Source of the DNA: a virus
Reading direction: 5' to 3' (one strand)
IMG/VR virus record: IMGVR_UViG_3300020472_000038
Span: 1-52,228 of that record
DNA: 52,228 bases
How positions within the stretch are numbered: position 1 is the stretch's first letter; each line of letters opens with the position of its first letter. The position numbers and the translations under genes were made by a program. Below are positions 1 to 52,228 of the stretch, piece after piece. The notes under the pieces were generated by a model, which worked only from the letters and a program-made list of their open reading frames with translations, was not told where the DNA came from and did no database searches.

Positions 1-734
1 TTATCCGATTTTTACCGGCACCAGAAGGTGAAGACTTGCCATGGGCAAGAATCTGGAATCATGGTTTTCAGGGGCCAGGTGGCTGGTATATTGAAAACTC
101 TTTGACTACTCTTGGTCAGAAAGATCCAGTAAGTGAACATAATTCCACACTTTGGAATTCTGGTATTGAGGCAAACAAAGAGGTTGCCCGTAAACAGAAA
201 CGTAGATTGAATTACACATCTAATGTGTATATCATCAAAGACCCAGCTCATCCTGAGAATGAAGGTCAAGTCAAACTTTATCGTTTCGGTAAAAAAATCT
301 TTGACAAGATTAATGACCTAATGAATCCAGAGTTTGAAGATGAGAGTCCAGTAAATCCATTTGACCTTTGGACAGGTGCGAACTTCAAGATGAAGATTCG
401 TAAAGTAGAAGGTTATTCCAATTACGATAAGTCTGAGTTTGAAGCTCCTAGTGTACTTCTTGAAGATGAAGCTCGTCTGGAAGAAATCTGGAAGTCGGAA
501 AGCTCTTTAAAAGAGTTGGTGAGTGAAGACAAGTTCAAGTCATTTGATGAACTCAAAACTAAACTGGATCGTGTTCTTGGTTTGGGTAGTGAGTTCTCTC
601 CTACACCTAAGACTGTAGATGTTCCATTTGATGGTGGTAAACCTTATACGGCTCCACCTAAACCAGCTGCTACTGCAACTGATGATAGTGATGAATCTAT
701 GGAGTATTTTCAGAAATTAGCTCAAGAAGCTTAA
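1..734 (+). CDS. 32: Single-stranded DNA-binding protein gp32, 5'-truncated by window edge
   Basis: T4 gp32 coats single-stranded DNA during replication, recombination and repair. The open frame runs in from the left edge (first full codon at base 3, reading IRFLP), so the true start lies outside the window and the ATG/TTG codons near base 36 are internal. The core is clear: WNHGF, WYIE, the VYIIKDPAHPENEGQVKLYR block, FGKKIFDKIN, GANFKMKI and GYSNYDKSEF all align with T4 gp32, followed by DKFKSFDEL and an acidic C-terminal tail (DDSDESMEYF) that in T4 contacts replication partners. Odd point: T4 binds zinc with one His and three Cys. The His in NHGF is kept, but the three Cys positions read as Ser or other residues (ENSLTT, KDPVSEHN). 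The gene converges on the tape measure gene. Confidence 0.93.
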   Translation, partial: IRFLPAPEGEDLPWARIWNHGFQGPGGWYIENSLTTLGQKDPVSEHNSTLWNSGIEANKEVARKQKRRLNYTSNVYIIKDPAHPENEGQVKLYRFGKKIFDKINDLMNPEFEDESPVNPFDLWTGANFKMKIRKVEGYSNYDKSEFEAPSVLLEDEARLEEIWKSESSLKELVSEDKFKSFDELKTKLDRVLGLGSEFSPTPKTVDVPFDGGKPYTAPPKPAATATDDSDESMEYFQKLAQEA

Positions 735-740
735 TCAATT

Positions 741-773
741 AAAACTAGTGGGAGCTGAATAAGTTCTCACTAG
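741..773 (-). terminator. Hairpin terminator between gp32 and the minus-strand tail block
   Basis: A 10-bp stem with two G-T wobbles (CTAGTGGGAG at 745-754, TTCTCACTAG at 764-773) encloses a 9-base loop. Read on the minus strand it is followed by TTTT, as in a Rho-independent terminator, and the tape measure stop codon (770-772) lies inside its 5' arm. On the plus strand it follows gp32 but lacks a U tract, so it may only protect the gp32 mRNA end. Confidence 0.55.
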
Positions 774-3616
774 CCATTCTGTAGTGCTCTTACTGTGGAT
801 TCATTAGTTCTTGTGGGTTCGGGCATAGAAACTGCTGTAGTTTGACTACTTTGTACACTATTATCTACATTATTATTGTTGATGATAACTGGTTGTCCAC
901 CACCAGTTCCTGCTAATGCATTTTCTTGTGACTTATTAACAAGGGTCGTTGCTTTCTGATTTGCGAGTTCACCTTGTACAAAAGTTCCCTCTGTCAAACC
1001 GGCCTTCTTCAATTCTAAAGCCTTACCTCTCATCCCTGCTATTTTCTTCGCATTTCTAATTTTGGATCTGTCTACTTTACCCTTAATATTATATTTTGCT
1101 TTTAACTGCGCTTTAGTCATACCTTCAGCATATATTTCATCATCATCGGGTTGTTCTGCTATCCTCTTTGCAGTTTTAGTCAGTTCAGCACCAGAAGCAC
1201 TTTGTAACGCAGCATTAATTGTAGTAGCATCTATTCTTTTGAAGGATTGCATTCCTTCACCTAATGCCTTTATTCCTATAGCAACTTCTTGTAAATGTTT
1301 TGGATCTTTAATCTTTTCAGTGGCCATACTTAGTGCACCAATGAAAGATTCAAATGATGTTTCCTTGCCAGGAGTCCAATTATTTCCAACTATTGAAGCC
1401 ATATCTAAGCCGGAAAAGGTGTCCATTGCTTTTCCTAATGGTGTTAAACCATCTGCAACCTTTTGCATCTCTGCAGGTGAAGCCATTTGACCCAATTTTT
1501 CTGAACTTAAAAGATCAAAGAAAATTTCTAATGTTGATTTACCAAAAGTACTTTCATCAACTATCTTGGCAATATCTACACCAGAAAATCCAGACATTGC
1601 TTTACCAAACGGGCCGAGTCCTTCAGCAAGATTGTTCAAATTATCTGCATTAATTTTAACTTTTGAATCTCCTATCTTGGCTATAACCTTAATAAAGGAT
1701 TCTATATCAGTATCACCACCAAAGAAACCACCTTTCATTTCAAAACCAGCAAATGCAGATATTCCCTCTCCTAGAGGCCCCAAGCCTTCTCCAAGTTGTT
1801 TTAATCTTGCCGCATCAATATCTTTATCTTTTGATAATTCAATTATCGTATCAATAGGACTTTTAACACCAAAGAAAGAACCAAGGCCTTCCATAACCCC
1901 ACCAATTACACCAAGAATACTTCCAACTCCAAAGGCAGCAATTCCCGCACCTATACCTGCAATTCCTTTACCAAGATCAATTAATTTATCTGAATCAAGG
2001 TCTTTTAATTGTTCAAACATTCCTTTACCGATGCCACCAATGAAGCCACCGATACCTTGTCCAAGATTAGTAAGAAGGCCTTTGAGTGCACTACCATCTA
2101 AACCTATCATTTTTCCTATTGCTGCAATTCCTTCAGCTGCAAGTAACCCCAAAGAAAAAGCTGAAATACCGGCACCTATTGCACCCATACCCAAGACCGC
2201 GACCTTCACTCCTGCAGGCCCAGCAAACCCAAGAGCACCCGCAGCTACCAACAATCCTCCAAGTACTGCAACACTTATTCCTGAAAATGCTTCAAAGGTG
2301 TTTGAAAGTAATGTATTAAGAGACTTACCATCCAATCCAATCAAAGCACCAAGTGATGCAAATCCTTCAGCTGCAAGAATACCAAGTGTGAAAGCAGCAA
2401 CACCACCACCTATCGCGCCCATACCTTTCATAATAGCTTTTACTCCACCTTTTACTGCACCAACAGCTACTCCACCTATCAACAATGCCCCAAGAGCTTT
2501 AGAATCCACTCCACCAAATGCACCAAAAACATTAGTCATCAATGTAGCAAGATTTTTTCCATCCAATGCAATTAAATCTCCAAGTTTTGCAAATCCTTCA
2601 GCTGCAAGAATACCAAGAATAAAAGCAGCAACACCACCACCAATTGCACCCATACCTAACATCACTCCTACTTTACTGACTTTGAACTTTTCCAATCCGA
2701 TAGCAGCTCCTATAATTGAAGCCATAACTACCAAATCAGTTCCAGAAAATGCACCAAAGACATTCTTTATAAGTGTATTCAACATCTTACCATCGAAACC
2801 CGCAAGTTCAGCTATTTTACCTGCACCTCCTAGTGCTAATATGAATGCACCAACACCAGCACCAATTGCAGTCATACCTAATACTACTCCTGCTTTGGTG
2901 GTTTTAGTTTTTTCCAATCCTACAGCAGCTGCTATAATTGAAGCCATAACTACTAAATCAGTTCCAGAAAATGCACCAAAGATATTCGTTACAAGTGTAT
3001 TCAACATCTTACCATCAAATCCTGCAAGTTCAGCTATTTTACCTGCACCTCCTAATGCTAATATAAATGCACCAATACCAGCACCTATTGAACCCATACC
3101 CAATATCACTCCTGCTTTTGTGGTTTTGGTTTTTTCCAATCCTATAGCAGCTCCCATTACTGCTGCTAGAACCACCAAATCAGTTCCAGAAAATGCACCA
3201 ATGGTATTTTCTACAAGAGCCTTTAAGGATTTACCATCAAAACCCGCAAGTTCAGCTATTTTACCTGCACCTCCTAATGCTAACATAAATGCACCAATAC
3301 CTGCAGCGATTGATCCCATTCCTATAATAAAACTCGGGCCAATCTTTGATACCGCCTTACCTATTGAACCAATACCAGCACCAATACCACCGAGAAGTCC
3401 TGCAATTAATCCACCTTGTTTTTTATCTGATTGAACTGCACCACCAACACCCGCCTTGAGAGTAGCAAGGATATCCTGTTGGATTTTCTTACTTTCTTTC
3501 GCGTCTCTTGCAGCTTCTTGTTCACGTTCTATATCTGAAGAATCTTTCTTTACAGGTTTTTTAAGAGTAGTGTCTATTGTTTTTAACGATTCAACTACAT
3601 CTTTTAAGTTTGCCAT
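770..3616 (-). CDS. Probable tail tape measure protein (gp29 position), repeat-rich
   Basis: 948 aa. The N-terminus is charged and helical (about residues 1-60, with EREQEAARDAKESKK), then a long Gly/Ala-rich hydrophobic helical region, about 85-540, holds roughly six copies of a 74-78-residue unit (GMGAIGAGI-AF-LG... GKIAELAGFDGK... NxFGAFSG). A second repeat family (LAEGLGPFGKAM-FSG-D, about four copies) follows to about residue 800, and the end is Asn/Gln-rich. Assignment rests on position: it is the first gene after gp26 and its frameshift extension, which matches the chaperone-then-tape-measure order of many tailed phages, and on its length and helical repeats. T4 gp29 is about 590 aa. 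At the usual 0.15 nm per residue, a fully extended helix would span about 140 nm. I found no direct T4 gp29 motif, so another tail protein is possible. Confidence 0.7.
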   Translation of the reverse strand: MANLKDVVESLKTIDTTLKKPVKKDSSDIEREQEAARDAKESKKIQQDILATLKAGVGGAVQSDKKQGGLIAGLLGGIGAGIGSIGKAVSKIGPSFIIGMGSIAAGIGAFMLALGGAGKIAELAGFDGKSLKALVENTIGAFSGTDLVVLAAVMGAAIGLEKTKTTKAGVILGMGSIGAGIGAFILALGGAGKIAELAGFDGKMLNTLVTNIFGAFSGTDLVVMASIIAAAVGLEKTKTTKAGVVLGMTAIGAGVGAFILALGGAGKIAELAGFDGKMLNTLIKNVFGAFSGTDLVVMASIIGAAIGLEKFKVSKVGVMLGMGAIGGGVAAFILGILAAEGFAKLGDLIALDGKNLATLMTNVFGAFGGVDSKALGALLIGGVAVGAVKGGVKAIMKGMGAIGGGVAAFTLGILAAEGFASLGALIGLDGKSLNTLLSNTFEAFSGISVAVLGGLLVAAGALGFAGPAGVKVAVLGMGAIGAGISAFSLGLLAAEGIAAIGKMIGLDGSALKGLLTNLGQGIGGFIGGIGKGMFEQLKDLDSDKLIDLGKGIAGIGAGIAAFGVGSILGVIGGVMEGLGSFFGVKSPIDTIIELSKDKDIDAARLKQLGEGLGPLGEGISAFAGFEMKGGFFGGDTDIESFIKVIAKIGDSKVKINADNLNNLAEGLGPFGKAMSGFSGVDIAKIVDESTFGKSTLEIFFDLLSSEKLGQMASPAEMQKVADGLTPLGKAMDTFSGLDMASIVGNNWTPGKETSFESFIGALSMATEKIKDPKHLQEVAIGIKALGEGMQSFKRIDATTINAALQSASGAELTKTAKRIAEQPDDDEIYAEGMTKAQLKAKYNIKGKVDRSKIRNAKKIAGMRGKALELKKAGLTEGTFVQGELANQKATTLVNKSQENALAGTGGGQPVIINNNNVDNSVQSSQTTAVSMPEPTRTNESTVRALQNG
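2657..3324 (-). repeat. Three tandem 222-bp coding repeats inside the tape measure gene
   Basis: The 24-base element that starts with AAATCAGTTCC (plus strand) recurs at 2733, 2955 and 3177, exactly 222 bases (74 codons) apart. The flanking sequence is highly similar over the whole unit. Three further, more diverged units lie downstream in the gene (below 2657 on the map). Confidence 0.9.
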
Positions 3617-3636
3617 TTATCTCTCTGTTATTTGTT

Positions 3637-3834
3637 TTAACTACTAGCTTTACGATTTTGTTCTTCAATCTTAGCATTTTCTTCAAATACCCATTGTGAT
3701 AATAATTCTGAATATAGTGTTCTTTCGTAGGGCAACATATCCTCGATTTCCGTCAAACTCCAATTATGATGTTGGCACATAGCAAAATTTTGTAAATAAT
3801 ATGCTTCAAGTGAGTTATGACTTAGGCAGATGCG
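3637..3834 (-). CDS. Frameshift extension of gp26 (gp51/GT-type tail assembly chaperone tail)
   Basis: This 65-codon open frame is in the -1 frame relative to gp26 and runs from the slippery site to TAA at 3637-3639. It has no start codon near its beginning: its first Met is residue 19 (FAMCQHHNW), with no ribosome binding site. The peptide has a helical, conserved look: NFAMCQHHNWSLTEIEDM, then LPYERTLYSELLSQW and a charged end. The pattern (W...EIE.(M/L)PYER...) resembles tail assembly chaperone extensions such as lambda gpT, made only by -1 frameshifting from gpG. The next gene is the tape measure, the expected partner. It sits where T4 has gene 51, right after 26; I cannot show homology to T4 gp51 by eye. 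The fusion joins residue 232 of gp26 to these 65 residues. Confidence 0.75.
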   Translation of the reverse strand, partial: RICLSHNSLEAYYLQNFAMCQHHNWSLTEIEDMLPYERTLYSELLSQWVFEENAKIEEQNRKASS

Positions 3835-4529
3835 AAAAAAGATGCAAGGCCCTCTAAAGTTTCCGTTTCAGTCTTTCCACACTTTGGACAAGTATACTCA
3901 ATATCCTGTTTCAGTTTTGGTAAAGATTCATAATAATCTTGAAGCTTTTTAAATTGACTAGAATTTAATGAATTTACAAACTCATCTAATTCTTTTTTAG
4001 TATGGTCTTGAGCAGAAAATACGTCTTCACCTTGAATAATTTCAAGTAAACTATTTCTAATTATTTCCATAACTAAGTCTATTTGATTTTTATTTTCAGT
4101 TCCAATAACATCATCTATACCTGGCGGACTCAAACGAACCATAATATCATCTGTTATTTCTACTAAATCAGAAGAATTTTTATTTTGAACCACCTCTACT
4201 TTAGAAAGGTCTATATCAACTTTAATGATTTCACCACATTCGTGCTCAAAAGAAATTGTACTTATATCTCCAACTGCTTTTCCTCTAATGTTAAGAAAAA
4301 GATATTCAAGGTCAATCATTGCAATGCTATTAACATTAAAATTTTCAGTTAATACACATTGAGTTATTATTTGTTTTATGGCTTTCGCCATATCTTTTTC
4401 TTCTCCACCCTCTAAAGCTGTTAGAAGAATTTTTTCTTCCTTGACTAAAAATGGTCTGTATTCAATTTTTTTACCAGATGCCGGTAATTCTAAATCATAT
4501 CGTACAGTATTTAATTTTGGCAAAGCCAT
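3822..4529 (-). CDS. 26: Baseplate hub assembly/tape measure chaperone, gp26 family (T4_baseplate)
   Basis: 235 aa. It resembles the T4_baseplate (gp26) family of marine T4-like phages: an N-terminal LPASGKKIEYRPFLVKEEK strand region, the motif IDLEYLFLNIRGKAVG, and a C-terminal CPKC pair. With the HEC motif near residue 90 the CPKC could form a small zinc site (inference). gp26 is needed for hub assembly but is not a major virion component in T4. A good Shine-Dalgarno (AAGGAG) lies 7 bases before the ATG. The last codons (GCA TCT TTT TTC GCA TCT GCC TAA) contain a canonical -1 slippery site, so a longer gp26-51 fusion of about 297 aa is predicted from the same start. It lies in a minus-strand operon between the tube-fold protein and the tape measure. 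Confidence 0.82.
   Translation of the reverse strand: MALPKLNTVRYDLELPASGKKIEYRPFLVKEEKILLTALEGGEEKDMAKAIKQIITQCVLTENFNVNSIAMIDLEYLFLNIRGKAVGDISTISFEHECGEIIKVDIDLSKVEVVQNKNSSDLVEITDDIMVRLSPPGIDDVIGTENKNQIDLVMEIIRNSLLEIIQGEDVFSAQDHTKKELDEFVNSLNSSQFKKLQDYYESLPKLKQDIEYTCPKCGKTETETLEGLASFFASA
3834..3840 (-). promoter_or_regulatory. -1 ribosomal frameshift slippery heptamer T_TTT_TTC with upstream SD-like stimulator
   Basis: In the gp26 frame the mRNA reads U UUU UUC, the canonical X_XXY_YYZ heptamer: tRNA-Phe in both sites re-pairs with UUU after a one-base slip. An SD-like AGAGGG (3850-3855) lies 9 bases upstream, close to the spacing of the stimulator in E. coli dnaX. Downstream I see only a weak 4-5-bp stem (AAGU/ACUU), so no convincing pseudoknot. 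The gp26 stop is four codons after the site. Confidence 0.75.
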
Positions 4530-4563
4530 AATGTTCTCCTTTTCAAATCATTATTTTATAATA

Positions 4564-5106
4564 TTAGTTAAGTAACATCCATTTTCTATATTTGAATGTT
4601 ACACTAAGTTTTAGTATTTCTCCTCCCATCGCGTGACCCAGCGCAATTTCACCAACTGCAGAAGGATATGCTTCTCTCAACTCTATCTTATAACTGTCTG
4701 TTGCTGTTTGAAAATCAGTTGCATCATTTGATAATCTAGTTATATTAATTGTTGAAACAAAATTGTTCCAATAGTTAACATTACCAGTTTTAACATTTAT
4801 TATATTTCTTTGCCATCTGTCAAAAAACCTTTTTACAGTAAATTTATCATCTAAAATAAAAGATAATGCAGCTTCTGTAAATGTTTCCCTATAGGGTATT
4901 TCTCTTGGTGGGCCATATATATCCTGTGCATTAGAAGCTATACCTTTAGTTGGAAGTGAAACAGCTTCACATAGATATTGTAAATTCTCGTTTACAGCTG
5001 TTGACAGTCCTTGAGGAAGATCGCTGAAGGTTACTTGATATCTATTCCCTTTAGCAAAATCATCAATTCTACTTCTTAGTGTATCTATTGTAAATACATC
5101 TGCCAT
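4564..5106 (-). CDS. Tail-tube-fold protein (gp19/gp54-like baseplate tube subunit)
   Basis: 180 aa, close to T4 gp19 (163 aa). The layout matches the T4-type tube fold: NRYQVTFSDL near residue 20, a CEAVSLPTKGI strand where gp19 has CKATALPAGI, a RETFTEAALSFILDDKF strand with FFDRWQ where gp19 has VDWQ, then REAYPSAVGEIAL matching gp19 GLWPTNVGELQL, and a closing LSVTFKYRKW matching VTLALDYW. gp54, which starts the tube on the baseplate, uses the same fold, and the main tube gene of T4-like phages normally sits beside the sheath gene (18), outside this window. A first-tube-ring or hub role therefore seems likelier than the main tube; this is inference. The ATG overlaps the upstream stop by one base (TAATG), suggesting translational coupling. 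Confidence 0.65.
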   Translation of the reverse strand: MADVFTIDTLRSRIDDFAKGNRYQVTFSDLPQGLSTAVNENLQYLCEAVSLPTKGIASNAQDIYGPPREIPYRETFTEAALSFILDDKFTVKRFFDRWQRNIINVKTGNVNYWNNFVSTINITRLSNDATDFQTATDSYKIELREAYPSAVGEIALGHAMGGEILKLSVTFKYRKWMLLN

Positions 5107-5705
5107 TAATAGTATTCCCTGCTGTCATTCCAGACAACACTTTTCTTCTGTTTTTGAAATCTTTCAACTGGTAGGAATATTGCTATTTCCCACTCGTCTG
5201 CGTTTATCCTTACGGTATTTGAACGTATATTAGTACCAAGATATCTTTTTACACAAGGTACTGCTCTTCCAAATCCCTTCAGTAAATTATACGTTATTTT
5301 CAATCTTGTAGTTGCATCATATTTATTATTAGTTGCATACTCTTTCAATTGATCCATAAGGATTGCTCTATCTCTTGGTGGAATATAATGTAGATTCAAA
5401 CCATAAAATCCACCTTTAGCTTTCTCAAATGGAAACACTAAAGGATACATATCCCAATAAGGTAGTTTTTTAGCAAACTTTGGGTCATATTTGTAGAATA
5501 ACATTTTTCCAAGTGTTGCACTACCTTCTTCTTCTCTTTTAAGAAGTTGTGTTGGAGTTACTGCTCTCATACGAGCACTTGCACTTGCTTGTTTGACCTT
5601 TTCTCTAAACCAATCCCCAGCTGCCCTAGCTTTTGCAGTTGCTTTTGAGGTTTTAATTGATGATTTGAGTGTATCTAAAAAACCTTCTTGTGATAATTGT
5701 GCCAT
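5106..5705 (-). CDS. Conserved virion-assembly protein of unknown function
   Basis: 199 aa, not confidently recognised. The N-terminal 60 residues are Ala/Lys/Arg-rich and helical (KTSKATAKARAAGDWFREK). The rest looks globular: LFYKYDPKFAKKLPYWDMYP, then GGFYGLNLHYIPP, ILMDQLKEY, KRYLGTNIRSNTVRIN and DEWEIAIFLPVERF. There is no signal peptide or membrane segment. It sits between gp4 and the tube-fold gene, so a head-tail completion or hub role (slots of T4 2, 3 or 28) is reasonable but not shown. It starts 4 bases after the gp4 stop with no clear Shine-Dalgarno, so it may depend on translational coupling. Confidence 0.55.
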   Translation of the reverse strand: MAQLSQEGFLDTLKSSIKTSKATAKARAAGDWFREKVKQASASARMRAVTPTQLLKREEEGSATLGKMLFYKYDPKFAKKLPYWDMYPLVFPFEKAKGGFYGLNLHYIPPRDRAILMDQLKEYATNNKYDATTRLKITYNLLKGFGRAVPCVKRYLGTNIRSNTVRINADEWEIAIFLPVERFQKQKKSVVWNDSREYY

Positions 5706-5709
5706 AATA

Positions 5710-6153
5710 CTAATATTTAGTTAAATCTTGTTCAGTTAATATTTGCCATTTCCAATTTCTGGTTTCACAGTAAGCCATAGCTGCTTTCCACTTTGCTTCA
5801 TTAATTCCCCAAATTTTGACCTCTTTGATAAATCTTCTTCTATTTGGTTTTGGTTTGGGTGGTTTAGTTTGAACCTTTGATTTGATTTCTATAAGAGTTT
5901 CACCTTGTGCAGTCTTTACCCAAAAGTCGGGAAAATAACGATGGACTTTACCATCTATAGGAGAACGATAGGGGATAACAATCTCTTCACTTGACCACTT
6001 TAAAATAGAATCATTACCATCAAGATACCTCATGAATCTCAATTCCAATCCAGAGCGATGAACTATTTTACGGTAATCTCCTTTGTATTTGGATATGTTT
6101 TTTGGTTTATATAATCCTTTCTTGATCCTCATATAAATATGTAGTAACGGCAT
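5710..6153 (-). CDS. 4: Head completion protein gp4 (gp50), PD-(D/E)XK-like fold
   Basis: 147 aa from the ATG at 6153 (a second ATG at 6132 would give 140 aa and begin MRIKKGLYKPK). It matches T4-type gp4: KPKNISKYKGDYRKI, RSGLELRFMRYLDGN, EEIVIPYRSPIDGKVHRYFP, then DFWVKT and LIEIKSK. The PD-F...E-I-K arrangement is the PD-(D/E)XK nuclease-like signature seen in this family, which is thought to trim or guard the DNA end when filled heads are completed. It is the first gene of the minus-strand block, just below a TATAAATT box at 6177-6184. The start is uncertain: no strong Shine-Dalgarno is present, only GGGCGG about 5 bases before 6153. Confidence 0.85.
   Translation of the reverse strand: MPLLHIYMRIKKGLYKPKNISKYKGDYRKIVHRSGLELRFMRYLDGNDSILKWSSEEIVIPYRSPIDGKVHRYFPDFWVKTAQGETLIEIKSKVQTKPPKPKPNRRRFIKEVKIWGINEAKWKAAMAYCETRNWKWQILTEQDLTKY
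6132..6139 (+). promoter_or_regulatory. T4-type late promoter (TATAAATA) for gp48 and downstream hub/wedge genes
   Basis: Exact TATAAATA, the T4 late promoter -10 box read by the gp55 sigma factor. The predicted start is near 6146, giving a leader of about 48 bases to the gp48 ATG (Shine-Dalgarno AGGA at 6184-6187). The box lies inside the 5' end of the opposite-strand gp4 gene. Confidence 0.75.
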
Positions 6154-6176
6154 AAAACCGCCCAAATAGAATTTTT

Positions 6177-6184
6177 AATTTATA
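6177..6184 (-). promoter_or_regulatory. Probable late promoter (TATAAATT) for the gp4-to-tape-measure block
   Basis: Minus-strand TATAAATT, one base off the T4 late consensus, just upstream of gp4. The predicted start near 6170 gives a short leader to the ATG at 6153. The same bases border the Shine-Dalgarno of gp48 on the other strand. Confidence 0.5.
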
Positions 6185-6193
6185 GGAATAGTA

Positions 6194-7195
6194 ATGAAAA
6201 TTTACACAGAAATTGTTTGGTCATGGGATGATGATAGAGGAGAACTGGTAAGAGAATCCTCAAAATCTTATGATTATGAGGGCCCGTTAACTCTTTTAAA
6301 TGATAATTCGGTTGAAAGTACTATAGCGGCCCAAGCATATGGTGCGGGAGATAACTTCACATATCCAAAAGATACCAACCCCGGCTTACCTCATTATATA
6401 AGATTCATTGCAAGAAGATCATATACATCTACAAGTACTACAAGAGGAACATCAAATGGAGAAGTTGTTTTATATATGCCCCCCGATGCTTTGAAAACTT
6501 CATATAGTCAAAGTATTGGTGATATAGAAATGGGAGGTTTTATTAGTTTAGCTCGTTCAGATATGGCTGGTGCTGGTGCTGCAATGGCAAAAGGTAATAT
6601 TAGGGGAGCTATGGCTGCAGCTGGTGTATTAAAGGGAGATGTCGCAGGTTCTGATAAAATAGACATACTCAAAGATTTTGGTAAAGCAGCTGTTACAGAG
6701 TTCGGGAAAAAGGCTGCTGGTACTTCAGCAGGTCAAGCAGTATCAAAGGCCACTGGACAAATTTTAAATCCACATAAAGCAGTGGTGTATCAAGGGCCTG
6801 GTGGATTTCGTACTTTCACTTTCACTTTTCAATTGATACCAAAATCTAAAGACGAATCTAAAGAAATTTTTAATATAGTAAGATTTTTCAAAAAGAGAAT
6901 GCATCCTGGCACTGGTGGAGGAGCTGGAATTAACAATCTATCATCTGTTACTTTAACATATCCAGATGAATTTGAAATAAAATATTATGTTAATAACAGA
7001 GAAGTCGATGGTAGTGATTTTACTAAACCACTATTTAAAATTAAAAACTGTTTTATGGAATCTTTTTCCGCAGATTATTCAACATCTTCACTTGTTTCTT
7101 TTATGGATGATGGAAATCCATTAACTACTACAATATCAATGTCATTTAAAGAAACACAACTTCTCACCAAAAAAGATATAGACGAAGGGTATTAA
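6194..7195 (+). CDS. 48: Baseplate tail tube cap protein gp48
   Basis: 333 aa (T4 gp48: 364 aa). gp48 sits on the hub and caps the baseplate so that gp54 and the tube can polymerise. The N-terminal part holds ARRSYTSTSTTRG and VVLYMPPD, a middle Ala/Gly-rich linker spans about residues 115-190 (AGAGAAMAKGNIRGAMAAAG), and the C-terminal part has the tube-like motif FRTFTFTFQLIPKSKDES followed by EIFNIVRFFKKRMHP, as in T4 (TFTWDLTPRS-E, then NIYQYF). It ends with ISMSFKETQLLTKKDI, comparable to T4 LEITMREI-TLNR. It opens the long plus-strand late block and is followed after one base by gp53. Confidence 0.82.
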   Translation: MKIYTEIVWSWDDDRGELVRESSKSYDYEGPLTLLNDNSVESTIAAQAYGAGDNFTYPKDTNPGLPHYIRFIARRSYTSTSTTRGTSNGEVVLYMPPDALKTSYSQSIGDIEMGGFISLARSDMAGAGAAMAKGNIRGAMAAAGVLKGDVAGSDKIDILKDFGKAAVTEFGKKAAGTSAGQAVSKATGQILNPHKAVVYQGPGGFRTFTFTFQLIPKSKDESKEIFNIVRFFKKRMHPGTGGGAGINNLSSVTLTYPDEFEIKYYVNNREVDGSDFTKPLFKIKNCFMESFSADYSTSSLVSFMDDGNPLTTTISMSFKETQLLTKKDIDEGY

Positions 7196-7196
7196 T

Positions 7197-7781
7197 ATGT
7201 CATCAGAATTTTTTGCAAATTATCCAAGAATAGCTTATGATATATCTGGTGATAATTCTACAGCTCCGAATTATACTGTTGCTGTCAATTTAATGATTAG
7301 AAACAAACTAAAAGAAGCAGTTGAAGATGATATAACAGTATATTATCCTTATGTTGTTCCAGAAGGTATGCGACCAGATGTTCTTTCTTATCAATATTAT
7401 GGAGATACAATTTATACTTGGACAATATTTCTTGCTAACAACATAGTAGATCCTTATTGGGAATGGCCCCTCAGTTACAAAGATTTTAGAGAATATGTGT
7501 CAGACAAATATGGTTCAATAGAAACAGCTAAATCTCAAATTCATCATTATGAATATATTGCAAGAGCTAGAGCTGAGAAAACAGGGACTAGTGATCCAGT
7601 TCCAGAGTATAAATTAGAAATTGATTATCAAACTTATACAGAGACAGATGTTGATGAAAGAGAAATAATCTATGCATACAATTATGAAAAAGATTTAAAC
7701 GAAACAAAAAGAGAAATTCAATTAATTGATGCCGTATACATACAATCTGTCCAAGATGAAGTTAGAGGATTATTTAGATAA
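7197..7781 (+). CDS. 53: Baseplate wedge protein gp53
   Basis: 194 aa, nearly the same length as T4 gp53 (196 aa). The family signature is plain: an N-terminal FFANYPRIAYDI, then TVYYPYVVPEGMRPDVLSYQ, YYGDTIYTWTIFLANNI and DPYWEWPLSYKDF, matching T4 PEELANAIYGN-QLYWVLL and NDNYDPYYGW. gp53 binds the finished gp6-7-8-10-11-25 wedge and lets six wedges join around the hub. The C-terminus is helical and acidic. The gene follows gp48 directly, and its TAA overlaps the next ATG by one base (TAATG). Confidence 0.88.
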   Translation: MSSEFFANYPRIAYDISGDNSTAPNYTVAVNLMIRNKLKEAVEDDITVYYPYVVPEGMRPDVLSYQYYGDTIYTWTIFLANNIVDPYWEWPLSYKDFREYVSDKYGSIETAKSQIHHYEYIARARAEKTGTSDPVPEYKLEIDYQTYTETDVDEREIIYAYNYEKDLNETKREIQLIDAVYIQSVQDEVRGLFR

Positions 7782-9730
7782 TGGCAGGAAATCAATTAAA
7801 AGGTTCTGAAAAGAAAACCGCATTTAATCCTAGAAAGCAACCCAGTAGGGTTGGGGATTTTAAAATTACTACAATGAAATTAACATCTGCGAACCTTGAT
7901 ATAAATTCAGGCCGCGGTGCTAATTTTTTAGATCTTACCACAAGTGTTTGGCATGAATTAAATTTTTATGAAGATATATATTCTCCAATCGTTTCTGGTG
8001 ATATTACACTTACTGATACTGTAGGGCTGATAGAATCTTTTCCTATCATTGGAGAAGAAATACTTGAAGTTGCTTTTTCTACTTCTGGGGCTGCTCTTCC
8101 ACCTACTGCTGGGCCATCTGCTGTTGGTGGTAATTCCCCTGTATCAGAAGCACCGAAACAAGTGATGAATCGTTTTAGAGTTTACAAGGTAGACCCACCA
8201 GTTCAAGTAACAGATAATTCTAGAACTATTAAATTATACTTTGTAACAGATAGTCAGTTTACAAATTTATTGTCAAAAGTTAGAAAAATTTATCCAACAA
8301 AAAAAAATATTCCAAATACAAAAGCCTCTGATGAAGTTAGACCATATACTCTTGCAGATATGGCAAGAGATATATTTTATGATTTCTTTATTGGAAAGAA
8401 GAAACCACTAAAACAGCCCAAAACAAGAAAACCATTTTTAGTTGAACCCACAAGATATGCTTCTGAAATAATAATTCCAAATTGGAATCCATTTAAAGCT
8501 ATATCTTTTTTGGCTTCAAAAGCAGTTTCCAAAAATCCAAAAACAAAGGGTGCCAATTTTGTATTTTACCAAACCCTACAAGGATTTAGATTTGTTTCTA
8601 TAGAAACTCTCATGTTGGGTGGTTTCAGACTCTTTCAAGAAAAATATGCAAACAGTGCCGAGGTGTCAAAAGACTATCCTCATTTAGCGGTAAATTCTAT
8701 TTTAGAAAATGCTACTAATGATAATTCTTCACATATTCCCATTTATAGTGATGAAATTTTGGATGATCCAGATATGAAACCATTCGTAGCCTCTTATAAG
8801 TATATGCCGGCCAATATGGGAGAAGCTAAACAATCCTCATACGAATCAGTAACCAGTTTTAGATTAACTGACTCTTTTGATACGATGAAAAATGTAGCGT
8901 TGGGTATGTATTCAAATCGTGTTATTACTCATGATCTTATTCAAATGAAAATAGATCGAAGAGATTTTCATTATGTTACACCACCCTCTACGGTTACTAC
9001 GATTGAAGCAGATGGTAGTGTATCATTATTACAAAATAGAGAAAAAGGACAAGATTTTGAAGAAAAATCACAAATTGATGAATCTATTTCAACTGAAATT
9101 GGTAGATTATGTTCAGACAATGCTGATTTTTTAGGTAAACCAGAAGCTCACATATCATTAGTTCCAACAACTTTTGGACAAGCCGGAGCTCTTAATACTG
9201 GGCCTACAAAAGAGGTTACTGGTTATGGAAAGAATAATCTTATTGCAGCTAAATCACAAACTATTAAAGATCGTGACGGATTTGATGTAAAAGAAGATAT
9301 AAAAGAAAATCATGTTGAGGATGTTATTGCTAGAAGAATATCTCAAAGGTTACAGCTTGATAGTGTTAAAATAACCTTTTCAGCTCCAGGCGATTCTTCA
9401 AGAGAAGTTGGTGATTTAATTTCATTTGATTTTCCTTCAGAAAATTCTAAAGTGCCTGCTACATCTGGCCGGGGAGCTGGTCATAAGTATTATAGTGGAA
9501 AATTTTTGATTACCTCATTAAGACATAAAATTACACAAGATGAATATACAATACACGTTGAAGCAATTAAAGACGGATATAAGTCTGCAATATCTTCTGG
9601 ATTTGAAGCAACCGATCCTGTTATACAAGTACCAAATCCAAAAACTGGATTAGCAAGTTCTTCTGCTATAGGGCCGGATGGACAAATAAAAACTAATCCA
9701 AATACTGGACGAATTGTGGGAGGATTTTGA
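7781..9730 (+). CDS. 27: Baseplate hub protein gp27-like, enlarged
   Basis: 649 aa against 391 aa in T4. The N-terminus has the hub pattern: LDLTTSVWHELNFYEDIYSP followed by IVSGDITLTDTVGLIESFPI, and later strands (FRVYKVDPP, TIKLYFVTDSQF). A middle part (EIIIPNWNPFKAISFLASKA, then NFVFYQTLQGFRFVS) fits the gp27/gpD hub core, and the C-terminus has VKITFSAPGDSSREVGDLIS and YYSGKFLITSLRHKI, the closing tube-like domain. The hub forms a trimer that bridges the six-fold tube and the three-fold spike. The next gene, gp5, is its known partner, and the gp5 Shine-Dalgarno (GGAGGA) lies in the last codons here. The extra 250 residues are probably surface insertions. Confidence 0.8.
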   Translation: MAGNQLKGSEKKTAFNPRKQPSRVGDFKITTMKLTSANLDINSGRGANFLDLTTSVWHELNFYEDIYSPIVSGDITLTDTVGLIESFPIIGEEILEVAFSTSGAALPPTAGPSAVGGNSPVSEAPKQVMNRFRVYKVDPPVQVTDNSRTIKLYFVTDSQFTNLLSKVRKIYPTKKNIPNTKASDEVRPYTLADMARDIFYDFFIGKKKPLKQPKTRKPFLVEPTRYASEIIIPNWNPFKAISFLASKAVSKNPKTKGANFVFYQTLQGFRFVSIETLMLGGFRLFQEKYANSAEVSKDYPHLAVNSILENATNDNSSHIPIYSDEILDDPDMKPFVASYKYMPANMGEAKQSSYESVTSFRLTDSFDTMKNVALGMYSNRVITHDLIQMKIDRRDFHYVTPPSTVTTIEADGSVSLLQNREKGQDFEEKSQIDESISTEIGRLCSDNADFLGKPEAHISLVPTTFGQAGALNTGPTKEVTGYGKNNLIAAKSQTIKDRDGFDVKEDIKENHVEDVIARRISQRLQLDSVKITFSAPGDSSREVGDLISFDFPSENSKVPATSGRGAGHKYYSGKFLITSLRHKITQDEYTIHVEAIKDGYKSAISSGFEATDPVIQVPNPKTGLASSSAIGPDGQIKTNPNTGRIVGGF

Positions 9731-9733
9731 TAT

Positions 9734-11608
9734 ATGGCTGAATTTATGGGAAAAGATGGGTTTGTTTGGTGGCAAGGAGTTGTCGAAGACCGATATGATC
9801 CATTATATCTTGGAAGATGTAAAATTAGAATTCTTGGATGGCATACTGAAGATAAAACTGATATGCCAACAGAATCTTTACCTTGGGCTTATCCTGTTCA
9901 ACCAATTGTCTCAGCTGCACAAACTGGTGTAGGTATTAGTCCAACTGGGCCCGTTGAAGGAACGTGGGTTGTTGGATTTTATCGTGATGGTGAACAGGCA
10001 CAAGAACCAGTTTTCTTTGGAACTCTTGGTGGAATACCTTCACTTGACTCAAAAATTCCTTCCGATAAAAATGAGGGATTCTCTGATCCACGAGGAGACA
10101 CCGGCGGACAGGTTCACCCACAACTTGAATCATTAAAAAAAGATGCACCAATTAATAATCTTTCATATAATTCTGATAATCCAGAAAGAAATATTCCATA
10201 TCCCCCAAAAGAAATTAAACATTATAAAAGTCAAACAGAAGCTGAGACTGCCATAACTCCTTCTGATCCTGACTCACCAAAAAATAAAAAAATTCTATCA
10301 GCAATGCTTGGGAAGCCGGGAAGTTTGGCTGGTGCTATAAATGTGGTTATGGAAGAGGAAATGGATAGATCCACATATCCTCGTGATGAATATCTCGGTG
10401 AATCCACAACTCCAAGAGAAGCTAGAGGTAAGTTTGGAATTACTACAAATGAGTTTACAAAAGGAATTCATGGCCAAAAGATGAAAAACTATGGTCTTAC
10501 AGGTGGGCCAACTGGATTTAAAACCGCAAGAAGACAAATAATTAAAAATGCAGAGGGTAAAATTACAGCTCAACCAAAAGGCCAATGGAAAGAACCACAA
10601 CCTGATGCACTTTATGGTGCAGTGTATCCATATAATCATGTTCATTTATCAGAGAGTGGTCATCTTATGGAAGTAGATGATACTCCAAATAATGAAAGAT
10701 TACACCGTTATCATAGAACAGGAACTTATGAAGAAATTGGTTCTCTAGGACAGAGAATTGTTAAAATAGTAAATGAAAATTTTCACATAGGATTAAATAA
10801 TGATTACACATCAATAAGTGGTAGTAAGTATCTGAACATTACAAATACATTAGATATTGTAAGTAGGGGAGGATACTATCACGACAGCGGGAGTGGCCCG
10901 ATAGAATTTTCGGCTAAGTCCCTCAATATGAAGTTTCCCAGCCAAAATTTTTCAATAAACAACGATGGTATAACCATTGATGCTGGTAGTTCTCCTATAA
11001 CTTTGAGGGGTTCATCTTTAATAAAAACTTTTACAGATGCTGCTCAAACAGATACCGTTAAAGGGGGATTTACCCAAAAAACAGGGGGAATACATTCTAT
11101 AGAGTCGGGTTCAGCTTCGATTGCAACAAAAGGAAGTACTGGAATAACAGCTGGTGGTGGTTTTAATGTTCTCGCAACTGGTAATATAACAGAAACTATT
11201 TTAAATGCTTCAATTCCACCAGCTTCTGCAGCTAGAGACACCCTTGCTCTTTTTGGTAATATTGATTTCAATGCTACAGTAGGTAGTATAAATCTTGACT
11301 GTGGGCGGATTCCTCTTACTCCTGGCGGTACTGGATTATTGTCTTCTCTTTCACTAACCCCGAGCGGTGTTACTATGAGTGCTCTCACTCCTGGCATTTC
11401 AAAGTTAGATTTGTCTGCAGCGGGAATATCGTTAAGTTATTTAGCAGGTCTGGCTTCAATTTCTCTTGGCCCTACTGGAATAAAGTTGGAGTATGGTGCA
11501 TCATCAATTGAAGTTGGTGTTACAGGGGTTACTATTAAAGGACTTCTCAATAGTAACGAAGCTTCTGGTATTAATACTGTAAAAGGCTCACTTGTGCAAT
11601 TGAATTAA
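9734..11608 (+). CDS. 5: Central spike protein gp5 (OB-fold and beta-helix, no lysozyme domain)
   Basis: 624 aa. Residues about 1-120 form the gp5/VgrG OB-fold: FVWWQGVVEDRYDPLYLGR, then CKIRILGWHTEDKTD, LPWAYPVQPI, GTWVVGFYRDGE and PVFFGTLGG. A linker of about 180 residues follows (HYKSQTEAETAITPSD; YPRDEYLGESTTPREARGKF) with no recognisable lysozyme motifs, whereas T4 gp5 carries a T4-lysozyme-like domain there. From about residue 300 the VgrG-like part begins (HVHLSESGHLMEVDDTPNNE, LHRYHRTGTYEEI), leading into a beta-helix of short strands (SITLRGS, SIATKGSTGITAGG). The trimeric needle pierces the outer membrane. It pairs with gp27 upstream; the PAAR tip protein is encoded two genes downstream. 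Confidence 0.87.
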   Translation: MAEFMGKDGFVWWQGVVEDRYDPLYLGRCKIRILGWHTEDKTDMPTESLPWAYPVQPIVSAAQTGVGISPTGPVEGTWVVGFYRDGEQAQEPVFFGTLGGIPSLDSKIPSDKNEGFSDPRGDTGGQVHPQLESLKKDAPINNLSYNSDNPERNIPYPPKEIKHYKSQTEAETAITPSDPDSPKNKKILSAMLGKPGSLAGAINVVMEEEMDRSTYPRDEYLGESTTPREARGKFGITTNEFTKGIHGQKMKNYGLTGGPTGFKTARRQIIKNAEGKITAQPKGQWKEPQPDALYGAVYPYNHVHLSESGHLMEVDDTPNNERLHRYHRTGTYEEIGSLGQRIVKIVNENFHIGLNNDYTSISGSKYLNITNTLDIVSRGGYYHDSGSGPIEFSAKSLNMKFPSQNFSINNDGITIDAGSSPITLRGSSLIKTFTDAAQTDTVKGGFTQKTGGIHSIESGSASIATKGSTGITAGGGFNVLATGNITETILNASIPPASAARDTLALFGNIDFNATVGSINLDCGRIPLTPGGTGLLSSLSLTPSGVTMSALTPGISKLDLSAAGISLSYLAGLASISLGPTGIKLEYGASSIEVGVTGVTIKGLLNSNEASGINTVKGSLVQLN

Positions 11609-11618
11609 GGTAAATAAT

Positions 11619-14240
11619 ATGGGAAATCCTGCAGTAGTATTTACAACTTATTCCATAAATTCTTCTACCTCTTGGGCAACCACAAATGTTTCTGGGCATG
11701 CTGCAAATTCTACAAGTTCACCCTTTGTTGAACTAAAAAGTGATTTAATTCCACACTCTGCAAAATTTTCTAATGGAGATTATTCTGTATCAGATTTTGA
11801 TACGATAAGAACTATAAAGACAGAGAATACTATTAATAATGACTCAAGTAGTGAAAGCTATGGAGATATCATTGGAACTCATGAAGATACTTTTTATTCG
11901 ACAAGAGGAACATTAGGAACTTTTGCTTTAAAGGGTGGACAATTTGAGTTATGTGCATTTGATACTGGTGAAAAGGGTGGTTCTGTTAAAGACCACATAA
12001 GTAAGTCGGGAGTAAGTCATAACTATGTTGCATTTGCAAATTCTGGTGATGGAAAGGGTTTAACTCATACTAGTTCTGGAACTGTTATTGGAGCTGCCAC
12101 TGCAGTAGTTGGCCCACCAACTGCTTATTCTGGAACTAAACCATTTGCAAACATTGAGTATAATGTCTCTCATACTTCAACTCCATTACAAGCAATAGCA
12201 GGTGGTGGGCAGACTCCAGCTATTACAGTACCAGGCAGAACTTCTGTGGATGGATATTATGTTAGTTCAACTGCAGATACAAATATTGGAAACGAAAGCT
12301 CTCCAAATTGGCAGTTTTATTGGACTATGGGTAATGTAGGATCAAGGACACAAGGATCAAACATAATAAGATACCATAAGGGTAAAGGAACAAGAATAGA
12401 AGGATCTGGTGAAGACACATACACGGTTTCTGTCGATGTCAACAGATCAAACACTTCCAATTTAATAGTAGAAAATTGGTATCCACAAGCAAGTTTTAGT
12501 GAATCAACTACCACTTCTGCTGTACATCAAGGAAATATTAAATTTAGAGTACATCCAGATTCAGAATATGTGATGAGTGAAAATATGACAACTACAAATG
12601 TAGCTGTAGCTTCTGTAACAATTGCTCCTAGTGGTGATGTTGGGCCCATCGCTACACATTCTAAAGTAACAGTTACTACTTCTGATGATCATGGATTAAC
12701 GGATGAACAAAATCAAATAGTAATAACTGGTTGTGATAATCCTACTCATATTAATGGAATTCATAATGTTCATTCCGTATCAAATACGACAGTTTTTACT
12801 TATGAAATTATAAAAAGTACTGTTCCAGAAGGACAAACAGCGGAAGGTGATATTAAATTACAAACTTATGATGGAATAGACAAAACAGGAGCGGTCATCA
12901 AAGTTTCGGGGTCAGGAAGTGGAGCTGGGATTGCAGAAGTTGTACATGGGGGTTGTGCAGGAAATAATATTGTTCTTCTTAGGGGAGATACAAGTTCAAA
13001 TATATCTTTGGGTACTCAATATTACGTTTATACAGATAACTCTGCATCTACTCCAATTTCAGCTGTTAAATTTGCCAATGGCCCAACATACAAATCTATG
13101 TTTAAAGAGATGGGTCTTTTCCTTAATGAAAGTACTGGACAAATTTCTTCAAATGGAGCTTTTGCTGGTGGAACATCAATAGACACAATTTTATCTGGTG
13201 GTTATATAACTCTTGAAGATGGATTAGGAAATGTTTTTGGAACTGAATATATTCTACAAGAAGATGAATTTGAAGGTAAATTAGAAACTGAAGATCTAAT
13301 TCGTACTGTAAGGTTTGCGGATTCTGGATTAAATGAACTTGATTCTTATTTTTACAAATTTAAACACGCAAGAGATTACGCGCTGAATAGAGTAAAGACT
13401 GATGGAACAATTACTCAAACTGGTGATGTAGTTACTATTCAAGGAGTTGATGCTGTTAGTAATATTATTTCACTTGAAGATGGAACAGGAGGTATAACAA
13501 CAGAAGGAGGATATTTCACAATCAGCCTTGAGACTGGCTCACAAACTTTCCCAACCAAGTTTGCAAATGCATTACCTTCACCCGCAAGGTTTATATCTTT
13601 AGAATATCAAAATGGGTTTAGCACTAATGTAAGTTATACAACATCAAATAGTGAATTCGTAGTACAATCTAATGCGGAAATTAGTTTATCAACTGATACA
13701 GATGATGGTGAATCTTACCATCTCACTTATACAGATACTTCTTGGCCAGTTACAAATAGTAGTTCTTATTGGTTTATGAATAATGTAGAAAATGCTCCAG
13801 CTGTGGATGACCAAAGTAATATTTTAATTTTTAAAACAACTTCTGAAAGTACAAATTTCAAAGTGCATTTTACAATTAGAGCACAAAAATATCATGGACA
13901 CATGGGAGTTTATACTGGTGCCCAAGGAACTGGTAATGCCGCTTCGGTGTTAAATACTATAGATGGCTGGGGAGATGCATTTGAAACTGGTACAGGAAAT
14001 TATTATGATGGTTATTTTTGTGTTTCAGTTTACAATAATACTGATAGTGACAGGGATGATCTAATAGTAGTATATTCAGATCAAAATAATGCAATTACTA
14101 CTACATTAGATTTTAATGGTAATGCATTCAAACATAGGGATGATCCAGACGATCCAGCTACAGAAATTCCAATTCTTAATGAAGAAGCATTAGCAAATGC
14201 ATATTCAAATGGTGATTTCACAATTTTAGATTCAATATAG
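11619..14240 (+). CDS. Large virion protein of unknown function, spike/baseplate region
   Basis: 873 aa, not recognised as a T4 protein. It is Ser/Thr/Asn-rich and strand-rich with no signal peptide. At about residues 325-395 it carries a module widespread in marine phage virion proteins (VTVTTSDDHGL, QIVITG, HINGIHNVHSV, TTVFTYEI). Later parts contain acidic LEDG-type repeats (YITLEDGLGN; YILQEDEFEGKLETED; ISLEDGTGG), also found in gp7, gp14 and gp15 here. A segment SYFYKFKHARDYALNRVKTD appears helical. The gene lies between the spike (gp5) and PAAR tip (gp5.4) genes, so a baseplate-associated structural or fibre-anchoring role is likely (inference). Shine-Dalgarno AAGG lies upstream of the ATG. 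Confidence 0.6.
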   Translation: MGNPAVVFTTYSINSSTSWATTNVSGHAANSTSSPFVELKSDLIPHSAKFSNGDYSVSDFDTIRTIKTENTINNDSSSESYGDIIGTHEDTFYSTRGTLGTFALKGGQFELCAFDTGEKGGSVKDHISKSGVSHNYVAFANSGDGKGLTHTSSGTVIGAATAVVGPPTAYSGTKPFANIEYNVSHTSTPLQAIAGGGQTPAITVPGRTSVDGYYVSSTADTNIGNESSPNWQFYWTMGNVGSRTQGSNIIRYHKGKGTRIEGSGEDTYTVSVDVNRSNTSNLIVENWYPQASFSESTTTSAVHQGNIKFRVHPDSEYVMSENMTTTNVAVASVTIAPSGDVGPIATHSKVTVTTSDDHGLTDEQNQIVITGCDNPTHINGIHNVHSVSNTTVFTYEIIKSTVPEGQTAEGDIKLQTYDGIDKTGAVIKVSGSGSGAGIAEVVHGGCAGNNIVLLRGDTSSNISLGTQYYVYTDNSASTPISAVKFANGPTYKSMFKEMGLFLNESTGQISSNGAFAGGTSIDTILSGGYITLEDGLGNVFGTEYILQEDEFEGKLETEDLIRTVRFADSGLNELDSYFYKFKHARDYALNRVKTDGTITQTGDVVTIQGVDAVSNIISLEDGTGGITTEGGYFTISLETGSQTFPTKFANALPSPARFISLEYQNGFSTNVSYTTSNSEFVVQSNAEISLSTDTDDGESYHLTYTDTSWPVTNSSSYWFMNNVENAPAVDDQSNILIFKTTSESTNFKVHFTIRAQKYHGHMGVYTGAQGTGNAASVLNTIDGWGDAFETGTGNYYDGYFCVSVYNNTDSDRDDLIVVYSDQNNAITTTLDFNGNAFKHRDDPDDPATEIPILNEEALANAYSNGDFTILDSI

Positions 14241-14250
14241 GAGAAATATT

Positions 14251-14541
14251 ATGACTATGCCATGTTCAATAACAGGAGATATGTCAATAGGACACGCAGG
14301 ATTTACACCATCTCCAATAACTCCAACTACGGTTAATGTATTAGTCTTGGGAGTTCCGCCCCATGTTGTAGGTGATTTGATAGGGCCTCATGTTCTTGGT
14401 ACTTCAGTTCATACAGGAACTATTCTTGAAACATCAACAACTGTTTTCGCAGGAGGTAAAGGTGTAGCTAGACTGATGGACAAGGGGGATTGCCAAGCTT
14501 TGATTTTGGGAACTGCAGCAAATGTTATAGTTGGAGGATAA
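14251..14541 (+). CDS. 5.4: PAAR-repeat spike tip protein (gp5.4-like)
   Basis: 96 aa, the size of T4 gp5.4 (97 aa). It has the PAAR layout: MPCSITGDMSIGHAGFTP at the N-terminus, PITPTTVNVLVLGVPPHVVG, then GPHVLGTSVHTGTI and VFAGGKGVARLMDKGDC, ending GTAANVIVGG. PAAR proteins form a sharp metal-bearing cone at the tip of the gp5/VgrG needle; the His and Cys residues here (H29 region, C90 region) could hold the metal. A strong Shine-Dalgarno (GGAG) precedes the ATG. The presence of the tip supports the spike assignment of gp5 although the intervening 873-aa gene separates them. Confidence 0.88.
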   Translation: MTMPCSITGDMSIGHAGFTPSPITPTTVNVLVLGVPPHVVGDLIGPHVLGTSVHTGTILETSTTVFAGGKGVARLMDKGDCQALILGTAANVIVGG

Positions 14542-14542
14542 T

Positions 14543-14722
14543 ATGAGTAAAGAAGGTATTTGGCAAGATTCAAAAGGAATGAAAGATTCTGAAATAGTTA
14601 AAAAATGGACTAAAACATTACACATAGTAGAAGATTCAATAGAACAACTTAAACATCAAAAAACAGCTTTAATAAAAAAGAAAGAAGATATAGTGAATTC
14701 TAAGGAAAACAAAAATGGCTAA
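14543..14722 (+). CDS. Small coiled-coil protein of unknown function
   Basis: 59 aa, starting MSKEGIWQDS. The ATG at 14543 is chosen over an in-frame TTG at 14531 because GGAGGA lies 4 bases before it; those bases are also the last codons of the PAAR gene, which stops at 14541. It is highly charged and helical (IVKKWTKTLHIVEDSIEQLK, then LIKKKEDIVNS) with heptad-like spacing, so a short coiled coil is likely. It overlaps the next ATG by 8 bases, suggesting coupled translation with the 1006-aa protein. Function unknown. Confidence 0.6.
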   Translation: MSKEGIWQDSKGMKDSEIVKKWTKTLHIVEDSIEQLKHQKTALIKKKEDIVNSKENKNG

Positions 14723-17700
14723 TTGGAATAGTAGAGAATTACAAACGCCAGCACCGATTAAAAAAATTGGCCAAAACGCCCAAAATGCAATAAACAATTT
14801 AGATATATTGTTGAAACTTGTCAAACAGGGTGCGGATGTAGCTAAAATGTTTTTATTATTGACCAATCCCGCTGGGGCGATAATTAGATTAGCTGCTGAT
14901 GAAATTATTAAATTGTGTAATGATTTTAAAGAAATTGGAGTGTTTTATTTGTTCATTAATCCAAATGATGAAGGTTATGGAGGACAAACAAGTAGAGAAT
15001 TTGGATTAGCAATAAAACAAGATGAAAATGGTTTATATCAATTTGAACCAAGTTATGGAATGTCGGGCCGAGAATTTTATACTGTAGGTAAAGAATATCA
15101 AAAATCTCTTAATATTGCTGACCTTTCTAAAGATTATAAAGATAATCGTGGAAAAGATAAAGATGATCCTTTATTTGATCCACCAACTCCACAATTTGCA
15201 AATCCACCAGAATGGGAGCTGGGTGGATATGACCCCACAACTTGGACAGGTCATGCACCAATTACTACTATTCCATTAGCTAACGGAATATTCCCACCCG
15301 AAATGAAACCTTCTAAAGTACTTTCAATTATGTCTGAAGCTTTTGATGATGAAGGTGATGTCTCAGTATTTGAAATTAAGCCGGGCTCTAAGAATACTGC
15401 CCGTTCAGCTTCAAAGATTTATACGGCATCAGGTGCCTCTATTGATAAAAATAATTTTGATGCTGATAGATTACAAACTGAAGCACTTTATTTACTACCA
15501 GTTAAGACAGGTACAGCACATTTTGCAAGAACTTTAACTCTTGAGCAACGTGGAGAAATCACTAATCTAGTACAATCGGGGAAACCAAATTTTGCTGGAA
15601 GTTCTAATATTCAAGGAGTTGAAGTTATTGCTATTGTTGCATTAGTTGGTGTAGAGAGTTATCAAAAGTTTGTAGACGCCTTTAAATCCCTTAATAACTT
15701 ATTTGGTGGTATGCCCGGCCTAGCTGAGTTTGCTGATGATATTGCTGCAATTTATGAAAAAGCAACTAACCCACAGGGTGAACCAATGTCTATTATTAAT
15801 GACACAAGGTGGGGATCATTTGTAGAGGGTGATTATATAATTGGTCAAAAAAGTGGCGCAAAAGCTAAAATATCAGAAATAGTAAAAATAGAAGATTATC
15901 AATTGAAAAAAAAGGTAACTAAAGCAGTTAAAACGGAAGATGGAAACACGCACATATTTACAACTTTGGTAGATAATAATTCAAAAAAGGAGATCAAAAA
16001 ACTGGATATTAAAGTCCATATGCAAGGTTCAGAAACTTTCTTTCCAGATGAAAGAATCTTTGAGGGGATAGAGACACCGGCTTATTCCACCGTACACGCT
16101 GACGTGCCCAGTAAGATAATAGTTAAAGCAGCAAAAGGAACAGCTCTTGATCCTAATATACCATATGATCAAGTTAACACAAATGATGTGGCTAGTTGGG
16201 GAGCAGTATTAGGAGTTGATACTTCAGCTCCAGATTCTATTCATCCAGATTGGACATCTATTAAAATAAAAGATGTCATTCCCCATTATGGAGATTTCTT
16301 TGATGAAATTATACAATTTGCGGAAGGGTTAAAAGGGTATGCGGCCGCAGCTGATGAATTTATTGCAAGAATAATAAAACTTATTGATGATACAATTGCA
16401 GAATTTGAAGAAATCGTAAATAAAATTAAAGCATTCCTTAAATTATTTACAGATGGTCTTCCTGACGCAGGAATTTATTGGTTGACAATTAAAACCTATG
16501 GAGGAAATAAAGCTATTCAAGATGCTTTAACTGGTTCAGATGATCCCCCACCAGAAACTTTGAATTTCTGTGCTGGTTTTATAATGGTATCTGTTAGTGG
16601 AGTTGGAGGATTAAGTGCAACAAAAGGTTTAGAATTATTATTTGGTAATAATGGATTTGGATTAGAGTTTCAAGAAGTTGCTCCTATTCCAGAAGAATCA
16701 GAATTAGATTCTGCAGTACAAAAATTAAGAGATCAATACGATGCTGCCAAAGCTGCACAAATAGAATTTGCTACAGATGTTGGTGATGTACTTGGTCTTA
16801 ATCCACCAGTAAAATTTAGAGATGCAACAACGATAAAATTTACAGGTTGGAATGGAGTATCACCTAATGTTGGTGATTATGTTCTTGGAACGAAGTCTGG
16901 ATGTTTTGGACAGGTCGTTCATTTCGGGCCAGGAGAATTAGTATTAGACCATATTAAGACAGGGCCTACAATAGTTGGGACTCTAGAGGAAAAAGAAAAA
17001 ATAGTTAGAATGTTTGGTCTTAGACGCGAGGTGGATTTTCATGGGATAACCATCATAGAGAAAATGGACTATGTGGATTTTCCTTATAATGGAAAGAAAG
17101 CAGAAGCTTCTGTTGAAGGATTTGCAGCTCACATTTACCCTGACGGCCGTGCTCCATTTGGAGGTCTAGATGACTTAGTTTCAGAAGGAAGATTTACAGA
17201 AGAAGTATTGGTAAATAGGTCATCTCATAAACCGAATGGGTCAGGTACTACAGTTTATGAGGTGTTTCAAGGGAATGAAGGTACTTTTGTAGGAGTAGAT
17301 GATGTAGAAGAGTTGGAATCAGAATTTCCTTCACCAGCCAAAATTGTTGTACATGAAAGTCAAAACACAATTTGGGGAATAATAGATGTCACACAACACA
17401 TATTTAAAGTTATTGATGGTTCTGTTAAAGAGCCTGAATTGGAAAGTGGATATAATGGTAAGTATGGCTACTTTACAGGTGATGACATTATTATTTCATT
17501 TAATGAAGAATCTGCTCAAACCTTCCTTGCAGACATTGAAGGTAGGAATACAGGGCCCGACAAGATTACTCGTTTGAAACCACCACCTTCAGCTGAAGCT
17601 CCTGAAGGGATGAAACTCACAGTAGATGGTGATGATGGTATAGAAATAACTGGTGAAGGGGGAGAAGTTGAATCTTATGCTCAAGCTTTGGATAATAAAA

Positions 17701-17735
17701 TAAATCCTAATAATCAACCAGAACGCAACGAATAA
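14715..17735 (+). CDS. Large virion protein of unknown function between PAAR and gp25
   Basis: 1006 aa, not recognised as a T4 protein. The N-terminus is amphipathic and helical with a hydrophobic stretch (MFLLLTNPAGAIIRLAADEI, about residues 50-70). A second hydrophobic segment is near residue 312 (VEVIAIVALVGVESYQKFVD). Residues about 530-582 form a long helical, possibly coiled-coil segment (FFDEIIQFAEGLKGYAAAAD, then EFEEIVNKIKAFLKLF). Two copies of a small beta module occur: GDYIIGQKSGAKAKISEI near residue 375 and GDYVLGTKSGCFGQVVHF near 720, a pattern also seen in gp7, gp8, gp13 and the DUF4815 protein. Position in the baseplate operon suggests a structural role; the helical segments would suit a hub- or membrane-contacting part, but that is inference. 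Confidence 0.55.
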   Translation: MANWNSRELQTPAPIKKIGQNAQNAINNLDILLKLVKQGADVAKMFLLLTNPAGAIIRLAADEIIKLCNDFKEIGVFYLFINPNDEGYGGQTSREFGLAIKQDENGLYQFEPSYGMSGREFYTVGKEYQKSLNIADLSKDYKDNRGKDKDDPLFDPPTPQFANPPEWELGGYDPTTWTGHAPITTIPLANGIFPPEMKPSKVLSIMSEAFDDEGDVSVFEIKPGSKNTARSASKIYTASGASIDKNNFDADRLQTEALYLLPVKTGTAHFARTLTLEQRGEITNLVQSGKPNFAGSSNIQGVEVIAIVALVGVESYQKFVDAFKSLNNLFGGMPGLAEFADDIAAIYEKATNPQGEPMSIINDTRWGSFVEGDYIIGQKSGAKAKISEIVKIEDYQLKKKVTKAVKTEDGNTHIFTTLVDNNSKKEIKKLDIKVHMQGSETFFPDERIFEGIETPAYSTVHADVPSKIIVKAAKGTALDPNIPYDQVNTNDVASWGAVLGVDTSAPDSIHPDWTSIKIKDVIPHYGDFFDEIIQFAEGLKGYAAAADEFIARIIKLIDDTIAEFEEIVNKIKAFLKLFTDGLPDAGIYWLTIKTYGGNKAIQDALTGSDDPPPETLNFCAGFIMVSVSGVGGLSATKGLELLFGNNGFGLEFQEVAPIPEESELDSAVQKLRDQYDAAKAAQIEFATDVGDVLGLNPPVKFRDATTIKFTGWNGVSPNVGDYVLGTKSGCFGQVVHFGPGELVLDHIKTGPTIVGTLEEKEKIVRMFGLRREVDFHGITIIEKMDYVDFPYNGKKAEASVEGFAAHIYPDGRAPFGGLDDLVSEGRFTEEVLVNRSSHKPNGSGTTVYEVFQGNEGTFVGVDDVEELESEFPSPAKIVVHESQNTIWGIIDVTQHIFKVIDGSVKEPELESGYNGKYGYFTGDDIIISFNEESAQTFLADIEGRNTGPDKITRLKPPPSAEAPEGMKLTVDGDDGIEITGEGGEVESYAQALDNKINPNNQPERNE

Positions 17736-17738
17736 CTA

Positions 17739-17746
17739 ACTAAATA
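17739..17746 (+). promoter_or_regulatory. Weak late-promoter-like box ACTAAATA before gp25
   Basis: ACTAAATA keeps the TAAATA core of the T4 late box and lies in the intergenic gap before gp25. Only 13 bases separate it from the ATG, which leaves almost no leader, so it may be chance. Confidence 0.2.
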
Positions 17747-17759
17747 ATACAGAGGAATC

Positions 17760-18152
17760 ATGCCAACATATAAAAAATCTTATGCAGATTTGAGTTTTGA
17801 TTTTACAGCAAATCCACAGACAGGAGATGTTGCAACAGTAAAGGATGCGGTTTCTGTAAAGAGAGGAATTAAAAATATATTATTGACTGAGGGTTTTGAA
17901 AGATTATTTCAACCAGAAATAGGTTCTGGAATTAAAAATTTATTATTTGAACCAATGACATCTCTTACTGAACAAAGATTGGCAGATGTATGTAGAGATG
18001 CTATAGATGCTTGGGAAAAAAGAGCCTCAGTAATTAATATAACAGTTATTCCAGAAGAAGAATATAATCGTTATAGAGTTGCTATACAATTTAAAATTAA
18101 TAATTCTTTAGAAACAGAACAAGTTGATGTATTCTTAAATAGAGAGAGATAA
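17760..18152 (+). CDS. 25: Baseplate wedge protein gp25
   Basis: 130 aa, the usual size for the GPW/gp25 family (T4: 132 aa). The signature is clear: an N-terminal SYADLSFDFTANPQTGDVAT, then AVSVKRGIKNILLTEGFERL and FQPEIGSGIKNLLFEPMT, followed by RDAIDAWEKRASVINITV. gp25 sits at the inner ring of the wedge, touches gp6 and gp53 and primes sheath polymerisation; it is conserved in all contractile injection systems. It lies next to gp6, its contact partner, as in most contractile systems. Confidence 0.94.
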   Translation: MPTYKKSYADLSFDFTANPQTGDVATVKDAVSVKRGIKNILLTEGFERLFQPEIGSGIKNLLFEPMTSLTEQRLADVCRDAIDAWEKRASVINITVIPEEEYNRYRVAIQFKINNSLETEQVDVFLNRER

Positions 18153-18155
18153 CCG

Positions 18156-20048
18156 ATGGCCGATGTAGCTTCTAAACTTAAAGTATCCGAATTAGATTTC
18201 GATGCTATTAAATCAAATCTTAAAAATTTTTTAGGTGATCAAAATGAGTTAGCTGATTATAATTTTGATGGTTCAGCAATGGCTGTTCTTATGGATCTTT
18301 TGGCTTACAATACTCATTACAATGCATTTTATTTGAATATGATTGTAAATGAGATGTTCCTTGATACGGCATCTCTTCGCAATTCCGTAGTATCTAGAGC
18401 CAAACATTTGGGGTATACTCCCACTTCTGTTAGGGGTGCCAAAGCTTATGTTGATTTAACCATCACTCCTGCAAACACTCCTGCAACGATTGTTATTGAT
18501 AAAGATACACAATTTAATACCACAGTAAATGGTATTTCTTATATATTTTCTACATCTAATTCTACTACTTTAAATGTCAACTCAAATGGTATATACACAA
18601 CAGCTAATGTAGAATTACAACAAGGTATTCTTTTAACACATAGGTATAGCGCAAATACTAATGATCCAGATCAAAGATTTATTTTACCAAATGCTAATAC
18701 AGATACAAGCTCACTTACAGTACAAATACAAACTTCTGCAACTAGTACAAATTTACATACTTATTCAGTTGCAAATGATACAACTTCAATAAACTCTACA
18801 GCTAATGTATACTTTTTAGAGGAAGATACAGATAGTAAATACAGAGTATATTTTGGAGATGATAATATTGGAAGAGGCCTAACAAGTGGTAATATTATAA
18901 TTTTGAAATCTTTAATAGCTGATGCAACTGCTCCAAATGGTGCAAAAACATTTACTCCTGTTGGTTCGGTTGGGGGATATTCAAATGTTACAGTAACGAC
19001 AGCATCGGCTGCAGCCGGTGGAGCAGATAGAGATTCTATTAGTGATATAAAATTTAATGCACCCAAAAATTATCAAGCTCAAAATCGTGCGGTTACAATT
19101 AATGATTATATTAGAATAGTTCAAAGAGATTATCCAGATGCAGAATCCGTCATAGCTTGGGGTGGAGAAGAAAATGATCCACCAGTTTATGGTAAAGTTT
19201 ATATGGCTGTAAAACCAGCTAGTGGATTACAGTTATCAGCTACTACAAAGAATTCTATCAAAAATGATATTTTATCAAAAAGAAATGTAGTCTCTATTTC
19301 AACTGAAATGGTAGATCCAGATTACTTATATTTGACTTTCAATAGTACTGTTAAATATGATTCTTCTAAGACTTCAAATACAGCAGCCACTATTTCAGAT
19401 TTAGTTTCTAATACTGTTTACAATTATGGTGTAGACAATCTTAAAGGTTTTGCAAATGAATTTAGATATTCACCTTTAACCAAAAAAATTGATGAATCTG
19501 AAACTTCAATTGAAAGTAGTCTTTCTACAGTTAAATTAACAAGAGTATTTGTTCCTACTCTTAATGTATCTAGTTCTTATGCTCTATCATATTCAAATGA
19601 AATTTTTCATCCTTATGCTGATTATGTAGATTCCGTTACTAGTACAGAATTTTCTCATTATGATGAAAGTGACACCTTACGAACAACTTGTAATATACAA
19701 GATTCTAATGGGGTGTTACAAGTTTATCGTACATCGGGAACAACAAGAATTATTGTTGCAAACAATGTTGGAACTGTTTCTTATGGTTCGGGTGTAGTCT
19801 CACTTGCTGGATTTAAACCAGTTGTAATTTCAGATGGTACTGCCAATTTATCAATAACTGTTGCATTAGCTTCAAGCGATGTTATTCCTGTCAGAGAACA
19901 AATTTTACTTATTACTAACAATAATATTACAGTATCTATGGTTGATACTTACGGAACAGGCACAAGCACTACTGAAGTGTCTTCTACTGCCAGTGGATCA
20001 ACCGCTGGAGGTACTTCTGGTAGTGGTGGTTCGGGAAGTAGTTACTAA
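18156..20048 (+). CDS. 6: Baseplate wedge protein gp6
   Basis: 630 aa (T4 gp6: 660 aa). gp6 dimers form the ring that holds the baseplate together. The N-terminal helical region is typical (LDFDAIKSNLKNFLGDQNEL, MAVLMDLLAYNTHYNAFYLN, then DTASLRNSVVSRAKHLGYTP). The middle has KYRVYFGDDNIGRGLTSGN, a gp6/gpJ family signature, and FNAPKNYQAQNRAVTINDYI leads to the DYPDAESVIAWGG segment and YGKVYMAVKP. The C-terminus ends in a Gly/Ser/Thr-rich tail (STASGSTAGGTSGSGGSGSS), probably flexible and unusual for gp6. The stop overlaps the gp7 start by one base (TAATG). Confidence 0.92.
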   Translation: MADVASKLKVSELDFDAIKSNLKNFLGDQNELADYNFDGSAMAVLMDLLAYNTHYNAFYLNMIVNEMFLDTASLRNSVVSRAKHLGYTPTSVRGAKAYVDLTITPANTPATIVIDKDTQFNTTVNGISYIFSTSNSTTLNVNSNGIYTTANVELQQGILLTHRYSANTNDPDQRFILPNANTDTSSLTVQIQTSATSTNLHTYSVANDTTSINSTANVYFLEEDTDSKYRVYFGDDNIGRGLTSGNIIILKSLIADATAPNGAKTFTPVGSVGGYSNVTVTTASAAAGGADRDSISDIKFNAPKNYQAQNRAVTINDYIRIVQRDYPDAESVIAWGGEENDPPVYGKVYMAVKPASGLQLSATTKNSIKNDILSKRNVVSISTEMVDPDYLYLTFNSTVKYDSSKTSNTAATISDLVSNTVYNYGVDNLKGFANEFRYSPLTKKIDESETSIESSLSTVKLTRVFVPTLNVSSSYALSYSNEIFHPYADYVDSVTSTEFSHYDESDTLRTTCNIQDSNGVLQVYRTSGTTRIIVANNVGTVSYGSGVVSLAGFKPVVISDGTANLSITVALASSDVIPVREQILLITNNNITVSMVDTYGTGTSTTEVSSTASGSTAGGTSGSGGSGSSY

Positions 20049-23000
20049 TGATAGAAGATGGTGGAATTCTTTATAGTCAGATAGATTCTCAACTCCCTAG
20101 TTTTGTTCAAACTGACCATACGAAATTTTCTAAGTTCATACAGAAATACTATGAATTTCTTGAACTAAATCTTATTACCTTTACAGATTTAGATCTTAAT
20201 GCCGATTCTATTATACAAGAAAAGGCAGATACCACATATACTATAACTGTTGCTACTGGTAATAACGCATTCAGTAATTCCGCAAATAAATTTTATGTTG
20301 ATGGTGCAGTTTCTCCAACCATAACTCTTATTCCTGGCGCACACGCAATTTTTGATCAAGGTGATGAAAATAATGTCGGTCACTATTTTCATATATCAAG
20401 AACACCAGACGGTATTCATACTGCGGGTGGTAAACAATTCACTACTGATGATAGAGAAGATGTTCTTTTTACTTTTGTAGGACAACCCGGCGATTATGAT
20501 AATATTACACTTGAAGCAGAAACTGGAATTTTACTTTATGAGGATTACCTAGACTCTGCCACTACTTTAGATAATCTTACACTTGAAGATGCATCTGGAA
20601 TTTTACTTTATGAAGATGATGTAGAACTTGGTTTTGAGACAACACCCGATAGAGAAATTGGTCTTGAAGCATCTGCTACTATAAAATTTTATGTTTCACC
20701 AGATCTTGCCGGTGAAACTCTCTACTACTACTGTAATAATCATTCTGGAATGGGTGGAAATATTACAGTATCTACAACAACAAGTTATATTTCTCAAGAA
20801 AATGGAAACACCCATTCTGCAAATACCTCTACTGAAGACTATCTTACTCTTGAAAATCCTAATAGACAAGGTGAACAATTTTTAAGTGGGGAAACTATTC
20901 TTGGAGCAAACTCTGGTGCTACAGGTATTGTTAGAGGAAAATATTCAACTACTCAAGCTTTTGTTGAAGAGACAAATCATGGTTCTTTTGAAGTTGGTGA
21001 AACTATTAAGGGTAAAACTTCAAGAGTCACTGCCACTGTAAATTCATATTCCAGACAACCAATAAATGCATCAAGAAATGTAAAAGCTTTCCAAGATATT
21101 GATAAAGCACCAGTTGGTTTTGTTGAACTTTTTAGAAAAGAATTTTTAACTGGATTTAGTAAAAATGATGATATTAATACCCCCAATCTACTTAAACATA
21201 TAAAAGATTTTTATCGTTCTAAAGGTAATGAAAATTCCTTTCGTTTTATTTTTAGTTTACTTTTTGGTATAGATGATGTAGAGTTTTATTATCCTGGCCA
21301 GGATATTATGAGACTTTCTGATGGAAGATGGACTCTTGATAAATCAGTTAAACTTCTTACAGACTCTGCAAGTTATGTAGATTCTTTTCTTGGTAGAACA
21401 ATCGTAGGTCAGACATCTAATGTTTCTGCTCTTGTAGAACGAATTGAAAGATATCATGTTGGAGCACAAGATATTACGGAATTATTTTTATCTGGATTTG
21501 ATGCTAATAACGCCGCTTATCAAGCAACTACAGGAACTAGCTATACTACGTTTTATTTGGGTGAAGTTATAACAGCTAATAGTGCAGACTCTGATGGTAA
21601 TTATGCAACAGCAACTACAAGTGGAGTTTTACAGGGCGTTGATATAGTCTATGGAGGATCTGGCTATAACAAAGGTGATGAACTACGAATTACTGGTGGA
21701 GGTGGTGCAGAAGCCAAAGCTAAAGTTAGTTCAATAGCTGCAGCTGCTCTTACTGGAATTGATGTTATAGATTCGGGAGATGGATATAGTGTAGGTGATG
21801 TAGTTACATTTTTTAATGATGGAACTGGTGGAACTGGTGGTTCTGCTAGAGTTCAAAGTATTGTTAAAACAGTAAATGTATTTACACAAACTGAAGTTAT
21901 TAGTACACAGGGGAGTACTACATTAGACGCAGCTGCATTTACTGCGCCGTGGGGAAGTTATAACAGAAATACTCATAGTTCATCAAACTCTACTACTACC
22001 TTTACTGTTCCATTTGATGGTCTTTCTGGTGGTGATACTCCGAAACAAGGAGATTTTATTGCAAAGTTTGGTAGTGGTGAAAGTATTTCTTTATATACTC
22101 CTGGCACTTCAAAATTTGGTACTGTTATTAGTACGAATTCTACATCTATTACTTATGGATTAGGTTCTATTGATTATACTACATCTTATAATTCAGATCC
22201 AACTCTTAATAATTTTGTAAATAATGATACAGTTGTTATTTTTGATCTCACCAAAGATAAAGATGGTTCTGCAGTAACATCTAATGCATATAACTCTACA
22301 TTCCGCGCGACTGGAGCAACCATTGCTATTAATGGAACACCAACTGCTAATACTGATAGTACTTATCATGGTGCAGCAACAATGCAGGAATCATCAATTG
22401 GTGGTATTCGTTCACTTCAAATAATGTCTTCTGGACAGGGTTATGAGACAATTCCCCCTGTCTCTATAGCAAACACCGAAATAACTTTTTACGATAATTC
22501 ACCAGAAAAGGTTGGTGCAAATTCAATATTTGTTAATCTTGCAAATACAGTTGCAAATATATTTACTTCAAACACTTTAATTAAGAATCAAGGAAACACT
22601 GCCTTTGGTATTCTCCTTGATTATCTTGATCTTGCTTCAACAACTTTAGCTGAAACAGGAAATACCACTCTCAGAATTCAGATGACAAGTGCGAATACAT
22701 TCAGTCCGAATGATGTTCTTACTTCTTATAGTAGAGCTGATAGTTCTCCAAGTGGAATTGGTGTTTTTGGAACTGCAAATATCTCAACATCTGGAACTAC
22801 TGCTACATTCACACAAGCAGATCATGGATTTGGTGCAGGAGATAGAATTGTAATTACTGGTTCTTCATCTGCAACAGATAATACTGTATATAACAACAAC
22901 CATACAATTGCAGGAATTACAAATTCCTCTGTTTACACAGTAACCCTTGCAAGTGATCCAAGTGATGATAGTGAAACCTCTTTAACTGTCAGAAAAATTG

Positions 23001-26000
23001 TTACAGCAAATGTGGTAGCTGATCTATTACTTACTGAAGATTCCACCACTACACAAATATCTTTTGAAAATGGAGTAGGAACTGCAAATGATGATTATAG
23101 TAGTTCTACAAGTAATGGATCTATTATAGTTGAAAGTGGAATAGATGAAGCAAATTCTATATTTGCAAATACTGGAATCCCTGGCAATAACGCAATTATT
23201 CAAGTTTCAAAACTTGCTGTTGGTGCAATTGAAAGTGTTTTAGTTTATGATTTTGGTGCTGGATATTCTTCAGCTCCAACAATTAATGCTTCAGCTGTTG
23301 GAGATGGTTCTGCAACATTGACAGGTAATGTTGGTGTTTATGCAGAATACTCTGGATATTTTGATGGTGAATATGGATTATTGAGTGGTACAAACAAAAT
23401 GCAAGATAACTTGTATTATCAAGATTTTTCCTATGTAGTTAAAACAAATAAAGACGTTAATACTTACAGAGAAAAGATATTAGAATTAGTACATCCAGCT
23501 GGAATGGCTTTGTTTGGTGAAATCTTAATGTCAGCTAACTTGTCTGTTAAATTATTTGATGATGGTACAAGTAACATAAGCAGTACTCAAGCAAATACTG
23601 AGATGGTTGCAAATTCAGTTAATGTTCCACGTTATCATCATCATGAAGTCGAATTTTATACTAAAGACACAACTTCAACCAACAATCAGATTTCAATGGA
23701 AAGGAGTTATGAACTTAAATCATTTTCTACTGAAATAACTATAATTGAAAAATTTGATGTAAACATGGACACTACTGGAGCTAGTAGTGATTTTGATTTA
23801 CAATTAGAACATGGTCATGATTTAATTTCTTTAGAAAATTCTGGTTTTTTCCTTGCAGCTGAAAATACTGGTGAACTTCTTCTTGAACGAGATATTGGTG
23901 GTGGAGTTGGAGATAGACTAATTGAAGAAACCGCGGACTTTTTACTAACTGAAGCCGAAATAGTTCATGTACTTTTAGAAGAAGATTCTAATGATACTGA
24001 TGAAGATATACTTCTTTTAGATGATGGAGAAACAGATAAAGGTAATGCTTCTATTATAGGTGCTTTATCAGACGAAAATCAAAGTGATTCTTCTCCAATA
24101 ATATATGAATTTTTTGAAGCAGAGCTTGGAAATATTCTTACTGAAGATGGTGATGGTATAGGTGTTAATTTAATAAGTACTGATGTTTTAGAAATAGAAG
24201 AATATAATGGTGACTTTATTGTTTTGGATGGTATTAGAGAGTTTGGTTATACATTGTTAGAAGACGGTGGCCAACTTCTTTTAGATGAAGTTACACTTAC
24301 TGGTGGGCCCATTGGATTTGAATCGGGGCGTGGTACAGTATTATTGAATAGTACAGATGGAGCTCCCGGCTCTAATGCTGGGGATCAAATTGTTACTGAA
24401 GATTATACATTTGAAGCAGAGCCTGGTTCTGTATTAACTGAAGATACTGGACTTGAAACTACAGGTGGTGGAACATATCTTGTTCAAGAAGATGAAGCTG
24501 GTAAATTTTCACAGGGATTTAAAATACAACAAGAGGGTGTTTTTACAGCTGTTATAACAGAAGGTCGGCTCGTACAAGAAAATGAGTTTTTTATATTACT
24601 TGAAAACCAAATAGCTTCAGCTGACTTTTCATTATCATTAGAACCTACAACTCCTAATGCATTTTCTGGCCCACAGACAGCTGTATATATGGAATTAGAA
24701 AATTCCATAGGTGGTGATTCTACTGTCAGACCAGATAAAATTTCACATTTTGTTTTAGAAGAAGATGAAGATTTAGTTCAAACTTTAACATTAGAAGATG
24801 GAACTGGTGACATTATATTTGAAAATGGTAAGGGTCATGTCCGTCTTGAAATACAAGGAGTAGCACAAACAGTTAAAATTCGTAATGAAGATGAAGCTTC
24901 AAATTTTAAACTTGAAGACTTTGAATCAGTTCTAGTACAAGAAGAACAATATCAAATTCAACTAGAATCTTATACTCTTCCCTCTCTTACAGATGTGGGA
25001 TTTCTTGTAAAAGAAGATAATGATGCTCTTCATCTTGAAGAAGCTGGTGCATATGATACTGATTCAGATGAGTTTTACGCTACTCACGGCCTCTTTACAT
25101 TTGTCAAAGCCTCAGCTAGATTAAATTCTCAAGATAGTGATATGAGAGATGTGAAGTTTAATAATGATGGAACTAAAATGTTTGCGTTAGGTAGGGGTAA
25201 TGATGGAGTTTATGAATATTCATTATCAACAGCATTTGATGTTTCAACATTGACTTTTGTTCAGAAGTTGGATATAAGTGGTGAAGAGACATCGGCGAAT
25301 AGTTTAGAATTCAATCTAGACGGAACTAAATTGTTTGTGTTAGGTCAATCTGATGATAATGTTGATGAATATGCTTTAAGTACAGGTTTTGATATCTCAA
25401 CAGCCTCCTTTACAGATAGTTTTGATGTAAGTACTCAAGAAACTGCACCTTATGGTTTGGCATTTAATAATGATGGAACTAAAATGTATGTTTGTGGTTG
25501 GAATGGAGATGACATTAATGAATATACATTAACAACTGCATTTGATGTTTCGACAGCATCATATTCTCAAAATTTTTCAATAAATGCTCAACGTGCAAAT
25601 GCATCAGCAGTACAATTCAATGCAGATGGAACTAAAATGTATGTTTTACAGGGCAACCAAAATTCTGATATTTTTGAATACGCACTAGTAACTCCATTTG
25701 ATATTTCAACAGCATCTTATACAAATAGAACTCATGATTTAACAAACGAAGAAAGCAGAGCAAGAGGCTTCTGCTTTAGTAATAATCATTCTCAGCTTTT
25801 TGTAACTGGTTGGACTGAAGATGAGATTAATGAATATACTGTAAATTATACTCTTCCAGATGAATCGGGAGCTGATTCTGGAATAGATGATACCCCCTTC
25901 TATTTTCGTCTTGAGGATGATGTAGATGCTAGAGCTTATCTGTTGGAAGAACCTACAACAATCTATCATAGGATTGAGAGTGAAAATCCAGCTGATGATT

Positions 26001-28471
26001 TTGTTATTGTTACGGATGACGCAGAAGATACTATAGTACTTGAAATAGAAGAATTTATTACTGATACAAATTTTAAAGGTGAGTCTTATGATACTGGAAC
26101 TGGCTTCATGTTACCGATGCTTATTTTTCCAACAGCCGAGTCTGGTTCTGCATTATTGGATCTTAGTTTTACAAGTAGAATAGTATTAGAAATTGATGAT
26201 ATTCAAAATGTAAGATTAGAAAATCAAGATGGTAGTCTTCTTTTAGAAGATGGTGGTGTTGTTTTTTATGAACAGCAACCTACAACATCTGTAGGTTATC
26301 AATATGATATGTTACTTCTGGAAGAATCTGATGGTACAAATCCAGTATTTATTGCTACAGAATCTTCTATGACTGAAGAAATAGATGGTATAGGAGAGAT
26401 TGAATTATTTTCTGATGGTAATTATTCACTTCAGCTTGAAGGTGCACATGGAATTCATGATAATGGACTTCTTGTATATGAAAATGGAGGTTTTACATTA
26501 GAAGCTGGTACTAATGCTGAAGGTGTTATTATTTTTGACGGGCCAACGGCTGATGATGGAGATAGATCTCTTTTAGAAGATGGAGTAGAAGATACAATTG
26601 GAGTGAATCAACCTCAAATTGCGGCATCAGTTAGATCTACAGTTTCAACTTTAAATACTGGTGACACTCTTAATGAAGGAAGTTTTCTTGGATCAGATTT
26701 TGGAGAGAGAACATATGGATCAGTTGCTCTTTCATTGTTACCTAGTGAATTTGAATTTTTGACTGAAGATGGAAAAACCTTTGTTACAGAAGAGAGTACA
26801 ACTAGAAAAGACAATCTTATATCTGAAGCTTATGATAGGGGAATAGTTGCAACAGGAACGGCCACTCAATTTGAATTTGATTTTAATAATCTTATAGTTC
26901 TTGAACCCGATTGGACTTTAGATGTAATTGAATTAGAAGATGGTTTGGGTAAAATAATAGATGAACACGGTTATACTGTTGTACTTGAGATTCAAGCTGC
27001 AAAACCAGAAGTTGGTGTGATTATACTAGAAACCGATACACCAGAAGAAAATTCAATTATTTTAGAATCTGATGACCCCGATGTTATTATTCCTCTTCAA
27101 CAAGAACAAGGAGAAGGTAAAATTTTTACAGAGGAGGATATACACCTATTAATTCCATCTCCCGAAAGACTTTGTGGTGTTGGACTTCATGATTTAATTT
27201 TAGAAGAAGAGGGCATTCTTCAAGAAGAATCTGACCAAATTAAATTAGAAGATTTTACACTTGATAATATTACTCAAGAAGATCCAGTTATGGGAGATTT
27301 TGTTCCTTATCTTGGATTTGGAGATGAGGGGGATAATTCTATAACTATAGATGATAATATGTTATTAGAATCTACAACGCACAAAACTGAAAATGTTTGT
27401 GTTCAGACTGAAGATGGTGATTTGATTGGACAAGAAGATGATGAAACATCTCATATAGTTTTAGAGGATTTTTATTTTAAATATTACAATGTAGGAACTA
27501 TTACTCAAACTGGAACAACCATAACTGTATCTGGAGGCCAATTTCCTTCTGCTGTTGTAAATAGTGGAAGATTTTTCTATGAAAGTGGTACATCATCAGA
27601 TCTTAGTGATAGAAATGGAGTCGAATCAACAGATATTATATCAATATCGGATAGTGGTCTGGAACTAACAGTTGAAGCTTCTAAATCAATAAGTTCTGCA
27701 CAACATTATAAAGTTGAATATGGACTTGATGATACTCCTGTAACCGCTCCAGCAGAATATTTGGTAATGGAAGCTTACACTCTTGATACTACAACTGAAC
27801 AAGTTAGAATTGATATAATTTTTAACGGAGAAGGCGATGTTAATCATGGATATACTAGGGGTGAAGATTCGGATGGTCTTGGAACTTATACTGTAAGTAT
27901 TTCAGCATTTGCTGATATCATAGGAAATGATGTTACATATGAAGATGGAGAAAGGATTTTAGCTGAAGATTCAATTGGTGGATATATTGCTTTTGAAGAT
28001 TCTACTCAAAATGTCTCTTTAGGAATTGCTCATGGAAAAATATTAAATGAAGATGATACTGGATGCTTCATATCAACTGAAGATCATGAAGGTAATGAGA
28101 CAACTCAAGATGATAATGTTCTCATGAAAGAAATGTCGGACGCACTTCTATTAGAAGATAGTGAAACTGAAACTTTGAATTATGTATTGAGTGAGGAAGA
28201 AGGACAAATGATGCTTGAAGATGTATTTCAAGTTTCAGAACATAAAATAATTATGGATAGTCATGATTCTATATTAATAGAAGACCAACCAGACGGTGAT
28301 AATTGGAATTATAAATTATTGAATATGGATATGGGAAGATTTGATATTGAAACAATAGCTAATAATGCATCTATGACTATTCAATTTACTGATTCATCAA
28401 CCAGTTCAACAGATTTTTTCAAACGATCTGATTCTGCCATACTCGTTTCAAGAACAGAACAGATTGTTTGA
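20048..28471 (+). CDS. 7: Giant gp7-like baseplate wedge protein with cupredoxin-like, propeller and LEDG-repeat insertions
   Basis: 2807 aa against 1032 aa in T4. The slot between gp6 and gp8 and the scaffold pieces at residues 1-60 (DSQLPSFVQTDHTKFSKFIQ, KYYEFLEL) and about 350-455 (NLLKHIKDFYRSKGNENSF, then DDVEFYYPGQDIMRLSDGRW) support gp7. The rest is a patchwork: a cupredoxin-like domain (about 62-242), SGETILGANSGATG-type modules, GSGY modules (about 530-610), an ADHGFGAGDRIVITG module (about 930), more than 40 acidic LEDG-type repeats (about 1250-1680 and 1945-2790), and a five-unit propeller-like repeat (about 1685-1935). TREKILELVHPAGMALFGEI-like sequence near 1140-1160 is a conserved marine gp7 segment. 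In T4, gp7 links gp6, gp8 and gp10 at the wedge periphery, so these insertions are probably exposed on the outer baseplate. Confidence 0.78.
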   Translation: MIEDGGILYSQIDSQLPSFVQTDHTKFSKFIQKYYEFLELNLITFTDLDLNADSIIQEKADTTYTITVATGNNAFSNSANKFYVDGAVSPTITLIPGAHAIFDQGDENNVGHYFHISRTPDGIHTAGGKQFTTDDREDVLFTFVGQPGDYDNITLEAETGILLYEDYLDSATTLDNLTLEDASGILLYEDDVELGFETTPDREIGLEASATIKFYVSPDLAGETLYYYCNNHSGMGGNITVSTTTSYISQENGNTHSANTSTEDYLTLENPNRQGEQFLSGETILGANSGATGIVRGKYSTTQAFVEETNHGSFEVGETIKGKTSRVTATVNSYSRQPINASRNVKAFQDIDKAPVGFVELFRKEFLTGFSKNDDINTPNLLKHIKDFYRSKGNENSFRFIFSLLFGIDDVEFYYPGQDIMRLSDGRWTLDKSVKLLTDSASYVDSFLGRTIVGQTSNVSALVERIERYHVGAQDITELFLSGFDANNAAYQATTGTSYTTFYLGEVITANSADSDGNYATATTSGVLQGVDIVYGGSGYNKGDELRITGGGGAEAKAKVSSIAAAALTGIDVIDSGDGYSVGDVVTFFNDGTGGTGGSARVQSIVKTVNVFTQTEVISTQGSTTLDAAAFTAPWGSYNRNTHSSSNSTTTFTVPFDGLSGGDTPKQGDFIAKFGSGESISLYTPGTSKFGTVISTNSTSITYGLGSIDYTTSYNSDPTLNNFVNNDTVVIFDLTKDKDGSAVTSNAYNSTFRATGATIAINGTPTANTDSTYHGAATMQESSIGGIRSLQIMSSGQGYETIPPVSIANTEITFYDNSPEKVGANSIFVNLANTVANIFTSNTLIKNQGNTAFGILLDYLDLASTTLAETGNTTLRIQMTSANTFSPNDVLTSYSRADSSPSGIGVFGTANISTSGTTATFTQADHGFGAGDRIVITGSSSATDNTVYNNNHTIAGITNSSVYTVTLASDPSDDSETSLTVRKIVTANVVADLLLTEDSTTTQISFENGVGTANDDYSSSTSNGSIIVESGIDEANSIFANTGIPGNNAIIQVSKLAVGAIESVLVYDFGAGYSSAPTINASAVGDGSATLTGNVGVYAEYSGYFDGEYGLLSGTNKMQDNLYYQDFSYVVKTNKDVNTYREKILELVHPAGMALFGEILMSANLSVKLFDDGTSNISSTQANTEMVANSVNVPRYHHHEVEFYTKDTTSTNNQISMERSYELKSFSTEITIIEKFDVNMDTTGASSDFDLQLEHGHDLISLENSGFFLAAENTGELLLERDIGGGVGDRLIEETADFLLTEAEIVHVLLEEDSNDTDEDILLLDDGETDKGNASIIGALSDENQSDSSPIIYEFFEAELGNILTEDGDGIGVNLISTDVLEIEEYNGDFIVLDGIREFGYTLLEDGGQLLLDEVTLTGGPIGFESGRGTVLLNSTDGAPGSNAGDQIVTEDYTFEAEPGSVLTEDTGLETTGGGTYLVQEDEAGKFSQGFKIQQEGVFTAVITEGRLVQENEFFILLENQIASADFSLSLEPTTPNAFSGPQTAVYMELENSIGGDSTVRPDKISHFVLEEDEDLVQTLTLEDGTGDIIFENGKGHVRLEIQGVAQTVKIRNEDEASNFKLEDFESVLVQEEQYQIQLESYTLPSLTDVGFLVKEDNDALHLEEAGAYDTDSDEFYATHGLFTFVKASARLNSQDSDMRDVKFNNDGTKMFALGRGNDGVYEYSLSTAFDVSTLTFVQKLDISGEETSANSLEFNLDGTKLFVLGQSDDNVDEYALSTGFDISTASFTDSFDVSTQETAPYGLAFNNDGTKMYVCGWNGDDINEYTLTTAFDVSTASYSQNFSINAQRANASAVQFNADGTKMYVLQGNQNSDIFEYALVTPFDISTASYTNRTHDLTNEESRARGFCFSNNHSQLFVTGWTEDEINEYTVNYTLPDESGADSGIDDTPFYFRLEDDVDARAYLLEEPTTIYHRIESENPADDFVIVTDDAEDTIVLEIEEFITDTNFKGESYDTGTGFMLPMLIFPTAESGSALLDLSFTSRIVLEIDDIQNVRLENQDGSLLLEDGGVVFYEQQPTTSVGYQYDMLLLEESDGTNPVFIATESSMTEEIDGIGEIELFSDGNYSLQLEGAHGIHDNGLLVYENGGFTLEAGTNAEGVIIFDGPTADDGDRSLLEDGVEDTIGVNQPQIAASVRSTVSTLNTGDTLNEGSFLGSDFGERTYGSVALSLLPSEFEFLTEDGKTFVTEESTTRKDNLISEAYDRGIVATGTATQFEFDFNNLIVLEPDWTLDVIELEDGLGKIIDEHGYTVVLEIQAAKPEVGVIILETDTPEENSIILESDDPDVIIPLQQEQGEGKIFTEEDIHLLIPSPERLCGVGLHDLILEEEGILQEESDQIKLEDFTLDNITQEDPVMGDFVPYLGFGDEGDNSITIDDNMLLESTTHKTENVCVQTEDGDLIGQEDDETSHIVLEDFYFKYYNVGTITQTGTTITVSGGQFPSAVVNSGRFFYESGTSSDLSDRNGVESTDIISISDSGLELTVEASKSISSAQHYKVEYGLDDTPVTAPAEYLVMEAYTLDTTTEQVRIDIIFNGEGDVNHGYTRGEDSDGLGTYTVSISAFADIIGNDVTYEDGERILAEDSIGGYIAFEDSTQNVSLGIAHGKILNEDDTGCFISTEDHEGNETTQDDNVLMKEMSDALLLEDSETETLNYVLSEEEGQMMLEDVFQVSEHKIIMDSHDSILIEDQPDGDNWNYKLLNMDMGRFDIETIANNASMTIQFTDSSTSSTDFFKRSDSAILVSRTEQIV
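20231..20773 (+). other. Cupredoxin-like domain within gp7 (residues about 62-242)
   Basis: Strand pattern YTITVATGNNAF, KFYVDGAVSPTITLIPGAHA, IFDQGD, then NVGHYFHISRTPDGIHTAGG, and finally ATIKFYVSPDLAGETLYYYC followed by NNHSGMGGNITV. The C-x2-H-x2-M cluster (Cys229, His232, Met235) with an upstream His (112 or 115) copies the ligand set of type I copper proteins such as plastocyanin. Between the ligand-bearing halves (about residues 150-200) sits an insertion of two LEDG-type repeats. Copper binding is inferred, not shown. Confidence 0.6.
20523..20613 (+). repeat. Paired 19-base direct repeat inside the gp7 cupredoxin-like domain
   Basis: CTGGAATTTTACTTTATGA occurs at 20523-20541 and again at 20595-20613, exactly 72 bases (24 codons) apart. 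It encodes the repeated GILLYED strand of two tandem LEDG-type units (LEAETGILLYED and LEDASGILLYED). Confidence 0.85.
23800..25080 (+). repeat. First block of acidic LEDG-type repeats in gp7
   Basis: Short units of the form (hydrophobic)3-LE(D/E/N)-x-G recur every 10-25 residues. Examples: LISLENSGFFLAAENTGELL, DILLLDDGE, ILTEDGDG, TLLEDGGQLLLDE, LVQEDEAG, LTLEDGTGDIIFENGKGHVR, LHLEEAG. Alternating hydrophobic and acidic residues predict stacked short beta strands. Confidence 0.75.
25099..25850 (+). repeat. Five-unit beta-propeller-like repeat in gp7
   Basis: Each unit reads FN-DGTKM-V-G---D-(I/V)-EY-L-T-FD(V/I)STAS. The GATGG/GACGG core lies at 25166, 25319, 25472 and 25625, exactly 153 bases (51 codons) apart; a degenerate fifth unit (FSNNHSQLFVTGW) follows 159 bases later. 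Length and the DG-turn-strand pattern are like YVTN/WD40-type propeller blades. Confidence 0.75.
25890..28440 (+). repeat. Second block of acidic LEDG-type repeats in gp7
   Basis: About 850 residues with the same unit as the first block, for example FRLEDDVDARAYLLEEPT, VRLENQDGSLLLEDGGVVFY, LQLEGAHGIHDNGLLVYENG, IELEDGLGKIIDEHGYTVVL, DLILEEEGILQEESDQIKLE, VLSEEEGQMMLEDV and ILIEDQPDG. The block runs almost to the C-terminus. Confidence 0.75.
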
Positions 28472-28473
28472 TG

Positions 28474-28481
28474 ACTAAATA
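28474..28481 (+). promoter_or_regulatory. Late-promoter-like box ACTAAATA before gp8
   Basis: ACTAAATA starts 50 bases before the gp8 ATG, just after the gp7 stop, the same distance range as the boxes before other genes here (41-62 bases). The first two bases differ from TATAAATA. The gap of about 50 non-coding bases before gp8 is unusual in this packed block and supports a promoter. Confidence 0.4.
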
Positions 28482-28523
28482 TATTAGAATAAATTTTTTA
28501 AATAAGGTTTTGGAGGAAACAAA

Positions 28524-30239
28524 ATGGCCGCTTTAGTAACTAACAAATTTCGTATTCATAACGCTAAACAATTTATAGAAGCGTTTGACGAGGTGTCATT
28601 TACATCTGGGGCAGCAGTCTCAGACTCTAGTGGACTCCTCAACTCAAATATGTATCTTTTTATAGGAAAAGTAACTGGATGGAGTGATGACGCAAGTCCA
28701 CCCACACCAACCGATTCCGTAGCAAACACACACTATGAGAATTGGCGTGATATGATTGCTGCGAAGAAAGTTACATCTTCAGATGTATCTCACGTTATTC
28801 CAAGAAAGAACTGGACTAATAATACAAACTATTTTGCTTATACTGATAATACAAATTCACTACATAGCCAAGATTTTTATGTAATGACAGGTGATTATAA
28901 TGTGTACAAATGTTTATCAAACAGCGATACAAATTCAGCTGGAGGTGCTGCGTCAACTTCTACTGTTAAACCAACTGGAACTGGAACAGCTATTATTTCA
29001 ACTGCAGATGGTTATAAGTGGAAGTTTATGTATCAGATTCCTGCTTCGGATGCATTAAAGTTTGTTACACCAAACTACATTCCAGTTGATACAGTAAGAC
29101 GATCAAATGGTTATCTTGCAAATACTTTCGACAACGCCCCAGGCCAAGTTCAGTTTGATGTTGAAACTGCAACTGCAGCATCTGGTGGTGGTAATGGTGC
29201 TATAGAAGTAGTTCATCTTACTACTAGAGGTTTACAATATCTTGGAGAAGTGGGTAATGTTTCATCAGTTACAAATACAACTACAGTCACAATTACTGGT
29301 AGTAGTCTTGGTGCTGATGATTGTATTGTAAATAATGACATATATTTCACAAGTGGAGATGCAGCTGGTGAAGGTGGAACTATTACAGATTATAATGGTA
29401 CAAGTAAAGTTGTAACATTTACACCAGCTATAACTGCTCCTTCAGCAACTGATGGGTATGCTATCGGGCCTAAGATTGTAATTTCTGGTGATGGCCAGGG
29501 TGCTAATGTTAGATGTACAGTCAATTCAACTGGTGGAATTAATGCAACAGCTATTATTTCGGGTGGAAACAATTATTCCAATGCATCAATTACTGTTGTT
29601 TCTAATGCTTCTCAATCAAACAGTTTTAATCCAAGTCCCACTGCAGTATTAACTCCAATTATAGGGCCAAAGGGGGGCCATGGTTCAGATGCAGTTCAAG
29701 AATTGGGTGGATTCTTTTGTCTTATTAATTCAAGACTTGAGTATTCGGAATCTAATAACTTTACTACCGATAACGATTTTCGTAAAGTTGGACTTCTTGC
29801 ACAACCTAAATTTTCAAATGGTGATTTTGCAAATACAACTGTAGTTGACCAAGCAACAGCGGCAGTCGTTAGTTCTTGGAACGGAACTGCGTTTGCAGTT
29901 GATGAATTGGTTACAGGTGCTACTTCTGGAGCTACAGGAAGAGTTGTTGATTTTACTGGTAACAATACTATAAGAATGACAGATATTATACCTTCAGGTA
30001 ATTCAACCACTGCTGGATATAATGGTATTTATGGTTACTTTACAAATACAGAAGTTATTGCTGCTAACACAGTAGGAAATGGTGGTTCTGGAGCTTCTGC
30101 TACAGCAAATGGTTCGGGTGCAGTAACTGGTGGAGATTTGGAAAGATTTTCGGGAGACATTATCTATGTAGAAAATAGATCTCCTATTTCAAGAGCAGAT
30201 GACCAAATTGAAGATATTAAGCTGATTATCGAATTCTAA
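28524..30239 (+). CDS. 8: Baseplate wedge protein gp8, enlarged
   Basis: 571 aa against 334 aa in T4. gp8 is a dimeric wedge component binding gp7 and gp10. The N-terminal half aligns with T4 gp8: LVTNKFRIHNAKQFIEAF, MYLFIGKVTGWSDD, PPTPTDSVAN, HVIPRKNW (T4 VIPRRDW), FYVMTGDYNVYKCL and DGYKWKFMYQIPASDALKF. The C-terminus also aligns: GDIIYVENRSPISRADDQIE against T4 GEMIYMENRPPI-MAMDQTE. The extra 230 residues sit before that end and carry modules shared with other virion proteins here: GGNNYSNASITVVSNAS, DELVTGATSGATGRVVDFTG and TVGNGGSGASATANGSG. A strong Shine-Dalgarno GGAGG precedes the ATG. Confidence 0.9.
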   Translation: MAALVTNKFRIHNAKQFIEAFDEVSFTSGAAVSDSSGLLNSNMYLFIGKVTGWSDDASPPTPTDSVANTHYENWRDMIAAKKVTSSDVSHVIPRKNWTNNTNYFAYTDNTNSLHSQDFYVMTGDYNVYKCLSNSDTNSAGGAASTSTVKPTGTGTAIISTADGYKWKFMYQIPASDALKFVTPNYIPVDTVRRSNGYLANTFDNAPGQVQFDVETATAASGGGNGAIEVVHLTTRGLQYLGEVGNVSSVTNTTTVTITGSSLGADDCIVNNDIYFTSGDAAGEGGTITDYNGTSKVVTFTPAITAPSATDGYAIGPKIVISGDGQGANVRCTVNSTGGINATAIISGGNNYSNASITVVSNASQSNSFNPSPTAVLTPIIGPKGGHGSDAVQELGGFFCLINSRLEYSESNNFTTDNDFRKVGLLAQPKFSNGDFANTTVVDQATAAVVSSWNGTAFAVDELVTGATSGATGRVVDFTGNNTIRMTDIIPSGNSTTAGYNGIYGYFTNTEVIAANTVGNGGSGASATANGSGAVTGGDLERFSGDIIYVENRSPISRADDQIEDIKLIIEF

Positions 30240-30257
30240 TAATTTAGGAAAATTTAA

Positions 30258-33200
30258 ATGGCACTAACAACTAATTTTAACGCTGATCCGTATTATGACG
30301 ATTATAATCCAGATGATGCGTATTATCGTATTCTTTTCCGGCCAGGTTTCGCAGTTCAAGCAAGGGAAGTAACACAATTACAAACAATATTACAAAAACA
30401 AATTGAAAGGCATGGAGCTCATACTTTCCAAGATGGTAGTATTGTACTAGGGTGTGAGTTAAATTATGATAATAACATAAAAACGGTTCAGTTAGAAACA
30501 CAGTTTGCTGGCGCTGATATTACTATTGGAGATTTTGCAAATGGAATCGTAACTGGTGGAACATCTAATGCCAGAGCTGTAGTTGTTTCAACTGCTGCGA
30601 CCACAACAACAGATCAACCAGTTATAGTGGTTAACTATTTAAATAACAATACATTTCAAGATGGTGAAACTATTACGGTTGAGGGTACATCAACTCAAGC
30701 AAATTCTGTAAGTTCTACAGGAGCTGCTGGTATATCTACTGGTGCACAAACTAATGCTGCTGTTATAAGTTGTCAATCTGGTGTATTTTATGTTGGTGGT
30801 TACTTTGTTTTTAAAGAAGCAGAGTCTATTATTCTTGAAAAATTTTCAAGTACTCCATCTTACAGAATTGGATTTCAAGTTACAGAGTCTATAGTAACTT
30901 CTGATGTCGATGGTAATTTATTAGACCCAGCACAAGGTGCGTACAACTATGCTGCATCTGGTGCCAATCGTTTTAAGATTGCTTTAGGATTAAGTGCAAA
31001 AGCTTATACTGCGGAAGATCCAGTTGAAGCCGCAGCAGATGAAAACTTTTATCAATTATTAAAACTTAGTGATGGTGTAAAAATTGAAGAAACAAATTAT
31101 CCAATTTATTCAGATTTAGAAAAAACACTTGCAAGACGGACTTATGATGAATCTGGTGATTATACATTAACACCATTTAATCTAGAATTAAAAACACATC
31201 AAGGTATTACTGGAACTACTGCTAATTCTGGTTCAGCTGCAACATCTACACTTACTGGTAATGGAAGTAGTTTTGATACAGAATTAGAAGCAGGTGATGT
31301 GGTATTTCTTACTGGAAACACAGCTCAAACTGCAACTATTGCATCTATTACAAACTCTACAGTTGCTACTCTAAACAACTTTTCTGGTGGATCTGGAACA
31401 TTAGTTACAAGTACTTCTGGTCAAACGATTAAATTTGAAAGTAAATTTTCGGCTGGCCTTGACCCCGGCAAAGCTTATGTAAAAGGATACGAATACGAAA
31501 GTATTTCAACAAAATATGTTACTGTTGATAAGGGAAGAGACACACTAACAGTCAATTCTCATTCTTTAAGTACTGCTTACGGAAATAAATTAAATGTCAA
31601 ACAGGCAAATGGTTATTTTGATATTGCACGACATCAAATAGTAGATTTATATGTAGGGAATGTCGCCACTCAAAATGTTTCTGGTTCTGGTGATTCAGAT
31701 AGTGTTTATGGAACAACTTTTTCTACAAGAAATTCACAAACTAAAATTGGTACTGCAAGAGTTAGAGATGTAGACTTTTTGGCAGCATCAGGTAATACTG
31801 CAAATGTAACACATTCACAGTCTGATTATTCTTTATATCTTTATGATATAAGAACTGCAAATTCTAAAACTGGAACTGTTGCTGATACCCCAAGAGAAAT
31901 AAATGCTGGTTCAAATGCAAACACTGCAACTGATGGATTTATGCCAGTTTTTTCAAAAGATACAACATCTTCTACATTTGAACCAAGAAAAGATATAATA
32001 ACAATAGGTACTAACAAGTATGGTAATACATCTTCTGTTAATTATCTTACTGGTGGTGGATCAACAAATACTGCTTTTGCAAAATTAGCACAAGTATCGG
32101 GGGTGTATGAAGGTGCAACAATTACAATTGTAACTCCAAGTTTAAACAAGATGTTGGGGTTTGATAGTACATATACTGGTGTTTATGGTATTTCTTTAGA
32201 ACATAATGGTTATACATTAACAAATGAGTATGATAAATCACTCGGATCACTTTTGTTAGAAGATCAAACAACTGATGTATCAAATACTACTTATACTAGA
32301 AATGTTATTACTTACACATCAAATTCGGATGTTGCTATTGTTCAAGTAGATTCTGATATGACCCACCGGCCATATTTTTCAGCAAATTCTACAGGTGGTG
32401 CAGTATCTGGTGAATGTTCAACTTTTGAAGTTTCATTCCAAATTAAGGATATTGATTCTATTGCTGTAACTAGTACCTCAGCAAGAACTGCTCACGCCGA
32501 AGTTGATGAAACTTCACGATACAATAATGTTGTTACTGCAAATACTGTTTTAGAAAATACACAACTTAATTCGTTGTTATTTCCACTTCCAGATACACCA
32601 TTATCTCTTGCAAATAATATAACATATACTTACAAGTCTACAAAAAATCTTACAACTGATTCGGGAGGTGTAGTAACATTTTCTTTGAGTGGAACTGATA
32701 CTTTTACAGATCTTGGAACACCAATATCAGCTGCAAAAGCTGAAGAGAATTTTATAGTCGTTGTGAGTGATAAACAAAGTGATGCATCCAATTCTGTGTA
32801 CACTGCAGTTACTGATGGTCAGTATCTTAGTTTCAGTAATACAGACGGTGTTAGTAGAACTATAAATGTAGCTTCTACTTCTGCAGTTATTGACTGTAAT
32901 ACAACATCAGCTATTAAACTTTCAGTTGCATACACTGCAAAGAAAGTTGCATTAACTGGTTCTGGTAAAACTAAAGCTATAGTTGGTGGAATTGTGAATA
33001 CTGCGTATAACAATTCAAATACTGGTGGTGCAAACAACATTCATACTTGGTCACCAAAAGGACAATATTTTGTGGATGCTCCATCAAGAATTACAGGAGT
33101 TAAAATTGATCTTCCTGTTTATGATGTATTTAATTTAATTAGAGTTGTTGATTCGGGATCTTTAACTGTTGATGTGTCTAATTCTATGATGATAGCTTCT

Positions 33201-36200
33201 GCAAATGATATTACATCTTCATATTCTTTAGATACAGGTCAAACGGATAACTTTTATGGGCATGCTTCAGTTCAATTAAGGCCTGGGAAAACTCCACCTA
33301 CTGGTAAAATCTGTATCGTATTTGACAGATTTACTCATTCTGGCTCAGGATTTTTAACAGTTAATTCCTATATGAGTCAAATTGGTGCTAATATTCATGG
33401 AAGAAATAGTGATAATTCAAGGTATAATGCTAATTCCAAAATATTTACTTATGGTGATATTCCAAAATATACAAGTCCAATAAGTGGTTCAGAGACTAGA
33501 CTCACAGATGTTATAGATTGGCGACCCTATGTTCAAGATGATACTCATGATGGAACTACTGCAACCACATACTATATTGCTAATAATACTGATGCTATAG
33601 CAAACTCCACTATTCTTCTTCCAGATTCAGATACAGAAGCAACTCTGGATTATTCTTATTATGTTCCAAGAATAGATAAATTAACTCTTACAAGAGACAG
33701 AACATTTGAAATTATCAAGGGGGTAGCTTCGTCTGATCCTGTTGCTCCACCAGATTCAGAAGATTCCATGACACTTTATACATTGGGAATTCCTGCATAC
33801 ACATTTTCTCTTACAGATATTGAAACACGATACATTGATAATAAGCGTTATACTATGAGAGATGTTGGAAAATTAGAAAAAAGAATTGAAAGAATGGAGT
33901 ATTATACATCTCTCAATCTCTTGGAAATAGAAACAGCTGCAAGAGACATATCTTCTGATATTGATAAAGATTCTCTTTTAAATAGTACAGGTGCAAGATT
34001 CAAGAATGGTATTTTAATTGACCCTTTTGCTGGTCATTCAATCGGTGATGTTGCATTAGATGATTACAAAGCTTCAATCAATTTTAGACAGAAAAAATTA
34101 AGGGCTCCATTTTACTCTGACAATTTTAAATTTACATACGACGCAACAACTAGTAATAATACTGTAAAAACTGGTGATCTTATTACTTTACCTTATACAA
34201 ATAGTGCACTAATTGATCAACCATTATATTCTGGATCTTATTCTATTAATCCATTTAATATAACAAACTATATTGGTAATGTTAAACTTGATCCACCATC
34301 TGATACTTGGTATGATGATACAACTAGACCATCTGTTATTACAAATTTAGAAGGACATCATGATAATTGGGTATTAAGCCCTAGTGATGGAAGAGTGGGA
34401 TTTGGTTCTCAATGGAATGATTGGTCTGTAAACTGGTCGGGAGAACAAATTAATCCAGAACCGCAATCTGCAATATCAAATGGTGGTGCATCAGTTATTA
34501 GTACACGAAGTACGAAAACAATTTCACAAAATAAAACAAAATTTGGAGTTCAAGCAGATAATCCAGTTGAAACTATTGTTAAGTCAGTTGGAAATCGTAC
34601 TGTTGATATGAGTGTAATTCCTTATGTCAGGTCACAGAGAGTATCATTTGCAGCAAAAGGATTAAAACCCTTTACAAATGTATATGTGTATATTGGAAGT
34701 ACTGATGTAGCTGCAAACACAGAACCTGCAAAGAAAATAGTTTTTAGTGCTGCTAATGGAGCATTTCAAGAAGGTGAGGTGGTTAAGGATAGTGCTAACA
34801 ATCAAGGTATAGTTAGAATTGCATCTAATACCGTTAGTAATGTTGCTACTATTTTTATTACTGACATTACTGGAAACACAAGTGCAACTTTGGCAAGTCC
34901 AGTAACATCACAAAATAATAGAGCTACAAATTCTTCTATAGGATTTGCTGCTGCAAATGTAATTACTGGACAAACTACAGGAGCAAATGGAACTATTAGT
35001 TCTATTGTAGCAAATTCAAGAGGACTTGGTACAACTTCTAAAATGCAAACTGATGGTAATGGTACGATTGCGGGTGATATAGACATTGTTTCTGGAACAT
35101 TCAGAACTGGTGATAGACTTATCAGAATAACAGACCATGCAAATAATGAACTTGCAAGTACGACAACTGTTGCTGAGGAATTGTTTAAAGCTAAAGGTCT
35201 TTTTCAAACCAGAGAAAAATTAGCAGTGTCAACAAGAGAAGTTTTATCTCGTAGAGAATCTTTAACTAGTGAAGACATCGTAGTTGATTCTTCTACTAGG
35301 CAGTCTGGTGTATCAAATTATCTTAATCCGTTATCACAGACATTTTTTATTGAACCAAATAATTATCCAATGGGAGTGTTTCTCAAGCATGTAAGTTTAT
35401 ATTTCTCTACAAAGGATTCTAATCTTCCTGTTACTGTACAGATCAGACCAGTTGTAAAAGGAATTCCAAGTGCTTCACATATTATTCCATTTTCTGAAAA
35501 AACATTAAATCCAGATAGTATTACAGCTAATACTTCAACTCCCAGTGCTACAACTTTTATATTTGACTCACCAGTATATTTAGCTACAGGAGAATACGCA
35601 TTAACTGTATTATCTAATAGTTCTCAATCTAAACTTTGGTCTGCAAAAGTAGGAGAAAATAGTTCTGGAACTACTCGTATAATTACACATCAACCATTTG
35701 TAGGAAAACTTTTTGGGCCGTCTAACGCAGGAACTTGGGCCGAAGATACTGGAAGAAGTTTGATGTTTAATTTAGTTAGATGTAATTTTACTGGAACTGG
35801 TGGAGTTAACAACTACGCCGTGTTTAGTTCTCACGCAAATGGAGCAGTTGGTAATACTGCTAATGTGTTGTATCAAACTTTTAAGACAACATCTTCTACT
35901 ATAGATTTTAGTAATACTAATGTAGATTATCAATTTAAATCTTATGATACTACTAATACTGCAGTAGATTATACAAATTTTAGTACAGATCAAAATATTA
36001 TACTAAAAAGTGGAAGACAAATGACTTCAAGCACAAATGGTATGTTTTTAGTCAACGCATCTATGTCAACATCAAATAGTCATGTGTCACCAATTATTGA
36101 CCTTGACCGATTAAGTGTAATAACAATTGATAATGATATAGATAATGCAGGAATTTCTGCAAACGACATTATAATAACTACAAAAGGATCTGGTTATACT

Positions 36201-37193
36201 AACACTGCTGCAGCAGCTTATTCTGGATCAATTTCAGCACCTGACCTTACAGATGGAACTACTGCAACAGTTAATGTTCAAGTAGAAGTTACTTTATCTG
36301 TTAACACTGCATCTGCAATCTCATCTAACGCAATTATTTCCTCAAACTCAGATTATACAGTCAACGCAAGTGCTGCTGGTCAGTTTGTAGTTGGTGAAGG
36401 TGTAAGAATTGTAGCAAATACTGCAGGTGGAGAAGTTTCACAATCTGAACAATCTGGTGATGCAGCTCATGGAATAATTACAGGACAAACTTTTGTGGGA
36501 AGTGATTCTTCTAAAAACGTAGCAACTATTACAATCAAGACAAGTTCAAATAATGAAGGACACTTTCAAAATGGTGTTATTGTATTTTCGGACAGTACAG
36601 CTCAGGATGGTGATCACACAAATTCTCAAGTTTCTGTAGGATCTAATACATTTATGGCTGTAAATGTAGTAACTGGTGTTGTGGCAAATGTTGTTCCAAT
36701 TGAAACTGGTTCTGGATATTTAACAACTCCTACAGTTACATTGTCTACTAACGCAACCACAAATGCTGTTGCAAATATAGTTGGTGAAGATTCTGCGAGT
36801 GGTGGTAATATTAATGCTAAATATATTTCTCGTCGCGTAACTTTAGAAGATGGATTTGATGCATCTGATTTAAAAGTTATACTGAATACCTATAAACCTT
36901 TAGGAACAGATGTTCATCTTTATTATAAAGTAAAAGGTGAAACTGATCCAGTAGATTTTGACACAAGGGAATATGTTCTAATGACTCAAGAAACTCCTAG
37001 TTCAGTATATTCTGGTAGTGAGGATGATATTAAAGAGTTCATATACAAAACCTCTGGTGAAGAAACAAAGTACACTTCAAATAATGTAAATTATGATACA
37101 TTTAAAACCTTCTCAGTCAAAGCTGTAATGACTTCTAACAATGTAACTATAGTTCCAAAAGTTAGAGATATAAGAATAATAGCATTAGATTAA
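30258..37193 (+). CDS. DUF4815-type giant baseplate/fibre-anchoring protein (gp10 position)
   Basis: 2311 aa. The start (FNADPYYDDYNPDDAYYRIL, then FRPGFAVQAREVTQLQTILQ and QIERHGAHTFQDGSIV) is the DUF4815 signature found in marine T4-like phages right after gp8, where T4 has 9 and 10. Scaffold segments continue to about residue 1300 (AGLDPGKAYVKGYEYESIST; DVIDWRPYVQDD; KRYTMRDVGKLEKRIERMEY; YTSLNLLEIETAARD). Near residue 1690 comes SNYLNPLSQTFFIEPNNYPM, followed by GVFLKHVSLYFSTKDSNLPV, a conserved jelly-roll-like part. Shared small modules are inserted: GDFANGIVTGGTSNARAVVV, ITGQTTGANGTISSIV, GSGYTNTAAAA, GSGYLTTPTVTLS and one LEDG-type unit (LGSLLLEDQTTDV). Its likely role is a wedge-periphery protein that carries fibres; this is inferred from position. 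Confidence 0.75.
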   Translation: MALTTNFNADPYYDDYNPDDAYYRILFRPGFAVQAREVTQLQTILQKQIERHGAHTFQDGSIVLGCELNYDNNIKTVQLETQFAGADITIGDFANGIVTGGTSNARAVVVSTAATTTTDQPVIVVNYLNNNTFQDGETITVEGTSTQANSVSSTGAAGISTGAQTNAAVISCQSGVFYVGGYFVFKEAESIILEKFSSTPSYRIGFQVTESIVTSDVDGNLLDPAQGAYNYAASGANRFKIALGLSAKAYTAEDPVEAAADENFYQLLKLSDGVKIEETNYPIYSDLEKTLARRTYDESGDYTLTPFNLELKTHQGITGTTANSGSAATSTLTGNGSSFDTELEAGDVVFLTGNTAQTATIASITNSTVATLNNFSGGSGTLVTSTSGQTIKFESKFSAGLDPGKAYVKGYEYESISTKYVTVDKGRDTLTVNSHSLSTAYGNKLNVKQANGYFDIARHQIVDLYVGNVATQNVSGSGDSDSVYGTTFSTRNSQTKIGTARVRDVDFLAASGNTANVTHSQSDYSLYLYDIRTANSKTGTVADTPREINAGSNANTATDGFMPVFSKDTTSSTFEPRKDIITIGTNKYGNTSSVNYLTGGGSTNTAFAKLAQVSGVYEGATITIVTPSLNKMLGFDSTYTGVYGISLEHNGYTLTNEYDKSLGSLLLEDQTTDVSNTTYTRNVITYTSNSDVAIVQVDSDMTHRPYFSANSTGGAVSGECSTFEVSFQIKDIDSIAVTSTSARTAHAEVDETSRYNNVVTANTVLENTQLNSLLFPLPDTPLSLANNITYTYKSTKNLTTDSGGVVTFSLSGTDTFTDLGTPISAAKAEENFIVVVSDKQSDASNSVYTAVTDGQYLSFSNTDGVSRTINVASTSAVIDCNTTSAIKLSVAYTAKKVALTGSGKTKAIVGGIVNTAYNNSNTGGANNIHTWSPKGQYFVDAPSRITGVKIDLPVYDVFNLIRVVDSGSLTVDVSNSMMIASANDITSSYSLDTGQTDNFYGHASVQLRPGKTPPTGKICIVFDRFTHSGSGFLTVNSYMSQIGANIHGRNSDNSRYNANSKIFTYGDIPKYTSPISGSETRLTDVIDWRPYVQDDTHDGTTATTYYIANNTDAIANSTILLPDSDTEATLDYSYYVPRIDKLTLTRDRTFEIIKGVASSDPVAPPDSEDSMTLYTLGIPAYTFSLTDIETRYIDNKRYTMRDVGKLEKRIERMEYYTSLNLLEIETAARDISSDIDKDSLLNSTGARFKNGILIDPFAGHSIGDVALDDYKASINFRQKKLRAPFYSDNFKFTYDATTSNNTVKTGDLITLPYTNSALIDQPLYSGSYSINPFNITNYIGNVKLDPPSDTWYDDTTRPSVITNLEGHHDNWVLSPSDGRVGFGSQWNDWSVNWSGEQINPEPQSAISNGGASVISTRSTKTISQNKTKFGVQADNPVETIVKSVGNRTVDMSVIPYVRSQRVSFAAKGLKPFTNVYVYIGSTDVAANTEPAKKIVFSAANGAFQEGEVVKDSANNQGIVRIASNTVSNVATIFITDITGNTSATLASPVTSQNNRATNSSIGFAAANVITGQTTGANGTISSIVANSRGLGTTSKMQTDGNGTIAGDIDIVSGTFRTGDRLIRITDHANNELASTTTVAEELFKAKGLFQTREKLAVSTREVLSRRESLTSEDIVVDSSTRQSGVSNYLNPLSQTFFIEPNNYPMGVFLKHVSLYFSTKDSNLPVTVQIRPVVKGIPSASHIIPFSEKTLNPDSITANTSTPSATTFIFDSPVYLATGEYALTVLSNSSQSKLWSAKVGENSSGTTRIITHQPFVGKLFGPSNAGTWAEDTGRSLMFNLVRCNFTGTGGVNNYAVFSSHANGAVGNTANVLYQTFKTTSSTIDFSNTNVDYQFKSYDTTNTAVDYTNFSTDQNIILKSGRQMTSSTNGMFLVNASMSTSNSHVSPIIDLDRLSVITIDNDIDNAGISANDIIITTKGSGYTNTAAAAYSGSISAPDLTDGTTATVNVQVEVTLSVNTASAISSNAIISSNSDYTVNASAAGQFVVGEGVRIVANTAGGEVSQSEQSGDAAHGIITGQTFVGSDSSKNVATITIKTSSNNEGHFQNGVIVFSDSTAQDGDHTNSQVSVGSNTFMAVNVVTGVVANVVPIETGSGYLTTPTVTLSTNATTNAVANIVGEDSASGGNINAKYISRRVTLEDGFDASDLKVILNTYKPLGTDVHLYYKVKGETDPVDFDTREYVLMTQETPSSVYSGSEDDIKEFIYKTSGEETKYTSNNVNYDTFKTFSVKAVMTSNNVTIVPKVRDIRIIALD

Positions 37194-37195
37194 CG

Positions 37196-37432
37196 ATGGA
37201 AGTAATTCAAACAGAAGATCCTAGTTTTGTTAGAGATTTACATTCAAAAGCACTTATAAACACAGATAGAGTTGCTCTTGAGAATCATCGTAAAAAAAGA
37301 CAAATAGAAATTCAACGAGCTCAAAGATGGCAACAGATGGAAATTAAAGTAGAAGAATTAAATAATATGAAAAATGAAATCCTTGAGATAAAAGGTCTTC
37401 TCCAAAAATTACTTACTAAAAAGGAGTTGTAA
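37196..37432 (+). CDS. Small coiled-coil virion-associated protein
   Basis: 78 aa: an N-terminal DPSFVRDLHSKALINTDRVA followed by a long charged helix (ENHRKKRQIEIQRAQRWQQM; KVEELNNMKNEILEIKGLLQ) with leucine heptads, predicted to form a coiled coil. Small proteins with this start commonly follow the DUF4815 gene in marine T4-like phages. It is separated from its neighbours by 2-3 bases, so it is co-translated with the fibre gene downstream. No enzymatic motif; probably a structural or oligomerising accessory. Confidence 0.65.
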   Translation: MEVIQTEDPSFVRDLHSKALINTDRVALENHRKKRQIEIQRAQRWQQMEIKVEELNNMKNEILEIKGLLQKLLTKKEL

Positions 37433-37435
37433 TAA

Positions 37436-39235
37436 ATGTCAGCTCATGTATTATTATCAGACACCTTTGACCAATGGCGGATGAAAACTAATGAGTGGTT
37501 GTCTATGACAAACTCCGCTGGTTCCTCATGTTCCATTAAATTACTTGATACAACCAATTCTACAAGTAATACTACAGGTTCAATAACAACAGCTGGTGGT
37601 ATGGGTCTTGGTTCAAGTGCGACTATTGGTGGAAATTTAACTCTTCACGGCCGTACAGATCTTAAAAATACAGTAAATTTTAAAGAAATAATTCGTACAC
37701 TATCAGAAGATGCGGATGACTTTGATCATCTTCTTTTAGAAGATGGTTCAACCGTTGATCCCAATGCTTCAATTGAAGGTTATGCATTAATAGAACTTCC
37801 CAATTATGTTGATATTGATGGTGCTGTACAAATTGATGGTTCTGTAACAGTCGGTGTAGATGGTACTGGTAGAGATGTTCTTTTTTTTGGTGATACTTCT
37901 GCACAATATATGTTATGGGATGAGTCAGCAGATGAGTTAGTTTTAGCTGGTGACACAAAACTGTCATTTCATGATGGAGCTGGTGGAGAAAATATCATTG
38001 CCCCCGCAGATGGACATTTAGAAGTCAATGTAGGAACAACTCTTGATATTACGGCACCCACAGTAGATATTAATGCAACAACTCTTAATGTTGATGGTGA
38101 AACTCAACTTACTGGTGCAGTAATAGTCGGTGTAGATGATACTGGATATGATGTAAAGTTTTTTGGTGCTACTTCTGGACAATATATGTTATGGGATGAA
38201 GATGCAGATGAATTAGTTTTAACAGGTGATACTAAATTATCTTTCCATGATGCAGCAGGTGATGAAAATATCATTGCCACTTCAGATGGTCATTTAGAGA
38301 TCAATGCAGGAACAACTTTAGACATTACAGCTCCCACAGTAGATATTAATGCAAGTACAGCTGTTAATGTTGATGGTACATCACAAATTAATGGTGCCTT
38401 AACAGTCGGTTCAGATGGTTCAGGTCATGATGTTAAGTTTTTTGGTGCGACTGCTAGTGCTTATATGATATATGATGCATCATCAAATGATTTAGAACTA
38501 GCTGGATCAGCAGTTTTAAGTATAGACAGTACTACAGACGCTACTGGAACAACAGATGGTTCATTTCACACAGATGGTGGTGTTGGTATAGCTAAAAAAT
38601 TGTATGTTGGAACAGATTTAGATGTAAATGGTACGGCAAATTTAGATGCAGTAGACATAGATGGAGCAGTACAGATTGATGGTACTGTAACAGTAGGTGT
38701 AGATAACACAGGGTATGATGTTAAATTTTTCGGTGCTTCTGCTGGTGCATTTATGTTGTGGGATGAATCAGAGGATACTCTTGAGATTCGTGGCCCATCG
38801 GCTGATGCAACTACAAGTACTGGTAAATTAAAATTATCAACTTCACTTACAGATATAAATGATGGTGATATATTAGGTAGTATTGGTTTTAAGGCTCCAT
38901 TAGAAGCAGGTTCGGGAGATGCGATATTAGTTGGTGCTTCGATATTTGCTGAAGCTGACGCAACATTTTCTTCATCAGTTAATTCAACTGATTTGGTGTT
39001 TGCTACAGGAGATTCTGCTGCTGCATCGGAAAAATTTAGAATCGACAGTACAGGTGTATGTACTTTTGCAGATGGTGCAATTGATGTAGATATTGCAAGT
39101 CATGATGGAACTAATGGATTAAAGTTAGGTGGAACACTCGTTACAGCTTTAGCAAAGGATTTAAATTCTATTCCTAACGAAGTAAATTTAGGCCAGTGTG
39201 CTGCCTTTTCTATTGTTTTTGCACCGCCAGGATAA
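37436..39235 (+). CDS. Tail fibre protein A, first of three paralogues
   Basis: 599 aa. The N-terminal 60 residues (TFDQWRMKTNEWLSM, NTTGSITTAGGMGLGSSATI) are shared with the two fibre genes downstream and probably attach to the baseplate. The shaft has repeats of about 92 residues (DGTGRDVLFFGDTSAQYMLW, DADELVLTGDTKLSFHDAAG, TTLDITAPTVDINATTLNVD), with the YMLWDE core at 276-base spacing. One LEDG-type unit (DHLLLEDGSTVDPNAS) lies in the neck. The C-terminal part (GSIGFKAPLEAGSGDAILVG, then ADATFSSSVNSTDLVFATGD) is a module shared with fibres B and 42639-43202, and the extreme end (NLGQCAAFSIVFAPPG) differs from the paralogues. Strong Shine-Dalgarno AAGGAG. Confidence 0.78.
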   Translation: MSAHVLLSDTFDQWRMKTNEWLSMTNSAGSSCSIKLLDTTNSTSNTTGSITTAGGMGLGSSATIGGNLTLHGRTDLKNTVNFKEIIRTLSEDADDFDHLLLEDGSTVDPNASIEGYALIELPNYVDIDGAVQIDGSVTVGVDGTGRDVLFFGDTSAQYMLWDESADELVLAGDTKLSFHDGAGGENIIAPADGHLEVNVGTTLDITAPTVDINATTLNVDGETQLTGAVIVGVDDTGYDVKFFGATSGQYMLWDEDADELVLTGDTKLSFHDAAGDENIIATSDGHLEINAGTTLDITAPTVDINASTAVNVDGTSQINGALTVGSDGSGHDVKFFGATASAYMIYDASSNDLELAGSAVLSIDSTTDATGTTDGSFHTDGGVGIAKKLYVGTDLDVNGTANLDAVDIDGAVQIDGTVTVGVDNTGYDVKFFGASAGAFMLWDESEDTLEIRGPSADATTSTGKLKLSTSLTDINDGDILGSIGFKAPLEAGSGDAILVGASIFAEADATFSSSVNSTDLVFATGDSAAASEKFRIDSTGVCTFADGAIDVDIASHDGTNGLKLGGTLVTALAKDLNSIPNEVNLGQCAAFSIVFAPPG

Positions 39236-39258
39236 TTTTTTTATTTTAACTATAACAA

Positions 39259-39266
39259 CATAAATA
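39259..39266 (+). promoter_or_regulatory. Late-promoter-like box CATAAATA before fibre B
   Basis: CATAAATA differs from the T4 late box at one base and starts 56 bases before the ATG of fibre B, in a 79-base gap. A perfect hairpin (AAATTAG, AAAA loop, CTAATTT; 39266-39283) directly follows and would form at the mRNA 5' end. Confidence 0.5.
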
Positions 39267-39283
39267 AATTAGAAAACTAATTT
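39266..39283 (+). other. Perfect AT-rich hairpin in the fibre B leader
   Basis: A 7-bp stem with a 4-base A loop overlaps the last base of the CATAAATA box. It has no U tract, so it is more likely a 5' mRNA end structure than a terminator. Confidence 0.4.
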
Positions 39284-39314
39284 AAGACTATTTAACAACA
39301 AGGAATTATAATAA

Positions 39315-40988
39315 ATGTCAGCTAACGTAGAAATAACAGATACCTTTGATCAGTGGCGAACAAAGAGTAATGAGTGGTTATCTATGATATTCCCTGTCGG
39401 CTCTGACAATTTTATTAAGTTAAATAATACAACTAATTCTACTAGTAATACTACAGGATCTATTATTACTGCTGGTGGTATTGGTGTGGCTGCAAGTGCA
39501 GTTATTGGTGGAAAATTAACTGTCTTTGGTGATACAGATATAGACGGAAATGCCAACCTTGACGCTGTTGATATTGATGGAGCAGTACAAATTGATGCTG
39601 CTGTAACAGTCGGTGTAGATGGTACAGGTCAAGATGTCAAGTTTTTTGGTGATACTTCTGGGCAATTTTTACTATGGGATCAATCTGCAGACGAATTAGT
39701 ATTGGCAGGTGATTCAAAACTATCATTTCATGATGCAGCAGGTGGGGAAAATATTATTGCTTCTTCAGATGGTCATTTAGAGATCAATGCAGGAGCTACT
39801 CTTGATATCACAGCTCCAACTGTTGATATCAATGTAGCAACGAAACTTAATGTTGATGGTGCATCACAATTTAATAATACTATAACAGTCGGAGTTAACG
39901 ATACTGGACATGATGTTAAGTTCTTTGGTGCTACAGCTGGACAATATCTGTTATGGGATGAATCAGCAGATGAATTAGCTTTAGTTGGTGACTCAAAATT
40001 ATCTTTCCATGATGCTGCAGGTGGTGAAAATATTATTGCTACTTCAGATGGTCACTTAGAAGTTAATGCAGGAACAACTTTAGATATTACAGCTCCTACT
40101 GTTGATATTAATGTAGGAACTACTCTTAATGTTGATGGTGCATCACAATTTAATAATACTATAACAGTCGGTGAAAATGATACTGGATATGATGTTAAGT
40201 TTTTTGGAGCGACTTCTGGTGCTTATATGTTGTGGGATGAGGACGTAGATGATTTAATACTAGCTGGAGCAGCAAATTTTAGTATAGATAATACGGATGA
40301 TTCTAGTTCAACTACTACAGGATCATTTCACACAGATGGTGGAGTTGGTATAGCTAAAAAACTTTATGTAGGTACTGATTTAGATGTAGATGGAACAGCT
40401 AATCTTGATGCAGTAGATGTTGATGATGCTGTTCAAATTGATGGTACAGTAACAGTAGGTGTAGATGACACAGGACTTGATGTTAAGTTCTTTGGTGCTT
40501 CAGCTGGTGCATTTATGTTGTATGATCAGTCGGAAGATACTCTTGAAATCCGCGGAGCTTCGGCAGATGCAACTACAAGTACTGGTAAATTACTCTTAAC
40601 AACTGCACTTACAGATATAAATGATGGTGATGTAATAGGTCGAATTGATTTTCAAGCTCCATTAGAAGCTGGTGGAACTGATGCCATAGTGGTCGGTGCT
40701 ACAATATTAGCAGAGGCAGATGCAACATTTTCTTCATCAGTTAATTCAACCGATTTAGTTTTTTTAACTGGTGATTCTGGAGCTGCAACAGAGAAATTTA
40801 GAATTGACAGTACAGGACAAGCTACTTTTGCAGACGGAGCAATTGATGTAAACATTGCAAGTCATGATGGAACAAATGGTTTAAAACTAGGAGGAACACT
40901 CGTTACAGCTACTGCATCAAATTTAAACGCCACAAGAACAACAGCAACTGTAGGAAAAGCAATCGCTATGGCCATGGTTATGGGTTAA
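39315..40988 (+). CDS. Tail fibre protein B, second paralogue
   Basis: 557 aa, close paralogue of fibre A with the same N-terminal anchor (TFDQWRTKSNEWLSMIF, NTTGSIITAGGIGVAASAVI). It carries three shaft repeats with the LWDE core about 279 bases (93 codons) apart, and a C-terminal module (GRIDFQAPLEAGGTDAIVVG; DLVFLTGDSGAATEKFRIDS) that is nearly the same as in fibre A. It ends TVGKAIAMAMVMG, the 'KAI-MA-VF' type end also seen in fibre C. The leader AAGGAATTATAATAAATG is identical to that of fibre C, and the reading frame start (ATGTCAGC) is shared by all three. Beta-rich trimeric fibre shaft is the likely fold (inference). Confidence 0.78.
   Translation: MSANVEITDTFDQWRTKSNEWLSMIFPVGSDNFIKLNNTTNSTSNTTGSIITAGGIGVAASAVIGGKLTVFGDTDIDGNANLDAVDIDGAVQIDAAVTVGVDGTGQDVKFFGDTSGQFLLWDQSADELVLAGDSKLSFHDAAGGENIIASSDGHLEINAGATLDITAPTVDINVATKLNVDGASQFNNTITVGVNDTGHDVKFFGATAGQYLLWDESADELALVGDSKLSFHDAAGGENIIATSDGHLEVNAGTTLDITAPTVDINVGTTLNVDGASQFNNTITVGENDTGYDVKFFGATSGAYMLWDEDVDDLILAGAANFSIDNTDDSSSTTTGSFHTDGGVGIAKKLYVGTDLDVDGTANLDAVDVDDAVQIDGTVTVGVDDTGLDVKFFGASAGAFMLYDQSEDTLEIRGASADATTSTGKLLLTTALTDINDGDVIGRIDFQAPLEAGGTDAIVVGATILAEADATFSSSVNSTDLVFLTGDSGAATEKFRIDSTGQATFADGAIDVNIASHDGTNGLKLGGTLVTATASNLNATRTTATVGKAIAMAMVMG
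39426..39466 (+). repeat. 41-base exact repeat shared by fibre genes B and C (copy 1)
   Basis: The 41 bases starting AATACAACTAATTCTACTAG are identical to 41173-41213 in fibre C. They encode the NTTNSTSNTTGSI anchor segment. Fibre A has a diverged copy at the same place. Confidence 0.9.
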
Positions 40989-41014
40989 TAATATGAATCA
41001 TAAATCATGGAAGA

Positions 41015-41022
41015 ACTAAATA
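41015..41022 (+). promoter_or_regulatory. Late-promoter-like box ACTAAATA before fibre C
   Basis: ACTAAATA starts 47 bases before the ATG of fibre C. A second candidate, CATAAATC at 40999-41006, lies 63 bases before the ATG. Either could serve as the late box in this 73-base gap; I cannot decide between them by eye. Confidence 0.4.
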
Positions 41023-41061
41023 TTGTAAGAAGAATTAGTTAACAATAAGGAATTATAATAA

Positions 41062-42180
41062 ATGTCAGCCAACGTATCACTATCAGAAACCTTTGACCAA
41101 TGGAGGGTAAAGACTAATGAACTTTTAGTTATGACACAAACTGATGGTTCTGATAACTTTGTTAAGTTAACCAATACAACTAATTCTACTAGTAATACTA
41201 CAGGATCTATTATATCTACTGGTGGTATTGGTATAAGTAAAAGTATGGTAATTGGTGAGAATCTTAACGTACATGGTAACATTCATGCTAACGGAGCTAT
41301 CTCTGCAGATGGAAGCATAACTCTTGGTGATGCTGCTACAGACAATATTGTACTTAATGCTGATATAAATTCAAGTATAGTTCCAAATACTAATGGTTCT
41401 TTTGACATTGGTAATACTACCATGTATTGGTCTAATGGATTCTTTGAGTCTATAAAACTTACTGCGGCATCAGATCTTGGAATGACTGCTTTAGCAATAG
41501 ATGCAAATGATGCAGACCAAGCAGCACTTACTATTGATGGAGAACAAACCACAACAGCTATTATGAGAATTGATGCAGATGCGTTAACAACTAACTCAGC
41601 TGCAATTTTTGATGATGACTCTTCAGATACAAGTGCAAGATCTACAGTTATGATTGTACAAGATAATTCAGCTGCTCTTGCTGCCACCGCATTAAAAATT
41701 CAGTCAGATGGTGGTATTACTGGTATGACACTAGATAAGAATTATACTGATGTTGGTACTGCAACTGTTACAGGATTACACGTTGATTTTGACAGAACAG
41801 TACCCGCTTCTGGAACTGCTGCCTTTACAGATATTGGAATTGATCTGGATGTAAACGCTGCTGGACTTGGAACAACTACCACAACTGGATTGGATATTGA
41901 TGTTGTTGGTGCAACTTCTGGAACACATACTGCAGTCGGTTTAGATGTTACAGTAGGGTCAGCTGATACTAATATTGCTGCTAAATTTACTGGTGGTAAT
42001 ATGTTTCTGGATGAACAATCATCTGCTAGTGCAGAAATATCTGGATATGGTCAATTGTGGGTAAAAGATGACTCACCAAATGCATTATTTTTTACAGATA
42101 GTAATGGTGAAGATTTTAATCTTGGATCACGTTCTGGAAGACAACAAAAAGCCATTGTAATGGCTTTTGTTTTTAACTAA
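41062..42180 (+). CDS. Tail fibre protein C, third paralogue with different shaft
   Basis: 372 aa. The anchor (TFDQWRVKTNELLVMTQTD, NTTGSIISTGGIGISKSMVI) is that of fibres A and B, but the shaft is different: SLGDAATDNIVLNADINSSI-type sequence, then FDIGNTTMYWSNGFFESI, a fibre motif seen in many phage fibres and receptor-binding proteins, followed by Asp/Thr-rich strands (DGEQTTTAIMRIDADALTTN; TGLDIDVVGATSGTHTAVGL). It ends GRQQKAIVMAFVFN, like the B end. So A, B and C look like one anchor with exchanged outer parts. Shine-Dalgarno AAGGAA, shared leader with fibre B. Confidence 0.75.
   Translation: MSANVSLSETFDQWRVKTNELLVMTQTDGSDNFVKLTNTTNSTSNTTGSIISTGGIGISKSMVIGENLNVHGNIHANGAISADGSITLGDAATDNIVLNADINSSIVPNTNGSFDIGNTTMYWSNGFFESIKLTAASDLGMTALAIDANDADQAALTIDGEQTTTAIMRIDADALTTNSAAIFDDDSSDTSARSTVMIVQDNSAALAATALKIQSDGGITGMTLDKNYTDVGTATVTGLHVDFDRTVPASGTAAFTDIGIDLDVNAAGLGTTTTTGLDIDVVGATSGTHTAVGLDVTVGSADTNIAAKFTGGNMFLDEQSSASAEISGYGQLWVKDDSPNALFFTDSNGEDFNLGSRSGRQQKAIVMAFVFN
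41173..41213 (+). repeat. 41-base exact repeat shared by fibre genes B and C (copy 2)
   Basis: Second copy of the element at 39426-39466; the identity ends abruptly after TATTAT on the right. Confidence 0.9.
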
Positions 42181-42190
42181 TGACTAATGT

Positions 42191-42198
42191 TATAAATA
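42191..42198 (+). promoter_or_regulatory. T4-type late promoter (TATAAATA) for the small fibre-cassette genes
   Basis: Exact TATAAATA in the 51-base gap after fibre C, 41 bases before the next ATG. Predicted start near 42205, leaving a leader of about 27 bases that contains AAGGAAA. Confidence 0.75.
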
Positions 42199-42231
42199 CA
42201 CATGAATACAAATTTTTAAGGAAATAAATCA

Positions 42232-42624
42232 ATGGCAAACCCAAACATAGTAAGTGTAAGCAGCATATACGGCGAGAGTATAGGTGAGGCACTGACCACT
42301 ACGGTTACTACCGATATAATGACTGTTGCTTCTAATAAACTTATAAAAATAAATTATATTCAAGTAGCAAATGATCATGCTTCAACCCTTACTGTGGTTA
42401 CTGTTGCTATTGTTAAAGCTGGTTTTACTTCTGATGGTATAGGATCGGGAGAAGATAACGCTGCAACAATATATCTCGCCTCAACAGTCACTTGTCCAGC
42501 AGATGATGTTTTGGTTATAGTCGATAAACCAATATATCTAATGGAAGGAGATGTGTTAGAGGGTGGTGCGGATCCAGCAACAGCAGATATTTTCATTTCA
42601 TATGAAGTAATAGATGACGCATAA
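42232..42624 (+). CDS. Small fibre-cassette virion protein, beta-rich
   Basis: 130 aa: VSVSSIYGESIGEALTTTVT, then KLIKINYIQVANDHASTL, a VTVAIVKAGFTSDG stretch and a closing VDKPIYLMEGDVLEGG, ADIFISYEVIDDA. This pattern (SIYG...AL, KI--I-VAN, L-EGD-LEG, SYE-I) is common in small virion proteins that marine T4-like phages encode near their fibre genes. Strand-rich, no enzyme motif. It is the first gene after an exact TATAAATA box. Role probably structural, near the fibres; not assigned. Confidence 0.6.
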   Translation: MANPNIVSVSSIYGESIGEALTTTVTTDIMTVASNKLIKINYIQVANDHASTLTVVTVAIVKAGFTSDGIGSGEDNAATIYLASTVTCPADDVLVIVDKPIYLMEGDVLEGGADPATADIFISYEVIDDA

Positions 42625-42638
42625 TAGAAGGAGTATAA

Positions 42639-43202
42639 ATGGCATATCTTAGATCGGGAATAGGGGGTGGTCGCCAATCCAATTCATTAGTAAGAAATCG
42701 TGAAATGGAAATTCAAGGCGACCTTGCAACGGCAGGAAAGTTGAAATTAACAACTTCTGAACCAACTGTTGTCGATGGTAATGAGTTGGGCCGAATAGAT
42801 TTTCAAGCTCCATTGGATAGTGCCGGAACTGATGCGATATTAGTTGCTGCATCCATATATGCAGAAGCAGATAATACTTTTTCTTCATCTGTTAATGCAA
42901 CCGAATTATGTTTTGCGGTTGGAAAATCAGAAACTGCTGCGGAGAAAATGAGACTCGATCAAGATGGTCAGCTTGGAATTGGTGTTGCAACTCCAGCTTC
43001 TCTTTTACACGTTGCAGGAACTGTTCAAGTTGGTGTGGATGATACTGGACACGATGTTAAATTCTTTGGTGCAACAACTGGTAAATATTGGCAGTGGGAT
43101 GAATCAGCAGATGAGGTTGTAATCGTAGGTAAACAAAGAGTTCTAAAGGGTTCACCATATCAAAATCCTATGCATGCAGCTTGGGCTTTAAGTACGGGTT
43201 AA
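42639..43202 (+). CDS. Fibre-type protein carrying the shared C-terminal fibre module
   Basis: 187 aa. After a short basic N-terminus (RSGIGGGRQSNSLVRNREME) it contains the module also present at the C-terminal part of fibres A and B (LGRIDFQAPLDSAGTDAILV; AEADNTFSSSVNATELCFAV), then one shaft repeat (QVGVDDTGHDVKFFGATTGK, YWQWDESADEVVIVG). LGIGVATPASLLHVAG resembles motifs before intramolecular chaperones or in fibre shafts. The order of modules is reversed relative to fibres A and B, as if the parts were shuffled. It ends QNPMHAAWALSTG. It lacks the TFDQWR anchor, so it may attach through another protein. Confidence 0.68.
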   Translation: MAYLRSGIGGGRQSNSLVRNREMEIQGDLATAGKLKLTTSEPTVVDGNELGRIDFQAPLDSAGTDAILVAASIYAEADNTFSSSVNATELCFAVGKSETAAEKMRLDQDGQLGIGVATPASLLHVAGTVQVGVDDTGHDVKFFGATTGKYWQWDESADEVVIVGKQRVLKGSPYQNPMHAAWALSTG

Positions 43203-43251
43203 TGGCTTTATGAATATTATAAAGAAATTAGAAAATTAGGAGAAATAATAA

Positions 43252-43701
43252 ATGGCTTTACCTACAGGTAGTGGTACAGAAACTATACATGCTCATCATT
43301 TTGAAGATGTTGACATCGCACAAAATATAATTATTGGAGTTCAACATCATACATATACAACTTTGTGTGTTATTGTATATTGTAATGCTCTTGAGGCAGC
43401 CAACGAAAGGATTCAACTCCAATTGTTGGGATATGATTCACACAGCGGAGCTAGTGCACAAACTATAGTCATTGCAAACTCTAATATTATACAGAACCAG
43501 ACTTACGTTTATTCTGAACGATTTGTTTTTTTTGGATGTGAACCAAGTGGAACAGCCGCTTTGACTGATGCACACCAATTACTTATCGCCGCTCAAGGAA
43601 CAACCACCGCTCAAAACTTACAATTTACAATGAGTGACGCTGACGGAGGAGGCCAGGATTTTGATGTTCACTGCAGCTACCTTGACCAAGATTGGTCATA
43701 G
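43252..43701 (+). CDS. Small fibre-cassette protein, copy 1 of a tandem pair
   Basis: 149 aa, paralogous to the next gene over its whole length: GSGTETIHAHHFEDVDIAQN, IIIGVQHHTYTTL, an AQTIVIAN segment, QNQTYVYSERFVFFG, HQLLIAAQGTTTAQNLQF and a closing FDVHCSYLDQDWS. The closing 'CSYLDQDW' pattern is common in small fibre-linked proteins of marine T4-like phages. Beta-rich, probably a compact decorating or receptor-contacting domain. Strong Shine-Dalgarno (AGGAGA) before the ATG. Confidence 0.65.
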   Translation: MALPTGSGTETIHAHHFEDVDIAQNIIIGVQHHTYTTLCVIVYCNALEAANERIQLQLLGYDSHSGASAQTIVIANSNIIQNQTYVYSERFVFFGCEPSGTAALTDAHQLLIAAQGTTTAQNLQFTMSDADGGGQDFDVHCSYLDQDWS

Positions 43702-43727
43702 ATATAAATTTATAGGAGAAAAATAAA

Positions 43728-44177
43728 ATGGCAGTACCAGTAGGGTCGGGATATGAAACAGTTCATGGTCATCATTTTGAAGATTGTGACAATGCTCAAT
43801 TTCTAATTTTAGGATTACAACATCATGTTTATACAGTAACACTTATTAATATCAATTGCCAAGCGGTTGATGCAGGAACCGATTATGCACAAATTTACTT
43901 GGTAGGATATGATGCACACGGAGGAGGTAGTGCACAAACGATGAACCTTCTACGGACTAACTTATTAGTGAATCAAACTTATGTCTGGAATAATAAGTTC
44001 TCTTTTAATGGCCATGAGCCAAATTCAACAGATGCACTGGATGCTGCATCACAGATACTTATAGCTGCTCAGGGCACTTCTACCCAACAATCATTGCAAT
44101 TTGATTGTACAAGTTCTGACGATGGTGGTCAAAATTATGATGTAATGGTTAGCTATATAGATCAAAATTTTTCATAA
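43728..44177 (+). CDS. Small fibre-cassette protein, copy 2 of a tandem pair
   Basis: 149 aa, same length as the preceding paralogue: GSGYETVHGHHFEDCDNAQF, LILGLQHHVYTVTL, VGYDAHGGGSAQTMNLLRTN, NQTYVWNNKFSFNGHEP, SQILIAAQGTSTQQSLQF and a closing YDVMVSYIDQNFS. The scaffold residues (GSG-ETVH-HHFED, QHH-YT, NQTYV, AAQGT, SY-DQ-(W/F)S) are conserved while the loops differ, as expected if the two copies diverged for different contacts. Strong Shine-Dalgarno (AGGAGA). Confidence 0.65.
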   Translation: MAVPVGSGYETVHGHHFEDCDNAQFLILGLQHHVYTVTLININCQAVDAGTDYAQIYLVGYDAHGGGSAQTMNLLRTNLLVNQTYVWNNKFSFNGHEPNSTDALDAASQILIAAQGTSTQQSLQFDCTSSDDGGQNYDVMVSYIDQNFS

Positions 44178-44205
44178 CAGTTAAAAGAATAATAGGAGTA
44201 AAAAA

Positions 44206-45159
44206 ATGAGTGGAGTAATTGGACAAGGACTTAACTCTTCTGGTTTGGCGATTGACAAATCGGATGCGGGGGATTTACAACAATATGCAACAGGTGGCCG
44301 AATCTATGATTACACTTTAGCTGGCATAAGATATCGTTGTCATAAATTTGTATATGAAACGGGGCATACTGACGATGATTTGGTCAATCACCAACAAGAA
44401 TTTGAAGTGAAACAAACAATTACAGCAAACTGTCTTATTGTTGCAGGTGGTGGTGGCGGAGGCCGCAACACCAACTACGCTGGTGGTGGTGGAGCTGGAG
44501 GTTTTCGAGTTGGTGATTTAACTTTTAATGCGGGTGTAACATATTCTATCGCAGTTGGTGCTGGTGGAGGTGGTAACCAAGTTACCCACGGCGACGATGA
44601 TGGTGAAGACGGCGGAGGATCATATATTTCTGGAACAGACATTACTGATATCGGTTGCAGTGGTGGTGGGGGCGGCCAGGGTACTCTCGGTGCAACTGGA
44701 TTTGCCGGTGGATCTGGTGGTGGAGGAACTGCTGTAAATGCTGCTGGCGGATCGGGAATAGCTGGTGAAGGCAATGCTGGAGGTTATGGAGCGTGTGTTG
44801 GCCAAGGTGGTTCTGATTCTGGTGCTGGTGGTGGTGGTGGTGCAGGTGGTGTGGGTAGTCATGTTGCACCAAACGCAGCTACAAATTCTCCTGGCACTGG
44901 AGGAGATGGTTGCCAAAATGACTATGCAGGTATATACGGCCAATGGTATTCTGCCGGCGGTACTGGTGGAGGTTATTACAGAGGCGCCATAAGATGTGGA
45001 ATTGGAGGTTCTAATGGTGGCCGCAGAGGTTTCAAAGATGGCAGACCCCAAACTGGTGCTGGTGGTGGTGGTTCAGATTCTAAATCCACCAACCCTAACA
45101 TAGGCGGTTTTGGGGGAAGTGGAGTTGTAGTAATACGTTATGTCTTACCGGGGCAATAA
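44206..45159 (+). CDS. Glycine-rich adhesin-like virion protein
   Basis: 317 aa. The first 80 residues form an attachment-type domain (RIYDYTLAGIRYRCHKFVYE; FEVKQTITANCLIVAG). The rest is dominated by Gly runs (AGGGGGGRNTNYAGGGGAGG; GGVGSHVAPNAAT) and closes with GGFGGSGVVVIRYVLPG, the usual end of glycine-rich domain proteins in marine phages. Glycine-rich layers form the stacked polyglycine sandwich of the gp38-type receptor-binding adhesins of T-even phages, so a distal receptor-binding role is a fair inference, though sequence similarity to gp38 is only in composition. Several Cys (CHKF, CLIV, CSGG, GACVG, RCGIGG) are unusual for a phage fibre tip. Confidence 0.65.
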   Translation: MSGVIGQGLNSSGLAIDKSDAGDLQQYATGGRIYDYTLAGIRYRCHKFVYETGHTDDDLVNHQQEFEVKQTITANCLIVAGGGGGGRNTNYAGGGGAGGFRVGDLTFNAGVTYSIAVGAGGGGNQVTHGDDDGEDGGGSYISGTDITDIGCSGGGGGQGTLGATGFAGGSGGGGTAVNAAGGSGIAGEGNAGGYGACVGQGGSDSGAGGGGGAGGVGSHVAPNAATNSPGTGGDGCQNDYAGIYGQWYSAGGTGGGYYRGAIRCGIGGSNGGRRGFKDGRPQTGAGGGGSDSKSTNPNIGGFGGSGVVVIRYVLPGQ

Positions 45160-45189
45160 TATAATAAGTTAATTTTATTATAATTTGTA

Positions 45190-46071
45190 ATGAAAACAAA
45201 TCTTTATGTTGTTACTGGTGGAATTGGTAAACAAGTTTTATTTTCTAATTTAATTGAAGATTTAGCAAAAAAGGATGATACTTTAATATCAATTGCAAGT
45301 GTATATCCTACACTATTTGTTAATCATCCTTTAGTTTATTCTTCTATTGATCTTTGGGATATAGACCATTTAAATATTGAACATAAAACCTTTGATCCCA
45401 AATTAATTGACAAATATTTCCATAATATTATAGGTTTTGATCCTTTTTTTTCAAATTATCTTAAATTAGAAGATCACATAATAAATTCTTGGCGTGAAGG
45501 ATTATCTTTAACTCCCACCCAAAACACATACACAGATATTGTGGTTAATAGTGATAATGCAAAAACTTATAATGGGTTTTTACATATTGAGGGAAATGAG
45601 AGATTTGTTATTGTACAATTAAAGGGTGGAACATACATTAATAATAAAAGTAGAAACGAGAAACTTAAAGAAATTAGAGACTATTCTGACACATATCAAT
45701 TAATTTCTGCAATAGCTAATCGTTTTTATGATATTCATTTTTTGATTGTGAGAACTACAGAAGATGTGTATGATGAAAGAATTGATAAATTACCAAATGT
45801 TGGATATGCGGAAAATATTCCATTACTTGACATCCAATATCTGGTTAATAAGTGTTTAACTTTTATTTCTATTGATAGTTGTATTCAACATTTTGCAGTT
45901 AATAAAGAAAACTTAAAAAAAGGAATAGTATTGTGGGGTAATATTGTCGGCCCCCAAATAAATACTATTGGACATAAATATAACACTAATCTAATGTCAG
46001 AAAAAATAAATGAACTATATATTCATGAAGATGTTATATTAGAAAAACTTGAAAATATTTTATCACAATAA
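45190..46071 (+). CDS. GT9/heptosyltransferase-like glycosyltransferase (GT-B fold) in the fibre cassette
   Basis: 293 aa. The N-terminus NLYVVTGGIGKQVLFSNLIE has the Gly loop and following helix of GT9 (WaaC/WaaF-type) enzymes, and the C-terminal LLDIQYLVNKCLTFISIDSC followed by IQHFAVNKENLKKGIVLWG matches the GT9 nucleotide-sugar region (...SIDSG-QH-AAA---P-V-LWG). Middle segments (ERFVIVQLKGGTY; YQLISAIANRFYDIHFLIV) fit the second Rossmann domain. Acceptor and sugar are unknown. No structural motif is present and the gene looks more AT-rich than the fibre genes beside it; no Shine-Dalgarno is visible and a TATAATAA/TTATTATA hairpin (45160-45182) lies before the ATG. It may modify fibre proteins or the host surface. 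Confidence 0.6.
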   Translation: MKTNLYVVTGGIGKQVLFSNLIEDLAKKDDTLISIASVYPTLFVNHPLVYSSIDLWDIDHLNIEHKTFDPKLIDKYFHNIIGFDPFFSNYLKLEDHIINSWREGLSLTPTQNTYTDIVVNSDNAKTYNGFLHIEGNERFVIVQLKGGTYINNKSRNEKLKEIRDYSDTYQLISAIANRFYDIHFLIVRTTEDVYDERIDKLPNVGYAENIPLLDIQYLVNKCLTFISIDSCIQHFAVNKENLKKGIVLWGNIVGPQINTIGHKYNTNLMSEKINELYIHEDVILEKLENILSQ

Positions 46072-46103
46072 TTACTATTATCTAATTTTTTAAAAAAGGA
46101 AAT

Positions 46104-46349
46104 ATGGCTGATCAAAACAGCGCGCCCCTCATAGCTAATAGTGCTGGTGTTTTTGCTCCAGACGCGGATTTTCCAAAAGGATATACCAGAGTTACTGCTC
46201 ATCAATTTAGAAGAGAGGCAGAGTATCCAAGTATACAGGATCTTGTTGTGGCCATTCAGGAAAAATTGGAAGGTGACTCTGATGCATGGGATGCTCTGGT
46301 AACAGCAAGAGCGGCGATTAAATCAAAATATCCAAAAGCATCATCATAA
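46104..46349 (+). CDS. Small virion/assembly protein of unknown function
   Basis: 81 aa: MADQNSAPLIANSAGVFAPD, a YTRVTAHQFRREAEYPSIQD segment and a helical end (AWDALVTARAAIKSKYPKAS). The motif R-(E)-YPS--D and the ending IK-KYPK recur in small proteins encoded beside tail fibres of marine T4-like phages, some thought to act as fibre assembly helpers; that role is inference here. Shine-Dalgarno AAGGAAAT precedes the ATG. Confidence 0.55.
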   Translation: MADQNSAPLIANSAGVFAPDADFPKGYTRVTAHQFRREAEYPSIQDLVVAIQEKLEGDSDAWDALVTARAAIKSKYPKASS

Positions 46350-46383
46350 AATCAAATTAAATTTTTAAAGAATTTCTCTTAAT

Positions 46384-46413
46384 CTTTTCCTTTACTAAAT
46401 AATAAAAGAAAAG
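46384..46413 (+). terminator. AT-rich hairpin with a promoter-like loop, between 46349 and 46438
   Basis: CTTTTCCTTTA and TAAAAGAAAAG pair with one mismatch over 11 positions and enclose the loop CTAAATAA; GTTTT follows. The stem is weak, so termination is uncertain. A late-box-like ACTAAATA (46394-46401) lies at the top of the hairpin. Confidence 0.35.
46394..46401 (+). promoter_or_regulatory. Late-promoter-like box ACTAAATA before the 46438 gene
   Basis: ACTAAATA starts 44 bases before the ATG, in an 88-base gap. The spacing fits the other boxes in this window; the first two bases differ from the T4 consensus. Confidence 0.4.
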
Positions 46414-46437
46414 GTTTTAACTATAGAGGGATTCTTG

Positions 46438-48180
46438 ATGGCGCTGACTTTACACAAACAAACTGAAAATTTTGTATTGGATCAAGGGGCCACCTTTATC
46501 AAGACTTTTACCGCCAAAAATACAGCAGGTGGTAATGTGGTCATATCTTCCGGCACTACAGAGGCCAAGTTAAGACAATCCATAGACTCTAGTAACAATA
46601 TACACGCCTTTTCTACATCCGTTTCTGGATCAAATGTTACTATTTCAATGACAGCAACAAATACTGCCAACATTTCTGAAGATCGCAGATATGTGTATGA
46701 TGTGGAATTTACTCAATCTGATACCACTACTGTAGAAAAAATAGTAGAAGGTATTGTAACTATATCTCCGCATGCAGGCGATAGAGACTTTCCAGATATT
46801 ATAACAGAGAGTATAGCTGATGGTCAATGGGGGAATACCAAATGGACTGACTTTGTTAGAAATGATGGTTCAAAAGATAGGTTAGTTACTTGGAAAGGTT
46901 CGGGAACGGAACTCGAATGGGGAGACAGCGGTGAGGACAGATGGTATGAAATGGAAGGCCCTCATCATCAAGATATTGAGGAAATGGCAGATGTAGTAGT
47001 AGCAGAAGGAACATACTCTAGTCATGAAGCGTGGGATCAAGCATTGATGAGATTGGTAGAATATCCCAATACCTACAATAGTGATACTGATACTTGGAGT
47101 ACTGGTAGTTATGCTGCTCTTTCTGATGGTGAAGCAAGAAGTGGAGATCCATTTACTGTTTGTTCAGTATTTTCATCACCCTTTAATCCAAACACAGATG
47201 AAGATTATGATCCAGACAATCATGGAACAATTTGGGCTGCAGCACCATATCATTCTAGTAGATCGCGAGGGGGTGGATGGAGGTTACAAACTAAACATAA
47301 TAGACTCAGCTTTCAGATAGGACATTGGAATAGGAATCAAGATAACTACAATCGTGTCGATGGATACCTTAAACCAGAATTTGGAGTATCAGCAAATGTT
47401 TATTTTGAGACACATAATCCTGACTGTTATCAAGATCCATTTGAAATAGGTAATCAACGTACAAACATACATCAAACAATGAATCCTAATGGAGTTGATG
47501 GAGATGTGCGTATGTGGTATCACATCACTTGTGTATATAATGGTGGGCCTGTGGGATATTGGAAACCTAGTACAAGATCTGAAAGTGAGGAAGAGTTAAT
47601 ACAAAACATTAAGGACTCTTTTAAATTCTACCAAACAAATTTATTGACAGGGAAAGTACACGAAATAAAATGGTATCATATACAAGCGAGTAATAAACAT
47701 GATTACTTAGGATTTATTCAAGGAGTAGGATACAGGGGGGATAGACAAGAAGTGGGTTCGACAGGAACATTTTTTGGTGCATTCTGTGATGGATCTCAAA
47801 ATGCATTTGTATTTAAATCGAATTGGGGTGGTACATGGGTAACAAATACAGCATTATCTCACTCAGACTTACAGGGTGACACTTCAGAAACTAAAGCTAG
47901 TCAGCCTTTTAGAGTAAATGGATTCTCTATGGATCCGCTTGGATGGGCAACAAAATACAATAAAGATGCTACAAACACATGGGTATGGAGTCCAAGTCAT
48001 CATCCAAATAGAACTGAAGATTCTTCTGAAAATAAAAAAAATGAATATCCTAATATAACATCTGGTGCTTCAGATAGTAATGATCTTAGAGCTCTTGGAT
48101 CAATGGATGACAAAGGTTATTTTTACACTATGGCAGACAACTCATACTGGGCAAATAACTATCCAACAGATACAACGTAA
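46438..48180 (+). CDS. Adhesin: Ig-like anchor domain plus LamG/concanavalin-like domain
   Basis: 580 aa from the ATG at 46438 (an in-frame TTG at 46435 is rejected because the paralogue begins MALTLSK and the Shine-Dalgarno AGAGGG suits 46438). Residues 1-110 (NFVLDQGATFIKTFTAKNTA; SGSNVTISMTATNTANISED; RYVYDVEFTQSDTTTVEK) are the same domain as the whole 114-aa protein downstream, an Ig-like base module. The rest is unassigned: DRLVTWKGSGTELEWGDSGE, FTVCSVFSSPFNPN, RLSFQIGHWNRNQDNYNRVD, MWYHITCVYNGGPVGYW and FKFYQTNLLTGKV recall the strand order of LamG-type lectin sandwiches (W-H-(I/V)-C-Y-G, then a reported 'Y--G' strand). A sugar-binding receptor role is inferred. Confidence 0.62.
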   Translation: MALTLHKQTENFVLDQGATFIKTFTAKNTAGGNVVISSGTTEAKLRQSIDSSNNIHAFSTSVSGSNVTISMTATNTANISEDRRYVYDVEFTQSDTTTVEKIVEGIVTISPHAGDRDFPDIITESIADGQWGNTKWTDFVRNDGSKDRLVTWKGSGTELEWGDSGEDRWYEMEGPHHQDIEEMADVVVAEGTYSSHEAWDQALMRLVEYPNTYNSDTDTWSTGSYAALSDGEARSGDPFTVCSVFSSPFNPNTDEDYDPDNHGTIWAAAPYHSSRSRGGGWRLQTKHNRLSFQIGHWNRNQDNYNRVDGYLKPEFGVSANVYFETHNPDCYQDPFEIGNQRTNIHQTMNPNGVDGDVRMWYHITCVYNGGPVGYWKPSTRSESEEELIQNIKDSFKFYQTNLLTGKVHEIKWYHIQASNKHDYLGFIQGVGYRGDRQEVGSTGTFFGAFCDGSQNAFVFKSNWGGTWVTNTALSHSDLQGDTSETKASQPFRVNGFSMDPLGWATKYNKDATNTWVWSPSHHPNRTEDSSENKKNEYPNITSGASDSNDLRALGSMDDKGYFYTMADNSYWANNYPTDTT

Positions 48181-48189
48181 GGAATATAA

Positions 48190-48534
48190 ATGGCACTGAC
48201 TTTAAGTAAAAGAACCATAAATTTTGTAATGGATCAAGGGGCTACCTTTGAAAAGGTAATCTATGCACAAAACTCTGCAGGAGGAAATGTCACAATTTCT
48301 ACAGGTACTTGTGCCGCTAAGATGCGACAATCTACATATTCTGGTAACAATATCCACACTTTTTCAACTTCTGTTGCTGGATCGAATGTCACAATTTCTA
48401 TGACTGCAACAAATACTGCAAACGTTGCTGCAGATCAGTATGTATATGATGTTGAATATACTCAATCAGATGGAACTACTGTAGAGCGGGTTTGTCAAGG
48501 AATTATAACCGTATCACCAGAGTCTACAAAATAA
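48190..48534 (+). CDS. Stand-alone Ig-like anchor-domain protein (paralogue of the 46438 N-terminus)
   Basis: 114 aa: NFVMDQGATFEKVIYAQNSA, GGNVTISTGTCAAKMRQSTY, SGNNIHTFSTSVAGSNVTIS and VYDVEYTQSDGTTVERVCQG, ending ITVSPESTK. It lines up over its full length with residues 1-110 of the preceding protein, including MTATNTAN. Domains of this kind attach fibre or receptor-binding parts to the baseplate in marine T4-like phages (inference). Either the outer domain was lost here or the free domain forms a mixed ring with the longer one. Confidence 0.65.
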   Translation: MALTLSKRTINFVMDQGATFEKVIYAQNSAGGNVTISTGTCAAKMRQSTYSGNNIHTFSTSVAGSNVTISMTATNTANVAADQYVYDVEYTQSDGTTVERVCQGIITVSPESTK

Positions 48535-48545
48535 GGATTTAACAA

Positions 48546-49577
48546 ATGACACAGCCTACAACCAGAACTACATTTAAAGATTATTGTAAAAGAAAATTGG
48601 GCCATCCAGTTATTGAACTAAATCTTGATGATGATCAGATTGAAGATACTATTGATGACGCAGTAACTTATTGGCAAGAATATCATTTTGATGGTACTCA
48701 TCCAGAATTTGTTAAAAAACAAATTACTGCTTCAACTCAACTGGTTTCTTCACAGTCTGGAACTTTTTCTGCAGGTGAAACTATTGAGGGAGGAACGAGT
48801 GGAATAAGAGCTACAATTAATGATTATATCAGCTCAAATACTACGATAAGGTATTCAAAACCAACTACAAAAAACAATGCTAATGCTATAGCAAAGGGAG
48901 ATGGAAATACATATTATACTGACACTACCACAACATGGACTGCAAGTGAAACCATCACAGGATTAACAAGTGGAGCAACAGCAACAGTACATTCTTCTAC
49001 AGCTCAAACACTTGGTGATATAGACAATCATTATATTTCTTTAGATGAGAGTTATATTGGAATCACAGGAGTTATACCACTTACCGAAAACTTGAGTGGT
49101 AGTACAAATATGTTTTCAGTCAATTATCAGTACGCGCTGAATGATCTTTATACAATGGGTGCAGCTGGTGATATGAAAAACTATGTGTTTACTCAGCAAT
49201 ATCTTTCTACTATTCAAAACCTTTTTTCTGGATTACCTAGATTCAGATTCAATCGACATAGAGATAGATTATATCTAGATATAGATTGGTCTGCAGATCT
49301 TAAAATAGATGATTTTGTTGTAATTGAAGCTTATGCATCAATGAATCCAGAAACGTATACAGATGCCTATAGTGATATTTTCCTTAAAAAATATTGTACA
49401 GCTTTGATGAAAAAACAATGGGGTATGAATCTTATAAAATTTGAAGGGGTTCAATTGCCAGGGGGTGTTACGTTAAATGGAAGACAACTATATGATGACG
49501 CAGTTACAGAACTTGAAAAATTAGAAGTTGAAGGAAGGCTAGAGTATCAGCTACCCGATGACTTCTACATGGGTTAG
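48546..49577 (+). CDS. 13: Neck protein gp13
   Basis: 343 aa (T4 gp13: 309 aa). gp13 joins the neck to the head portal after packaging. Family sequence: FKDYCKRKLGHPVIELNLDD, DQIEDTIDDAVTYWQEYHFD, then DNHYISLDESYIGITGVIPL, FSVNYQYALNDLYTMG, QQYLSTIQNLFSGLPRFRFN and RHRDRLYLDIDWSADLKIDD, ending EVEGRLEYQLPDDFYMG. An insertion of about 90 residues between the N-terminal helix and DNHYISLDE holds two copies of a small module (GTFSAGETIEGGTSGIRATI; WTASETITGLTSGATATVHS) also found in gp7, gp8 and the DUF4815 protein. Shine-Dalgarno AAGGA. Confidence 0.9.
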   Translation: MTQPTTRTTFKDYCKRKLGHPVIELNLDDDQIEDTIDDAVTYWQEYHFDGTHPEFVKKQITASTQLVSSQSGTFSAGETIEGGTSGIRATINDYISSNTTIRYSKPTTKNNANAIAKGDGNTYYTDTTTTWTASETITGLTSGATATVHSSTAQTLGDIDNHYISLDESYIGITGVIPLTENLSGSTNMFSVNYQYALNDLYTMGAAGDMKNYVFTQQYLSTIQNLFSGLPRFRFNRHRDRLYLDIDWSADLKIDDFVVIEAYASMNPETYTDAYSDIFLKKYCTALMKKQWGMNLIKFEGVQLPGGVTLNGRQLYDDAVTELEKLEVEGRLEYQLPDDFYMG

Positions 49578-49586
49578 AGGATATAA

Positions 49587-50558
49587 ATGGCAACCAATCA
49601 TTACTTCAATCACTATGGAACAGATACACCAGATCAAAAATTAGTTGAAAACATCGTAATTGAGTCGATTAAATCTTTTGGTATTGATGTTCACTATATG
49701 CCTAGGACTGAAGTTAATACAGATTCTATCTATGGAGAAGATCGTATTTCTAAGTTTGAAGACGCTCGAATGGTAGAAGTTTATATTAAGAGTATAGATG
49801 GATTTGAGGGAGATGGTACATTTGTAAGTAACTTTGGACTAGAAGTAAGAGATCAAATTACTTTTACAATTGCTCGTAGAAGATTTCAAGAATTAAATTT
49901 TGAAACTGGAAATAGAGATAAAGAACCACTAGAGGGTGATCTTATTTTCTTTCCTTTATCTGACTCTCTTTTTGAAATCAAGCATGTACAAGATACGAAT
50001 GTTTTTTATCAAATGGGTGGACTACAAACTTTTGATTTAGTTTGTGAACTGTTTGAATATGGAGATGAAGCAATTGATACTGGTATTGAGGAGTTGGATA
50101 AGATAGAAAGAGAAGAATCCTATTCAATAAAATTCACTCTAGGTACTGGAGCTGGTACATTTACAGTCGGTGAACAAGTATATCAAGGTTCTACTGGATA
50201 TGCAAATTCTTCAATTAAAGGAGAAGTTTTTGATTGGAATTCTAGTACAAGTCTTCTTACAGTTGGAAATATTGTTGGAACTTTTGATGAAGATAATCAA
50301 ATGTATGAATATCCGTTTTCTATAGCATTAGAAGATGATACTACACTTCTGTTGGAAGATGGTACAACAAATACTCCAAACTCTTCAACTGAAGGTAAAC
50401 CCTTCTTTGAATCTGGTGCATCGTATGCCACAACATCTTTTGATGATAAAGTAATATCAAATGATGCTTATGCAAACAATGTTGGAATTGAAACTGTTGC
50501 TGATGGGATTTTAGATTTTTCAGAGGGTAATCCATTTAGTGAAGGAACAGGGTACTAA
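49587..50558 (+). CDS. 14: Neck protein gp14
   Basis: 323 aa (T4 gp14: 256 aa). Matches T4 gp14 through HYFNHYGTDTPDQKLVENIV, DVHYMPRTEVNTDSIYGEDR, SKFEDARMVEVYIKSIDGFE, FVSNFGLEVRDQITFTIARR and EGDLIFFPLSDSLFEI; the far C-terminus (FSEGNPFSEG) also resembles the T4 end (ESSPFDNDF). Between them lies an insertion with a GTFTVGEQVYQGSTGYANSS module and an LEDG-type repeat (IALEDDTTLLLEDGTTNTP), the same repeat that fills gp7. gp13 and gp14 form the neck ring that seals the filled head and accepts the tail. Its stop overlaps the gp15 ATG by one base (TAATG). Confidence 0.9.
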   Translation: MATNHYFNHYGTDTPDQKLVENIVIESIKSFGIDVHYMPRTEVNTDSIYGEDRISKFEDARMVEVYIKSIDGFEGDGTFVSNFGLEVRDQITFTIARRRFQELNFETGNRDKEPLEGDLIFFPLSDSLFEIKHVQDTNVFYQMGGLQTFDLVCELFEYGDEAIDTGIEELDKIEREESYSIKFTLGTGAGTFTVGEQVYQGSTGYANSSIKGEVFDWNSSTSLLTVGNIVGTFDEDNQMYEYPFSIALEDDTTLLLEDGTTNTPNSSTEGKPFFESGASYATTSFDDKVISNDAYANNVGIETVADGILDFSEGNPFSEGTGY

Positions 50559-51616
50559 TGTTAGGATCTACCTTTTATCATCAAACTATAAGAAAATATG
50601 TAGCAGTGTTTGGAACTCTTTTCAATGATATTAATATTGAAAGGAAAAATTCAAGTGGTGTTGTTGTTGAGAAAATGAAAGTTCCTCTTGCGTATGGCCC
50701 CAAACAAAAGTGGTTACTTGCTGTTCAAGATACCACTGCGGATAGAAAAGTTGTAGCGACAAGAACTCCAAGGATGGGGTTTGCTATGACAGGAGTTACT
50801 TATGACTCTGCTAGAAAATTGAATACGATTGGTAGAAATATTGCAGCCAACACTTCTTCTACTTCTACCAACATGAATACAATGTATAATCCTGTTCCTT
50901 ACAATTTTGAGTTTTCATTATTCATACTTGTTAAGAATGCTGAAGATGGAACACAAATTTTAGAGCAGGTACTCCCCTATTTTACACCAGAGTTTACTGT
51001 TACTGTCAATACAATTCCCGATATGAACATCAAGGCAGATATTCCTATTACGTTGAACTCTGCTGATGTAGCAGATGAGTATGAGGGTGATTTATCAACA
51101 AGAAGAACTATTACTTGGACTCTTTCATTTACACTTAAAGGGTTTATCTATCCAAATATTTCTTCTGGTCAAGTTATTAAAACAATTGAAGTTAATTTCC
51201 GAATTCCTGGCGGAGATACAGAAATTGAACTTCCAGACTTTATTATACATGAAGATAGTGATTTTGATACTACTAACTATATACTATTAGATGGAACAAA
51301 TTTAGTTATTTTTACATTACTAGAAGAAAGTCAAAGTTCTACTTCAGTAGGTGATCTTAGACTCCTTTTGGAAGATGGGGCTTTTGTGTTGAATGAAGAA
51401 AGTGATAATACATACAGAACATATAATAGAGCAAGAATTATGAACGAAAAAGCTACTGATGGTATACAAGATGCTACAATCAAGTCTCGTTACACAGTCG
51501 TTCCTACACCTCTTTCTACAACAGCAGACTCTGATTATGGTTTCTCAGAAACTTTTGAATTTTTTGATGAAGGTAAATATAATGATCCAACCGATGGTGA
51601 GGATATAGCAACATGA
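50558..51616 (+). CDS. 15: Tail terminator gp15 (proximal tail sheath stabiliser)
   Basis: 352 aa (T4 gp15: 272 aa). The core matches T4 gp15: an FYHQTIRKYVAVFGTLFNDI start (T4 SSFRRYATLMGDLFSNI), VPLAYGPKQKWLLAVQD, RTPRMGFAMTGVTYDSARKL, NPVPYNFEFSLFILVKNAED, QILEQVLPYFTPEFTV and TRRTITWTLSFTLKGFIYPN. gp15 forms the hexamer on top of the finished tail that joins it to gp13/gp14. After the core, an inserted stretch (IHEDSDFDTTNYILLDGTNL, then LLEESQSS and LRLLLEDGAFVLNEESDN) shows the LEDG-type repeat again. The stop overlaps the gp16 start by 4 bases (ATGA). Confidence 0.91.
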   Translation: MLGSTFYHQTIRKYVAVFGTLFNDINIERKNSSGVVVEKMKVPLAYGPKQKWLLAVQDTTADRKVVATRTPRMGFAMTGVTYDSARKLNTIGRNIAANTSSTSTNMNTMYNPVPYNFEFSLFILVKNAEDGTQILEQVLPYFTPEFTVTVNTIPDMNIKADIPITLNSADVADEYEGDLSTRRTITWTLSFTLKGFIYPNISSGQVIKTIEVNFRIPGGDTEIELPDFIIHEDSDFDTTNYILLDGTNLVIFTLLEESQSSTSVGDLRLLLEDGAFVLNEESDNTYRTYNRARIMNEKATDGIQDATIKSRYTVVPTPLSTTADSDYGFSETFEFFDEGKYNDPTDGEDIAT

Positions 51617-52053
51617 AGGATGTGATGCCTATGAATGTAGATGATCACTTAGATGAAATGTTAGGTATTGTAAACAAACCTAAGAAAGAAATTGTTAAGG
51701 CAGAACGATTAGTTCCTACTATTTCAGTTGATGATAGTGGCGATAGTGAAATAGATTTCCAATATGTGAGAGAGAACCTTTACAATCTCATAGAACGAGG
51801 ACAAGATGGTTTGGAAGAAATGCTTGAAATTGCCAAAAGTTCTGAACATCCTCGAGCGATGGAAGTTTTTGGACAGTTAATAGGAAAACTTACTGAAACA
51901 AATAAAGAATTGTTAAATTTACATAAAACAAAAAAAGACATTTCAGCTGAAGATTCTGGCCCCAAAAATGTCTCCAATAATCTTTTTGTGGGTTCAACCG
52001 CTGAATTACAAAAATTCCTTAAAACAGGGAAAACAATAAAAGAAAATGAATAA
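51613..52053 (+). CDS. 16: Terminase small subunit gp16
   Basis: 146 aa from ATG at 51613 (a second ATG lies six codons on). The position, directly before gp17, and the layout fit T4 gp16-type small terminases: an N-terminal MNVDDHLDEMLGIVNKPKK, a helical core (DFQYVRENLYNLIERGQDGL; MLEIAKSSEHPRAMEVFGQL; IGKLTETNKELLNLHKTKKD) for oligomerisation, and a C-terminal tail (STAELQKFLKTGKTIKENE) where the large subunit is met. It selects concatemeric DNA and stimulates gp17. The start overlaps gp15, indicating coupled translation. Confidence 0.9.
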   Translation: MKDVMPMNVDDHLDEMLGIVNKPKKEIVKAERLVPTISVDDSGDSEIDFQYVRENLYNLIERGQDGLEEMLEIAKSSEHPRAMEVFGQLIGKLTETNKELLNLHKTKKDISAEDSGPKNVSNNLFVGSTAELQKFLKTGKTIKENE

Positions 52054-52064
52054 AGAGAAGTGTG

Positions 52065-52228
52065 ATGTCCACCAAATCTTATCTTGGAAACCCTAATCTA
52101 AAAGGCATAGGTGTCAGCGTAGATTGGACACCCGAAGCAGTTGAAGATTACAAGAAGTGTATGGAATCCCCACTATACTTCATTAAAAAATATGTTCAAA
52201 TTGTAAATGTTGATCGTGGTCTAGTTCC
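52065..52228 (+). CDS. 17: Terminase large subunit gp17, N-terminal fragment
   Basis: Only the first 54 codons are in the window and the frame is open at the right edge. It reads SYLGNPNLKGIGVSVDWTPE, then CMESPLYFIKKYVQIVNVDR and GLVP, which is the conserved start of T4-like large terminases before the Walker A ATPase motif. gp17 drives DNA into the head and cuts the concatemer. The ATG at 52065 is chosen; GTG at 52062 is in frame but lacks a better ribosome binding site. It follows gp16 by 11 bases. Confidence 0.9.
   Translation, partial: MSTKSYLGNPNLKGIGVSVDWTPEAVEDYKKCMESPLYFIKKYVQIVNVDRGLV

Follow-up and report, generated by a model that had tools for sequence, protein, structure and literature searches.

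A Predicted −1 Frameshift Joining gp26 to a gp51-Like Extension in a Marine T4-Like Virus and Its Relatives

Introduction

The dnaX frameshift of E. coli is stimulated by an upstream Shine-Dalgarno-like element and a 3′ stem-loop and brings translation to an early end, and the slip site of phage lambda is G_GGA_AAG. In the lambda G/GT system, a short protein and a minor −1 fusion act on the tape measure protein, and this frameshift is conserved in long-tailed phages, with T4 as the exception (2016 review, PMC5009743). The gp51 and gp26 proteins of T4 are hub assembly chaperones (PMC3004832). Among the tail assembly chaperone (TAC) genes of T4-like phages, separate short and long genes occur in some phages and polyT runs are known −1 sites, according to the PRFect (PMC10885494) and Adele (PMC12846349) papers, both referring to Vladimirov, Gautam and Davidson (2022, Virology 566:9–15).

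The stretch of DNA analyzed here (the window) is the 52,228-base marine record of an uncultivated T4-like virus, its virus class being that given by IMG/VR. No near match was found when its first 8 kb were compared with a phage collection by megablast. The locus resembles the T4-like gp26/gp51 genes, as described in papers citing the 2022 study, in protein family (PF12322), in the predicted short/long pair and in the polyT −1 site, but T4 itself has two divergent genes, 26 and 51, whereas the window has one gene and a predicted frameshift. With lambda G/GT it would share the short protein and the minor fusion acting on the tape measure protein; it differs in its slip site, and gp26 has no significant sequence or fold match to a solved chaperone. 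The likeness to dnaX lies in a homopolymeric heptamer, a Shine-Dalgarno-like element about 10 nt upstream and, in relatives, a 3′ stem-loop, whereas the dnaX frameshift shortens its product and the one predicted here would extend it, and the stem-loop of the window is weak.

Results

The gp26-like gene lies within a run of genes on one strand:

5710–6165, minus strand: head-closure gene, first in the gene order leading to gp26
5106–5705, minus strand: DNA end protector, next after the head-closure gene
4564–5106, minus strand: tail tube-like protein (phrog_45, 3e-27; PF23849, 6e-12), directly upstream of gp26
3822–4529, minus strand: gp26-like gene, 235 aa, a short tail assembly chaperone (TAC-N) by PF12322 and phrog_150
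770–3616, minus strand: probable tape measure protein, 948 aa, directly downstream, with 12 hydrophobic segments

The match of gp26 to PF12322 (E = 7e-55) covers residues 10–233 of 235, the domain thus spanning the whole short protein, and phrog_150 is matched at E = 8.7e-58. Near the C-terminus, the motif CPKCGK is a possible Zn-ribbon half-site. The AF2 model of gp26 has a mean pLDDT of 90.5, and a fold search with it against the PDB returned no significant match, the highest-probability match listed being the HK97 tail assembly chaperone (2ob9; E = 3.4, probability 0.23). A sequence search against solved structures, chaperones included, likewise gave no significant match. In a viral library searched with Foldseek, the models matched other gp26 proteins and T4-type hub assembly catalysts. 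We infer the chaperone role of gp26 and gp51 mainly from what is known of the family, and the client from gene order and sequence. The 948-aa protein had no family match in profile searches; of eight relatives, two have a gene after gp26-51 with a match to tape measure profiles. Judged from its position and hydrophobic segments, the 948-aa protein is probably the tape measure protein and the likely client of the chaperone.

Some further features of the window were observed. The 948-aa protein (770–3616) contains repeated glycine-rich hydrophobic units, GAGIGAF...GKIAELAGFDGK...GAFSGTDLVV. A very large baseplate-region protein of 2,807 aa (20048–28471) carries many short LLEDG-like repeats, and such motifs recur in the proteins encoded at 37436–39235, 49587–50558 and 50558–51616. 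Three consecutive genes at 37436–42180 have near-identical N-termini, MSA(N/H)V..(S/T)(E/D)TFDQWR, which suggests a tandem duplication of a fiber-like gene.

At the end of gp26, the slip site described in the first-pass annotation was found in the right frame, followed by a second coding region:

3834–3840, minus strand: slippery heptamer T_TTT_TTC, at the Phe-Phe codons 231–232 of 235, in a frame that suits tandem −1 slippage
3637–3834, minus strand: −1 extension of 65 codons (RICLSHNSLEAYY...RKASS) plus stop, a gp51-like C-terminal domain by phrog_634 (2e-23)

On the minus strand the gene ends ...GGC CTT GCA TCT TTT TTC GCA TCT GCC TAA, with the TAA at 3822–3824, and an alignment of gp26 shows no variation at F231 or F232. 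The string TTTTTTC has 20 matches in the window against 26 expected, and in-frame T_TTT_TTN occurs at just 13 sites per 16,509 codons. As TTTTTTC alone is common, the significance of the site rests on its frame, position and conservation.

Loss of the heptamer with both frames intact had been named beforehand as the case that would speak against frameshifting, and nearly all junctions of relatives instead keep the heptamer with both frames open. Of 188 unique junctions taken from viral contigs and phages, 185 carry an in-frame T_TTT_TT[C/T/G] together with a −1 frame that stays open across the heptamer and for at least 100 nt past the stop of gp26, or as far as the contig reaches. The 188 comprise 167 junctions with TTTTTTC, 17 with TTTTTTT, one with TTTTTTG and three without the heptamer. 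In a second collection, made up of contigs binned into bacterial or archaeal genomes, heptamer and both frames were found at 44 of 44 unique junctions. Among 59 viral-contig relatives (33–96% identity), the T run is in phase and the −1 frame open wherever the end of gp26 could be read. Seeding the viral-contig search with Schizotequatrovirus, Menderavirus and Ackermannviridae sequences brought in only two further loci each.

The three junctions lacking six Ts are those of the phiMAM1 type (Ackermannviridae, with its copies), of Vibrio phage K446 and of L241; the phiMAM1 and K446 junctions carry other putative slip sites. L241 has five Ts, and the near-identical L240 and L066, Stenotrophomonas phages like it, have six, a one-T difference at the slip site that is possibly a sequencing error or a natural variant.

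At the site, codon choice is fixed and not the encoded residues alone. In 40 clusters (60% amino acid identity), TTT is the only first Phe codon found (log10 P −6.9, given the usage of these genes), and the codon before Phe-Phe has T as its last base without exception (log10 P −9.2), these tests counting as independent clusters that are not fully so. The residue ahead of Phe-Phe varies (Asn, Ser, Asp, Ala or Tyr) despite the constant final T, and where Phe-Phe occurs elsewhere in the same genes, it is written T_TTT_TTN in 5 of 158 cases. Synonymous diversity in a 59-sequence clade is zero at the three shift-site codons, compared with a gene mean of 0.355, only 4% of the codons in that clade being invariant; in the clade of the window 59% of codons are invariant, and this test is weak owing to too little divergence.

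Starting 43 nt ahead of the stop of gp26, the −1 frame runs uninterrupted until its own stop codon at 3637–3639. The 65 residues following the slip, RICLSHNSLEAYYLQNF...RKASS, match phrog_634, a "baseplate hub assembly catalyst" family (E = 2e-23), a comparison in which the gp51 likeness proposed earlier holds up; the model of the extension is fair (mean pLDDT 82). Ahead of the internal Met at extension residue 19, the frame contains no ATG, GTG or TTG, as had been read from the sequence. In an alignment of 36 extensions, conserved residues run from the slip site onward, ahead of any Met. The median dN/dS of the extension is 0.14 in the window clade and 0.05 in the 59-sequence clade, with third-position diversity highest in the −1 frame. 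The extension is under purifying selection and evolves as a protein. Within the window clade it is intact save in L001, where it ends early, and L002, where it is cut by the contig. In none of the 60 best records was an in-frame gp26-51 fusion found, every one requiring two frames.

It is therefore highly probable, on the features of the sequence, that a −1 frameshift would yield gp26 (235 aa) and a minor gp26-51 fusion of 297 aa, the short and long chaperones for the tape measure protein. This was the central proposal of the first-pass annotation, and the conserved heptamer, the selected gp51-like extension and the lack of a start in the window clade support it. Most ribosomes translating gp26 would stop at the TAA, releasing the short chaperone, and in a minority the two Phe-tRNAs would slip one base back on T_TTT_TTC into the −1 frame; we infer both the slipping and its rate from these features. 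Reading through 65 more codons would then give the fusion, with the junction ...ASFF|RICLSH.... The short form would be expected to cover the tape measure protein, the product of the next gene, and the C-terminal domain of the long form would be expected to help recruit tube or hub parts, as with lambda gpG/gpGT.

The most durable alternative, although still very improbable, is that gp51 is a separate small protein, translated from the internal Met or through reinitiation once ribosomes have terminated at the end of gp26. In public records gp51 is often listed as a gene of its own, and some relatives have TAATG or TGATG overlaps, or an ATG downstream of the stop. The window clade, however, has no start before the conserved part, and neither do 91 of the 185 heptamer junctions; a further 86 have a start without a Shine-Dalgarno sequence. 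Start and Shine-Dalgarno together, which the first-pass annotation had set against its own proposal, were found in none of the window clade and at eight of the 185 junctions family-wide. A separate gp51 would also leave the fixed heptamer unexplained, as well as the conservation as protein of residues that precede any Met. In a few lineages, some separate product may additionally arise by reinitiation, which cannot account for the heptamer.

Two candidate stimulators flank the heptamer:

3850–3855, minus strand: Shine-Dalgarno-like AGAGGG, a possible stimulator, 9 nt upstream of the heptamer
3802–3828, minus strand: weak stem-loop TGC.TAAGT / ACTTG..GCA (−3.6 kcal/mol, z −0.5, not significant), at the site of the stronger stem of relatives

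The upstream element stands where it had been reported, and the element and the heptamer, 9 nt apart, are found together at a single place in the window and in none of 100 shuffles. Many relatives have AGGG or AAGG 9–10 nt upstream of the heptamer. Around 14% of control sites in the window's own gene match or exceed its strength, and in the median gene its pairing strength falls at the 12th percentile of in-gene controls. Conserved Glu-Gly codons encode the motif, so the element is inseparable from protein constraint; a stimulatory role is plausible.

On the 3′ side, the family as a whole has more stable RNA structure than expected. For 60 nt starting 10 nt past the first base of the heptamer, the mean z is −1.8, compared with about −0.2 elsewhere; windows of 45 nt give a mean z of −1.9 (paired Wilcoxon p = 4e-7), and synonymous-codon shuffles a mean z of −1.7 (p = 7e-5). 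Most relatives carry the stem-loop, with stems that differ by lineage, such as GCCTCT/AGAGGC and GACGGCT/AGCCGTC, and a register that varies by 1–2 nt among lineages. The stem-loop may be a previously unreported stimulator. As the stem of the window is weak, its lineage may use other features. Across the 40 clusters of relatives (for instance in L035, L220, L141 and L071), this position-specific stem-loop directly 3′ of the heptamer exceeds dinucleotide shuffles as well; in the window clade it is weak.

The placement of this structure, as in ribosomal frameshifting, also speaks against a reading even less probable than a separate gp51, namely that mixed mRNAs arise because RNA polymerase adds or drops a U by slippage within the run of Ts. 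A T homopolymer is present, reaching eight at 13 of the 185 junctions, but at 168 of them the run is exactly six Ts, and a run of six is short for bacterial transcription slippage. The run, moreover, holds the one codon phase that tandem tRNA slippage needs. Least probable of all is that the invariant F231 and F232 are kept for protein function alone, over a decayed or chance −1 frame, as codon choice is fixed beyond the amino acids and the −1 frame is open at all heptamer junctions with dN/dS of 0.05–0.14.

Discussion

The predicted ribosomal frameshifting into a gp51-like frame sets the window apart from T4, in which two divergently transcribed PF12322 genes encode gp26 (208 aa, short) and gp51 (249 aa, long). 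The first-pass annotation described T4 genes 26 and 51 as adjacent, and neighbors they are; their divergent transcription was missed, and T4 gp51 is not the extension alone but a full-length paralogue of gp26, having the whole PF12322 domain plus a C-terminal part, with residues 147–246 matching phrog_634. Acinetobacter phage DLP1 has separate short and long genes as in T4, and Bp7 has the same 26/51 pair by annotation. The window, whose 52-kb record may be a fragment, contains one PF12322 gene and no gene pair of the T4 type.

A single such gene at the locus, with the heptamer, is found in Kyanoviridae, Sinorhizobium phage phiM19, Stenotrophomonas phage BUCT608, Vibrio Schizotequatrovirus, Aeromonas phage 65.2 and AsFcp_4, and also in Delftia phage PhiW-14, Agrobacterium phage OLIVR5, Rhizobium phage RHph_I1_9 and a Vibrio jumbo phage. 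In the tree, T4-type 26 and 51 form two well-supported adjacent groups, and their split from the frameshift-type genes has modest support (84/92). The tree fits, but does not prove, a gene duplication in the T4 clade that would have replaced the frameshift.

The Ackermannviridae (L070, L244–L248) have G_GTT_TTC, G_ATT_TTC, A_ATT_TTC or C_CTT_TTT at the same place, 10 nt short of the stop of gp26, and their −1 frame is open and includes a 51-like stretch, so that a frameshift at a different slip site is probable in this family. G_GTT_TTC is the shift site of T7 gene 10. The slip sites of that gene and of the tail chaperone in Vandenendeviridae (G_GTT_TTC, GTTTTT) likewise are −1 sites of the polyT kind in which a phage structural or chaperone gene ends, and are nearer to the Ackermannviridae variant than to the heptamer of the window. 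The next large gene in Ackermannviridae, where annotated, is gp5 and not a tape measure gene.

A broader scheme for the T4 superfamily can be sketched tentatively, though we would give it somewhat less than an even chance. An ancient slip site may have been served by exchangeable stimulators, mostly the 3′ stem-loop, which would have been lost or weakened in the window clade, where the Shine-Dalgarno-like element may substitute for it. The Ackermannviridae would have derived an N_NTT_TTY site, and the T4 clade would have exchanged recoding for duplication.

The 2022 study by Vladimirov, Gautam and Davidson reportedly names T4 genes 26 and 51 and finds frameshifting conserved in several T4-like groups. 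The mechanism and the T4 exception are already known, having been published for T4-like phages (Vladimirov, Gautam and Davidson, 2022, as conveyed by papers citing it), which settles the question of earlier reports that the first-pass annotation had left undecided, and the window is a well-supported new example. Among the papers searched, none combines frameshift with the term "baseplate hub assembly catalyst". Possible additions are the 3′ stem-loop, the variant slip site of the Ackermannviridae and the hundreds of records in which two genes are annotated or the second is missed.

More than 500 phage records contain a relative of the extension, and in the public records inspected, 51 was annotated as an independent gene or omitted. 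The true product in such records is probably the fusion. Among cyanophage records such as ACG-2014i (L064), S-CAM1 and S-SSM4, the 51 extension is unannotated in several and given a doubtful internal start in others.

The 2022 work, as cited by later papers, and the present census agree that relatives of T4 have the frameshift and that T4 swapped in two genes. This offers a natural comparison between recoding and duplication as ways of setting a protein ratio.

Follow-up and report, generated by a model that had tools for sequence, protein, structure and literature searches.

The window analyzed here is an IMG/VR virus record of 52,228 bases from an uncultured marine phage, taken at its full length. 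It carries gp25-, gp6-, gp7-, and gp8-like genes for the baseplate wedge (Table 1), and the domain that concerns us lies in the gp7-type protein. A Pfam scan matched this protein to PF23786 (Baseplate_wedge) at 36.1 bits against a cut-off of 27, with the best stretch at residues 373 to 443, and the match to a baseplate wedge PHROG stood at 5.9e-38. We count it among the gp7-type wedges on the strength of a PF23786 score above the curated cut-off and a place among gp25, gp6, and gp8 genes; Pfam, PHROG, and neighbors agree with the original prediction as to the identity of the host protein. By gp6, the nearest named phages are Methylophilales phage Melnitz (42.0%) and Pelagibacter phages Mosig (41.4%) and HTVC008M (39.3%). 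At the DNA level, the window matched none of the phage records, and an NCBIfam scan gave nothing over cut-off. Three large open reading frames (ORFs) of the window (770-3616 on the minus strand, 11619-14240, and 14715-17735) had no PHROG match at the limits used.

The gp7 protein is itself repetitive. Residues ~1262 to 2742 (23831-28273) form an extended acidic stretch in which degenerate units of the LE(D/E/N) type abound; the whole protein has 35 such motifs (1.25 per 100 aa), and most other long ORFs have few or none. Within residues 1780 to 1926 (25385-25825) are repeats of the FNxDGTKMY kind, with a weak Kelch-type match (E 0.00073, below cut-off), perhaps forming a beta-propeller within gp7.

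Table 1. Features of the baseplate wedge locus and of the domain within gp7
Feature	Coordinates	Strand	Basis
gp25-like baseplate wedge gene	17760..18152	+	phrog_261, 3.5e-39
gp6-like baseplate wedge gene	18156..20048	+	phrog_219, 2.3e-165
gp7-type baseplate wedge protein, 2807 aa, carrying the predicted cupredoxin domain	20048..28471	+	Pfam PF23786, PHROG
Predicted cupredoxin domain, gp7 residues 61-246, insert included	20228..20785	+	alignment and models
His112, putative first ligand (His1)	20381..20383	+	invariant among ligand-keeping relatives
His115, rejected as ligand	20390..20392	+	unconserved in relatives
His124, common, non-obligatory	20417..20419	+	often Trp or Asn instead
Acidic 58-aa insert, residues 149-206, between predicted strands 5 and 6	20492..20665	+	alignment; low model confidence
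Putative ligand loop C229-x2-H232-x2-M235 (CNNHSGM)	20732..20752	+	motif scan, conservation in relatives
gp8-like baseplate wedge gene	28524..30239	+	phrog_438, 3.2e-109; named by place and PHROG 'baseplate wedge subunit'

A cupredoxin domain had been proposed for gp7 residues 62 to 242 (20231-20773), and both coordinates and letters are as claimed, with YYYCNNHSGMGG near the end. Across all six frames of the window, the pattern C-x(2-4)-H-x(2-5)-M occurs just once inside a long ORF, at Cys229 of gp7; the remaining matches lie in frames of at most 61 aa. Chance produced C-x2-H-x2-M in 2 of 20,000 shuffles of residues 62 to 242 and in 3 of 2,000 shuffles of the whole protein. Cys229 is the only Cys in residues 62 to 242, and His is found there at 99, 112, 115, 124, and 232; the HxH motif of phage fiber iron sites is absent from this stretch.

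Cys229, His232, and Met235, the three ligands proposed for the C-terminal loop, are present in the window and conserved in relatives. Upstream, both His112 and His115 had been put forward, and only His112 survives comparison: the insert-free orthologues have Arg at position 115, and other relatives have Arg or Met. His124 was considered as well. Its column reads H in 73, N in 13, and W in 10 of 102 complete domains (90% identity), and the frequent Trp and Asn mean that it cannot be an obligatory ligand. What is left is the conserved order His...Cys-x(2-4)-His-x(2-5)-Met of a type 1 copper site. One option raised at the outset, that the site is a structural remnant, is unlikely for the window copy, which retains all four ligands.

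Structure prediction points in the same direction as the ligand order. We built AlphaFold2 models for the insert-free domain of an orthologue (L006, with 36 aligned relatives) and for the window form (42 rows). The insert-free model had a pLDDT of 86.5, a pTM of 0.82, and 9 strands; the window form reached a pLDDT of 68.9, with the insert (model residues 99 to 151) below 50. When the L006 model was compared with the PDB by Foldseek, all 14 matches at E≤0.001 were copper proteins of cupredoxin type or composed of such domains, namely rusticyanin (first, 8.4e-5), copper nitrite reductase, and multicopper oxidase-type proteins. Ranks 1 to 17 for the window-form model were also all copper proteins (best E 5.2e-3, none at E≤0.001). 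VIA-align gave a Z of 9.3 for the L006 model against the N-terminal part of nitrite reductase 2dv6 (rmsd 3.6, 104 residues aligned) and 8.6 for the window form against 2dv6 (rmsd 3.3, 105 aligned). By prediction, the chain has the Greek-key beta-sandwich of cupredoxins (7 to 9 strands). Thus, the observation that residues 62 to 242 form a cupredoxin domain holds in the models, whose matches cupredoxins dominate.

Labels in current databases invite another reading, an immunoglobulin-like domain with a chance motif. BFVD entry M4QD42 (MED4-213) is called immunoglobulin domain-containing, P-HM1 PHM1_104 is annotated as containing PF07686, and antibody chains head the weak PDB sequence matches (E ~0.3). 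We nevertheless give this reading almost no credence and have rejected it: with one Cys only in residues 62 to 242, there can be no Ig disulfide, no Ig chain is among the 14 structure matches at E≤0.001, and no Ig family appeared at E≤0.1 in the scanned part of P-HM1.

Known cupredoxin families are reached by sequence only at a distance. As it stands, the domain belongs to no family by the Pfam scan; with the insert left out, PF00127 (Copper-bind) scored 16.2 bits against a cut-off of 21.2, and weak PF00127 matches were found in 5 of 36 relatives (best E 0.0037). A profile of the domain set against 31 PF00127 domains from the searched genomes scored 20.9, with 30 column shuffles at 7.9 or less and the reversed profile at 4.7, and the alignment placed Cys on Cys and His on His. 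In a second comparison, with 8 short-loop cupredoxins, the score of 21.8 did not beat the maximum of 50 shuffles (25.2). PDB sequence searches with the domain, two profiles, gp7 residues 1 to 666, and the S-CAM22 gp7-type protein returned no related structure and no cupredoxin.

The acidic insert in one loop sets the window copy apart from many of its relatives. That the domain is interrupted by an insertion was correctly anticipated, although not the exact LEDG string: the window insert, at residues 149 to 206, has LEAE and LEDA; LEDG does occur in the insert of the closest relative, L001. A 15-residue unit, NxTLExxxGILLYED, occurs in two near-copies within the window insert. Among relatives encoded on ten viral contigs, inserts of a similar kind are found in L001 to L005 and are missing in L006 to L009, where the gene and the place are the same; L013 has no insert either. 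Because the L006-L009 orthologues do without it, the core of the domain can be put at ~123 residues. The locus L353 has, by eye, a different and shorter insertion in the same loop, and in L348 and L349 the profile match is split as in L353; therefore, this loop tolerates additions. From the order of the strands, the insert loop should share the end of the domain that bears the metal site. As to its origin, the idea that the insert is a copy of gp7's own C-terminal repeats is only partly supported by sequence comparison. Aligned with the C-terminal part of the window gp7, the longer inserts of L003, L004, and L005 each beat all 500 shuffles, and shuffles equaled or bettered the inserts of the window, L001, and L002 in 12, 15, and 2 of 500 cases, respectively.

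Whether the ligands matter is best judged from how they vary. A search that includes the C-terminal motif is bound to favor domains that have it, so we used an alignment of the N-terminal half only, which is blind to that motif. This recovered 80 loci, with 3 domains cut by a contig end and 77 complete, and C-x2-H-x2-M was present at the exact spacing in 76 of the 77. Only L144 deviates, having lost His1, Cys, and His2. Its domain is followed by a further part, IDDIIEEAYERTG. Searching with L144 in turn uncovered a subfamily likewise without ligands (L144 and many of L171 to L250). Together, 250 loci gave 102 complete domains at 90% identity, 81 of them HCHM and 21 without the ligands. A larger set, extended by genome contigs and the first loci from named phages, held 349 domains; 323 were at least 85 residues long with no gap in the four ligand columns, and these came to 157 at 90% identity. 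The 26 rows left out before this count were mostly cut or gapped and include HNNY, HGA-, and HG--, in which His1 is retained without Cys. By eye, the second copies in S-BM1, P-SSM4, and ACG-2014j also retain His1.

The 157 nonredundant domains divide into 130 HCHM, 1 HCHQ, and 26 others, so that 131 keep His-Cys-His. Of the 26 that do not, 25 lack His, Cys, and His together, with Met retained in 22 of those 25; the remaining one, KCTM, retains Cys, and Met is present in 23 of the 26 overall. The HCHQ domain (L300, from Prochlorococcus sp. AG-418-C09) reads C-x2-H-x2-Q, its Met being replaced by Gln as at stellacyanin-type sites; Gln is described as the axial ligand of stellacyanin (PMC4059628). 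In the 131 keepers, 25 columns are conserved at 90% or more. Only four of these collapse in the 26 losers, namely the three ligand columns and one Pro: retention there is 0, 0, and 4% for the three ligands, 19% for the Pro (beside His1 in the alignment), 69 to 100% for the other columns, and 88% for Met, and since the two groups were defined by the ligand columns, the informative part is the joint loss and the steadiness of the other columns. His1 is replaced in the losers by N, F, E, I, Y, Q, K, or L.

The best tree, computed with the ligand columns excluded, requires 6 changes at His1, 7 at Cys, and 6 at His2. Only 1 is forced by strongly supported branches, and independence of the losses is thus likely but unproven. 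In L277, L272, and L296, one domain of a protein retains the set and another has lost it. The ligands therefore do not vary freely: in nearly all relatives, the set is kept or lost together, with other positions mostly steady, and this pattern of apparent selection as a unit argues for a working metal site. Both checks suggested with the original prediction, on the fold and on ligand conservation in homologues, came out in its favor as far as models and alignments reach.

A cupredoxin-shaped adhesion domain that carries no metal, with Cys, His, and Met kept for packing, would fit the existence of ligand-less relatives in which the fold positions are retained, and ephrins are a known case of a ligand-less cupredoxin-fold recognition domain (PMC6485061). 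Packing alone, however, would not give joint loss of three positions and free variation beside conserved neighbors, and we find such a domain very unlikely in the window. The ligand-less subfamily, like the ephrins, shows that the fold can serve without metal, which implies that the metal adds something most copies need.

Which metal is a separate question. Cys-His-His-Met sites can bind other metals in vitro, and the host cytoplasm offers little free copper, so one can imagine that the fold is a structural clip for Zn, Fe, or Ni in nature. We regard this as improbable, since keeping the Cys/His/His trio strictly but treating Met as dispensable is what type 1 copper sites do. Azurin has an invariant Cys, two conserved His, and a more variable Met, as set out in PMC6485061, and the same split, strict for His/Cys/His and looser for Met, is found in the phage domains. 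That the ligands are kept or lost jointly across many related ocean phages suggests metal binding by the particles, with copper the probable metal.

The domain is not confined to gp7. With one 103-aa query, it was found in 257 of 50,697 phage records at E≤1e-3 (another query gave 95), nearly all of them marine: Synechococcus, Prochlorococcus, cyanophage, Pelagibacter, and Methylophilales records, with a few marine or unnamed. Of 19 named-phage loci examined, 17 have a domain match, with none in the gp7 regions of Melnitz and HTVC008M. By eye, complete HCHM domains occur in annotated tail fibers of HTVC028P, Baldr, Bellamy, Mosig, Melnitz-2, and P-SSM2 and, in P-SSM4, S-H35, S-BM1, and S-CAM22, both at the C terminus of gp9 and in a gp7-type wedge; the N terminus of P-SSM4 gp9 matches T4 gp9/gp10. 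In S-TIM5, the domain is in another virion protein, encoded near the portal gene. Several named-phage proteins have degenerate second copies, some with His1, and PSS2 gp080 is a stand-alone copy without ligands. None of the annotations displayed for the named-phage loci contains the word cupredoxin. A further 58 contigs, most of them marine, came from a genome scan; Marine Group II archaea, SAR86, SAR116, Bacteroidetes, and Prochlorococcus are represented, and some of the contigs may be viral. Giant proteins on bacterial and archaeal contigs also carry the domain. We therefore see in it a mobile module, widespread among the structural proteins of marine phages (tail fibers, the gp9 fiber connector, and baseplate wedges), which the original prediction had not foreseen.

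Some of these proteins have further features of their own. In eight loci with Euryarchaeota, Marine Group II, or Thalassarchaeaceae titles (L270, L273, L276, L278-L280, L282, and L283), the domain is near the C terminus of ORFs of ~340 to 440 aa. The S-CAM22 gp7-type protein (L433) has a YHYH match (PF14240, 58.8 bits, residues 679 to 723) directly after its ligand-less second cupredoxin copy, and P-HM1 PHM1_104 (L436) also has a subtilase domain at residues 277 to 584 and a second copy whose match to PF00127 is weak.

Within gp7, the module is restricted to close relatives. A single-sequence search for gp7 orthologues found 1 locus, and an alignment of the part of gp7 after the domain kept 80. 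All 7 orthologues at 60% identity or more have the domain, compared with none of the 73 at 31 to 38%, all of which have complete N termini; the gp7 proteins of Melnitz, Mosig, and HTVC008M also lack it. It follows that the domain was gained, or lost, between the clades, after about residue 60.

Another possible role is a redox or copper-responsive one, in which Cu(I)/Cu(II) cycling or copper loading near the host surface would trigger or gate receptor binding or a rearrangement of the baseplate. In its favor, the electron-transfer cupredoxins have this ligand set, the domain is located in fiber, connector, and wedge proteins, and the HxH iron of the T4 fiber and the Trojan Horse idea offer a precedent for metals in tails (PMC11705849). 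Yet no redox partner is known, and the portal-adjacent protein of S-TIM5 and the giant bacterial and archaeal proteins fit a general module better than a trigger. We consider this role unlikely.

The account we favor, and hold to be probable if far from certain, is that of a true cupredoxin domain whose type 1 site is intact, a mobile marine module that was added to gp7 in one clade and in which copper would be mainly stabilizing. His112, Cys229, and His232 would lie in the plane of the metal, with Met235 as a weak axial ligand. The domain would have entered gp7 in a tolerant stretch past the first 60 residues. We imagine that the chain folds metal-free in the host cytoplasm and, because free copper is scarce there, takes up the metal at or after lysis. 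Once bound in the particle, copper would link the two sheets into a small, stable domain that may be displayed at the baseplate-fiber region in support of attachment or protein contacts. A bolder version can also be envisioned, though we find it doubtful: working type 1 copper centers would serve as a swappable virion module, post-lysis copper uptake or the redox state at the host surface would switch or arm the baseplate-fiber apparatus, and the particles would constitute a pool of strong copper ligands in seawater.

Although the cupredoxin fold and the type 1 site are already known, their recurring use as a virion module is not described in the literature searched. No printed description of a cupredoxin in a phage baseplate or tail fiber was found by a search that left most subscription journals and preprints outside its scope. 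The sole match for cyanophage together with cupredoxin appears to concern Borg elements, and 'cupredoxin' has no occurrence in the Melnitz paper (PMC9004378). Should copper binding by the site prove true, the apparatus that contacts the host would contain an unrecognized metalloprotein in hundreds of known marine phages, and a domain now labeled hypothetical or immunoglobulin-like would gain a name.

How does this module compare with known systems? Within the PHROG collection, families 30742, 27200, 693, 677, and 708 (tail fiber, gp9 connector, and baseplate wedge) each match the domain over part of their length, as did 4 of 4 scanned members, and none is described as cupredoxin in the library output. 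With the type 1 cupredoxins (amicyanin, plastocyanin, and azurin; PF00127), the domain shares the predicted Greek-key sandwich and the His...Cys-His-Met order. Unlike them, the phage copy is a domain of a virion protein rather than a free electron carrier, falls below the PF00127 cut-off, and has a long YYYCxxHSxMGG signature and the loop insert. Rusticyanin and the N-terminal cupredoxin part of Hyphomicrobium denitrificans nitrite reductase are the best structure matches, at 16 to 21% identity; rusticyanin has a longer ligand loop and functions in respiratory electron transfer. In amicyanin, the ligands are given as His53, Cys92, His95, and Met98 (PMC12723479), a C-x2-H-x2-M spacing equal to that of the gp7 domain, and 2 to 4 residues separate Cys and His in blue cupredoxins, according to PMC4059628.

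The receptor-binding domain of ephrins resembles the ligand-less phage subfamily, the fold having been kept and the copper ligands lost; ephrin is an animal protein, and the window copy, by contrast, retains its ligands. Closest in setting are the iron-holding HxH sites of T4 gp37 and marine phage fibers, the basis of the Trojan Horse hypothesis (PMC11705849). There, too, a metal in phage tail proteins is proposed to matter in the sea. The gp7 domain differs in its ligands and probably in its metal and, if our reading is correct, would be the equivalent, for copper, of the iron-based Trojan Horse idea.

Follow-up and report, generated by a model that had tools for sequence, protein, structure and literature searches.

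A short acidic repeat unit in unrelated tail proteins of a marine T4-like phage and its possible in-frame spread between genes

Phage tails normally evolve by swapping whole genes or whole domains. The window analyzed here, that is, the whole 52,228-nt (52-kb) stretch of IMG/VR virus record IMGVR_UViG_3300020472_000038, raises the question of whether much smaller pieces can be exchanged, as the wedge, fibre, and neck genes of a single genome appear to have traded a unit some nine residues long. The structural genes in the window are of the marine T4-like type; Pfam and PHROGs identify gp5-like, gp6, gp7-like (2807 aa), gp8, DUF4815, gp13, gp14, and gp15 proteins, with three fibre-like genes between the DUF4815 gene and the neck genes. 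Judging from the sequences, we consider it probable that a module consisting of a strand plus an acidic turn spreads in frame among these tail proteins by recombination and would form a variable, negatively charged outgrowth. This reading draws on units that are not random, on homology between genes in both HMM and DNA comparisons, on empty sites, on variation in copy number, and on a bias of insertions and deletions toward the turn.

The repeat unit and its carriers

An earlier note on this DNA had written the unit as three hydrophobic residues followed by LE[DEN]-x-G, a formula that proved too strict: it has no match in any window ORF, and its two-hydrophobic version matches twice in the window, both times in gp7. 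The underlying pattern was nevertheless right. With the relaxed form [ILVMFY]-[ILVMFYTQKRSH]-[LTQIVFS]-E-[DENSGAQ], the two gp7 arrays, at aa 1251-1665 and aa 1942-2807, contain 45 units, whereas shuffled sequences average 6.8 (20 at most) and reversal of the sequence leaves 3; the LE dipeptide occurs 38 times where 15.2 are expected. The claim of more than 40 units in gp7 thus stands under the relaxed definition and falls under the strict one. An EM motif derived from gp7 alone has the consensus [GDN]-x-[ILVF]-[ILV]-[LTQ]-E-[DEN]-[DGS]-[GTD].

The features carrying the unit are listed in Table 1. In the gp7-like protein, aa 337-584 match the PHROG_17744 baseplate wedge family (E 5.9e-38), the Pfam match is to Baseplate_wedge, and the gene is flanked by gp6 (18156) and gp8 (28524). 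When a 9-column PSSM trained on gp7 only was run over each of the 33 ORFs of the window, with shuffles as the control, matches exceeded expectation in every protein that the earlier note had named; gp5, gp6, and ORF 45190 gave borderline matches, no more than 33 tests allow. The gp15 region aa 227-283 holds 4 matches, compared to 0.24 in shuffles, and gp14 aa 244-260 holds 3 (p=0.02), while the best scores in fibre A (14.5, at aa 97) and in the DUF4815 protein (14.1, at aa 663) were each reached by 0 of 300 shuffles. The coordinates originally given for the units were accurate to a few codons, except that the gp7 stretch 23800-28440 is not continuous, being interrupted by a beta-propeller-like domain. 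The case for the unit appears strong in gp7, gp14, gp15, and fibre A, moderate in the 873-aa protein, no relatives of which were found, and weak in the DUF4815 protein, whose single unit, also present in L004, scores just 0.2 bits with the gp7-only HMM described below.

Table 1. Positions in the window of the unit-carrying features and related segments
Feature	Position	Strand	Evidence
LE units in 873-aa protein, aa 527-622	13197..13484	+	6 PSSM matches vs 0.23 in shuffles
gp7-like giant baseplate-wedge protein, 2807 aa, carrier of unit arrays	20048..28471	+	PHROG_17744 and PF23786
LE units, gp7 N-terminal part, aa 151-190	20498..20617	+	PSSM matches; absent from the earlier note's list
gp7 array 1, dense LE units, aa 1251-1665	23798..25042	+	PSSM matches; D+E 22%, K+R 4%; no Pfam match
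gp7 segment EIVHVLLEEDSNDTDEDILLLDDGETDKGNASIIGAL, homologue of the insert in fibre A	23957..24072	+	Local DNA alignment
79-aa unit block, aa 1395-1473, missing in 3/3 relatives, junction at ED|G turn	24230..24466	+	Alignment of relatives
Beta-propeller-like domain between the arrays, aa ~1666-1941	25043..25870	+	Weak Kelch match; tblastn relatives in phages
gp7 array 2, aa 1942-2807	25871..28468	+	PSSM matches; relaxed units
33-aa block, aa 2287-2319, after NLIVLE, missing in L002, L004, and L005	26906..27004	+	Alignment of relatives
Single unit GSLLLEDQTTDVSN in DUF4815 (VrlC-like) protein, aa 663-676	32244..32285	+	PSSM
Fibre A insertion with HLLLEDGSTVDPNASIEGYALIE, aa 76-124	37661..37807	+	Empty sites; gp7-only HMM; DNA match to gp7
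Fibre B, fibre A paralogue that lacks the unit and has a natural empty site near aa 75	39315..40988	+	74% identity with fibre A and a gap where the unit would be
gp14 C-terminal units IALEDDTTLLLEDGTTNTPNSSTEGKPFFE, aa 244-276	50316..50414	+	Beyond PF11649 (aa 4-178); HMM iE 6.6e-5
gp15 C-terminal units, aa 227-284	51236..51409	+	Beyond PF16724 (aa 6-215); copy number variable

The unit is enriched in phage virion genes: the density of PSSM matches in related gp7 loci is 6-10 per 1000 aa, with 0.28 in T4 structural genes, 0.1-0.7 in segments of other cultured marine myophages, and 0.70 in cellular contigs. Cellular genomes were also scanned by 17-mer, and the loci sampled from them resemble chance single copies, with no arrays. 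The literature searched contained no motif in this sense, three text matches to LLLEDG being other proteins. The papers on pelagimyophages and Melnitz report T4-like structural genes and curli genes, and a repeat of this kind is absent from the searched passages of both (PMC7029224, PMC9004378).

Two further repeats in the window are of other kinds. A minus-strand 948-aa ORF (770-3616) contains about 3 copies of a 222-nt tandem repeat (2516-3324), and 276/279-nt tandem repeats coding for VGVDxTGxDVKFFGAT... units are present in fibre A (37828-38452) and fibre B (39604-40240).

Predicted structure and charge of the arrays

The three consecutive hydrophobic positions of the unit are kept at 82, 78, and 58% of sites, and the spacing between units is mostly 8-10 aa, irregular beyond 12 aa. 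From this spacing and hydrophobic pattern, each unit is predicted to be a short beta-strand of three hydrophobics followed by an acidic Glu-Asp-x-Gly turn, and neighbouring units would pair as hairpins, as pairs like NITLEAETGILLYED suggest. The arrays are strongly acidic, with a composition of 22% D+E and 4% K+R and a net charge of about -18 per 100 aa, compared to -6 for the N-terminal half of gp7. It is plausible that they coat the tail with acidic strands, as the earlier note had proposed, because of this charge and because the genes that carry them encode tail, neck, fibre, and baseplate-region proteins. Considering the charge, the identity of these genes, and the rapid turnover of the units described below, the likeliest role would be that of a variable acidic outgrowth on the baseplate, fibre, and neck. 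An outgrowth of this kind, negatively charged and placed on the exterior of these structures, may tune contacts with the host surface or with divalent ions.

Alternatively, the arrays may be acidic linkers or bristles that are intrinsically disordered, lack hairpins, and act by charge and length alone, which we regard as rather unlikely but to be weighed seriously. The charge-hydropathy index of -0.02 is near the disorder boundary, the irregular spacing beyond 12 aa would fit, and the confidence of AlphaFold2 models is low: for gp15 of L049, pLDDT is mostly 70-89 in the core and 23-41 in the insert, and for a gp7 array modeled with a four-sequence alignment it is 27.5. However, these alignments are just 4-30 sequences deep, at which a low pLDDT is weak evidence, and runs of three hydrophobics in every unit are unusual in disordered bristles.

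PDB families gave no match to the arrays apart from a weak similarity (E 0.011) between gp7 aa ~2620-2702 (28000-28200) and 3ua0, the N-terminal domain of the heavy chain of silk fibroin, a likeness that is too weak to be relied on.

Homology between genes, empty sites, and turnover of units

Profile searches outside gp7 had been proposed as a check on the transferable-repeat idea. A 28-aa HMM built from the gp7 of four genomes only was searched over 1339 ORFs and their reversed decoys. The best families other than gp7 were fibre A (19.5 bits, iE 5.5e-5) and gp14 (19.2 bits and iE 6.6e-5 in the window, and up to 19.8 bits in relatives), both significant, compared to 4.7 bits for the best reversed sequence and iE values of 2 or worse among decoys. 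By BLASTP, the fibre A insert matches gp14 (E 8e-6) and gp7 (E 0.002). The insert is missing from the fibre A orthologues L142 and L143, and these empty sites, like the one in fibre B, represent natural before and after states of insertion. The homology extends to DNA: fibre A 37685-37794 (~110 nt) aligns with gp7 23957-24072 at a score of 60, where the maximum among 1500 random coding segments was 53. The corresponding place in gp7 is the best site in L002, L003, and L005 as well (scores 64, 70, and 58), and therefore the donor may have been the gp7 of a related phage or an older copy. DNA alignments of the other genes against gp7 are weak (gp14, p=0.03; gp15, 0.06; DUF4815, 0.09; 873-aa protein, 0.06), and homology to gp7 at the DNA level appears convincing for fibre A only. 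Leucine codons are shared as well, the synonymous combination CTT CTT TTA being used at 4 of the 9 LLL[ED][ED] sites in the window, compared to ~0.3 expected and to 0 of 15 control LLL sites, a count made without loci L092-L133, which had been retrieved by that same DNA pattern.

These results bear on whether the units share descent or are acidic, leucine-rich, low-complexity surface segments that arise independently in an AT-rich phage. Convergence of this kind would be easiest to accept for a short unit core made of common residues such as L, E, and D, and the DUF4815 protein and gp15 match gp7 over 6-12 residues only. Nonetheless, we find it unlikely as a general explanation in light of the separation between HMM hits (iE ~5e-5) and decoys, the 110-nt DNA match between fibre A and gp7, the shared leucine codons, and unit counts that far exceed those of composition-preserving shuffles. 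With regard to in-frame spread of the module, there is good support for transfer between genes in gp7, fibre A, and gp14 and for a change in copy number in gp15; transfer is probable for the 873-aa protein and doubtful for the DUF4815 protein. The earlier reading of the unit as a transferable repeat is, in this sense, borne out for gp7, gp14, gp15, and fibre A, moderately so for the 873-aa protein, and weakly so for the DUF4815 protein.

Comparison of relatives indicates that units are gained and lost rapidly. The gp7 relatives, which are ~60-75% identical, differ in the presence of blocks 10 to 282 aa long. In 5 of 7 such indels, the gap of the insert-less sequence falls directly after an E-D turn, compared to a background of 12-13% (binomial p ~0.0005, with seven events in all and gap placement partly ambiguous in repeats). 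One of the seven is the whole propeller-like domain, which has relatives in Roseobacter, Lentibacter, Maribacter, and Synechococcus phages by tblastn and is present in L002 but missing from L003 and L005, where the sequence is joined at ...LFEE|ND. The copies at gp7 aa 151-190 are hairpin-like and, by eye, lie within a cupredoxin-like stretch; L002 has 41 extra aa directly after that unit. In tblastn against INPHARED, array 1 found nothing at E up to 1, and the full gp7 C-terminal query matched mainly the propeller-like domain.

In the neck proteins, the units lie outside the conserved cores, which end at aa 178 in gp14 and aa 215 in gp15 according to Pfam, and are missing or different in number among relatives; the earlier note had called for this comparison with homologues. 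For gp14, the units are absent from L040, and L007 has an extra NLLTEGGDNLVREDGN block; the cultured phages HTVC008M (Pelagibacter) and Melnitz (OM43) have units at the same C-terminal place, but far fewer, and lack the long LLLEDG..NAS..G module. For gp15, relatives with the same flanks range from no insert (L013) through two or three units (the window and L006-L009) to many units over ~170 aa (L049-L051), the Pelagibacter-type gp15 (L059, HTVC008M) lacks the unit region, and T4 gp15 structures match positions 5-221 only of the A4 profile.

Probably, blocks of one to many units, of ~30-110 nt and more, were copied in frame between virion genes of the phage lineage, with phage recombination as the presumed agent. 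The targets would be loops and tails of proteins that are unrelated to one another, namely gp7, fibre A, gp14, gp15, and probably the 873-aa protein. The concentration of gain and loss directly after the E-D turn, where even a whole propeller-like domain sits, may arise in one of two ways: recombination may use the repeated turn-coding DNA, or polar turns alone may tolerate inserts. More tentatively, and with the chances rather against it, this may be a new class of intragenic mobile peptide module, in which turn-coding DNA serves as a preferred landing and exchange site and modules, even whole domains, are traded in frame among the tail proteins of marine T4-like phages to give new tail architecture.

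Three observations in gp7 and its neighbourhood stand apart from these comparisons. At 26226-26265, a 21-nt tandem duplication (1.9 copies) yields two adjacent units and is likely a recent slippage event. In L113, a gene directly after the gp7-like gene (3085-4161, minus strand) encodes a 359-aa protein made almost entirely of LE units, for which no relative was found in IMG/VR or INPHARED (INPHARED tblastn, E up to 1). The L113 gp7-like protein itself (4164-7781, minus strand) has a second, longer type of recurring unit, (I/V)(V/L)(L/F)(D/N)GTDSxS..GD.(I/L)L.E, with one similar copy in the window at 24335-24400.

Comparison with known mobile and repeat elements

Promiscuous Ig-like domains, such as those of T4 Hoc, are autonomous folds of ~90 aa found on tailed-phage virion proteins. 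The LE unit resembles them in its optional presence on unrelated virion proteins, even between close relatives, often at ends or in loops, and both are probably surface accessories. It differs in its size of ~9 aa, its arrangement in variable arrays, and its lack of similarity to any Pfam domain; Pfam Ig and Big families did not match the arrays, and no Ig fold of ~90 aa was found.

The nearest parallels in coding DNA are PARCELs and the palindromic elements of Rickettsia and Wolbachia. The PARCEL (DUF285/TIGR02167) is a 25-aa helical tandem repeat of membrane proteins with strong dyad symmetry and, like the LE unit, is an in-frame, repeat-coding element with a hydrophobic/hydrophilic pattern that is shuffled from gene to gene (PMC2996958). 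The LE unit is, in contrast, strand-like, located in phage tail proteins, and weak in dyad symmetry, with a modal spacing of 8-10 aa rather than 25, and DUF285 had no Pfam match to the arrays at E up to 1. The Rickettsia and Wolbachia elements are, as PMC2996958 describes them, selfish palindromic coding DNA inserted as short segments in frame into unrelated protein genes. In-frame insertion with empty sites is found for the LE unit in fibre A, gp14, gp15, and gp7, whereas a palindrome spanning the whole element is not, perfect arms being at most 9 bp and present in few units only; the LE units differ further in that they occur in virion genes and have been amplified into arrays.

This comparison frames the possibility that a palindromic DNA element of the Rickettsia or PARCEL sort is what spreads and that the peptide is merely tolerated, to which we assign a low probability. 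Besides the in-frame insertions within unrelated genes, it could draw on dyad symmetry that is slightly elevated in the DNA of the units (mean longest stem 3.83 vs 3.50 in a synonymous null), an elevation not seen at random positions, and on the perfect 8-bp arms in fibre A. The effect is tiny, however, and most units have no palindrome. In addition, ORFs rich in units turned up among the virion genes, and none in the replication-gene segments of HTVC008M or Melnitz, a distribution consistent with selection acting on the protein. By the features tested, the LE unit appears to belong to none of the Ig-like, PARCEL, or Rickettsia-type classes, yet it behaves like them.

RTX repeats have GGxGxD turns and single hydrophobics. 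The idea that the unit belongs to a calcium-binding RTX-like beta-roll or another known acidic repeat family is very improbable, for although both are acidic repeats on a scale of roughly nine residues with Gly/Asp turns and hydrophobic strand positions, E-D in the window units follows three hydrophobics, the consensus differs, Pfam scans found neither RTX GGxGxDxUx/HemolysinCabind nor any other repeat family in the gp7 arrays, and the weak fibroin match is the only solved structure with any similarity.

If in-frame spread of a strand-and-turn module is correct, the tail genes of this phage would offer a case, open to direct testing, in which small in-frame insertions build new contractile-tail surface, and the process would explain part of the "hypothetical" bulk in the giant baseplate proteins of ocean phages.

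The tails of the neck proteins, that is, the C-termini of gp14 and gp15, seem to be hotspots for added domains. The gp15 of Mosig (L137, 16386-17984) has 532 aa with a large C-terminal addition that has no LE units and is LamG-like by eye, and the gp14 of L052, L053, and L055, at 838 aa, carries large non-LE C-terminal additions that are likewise LamG-like by eye.
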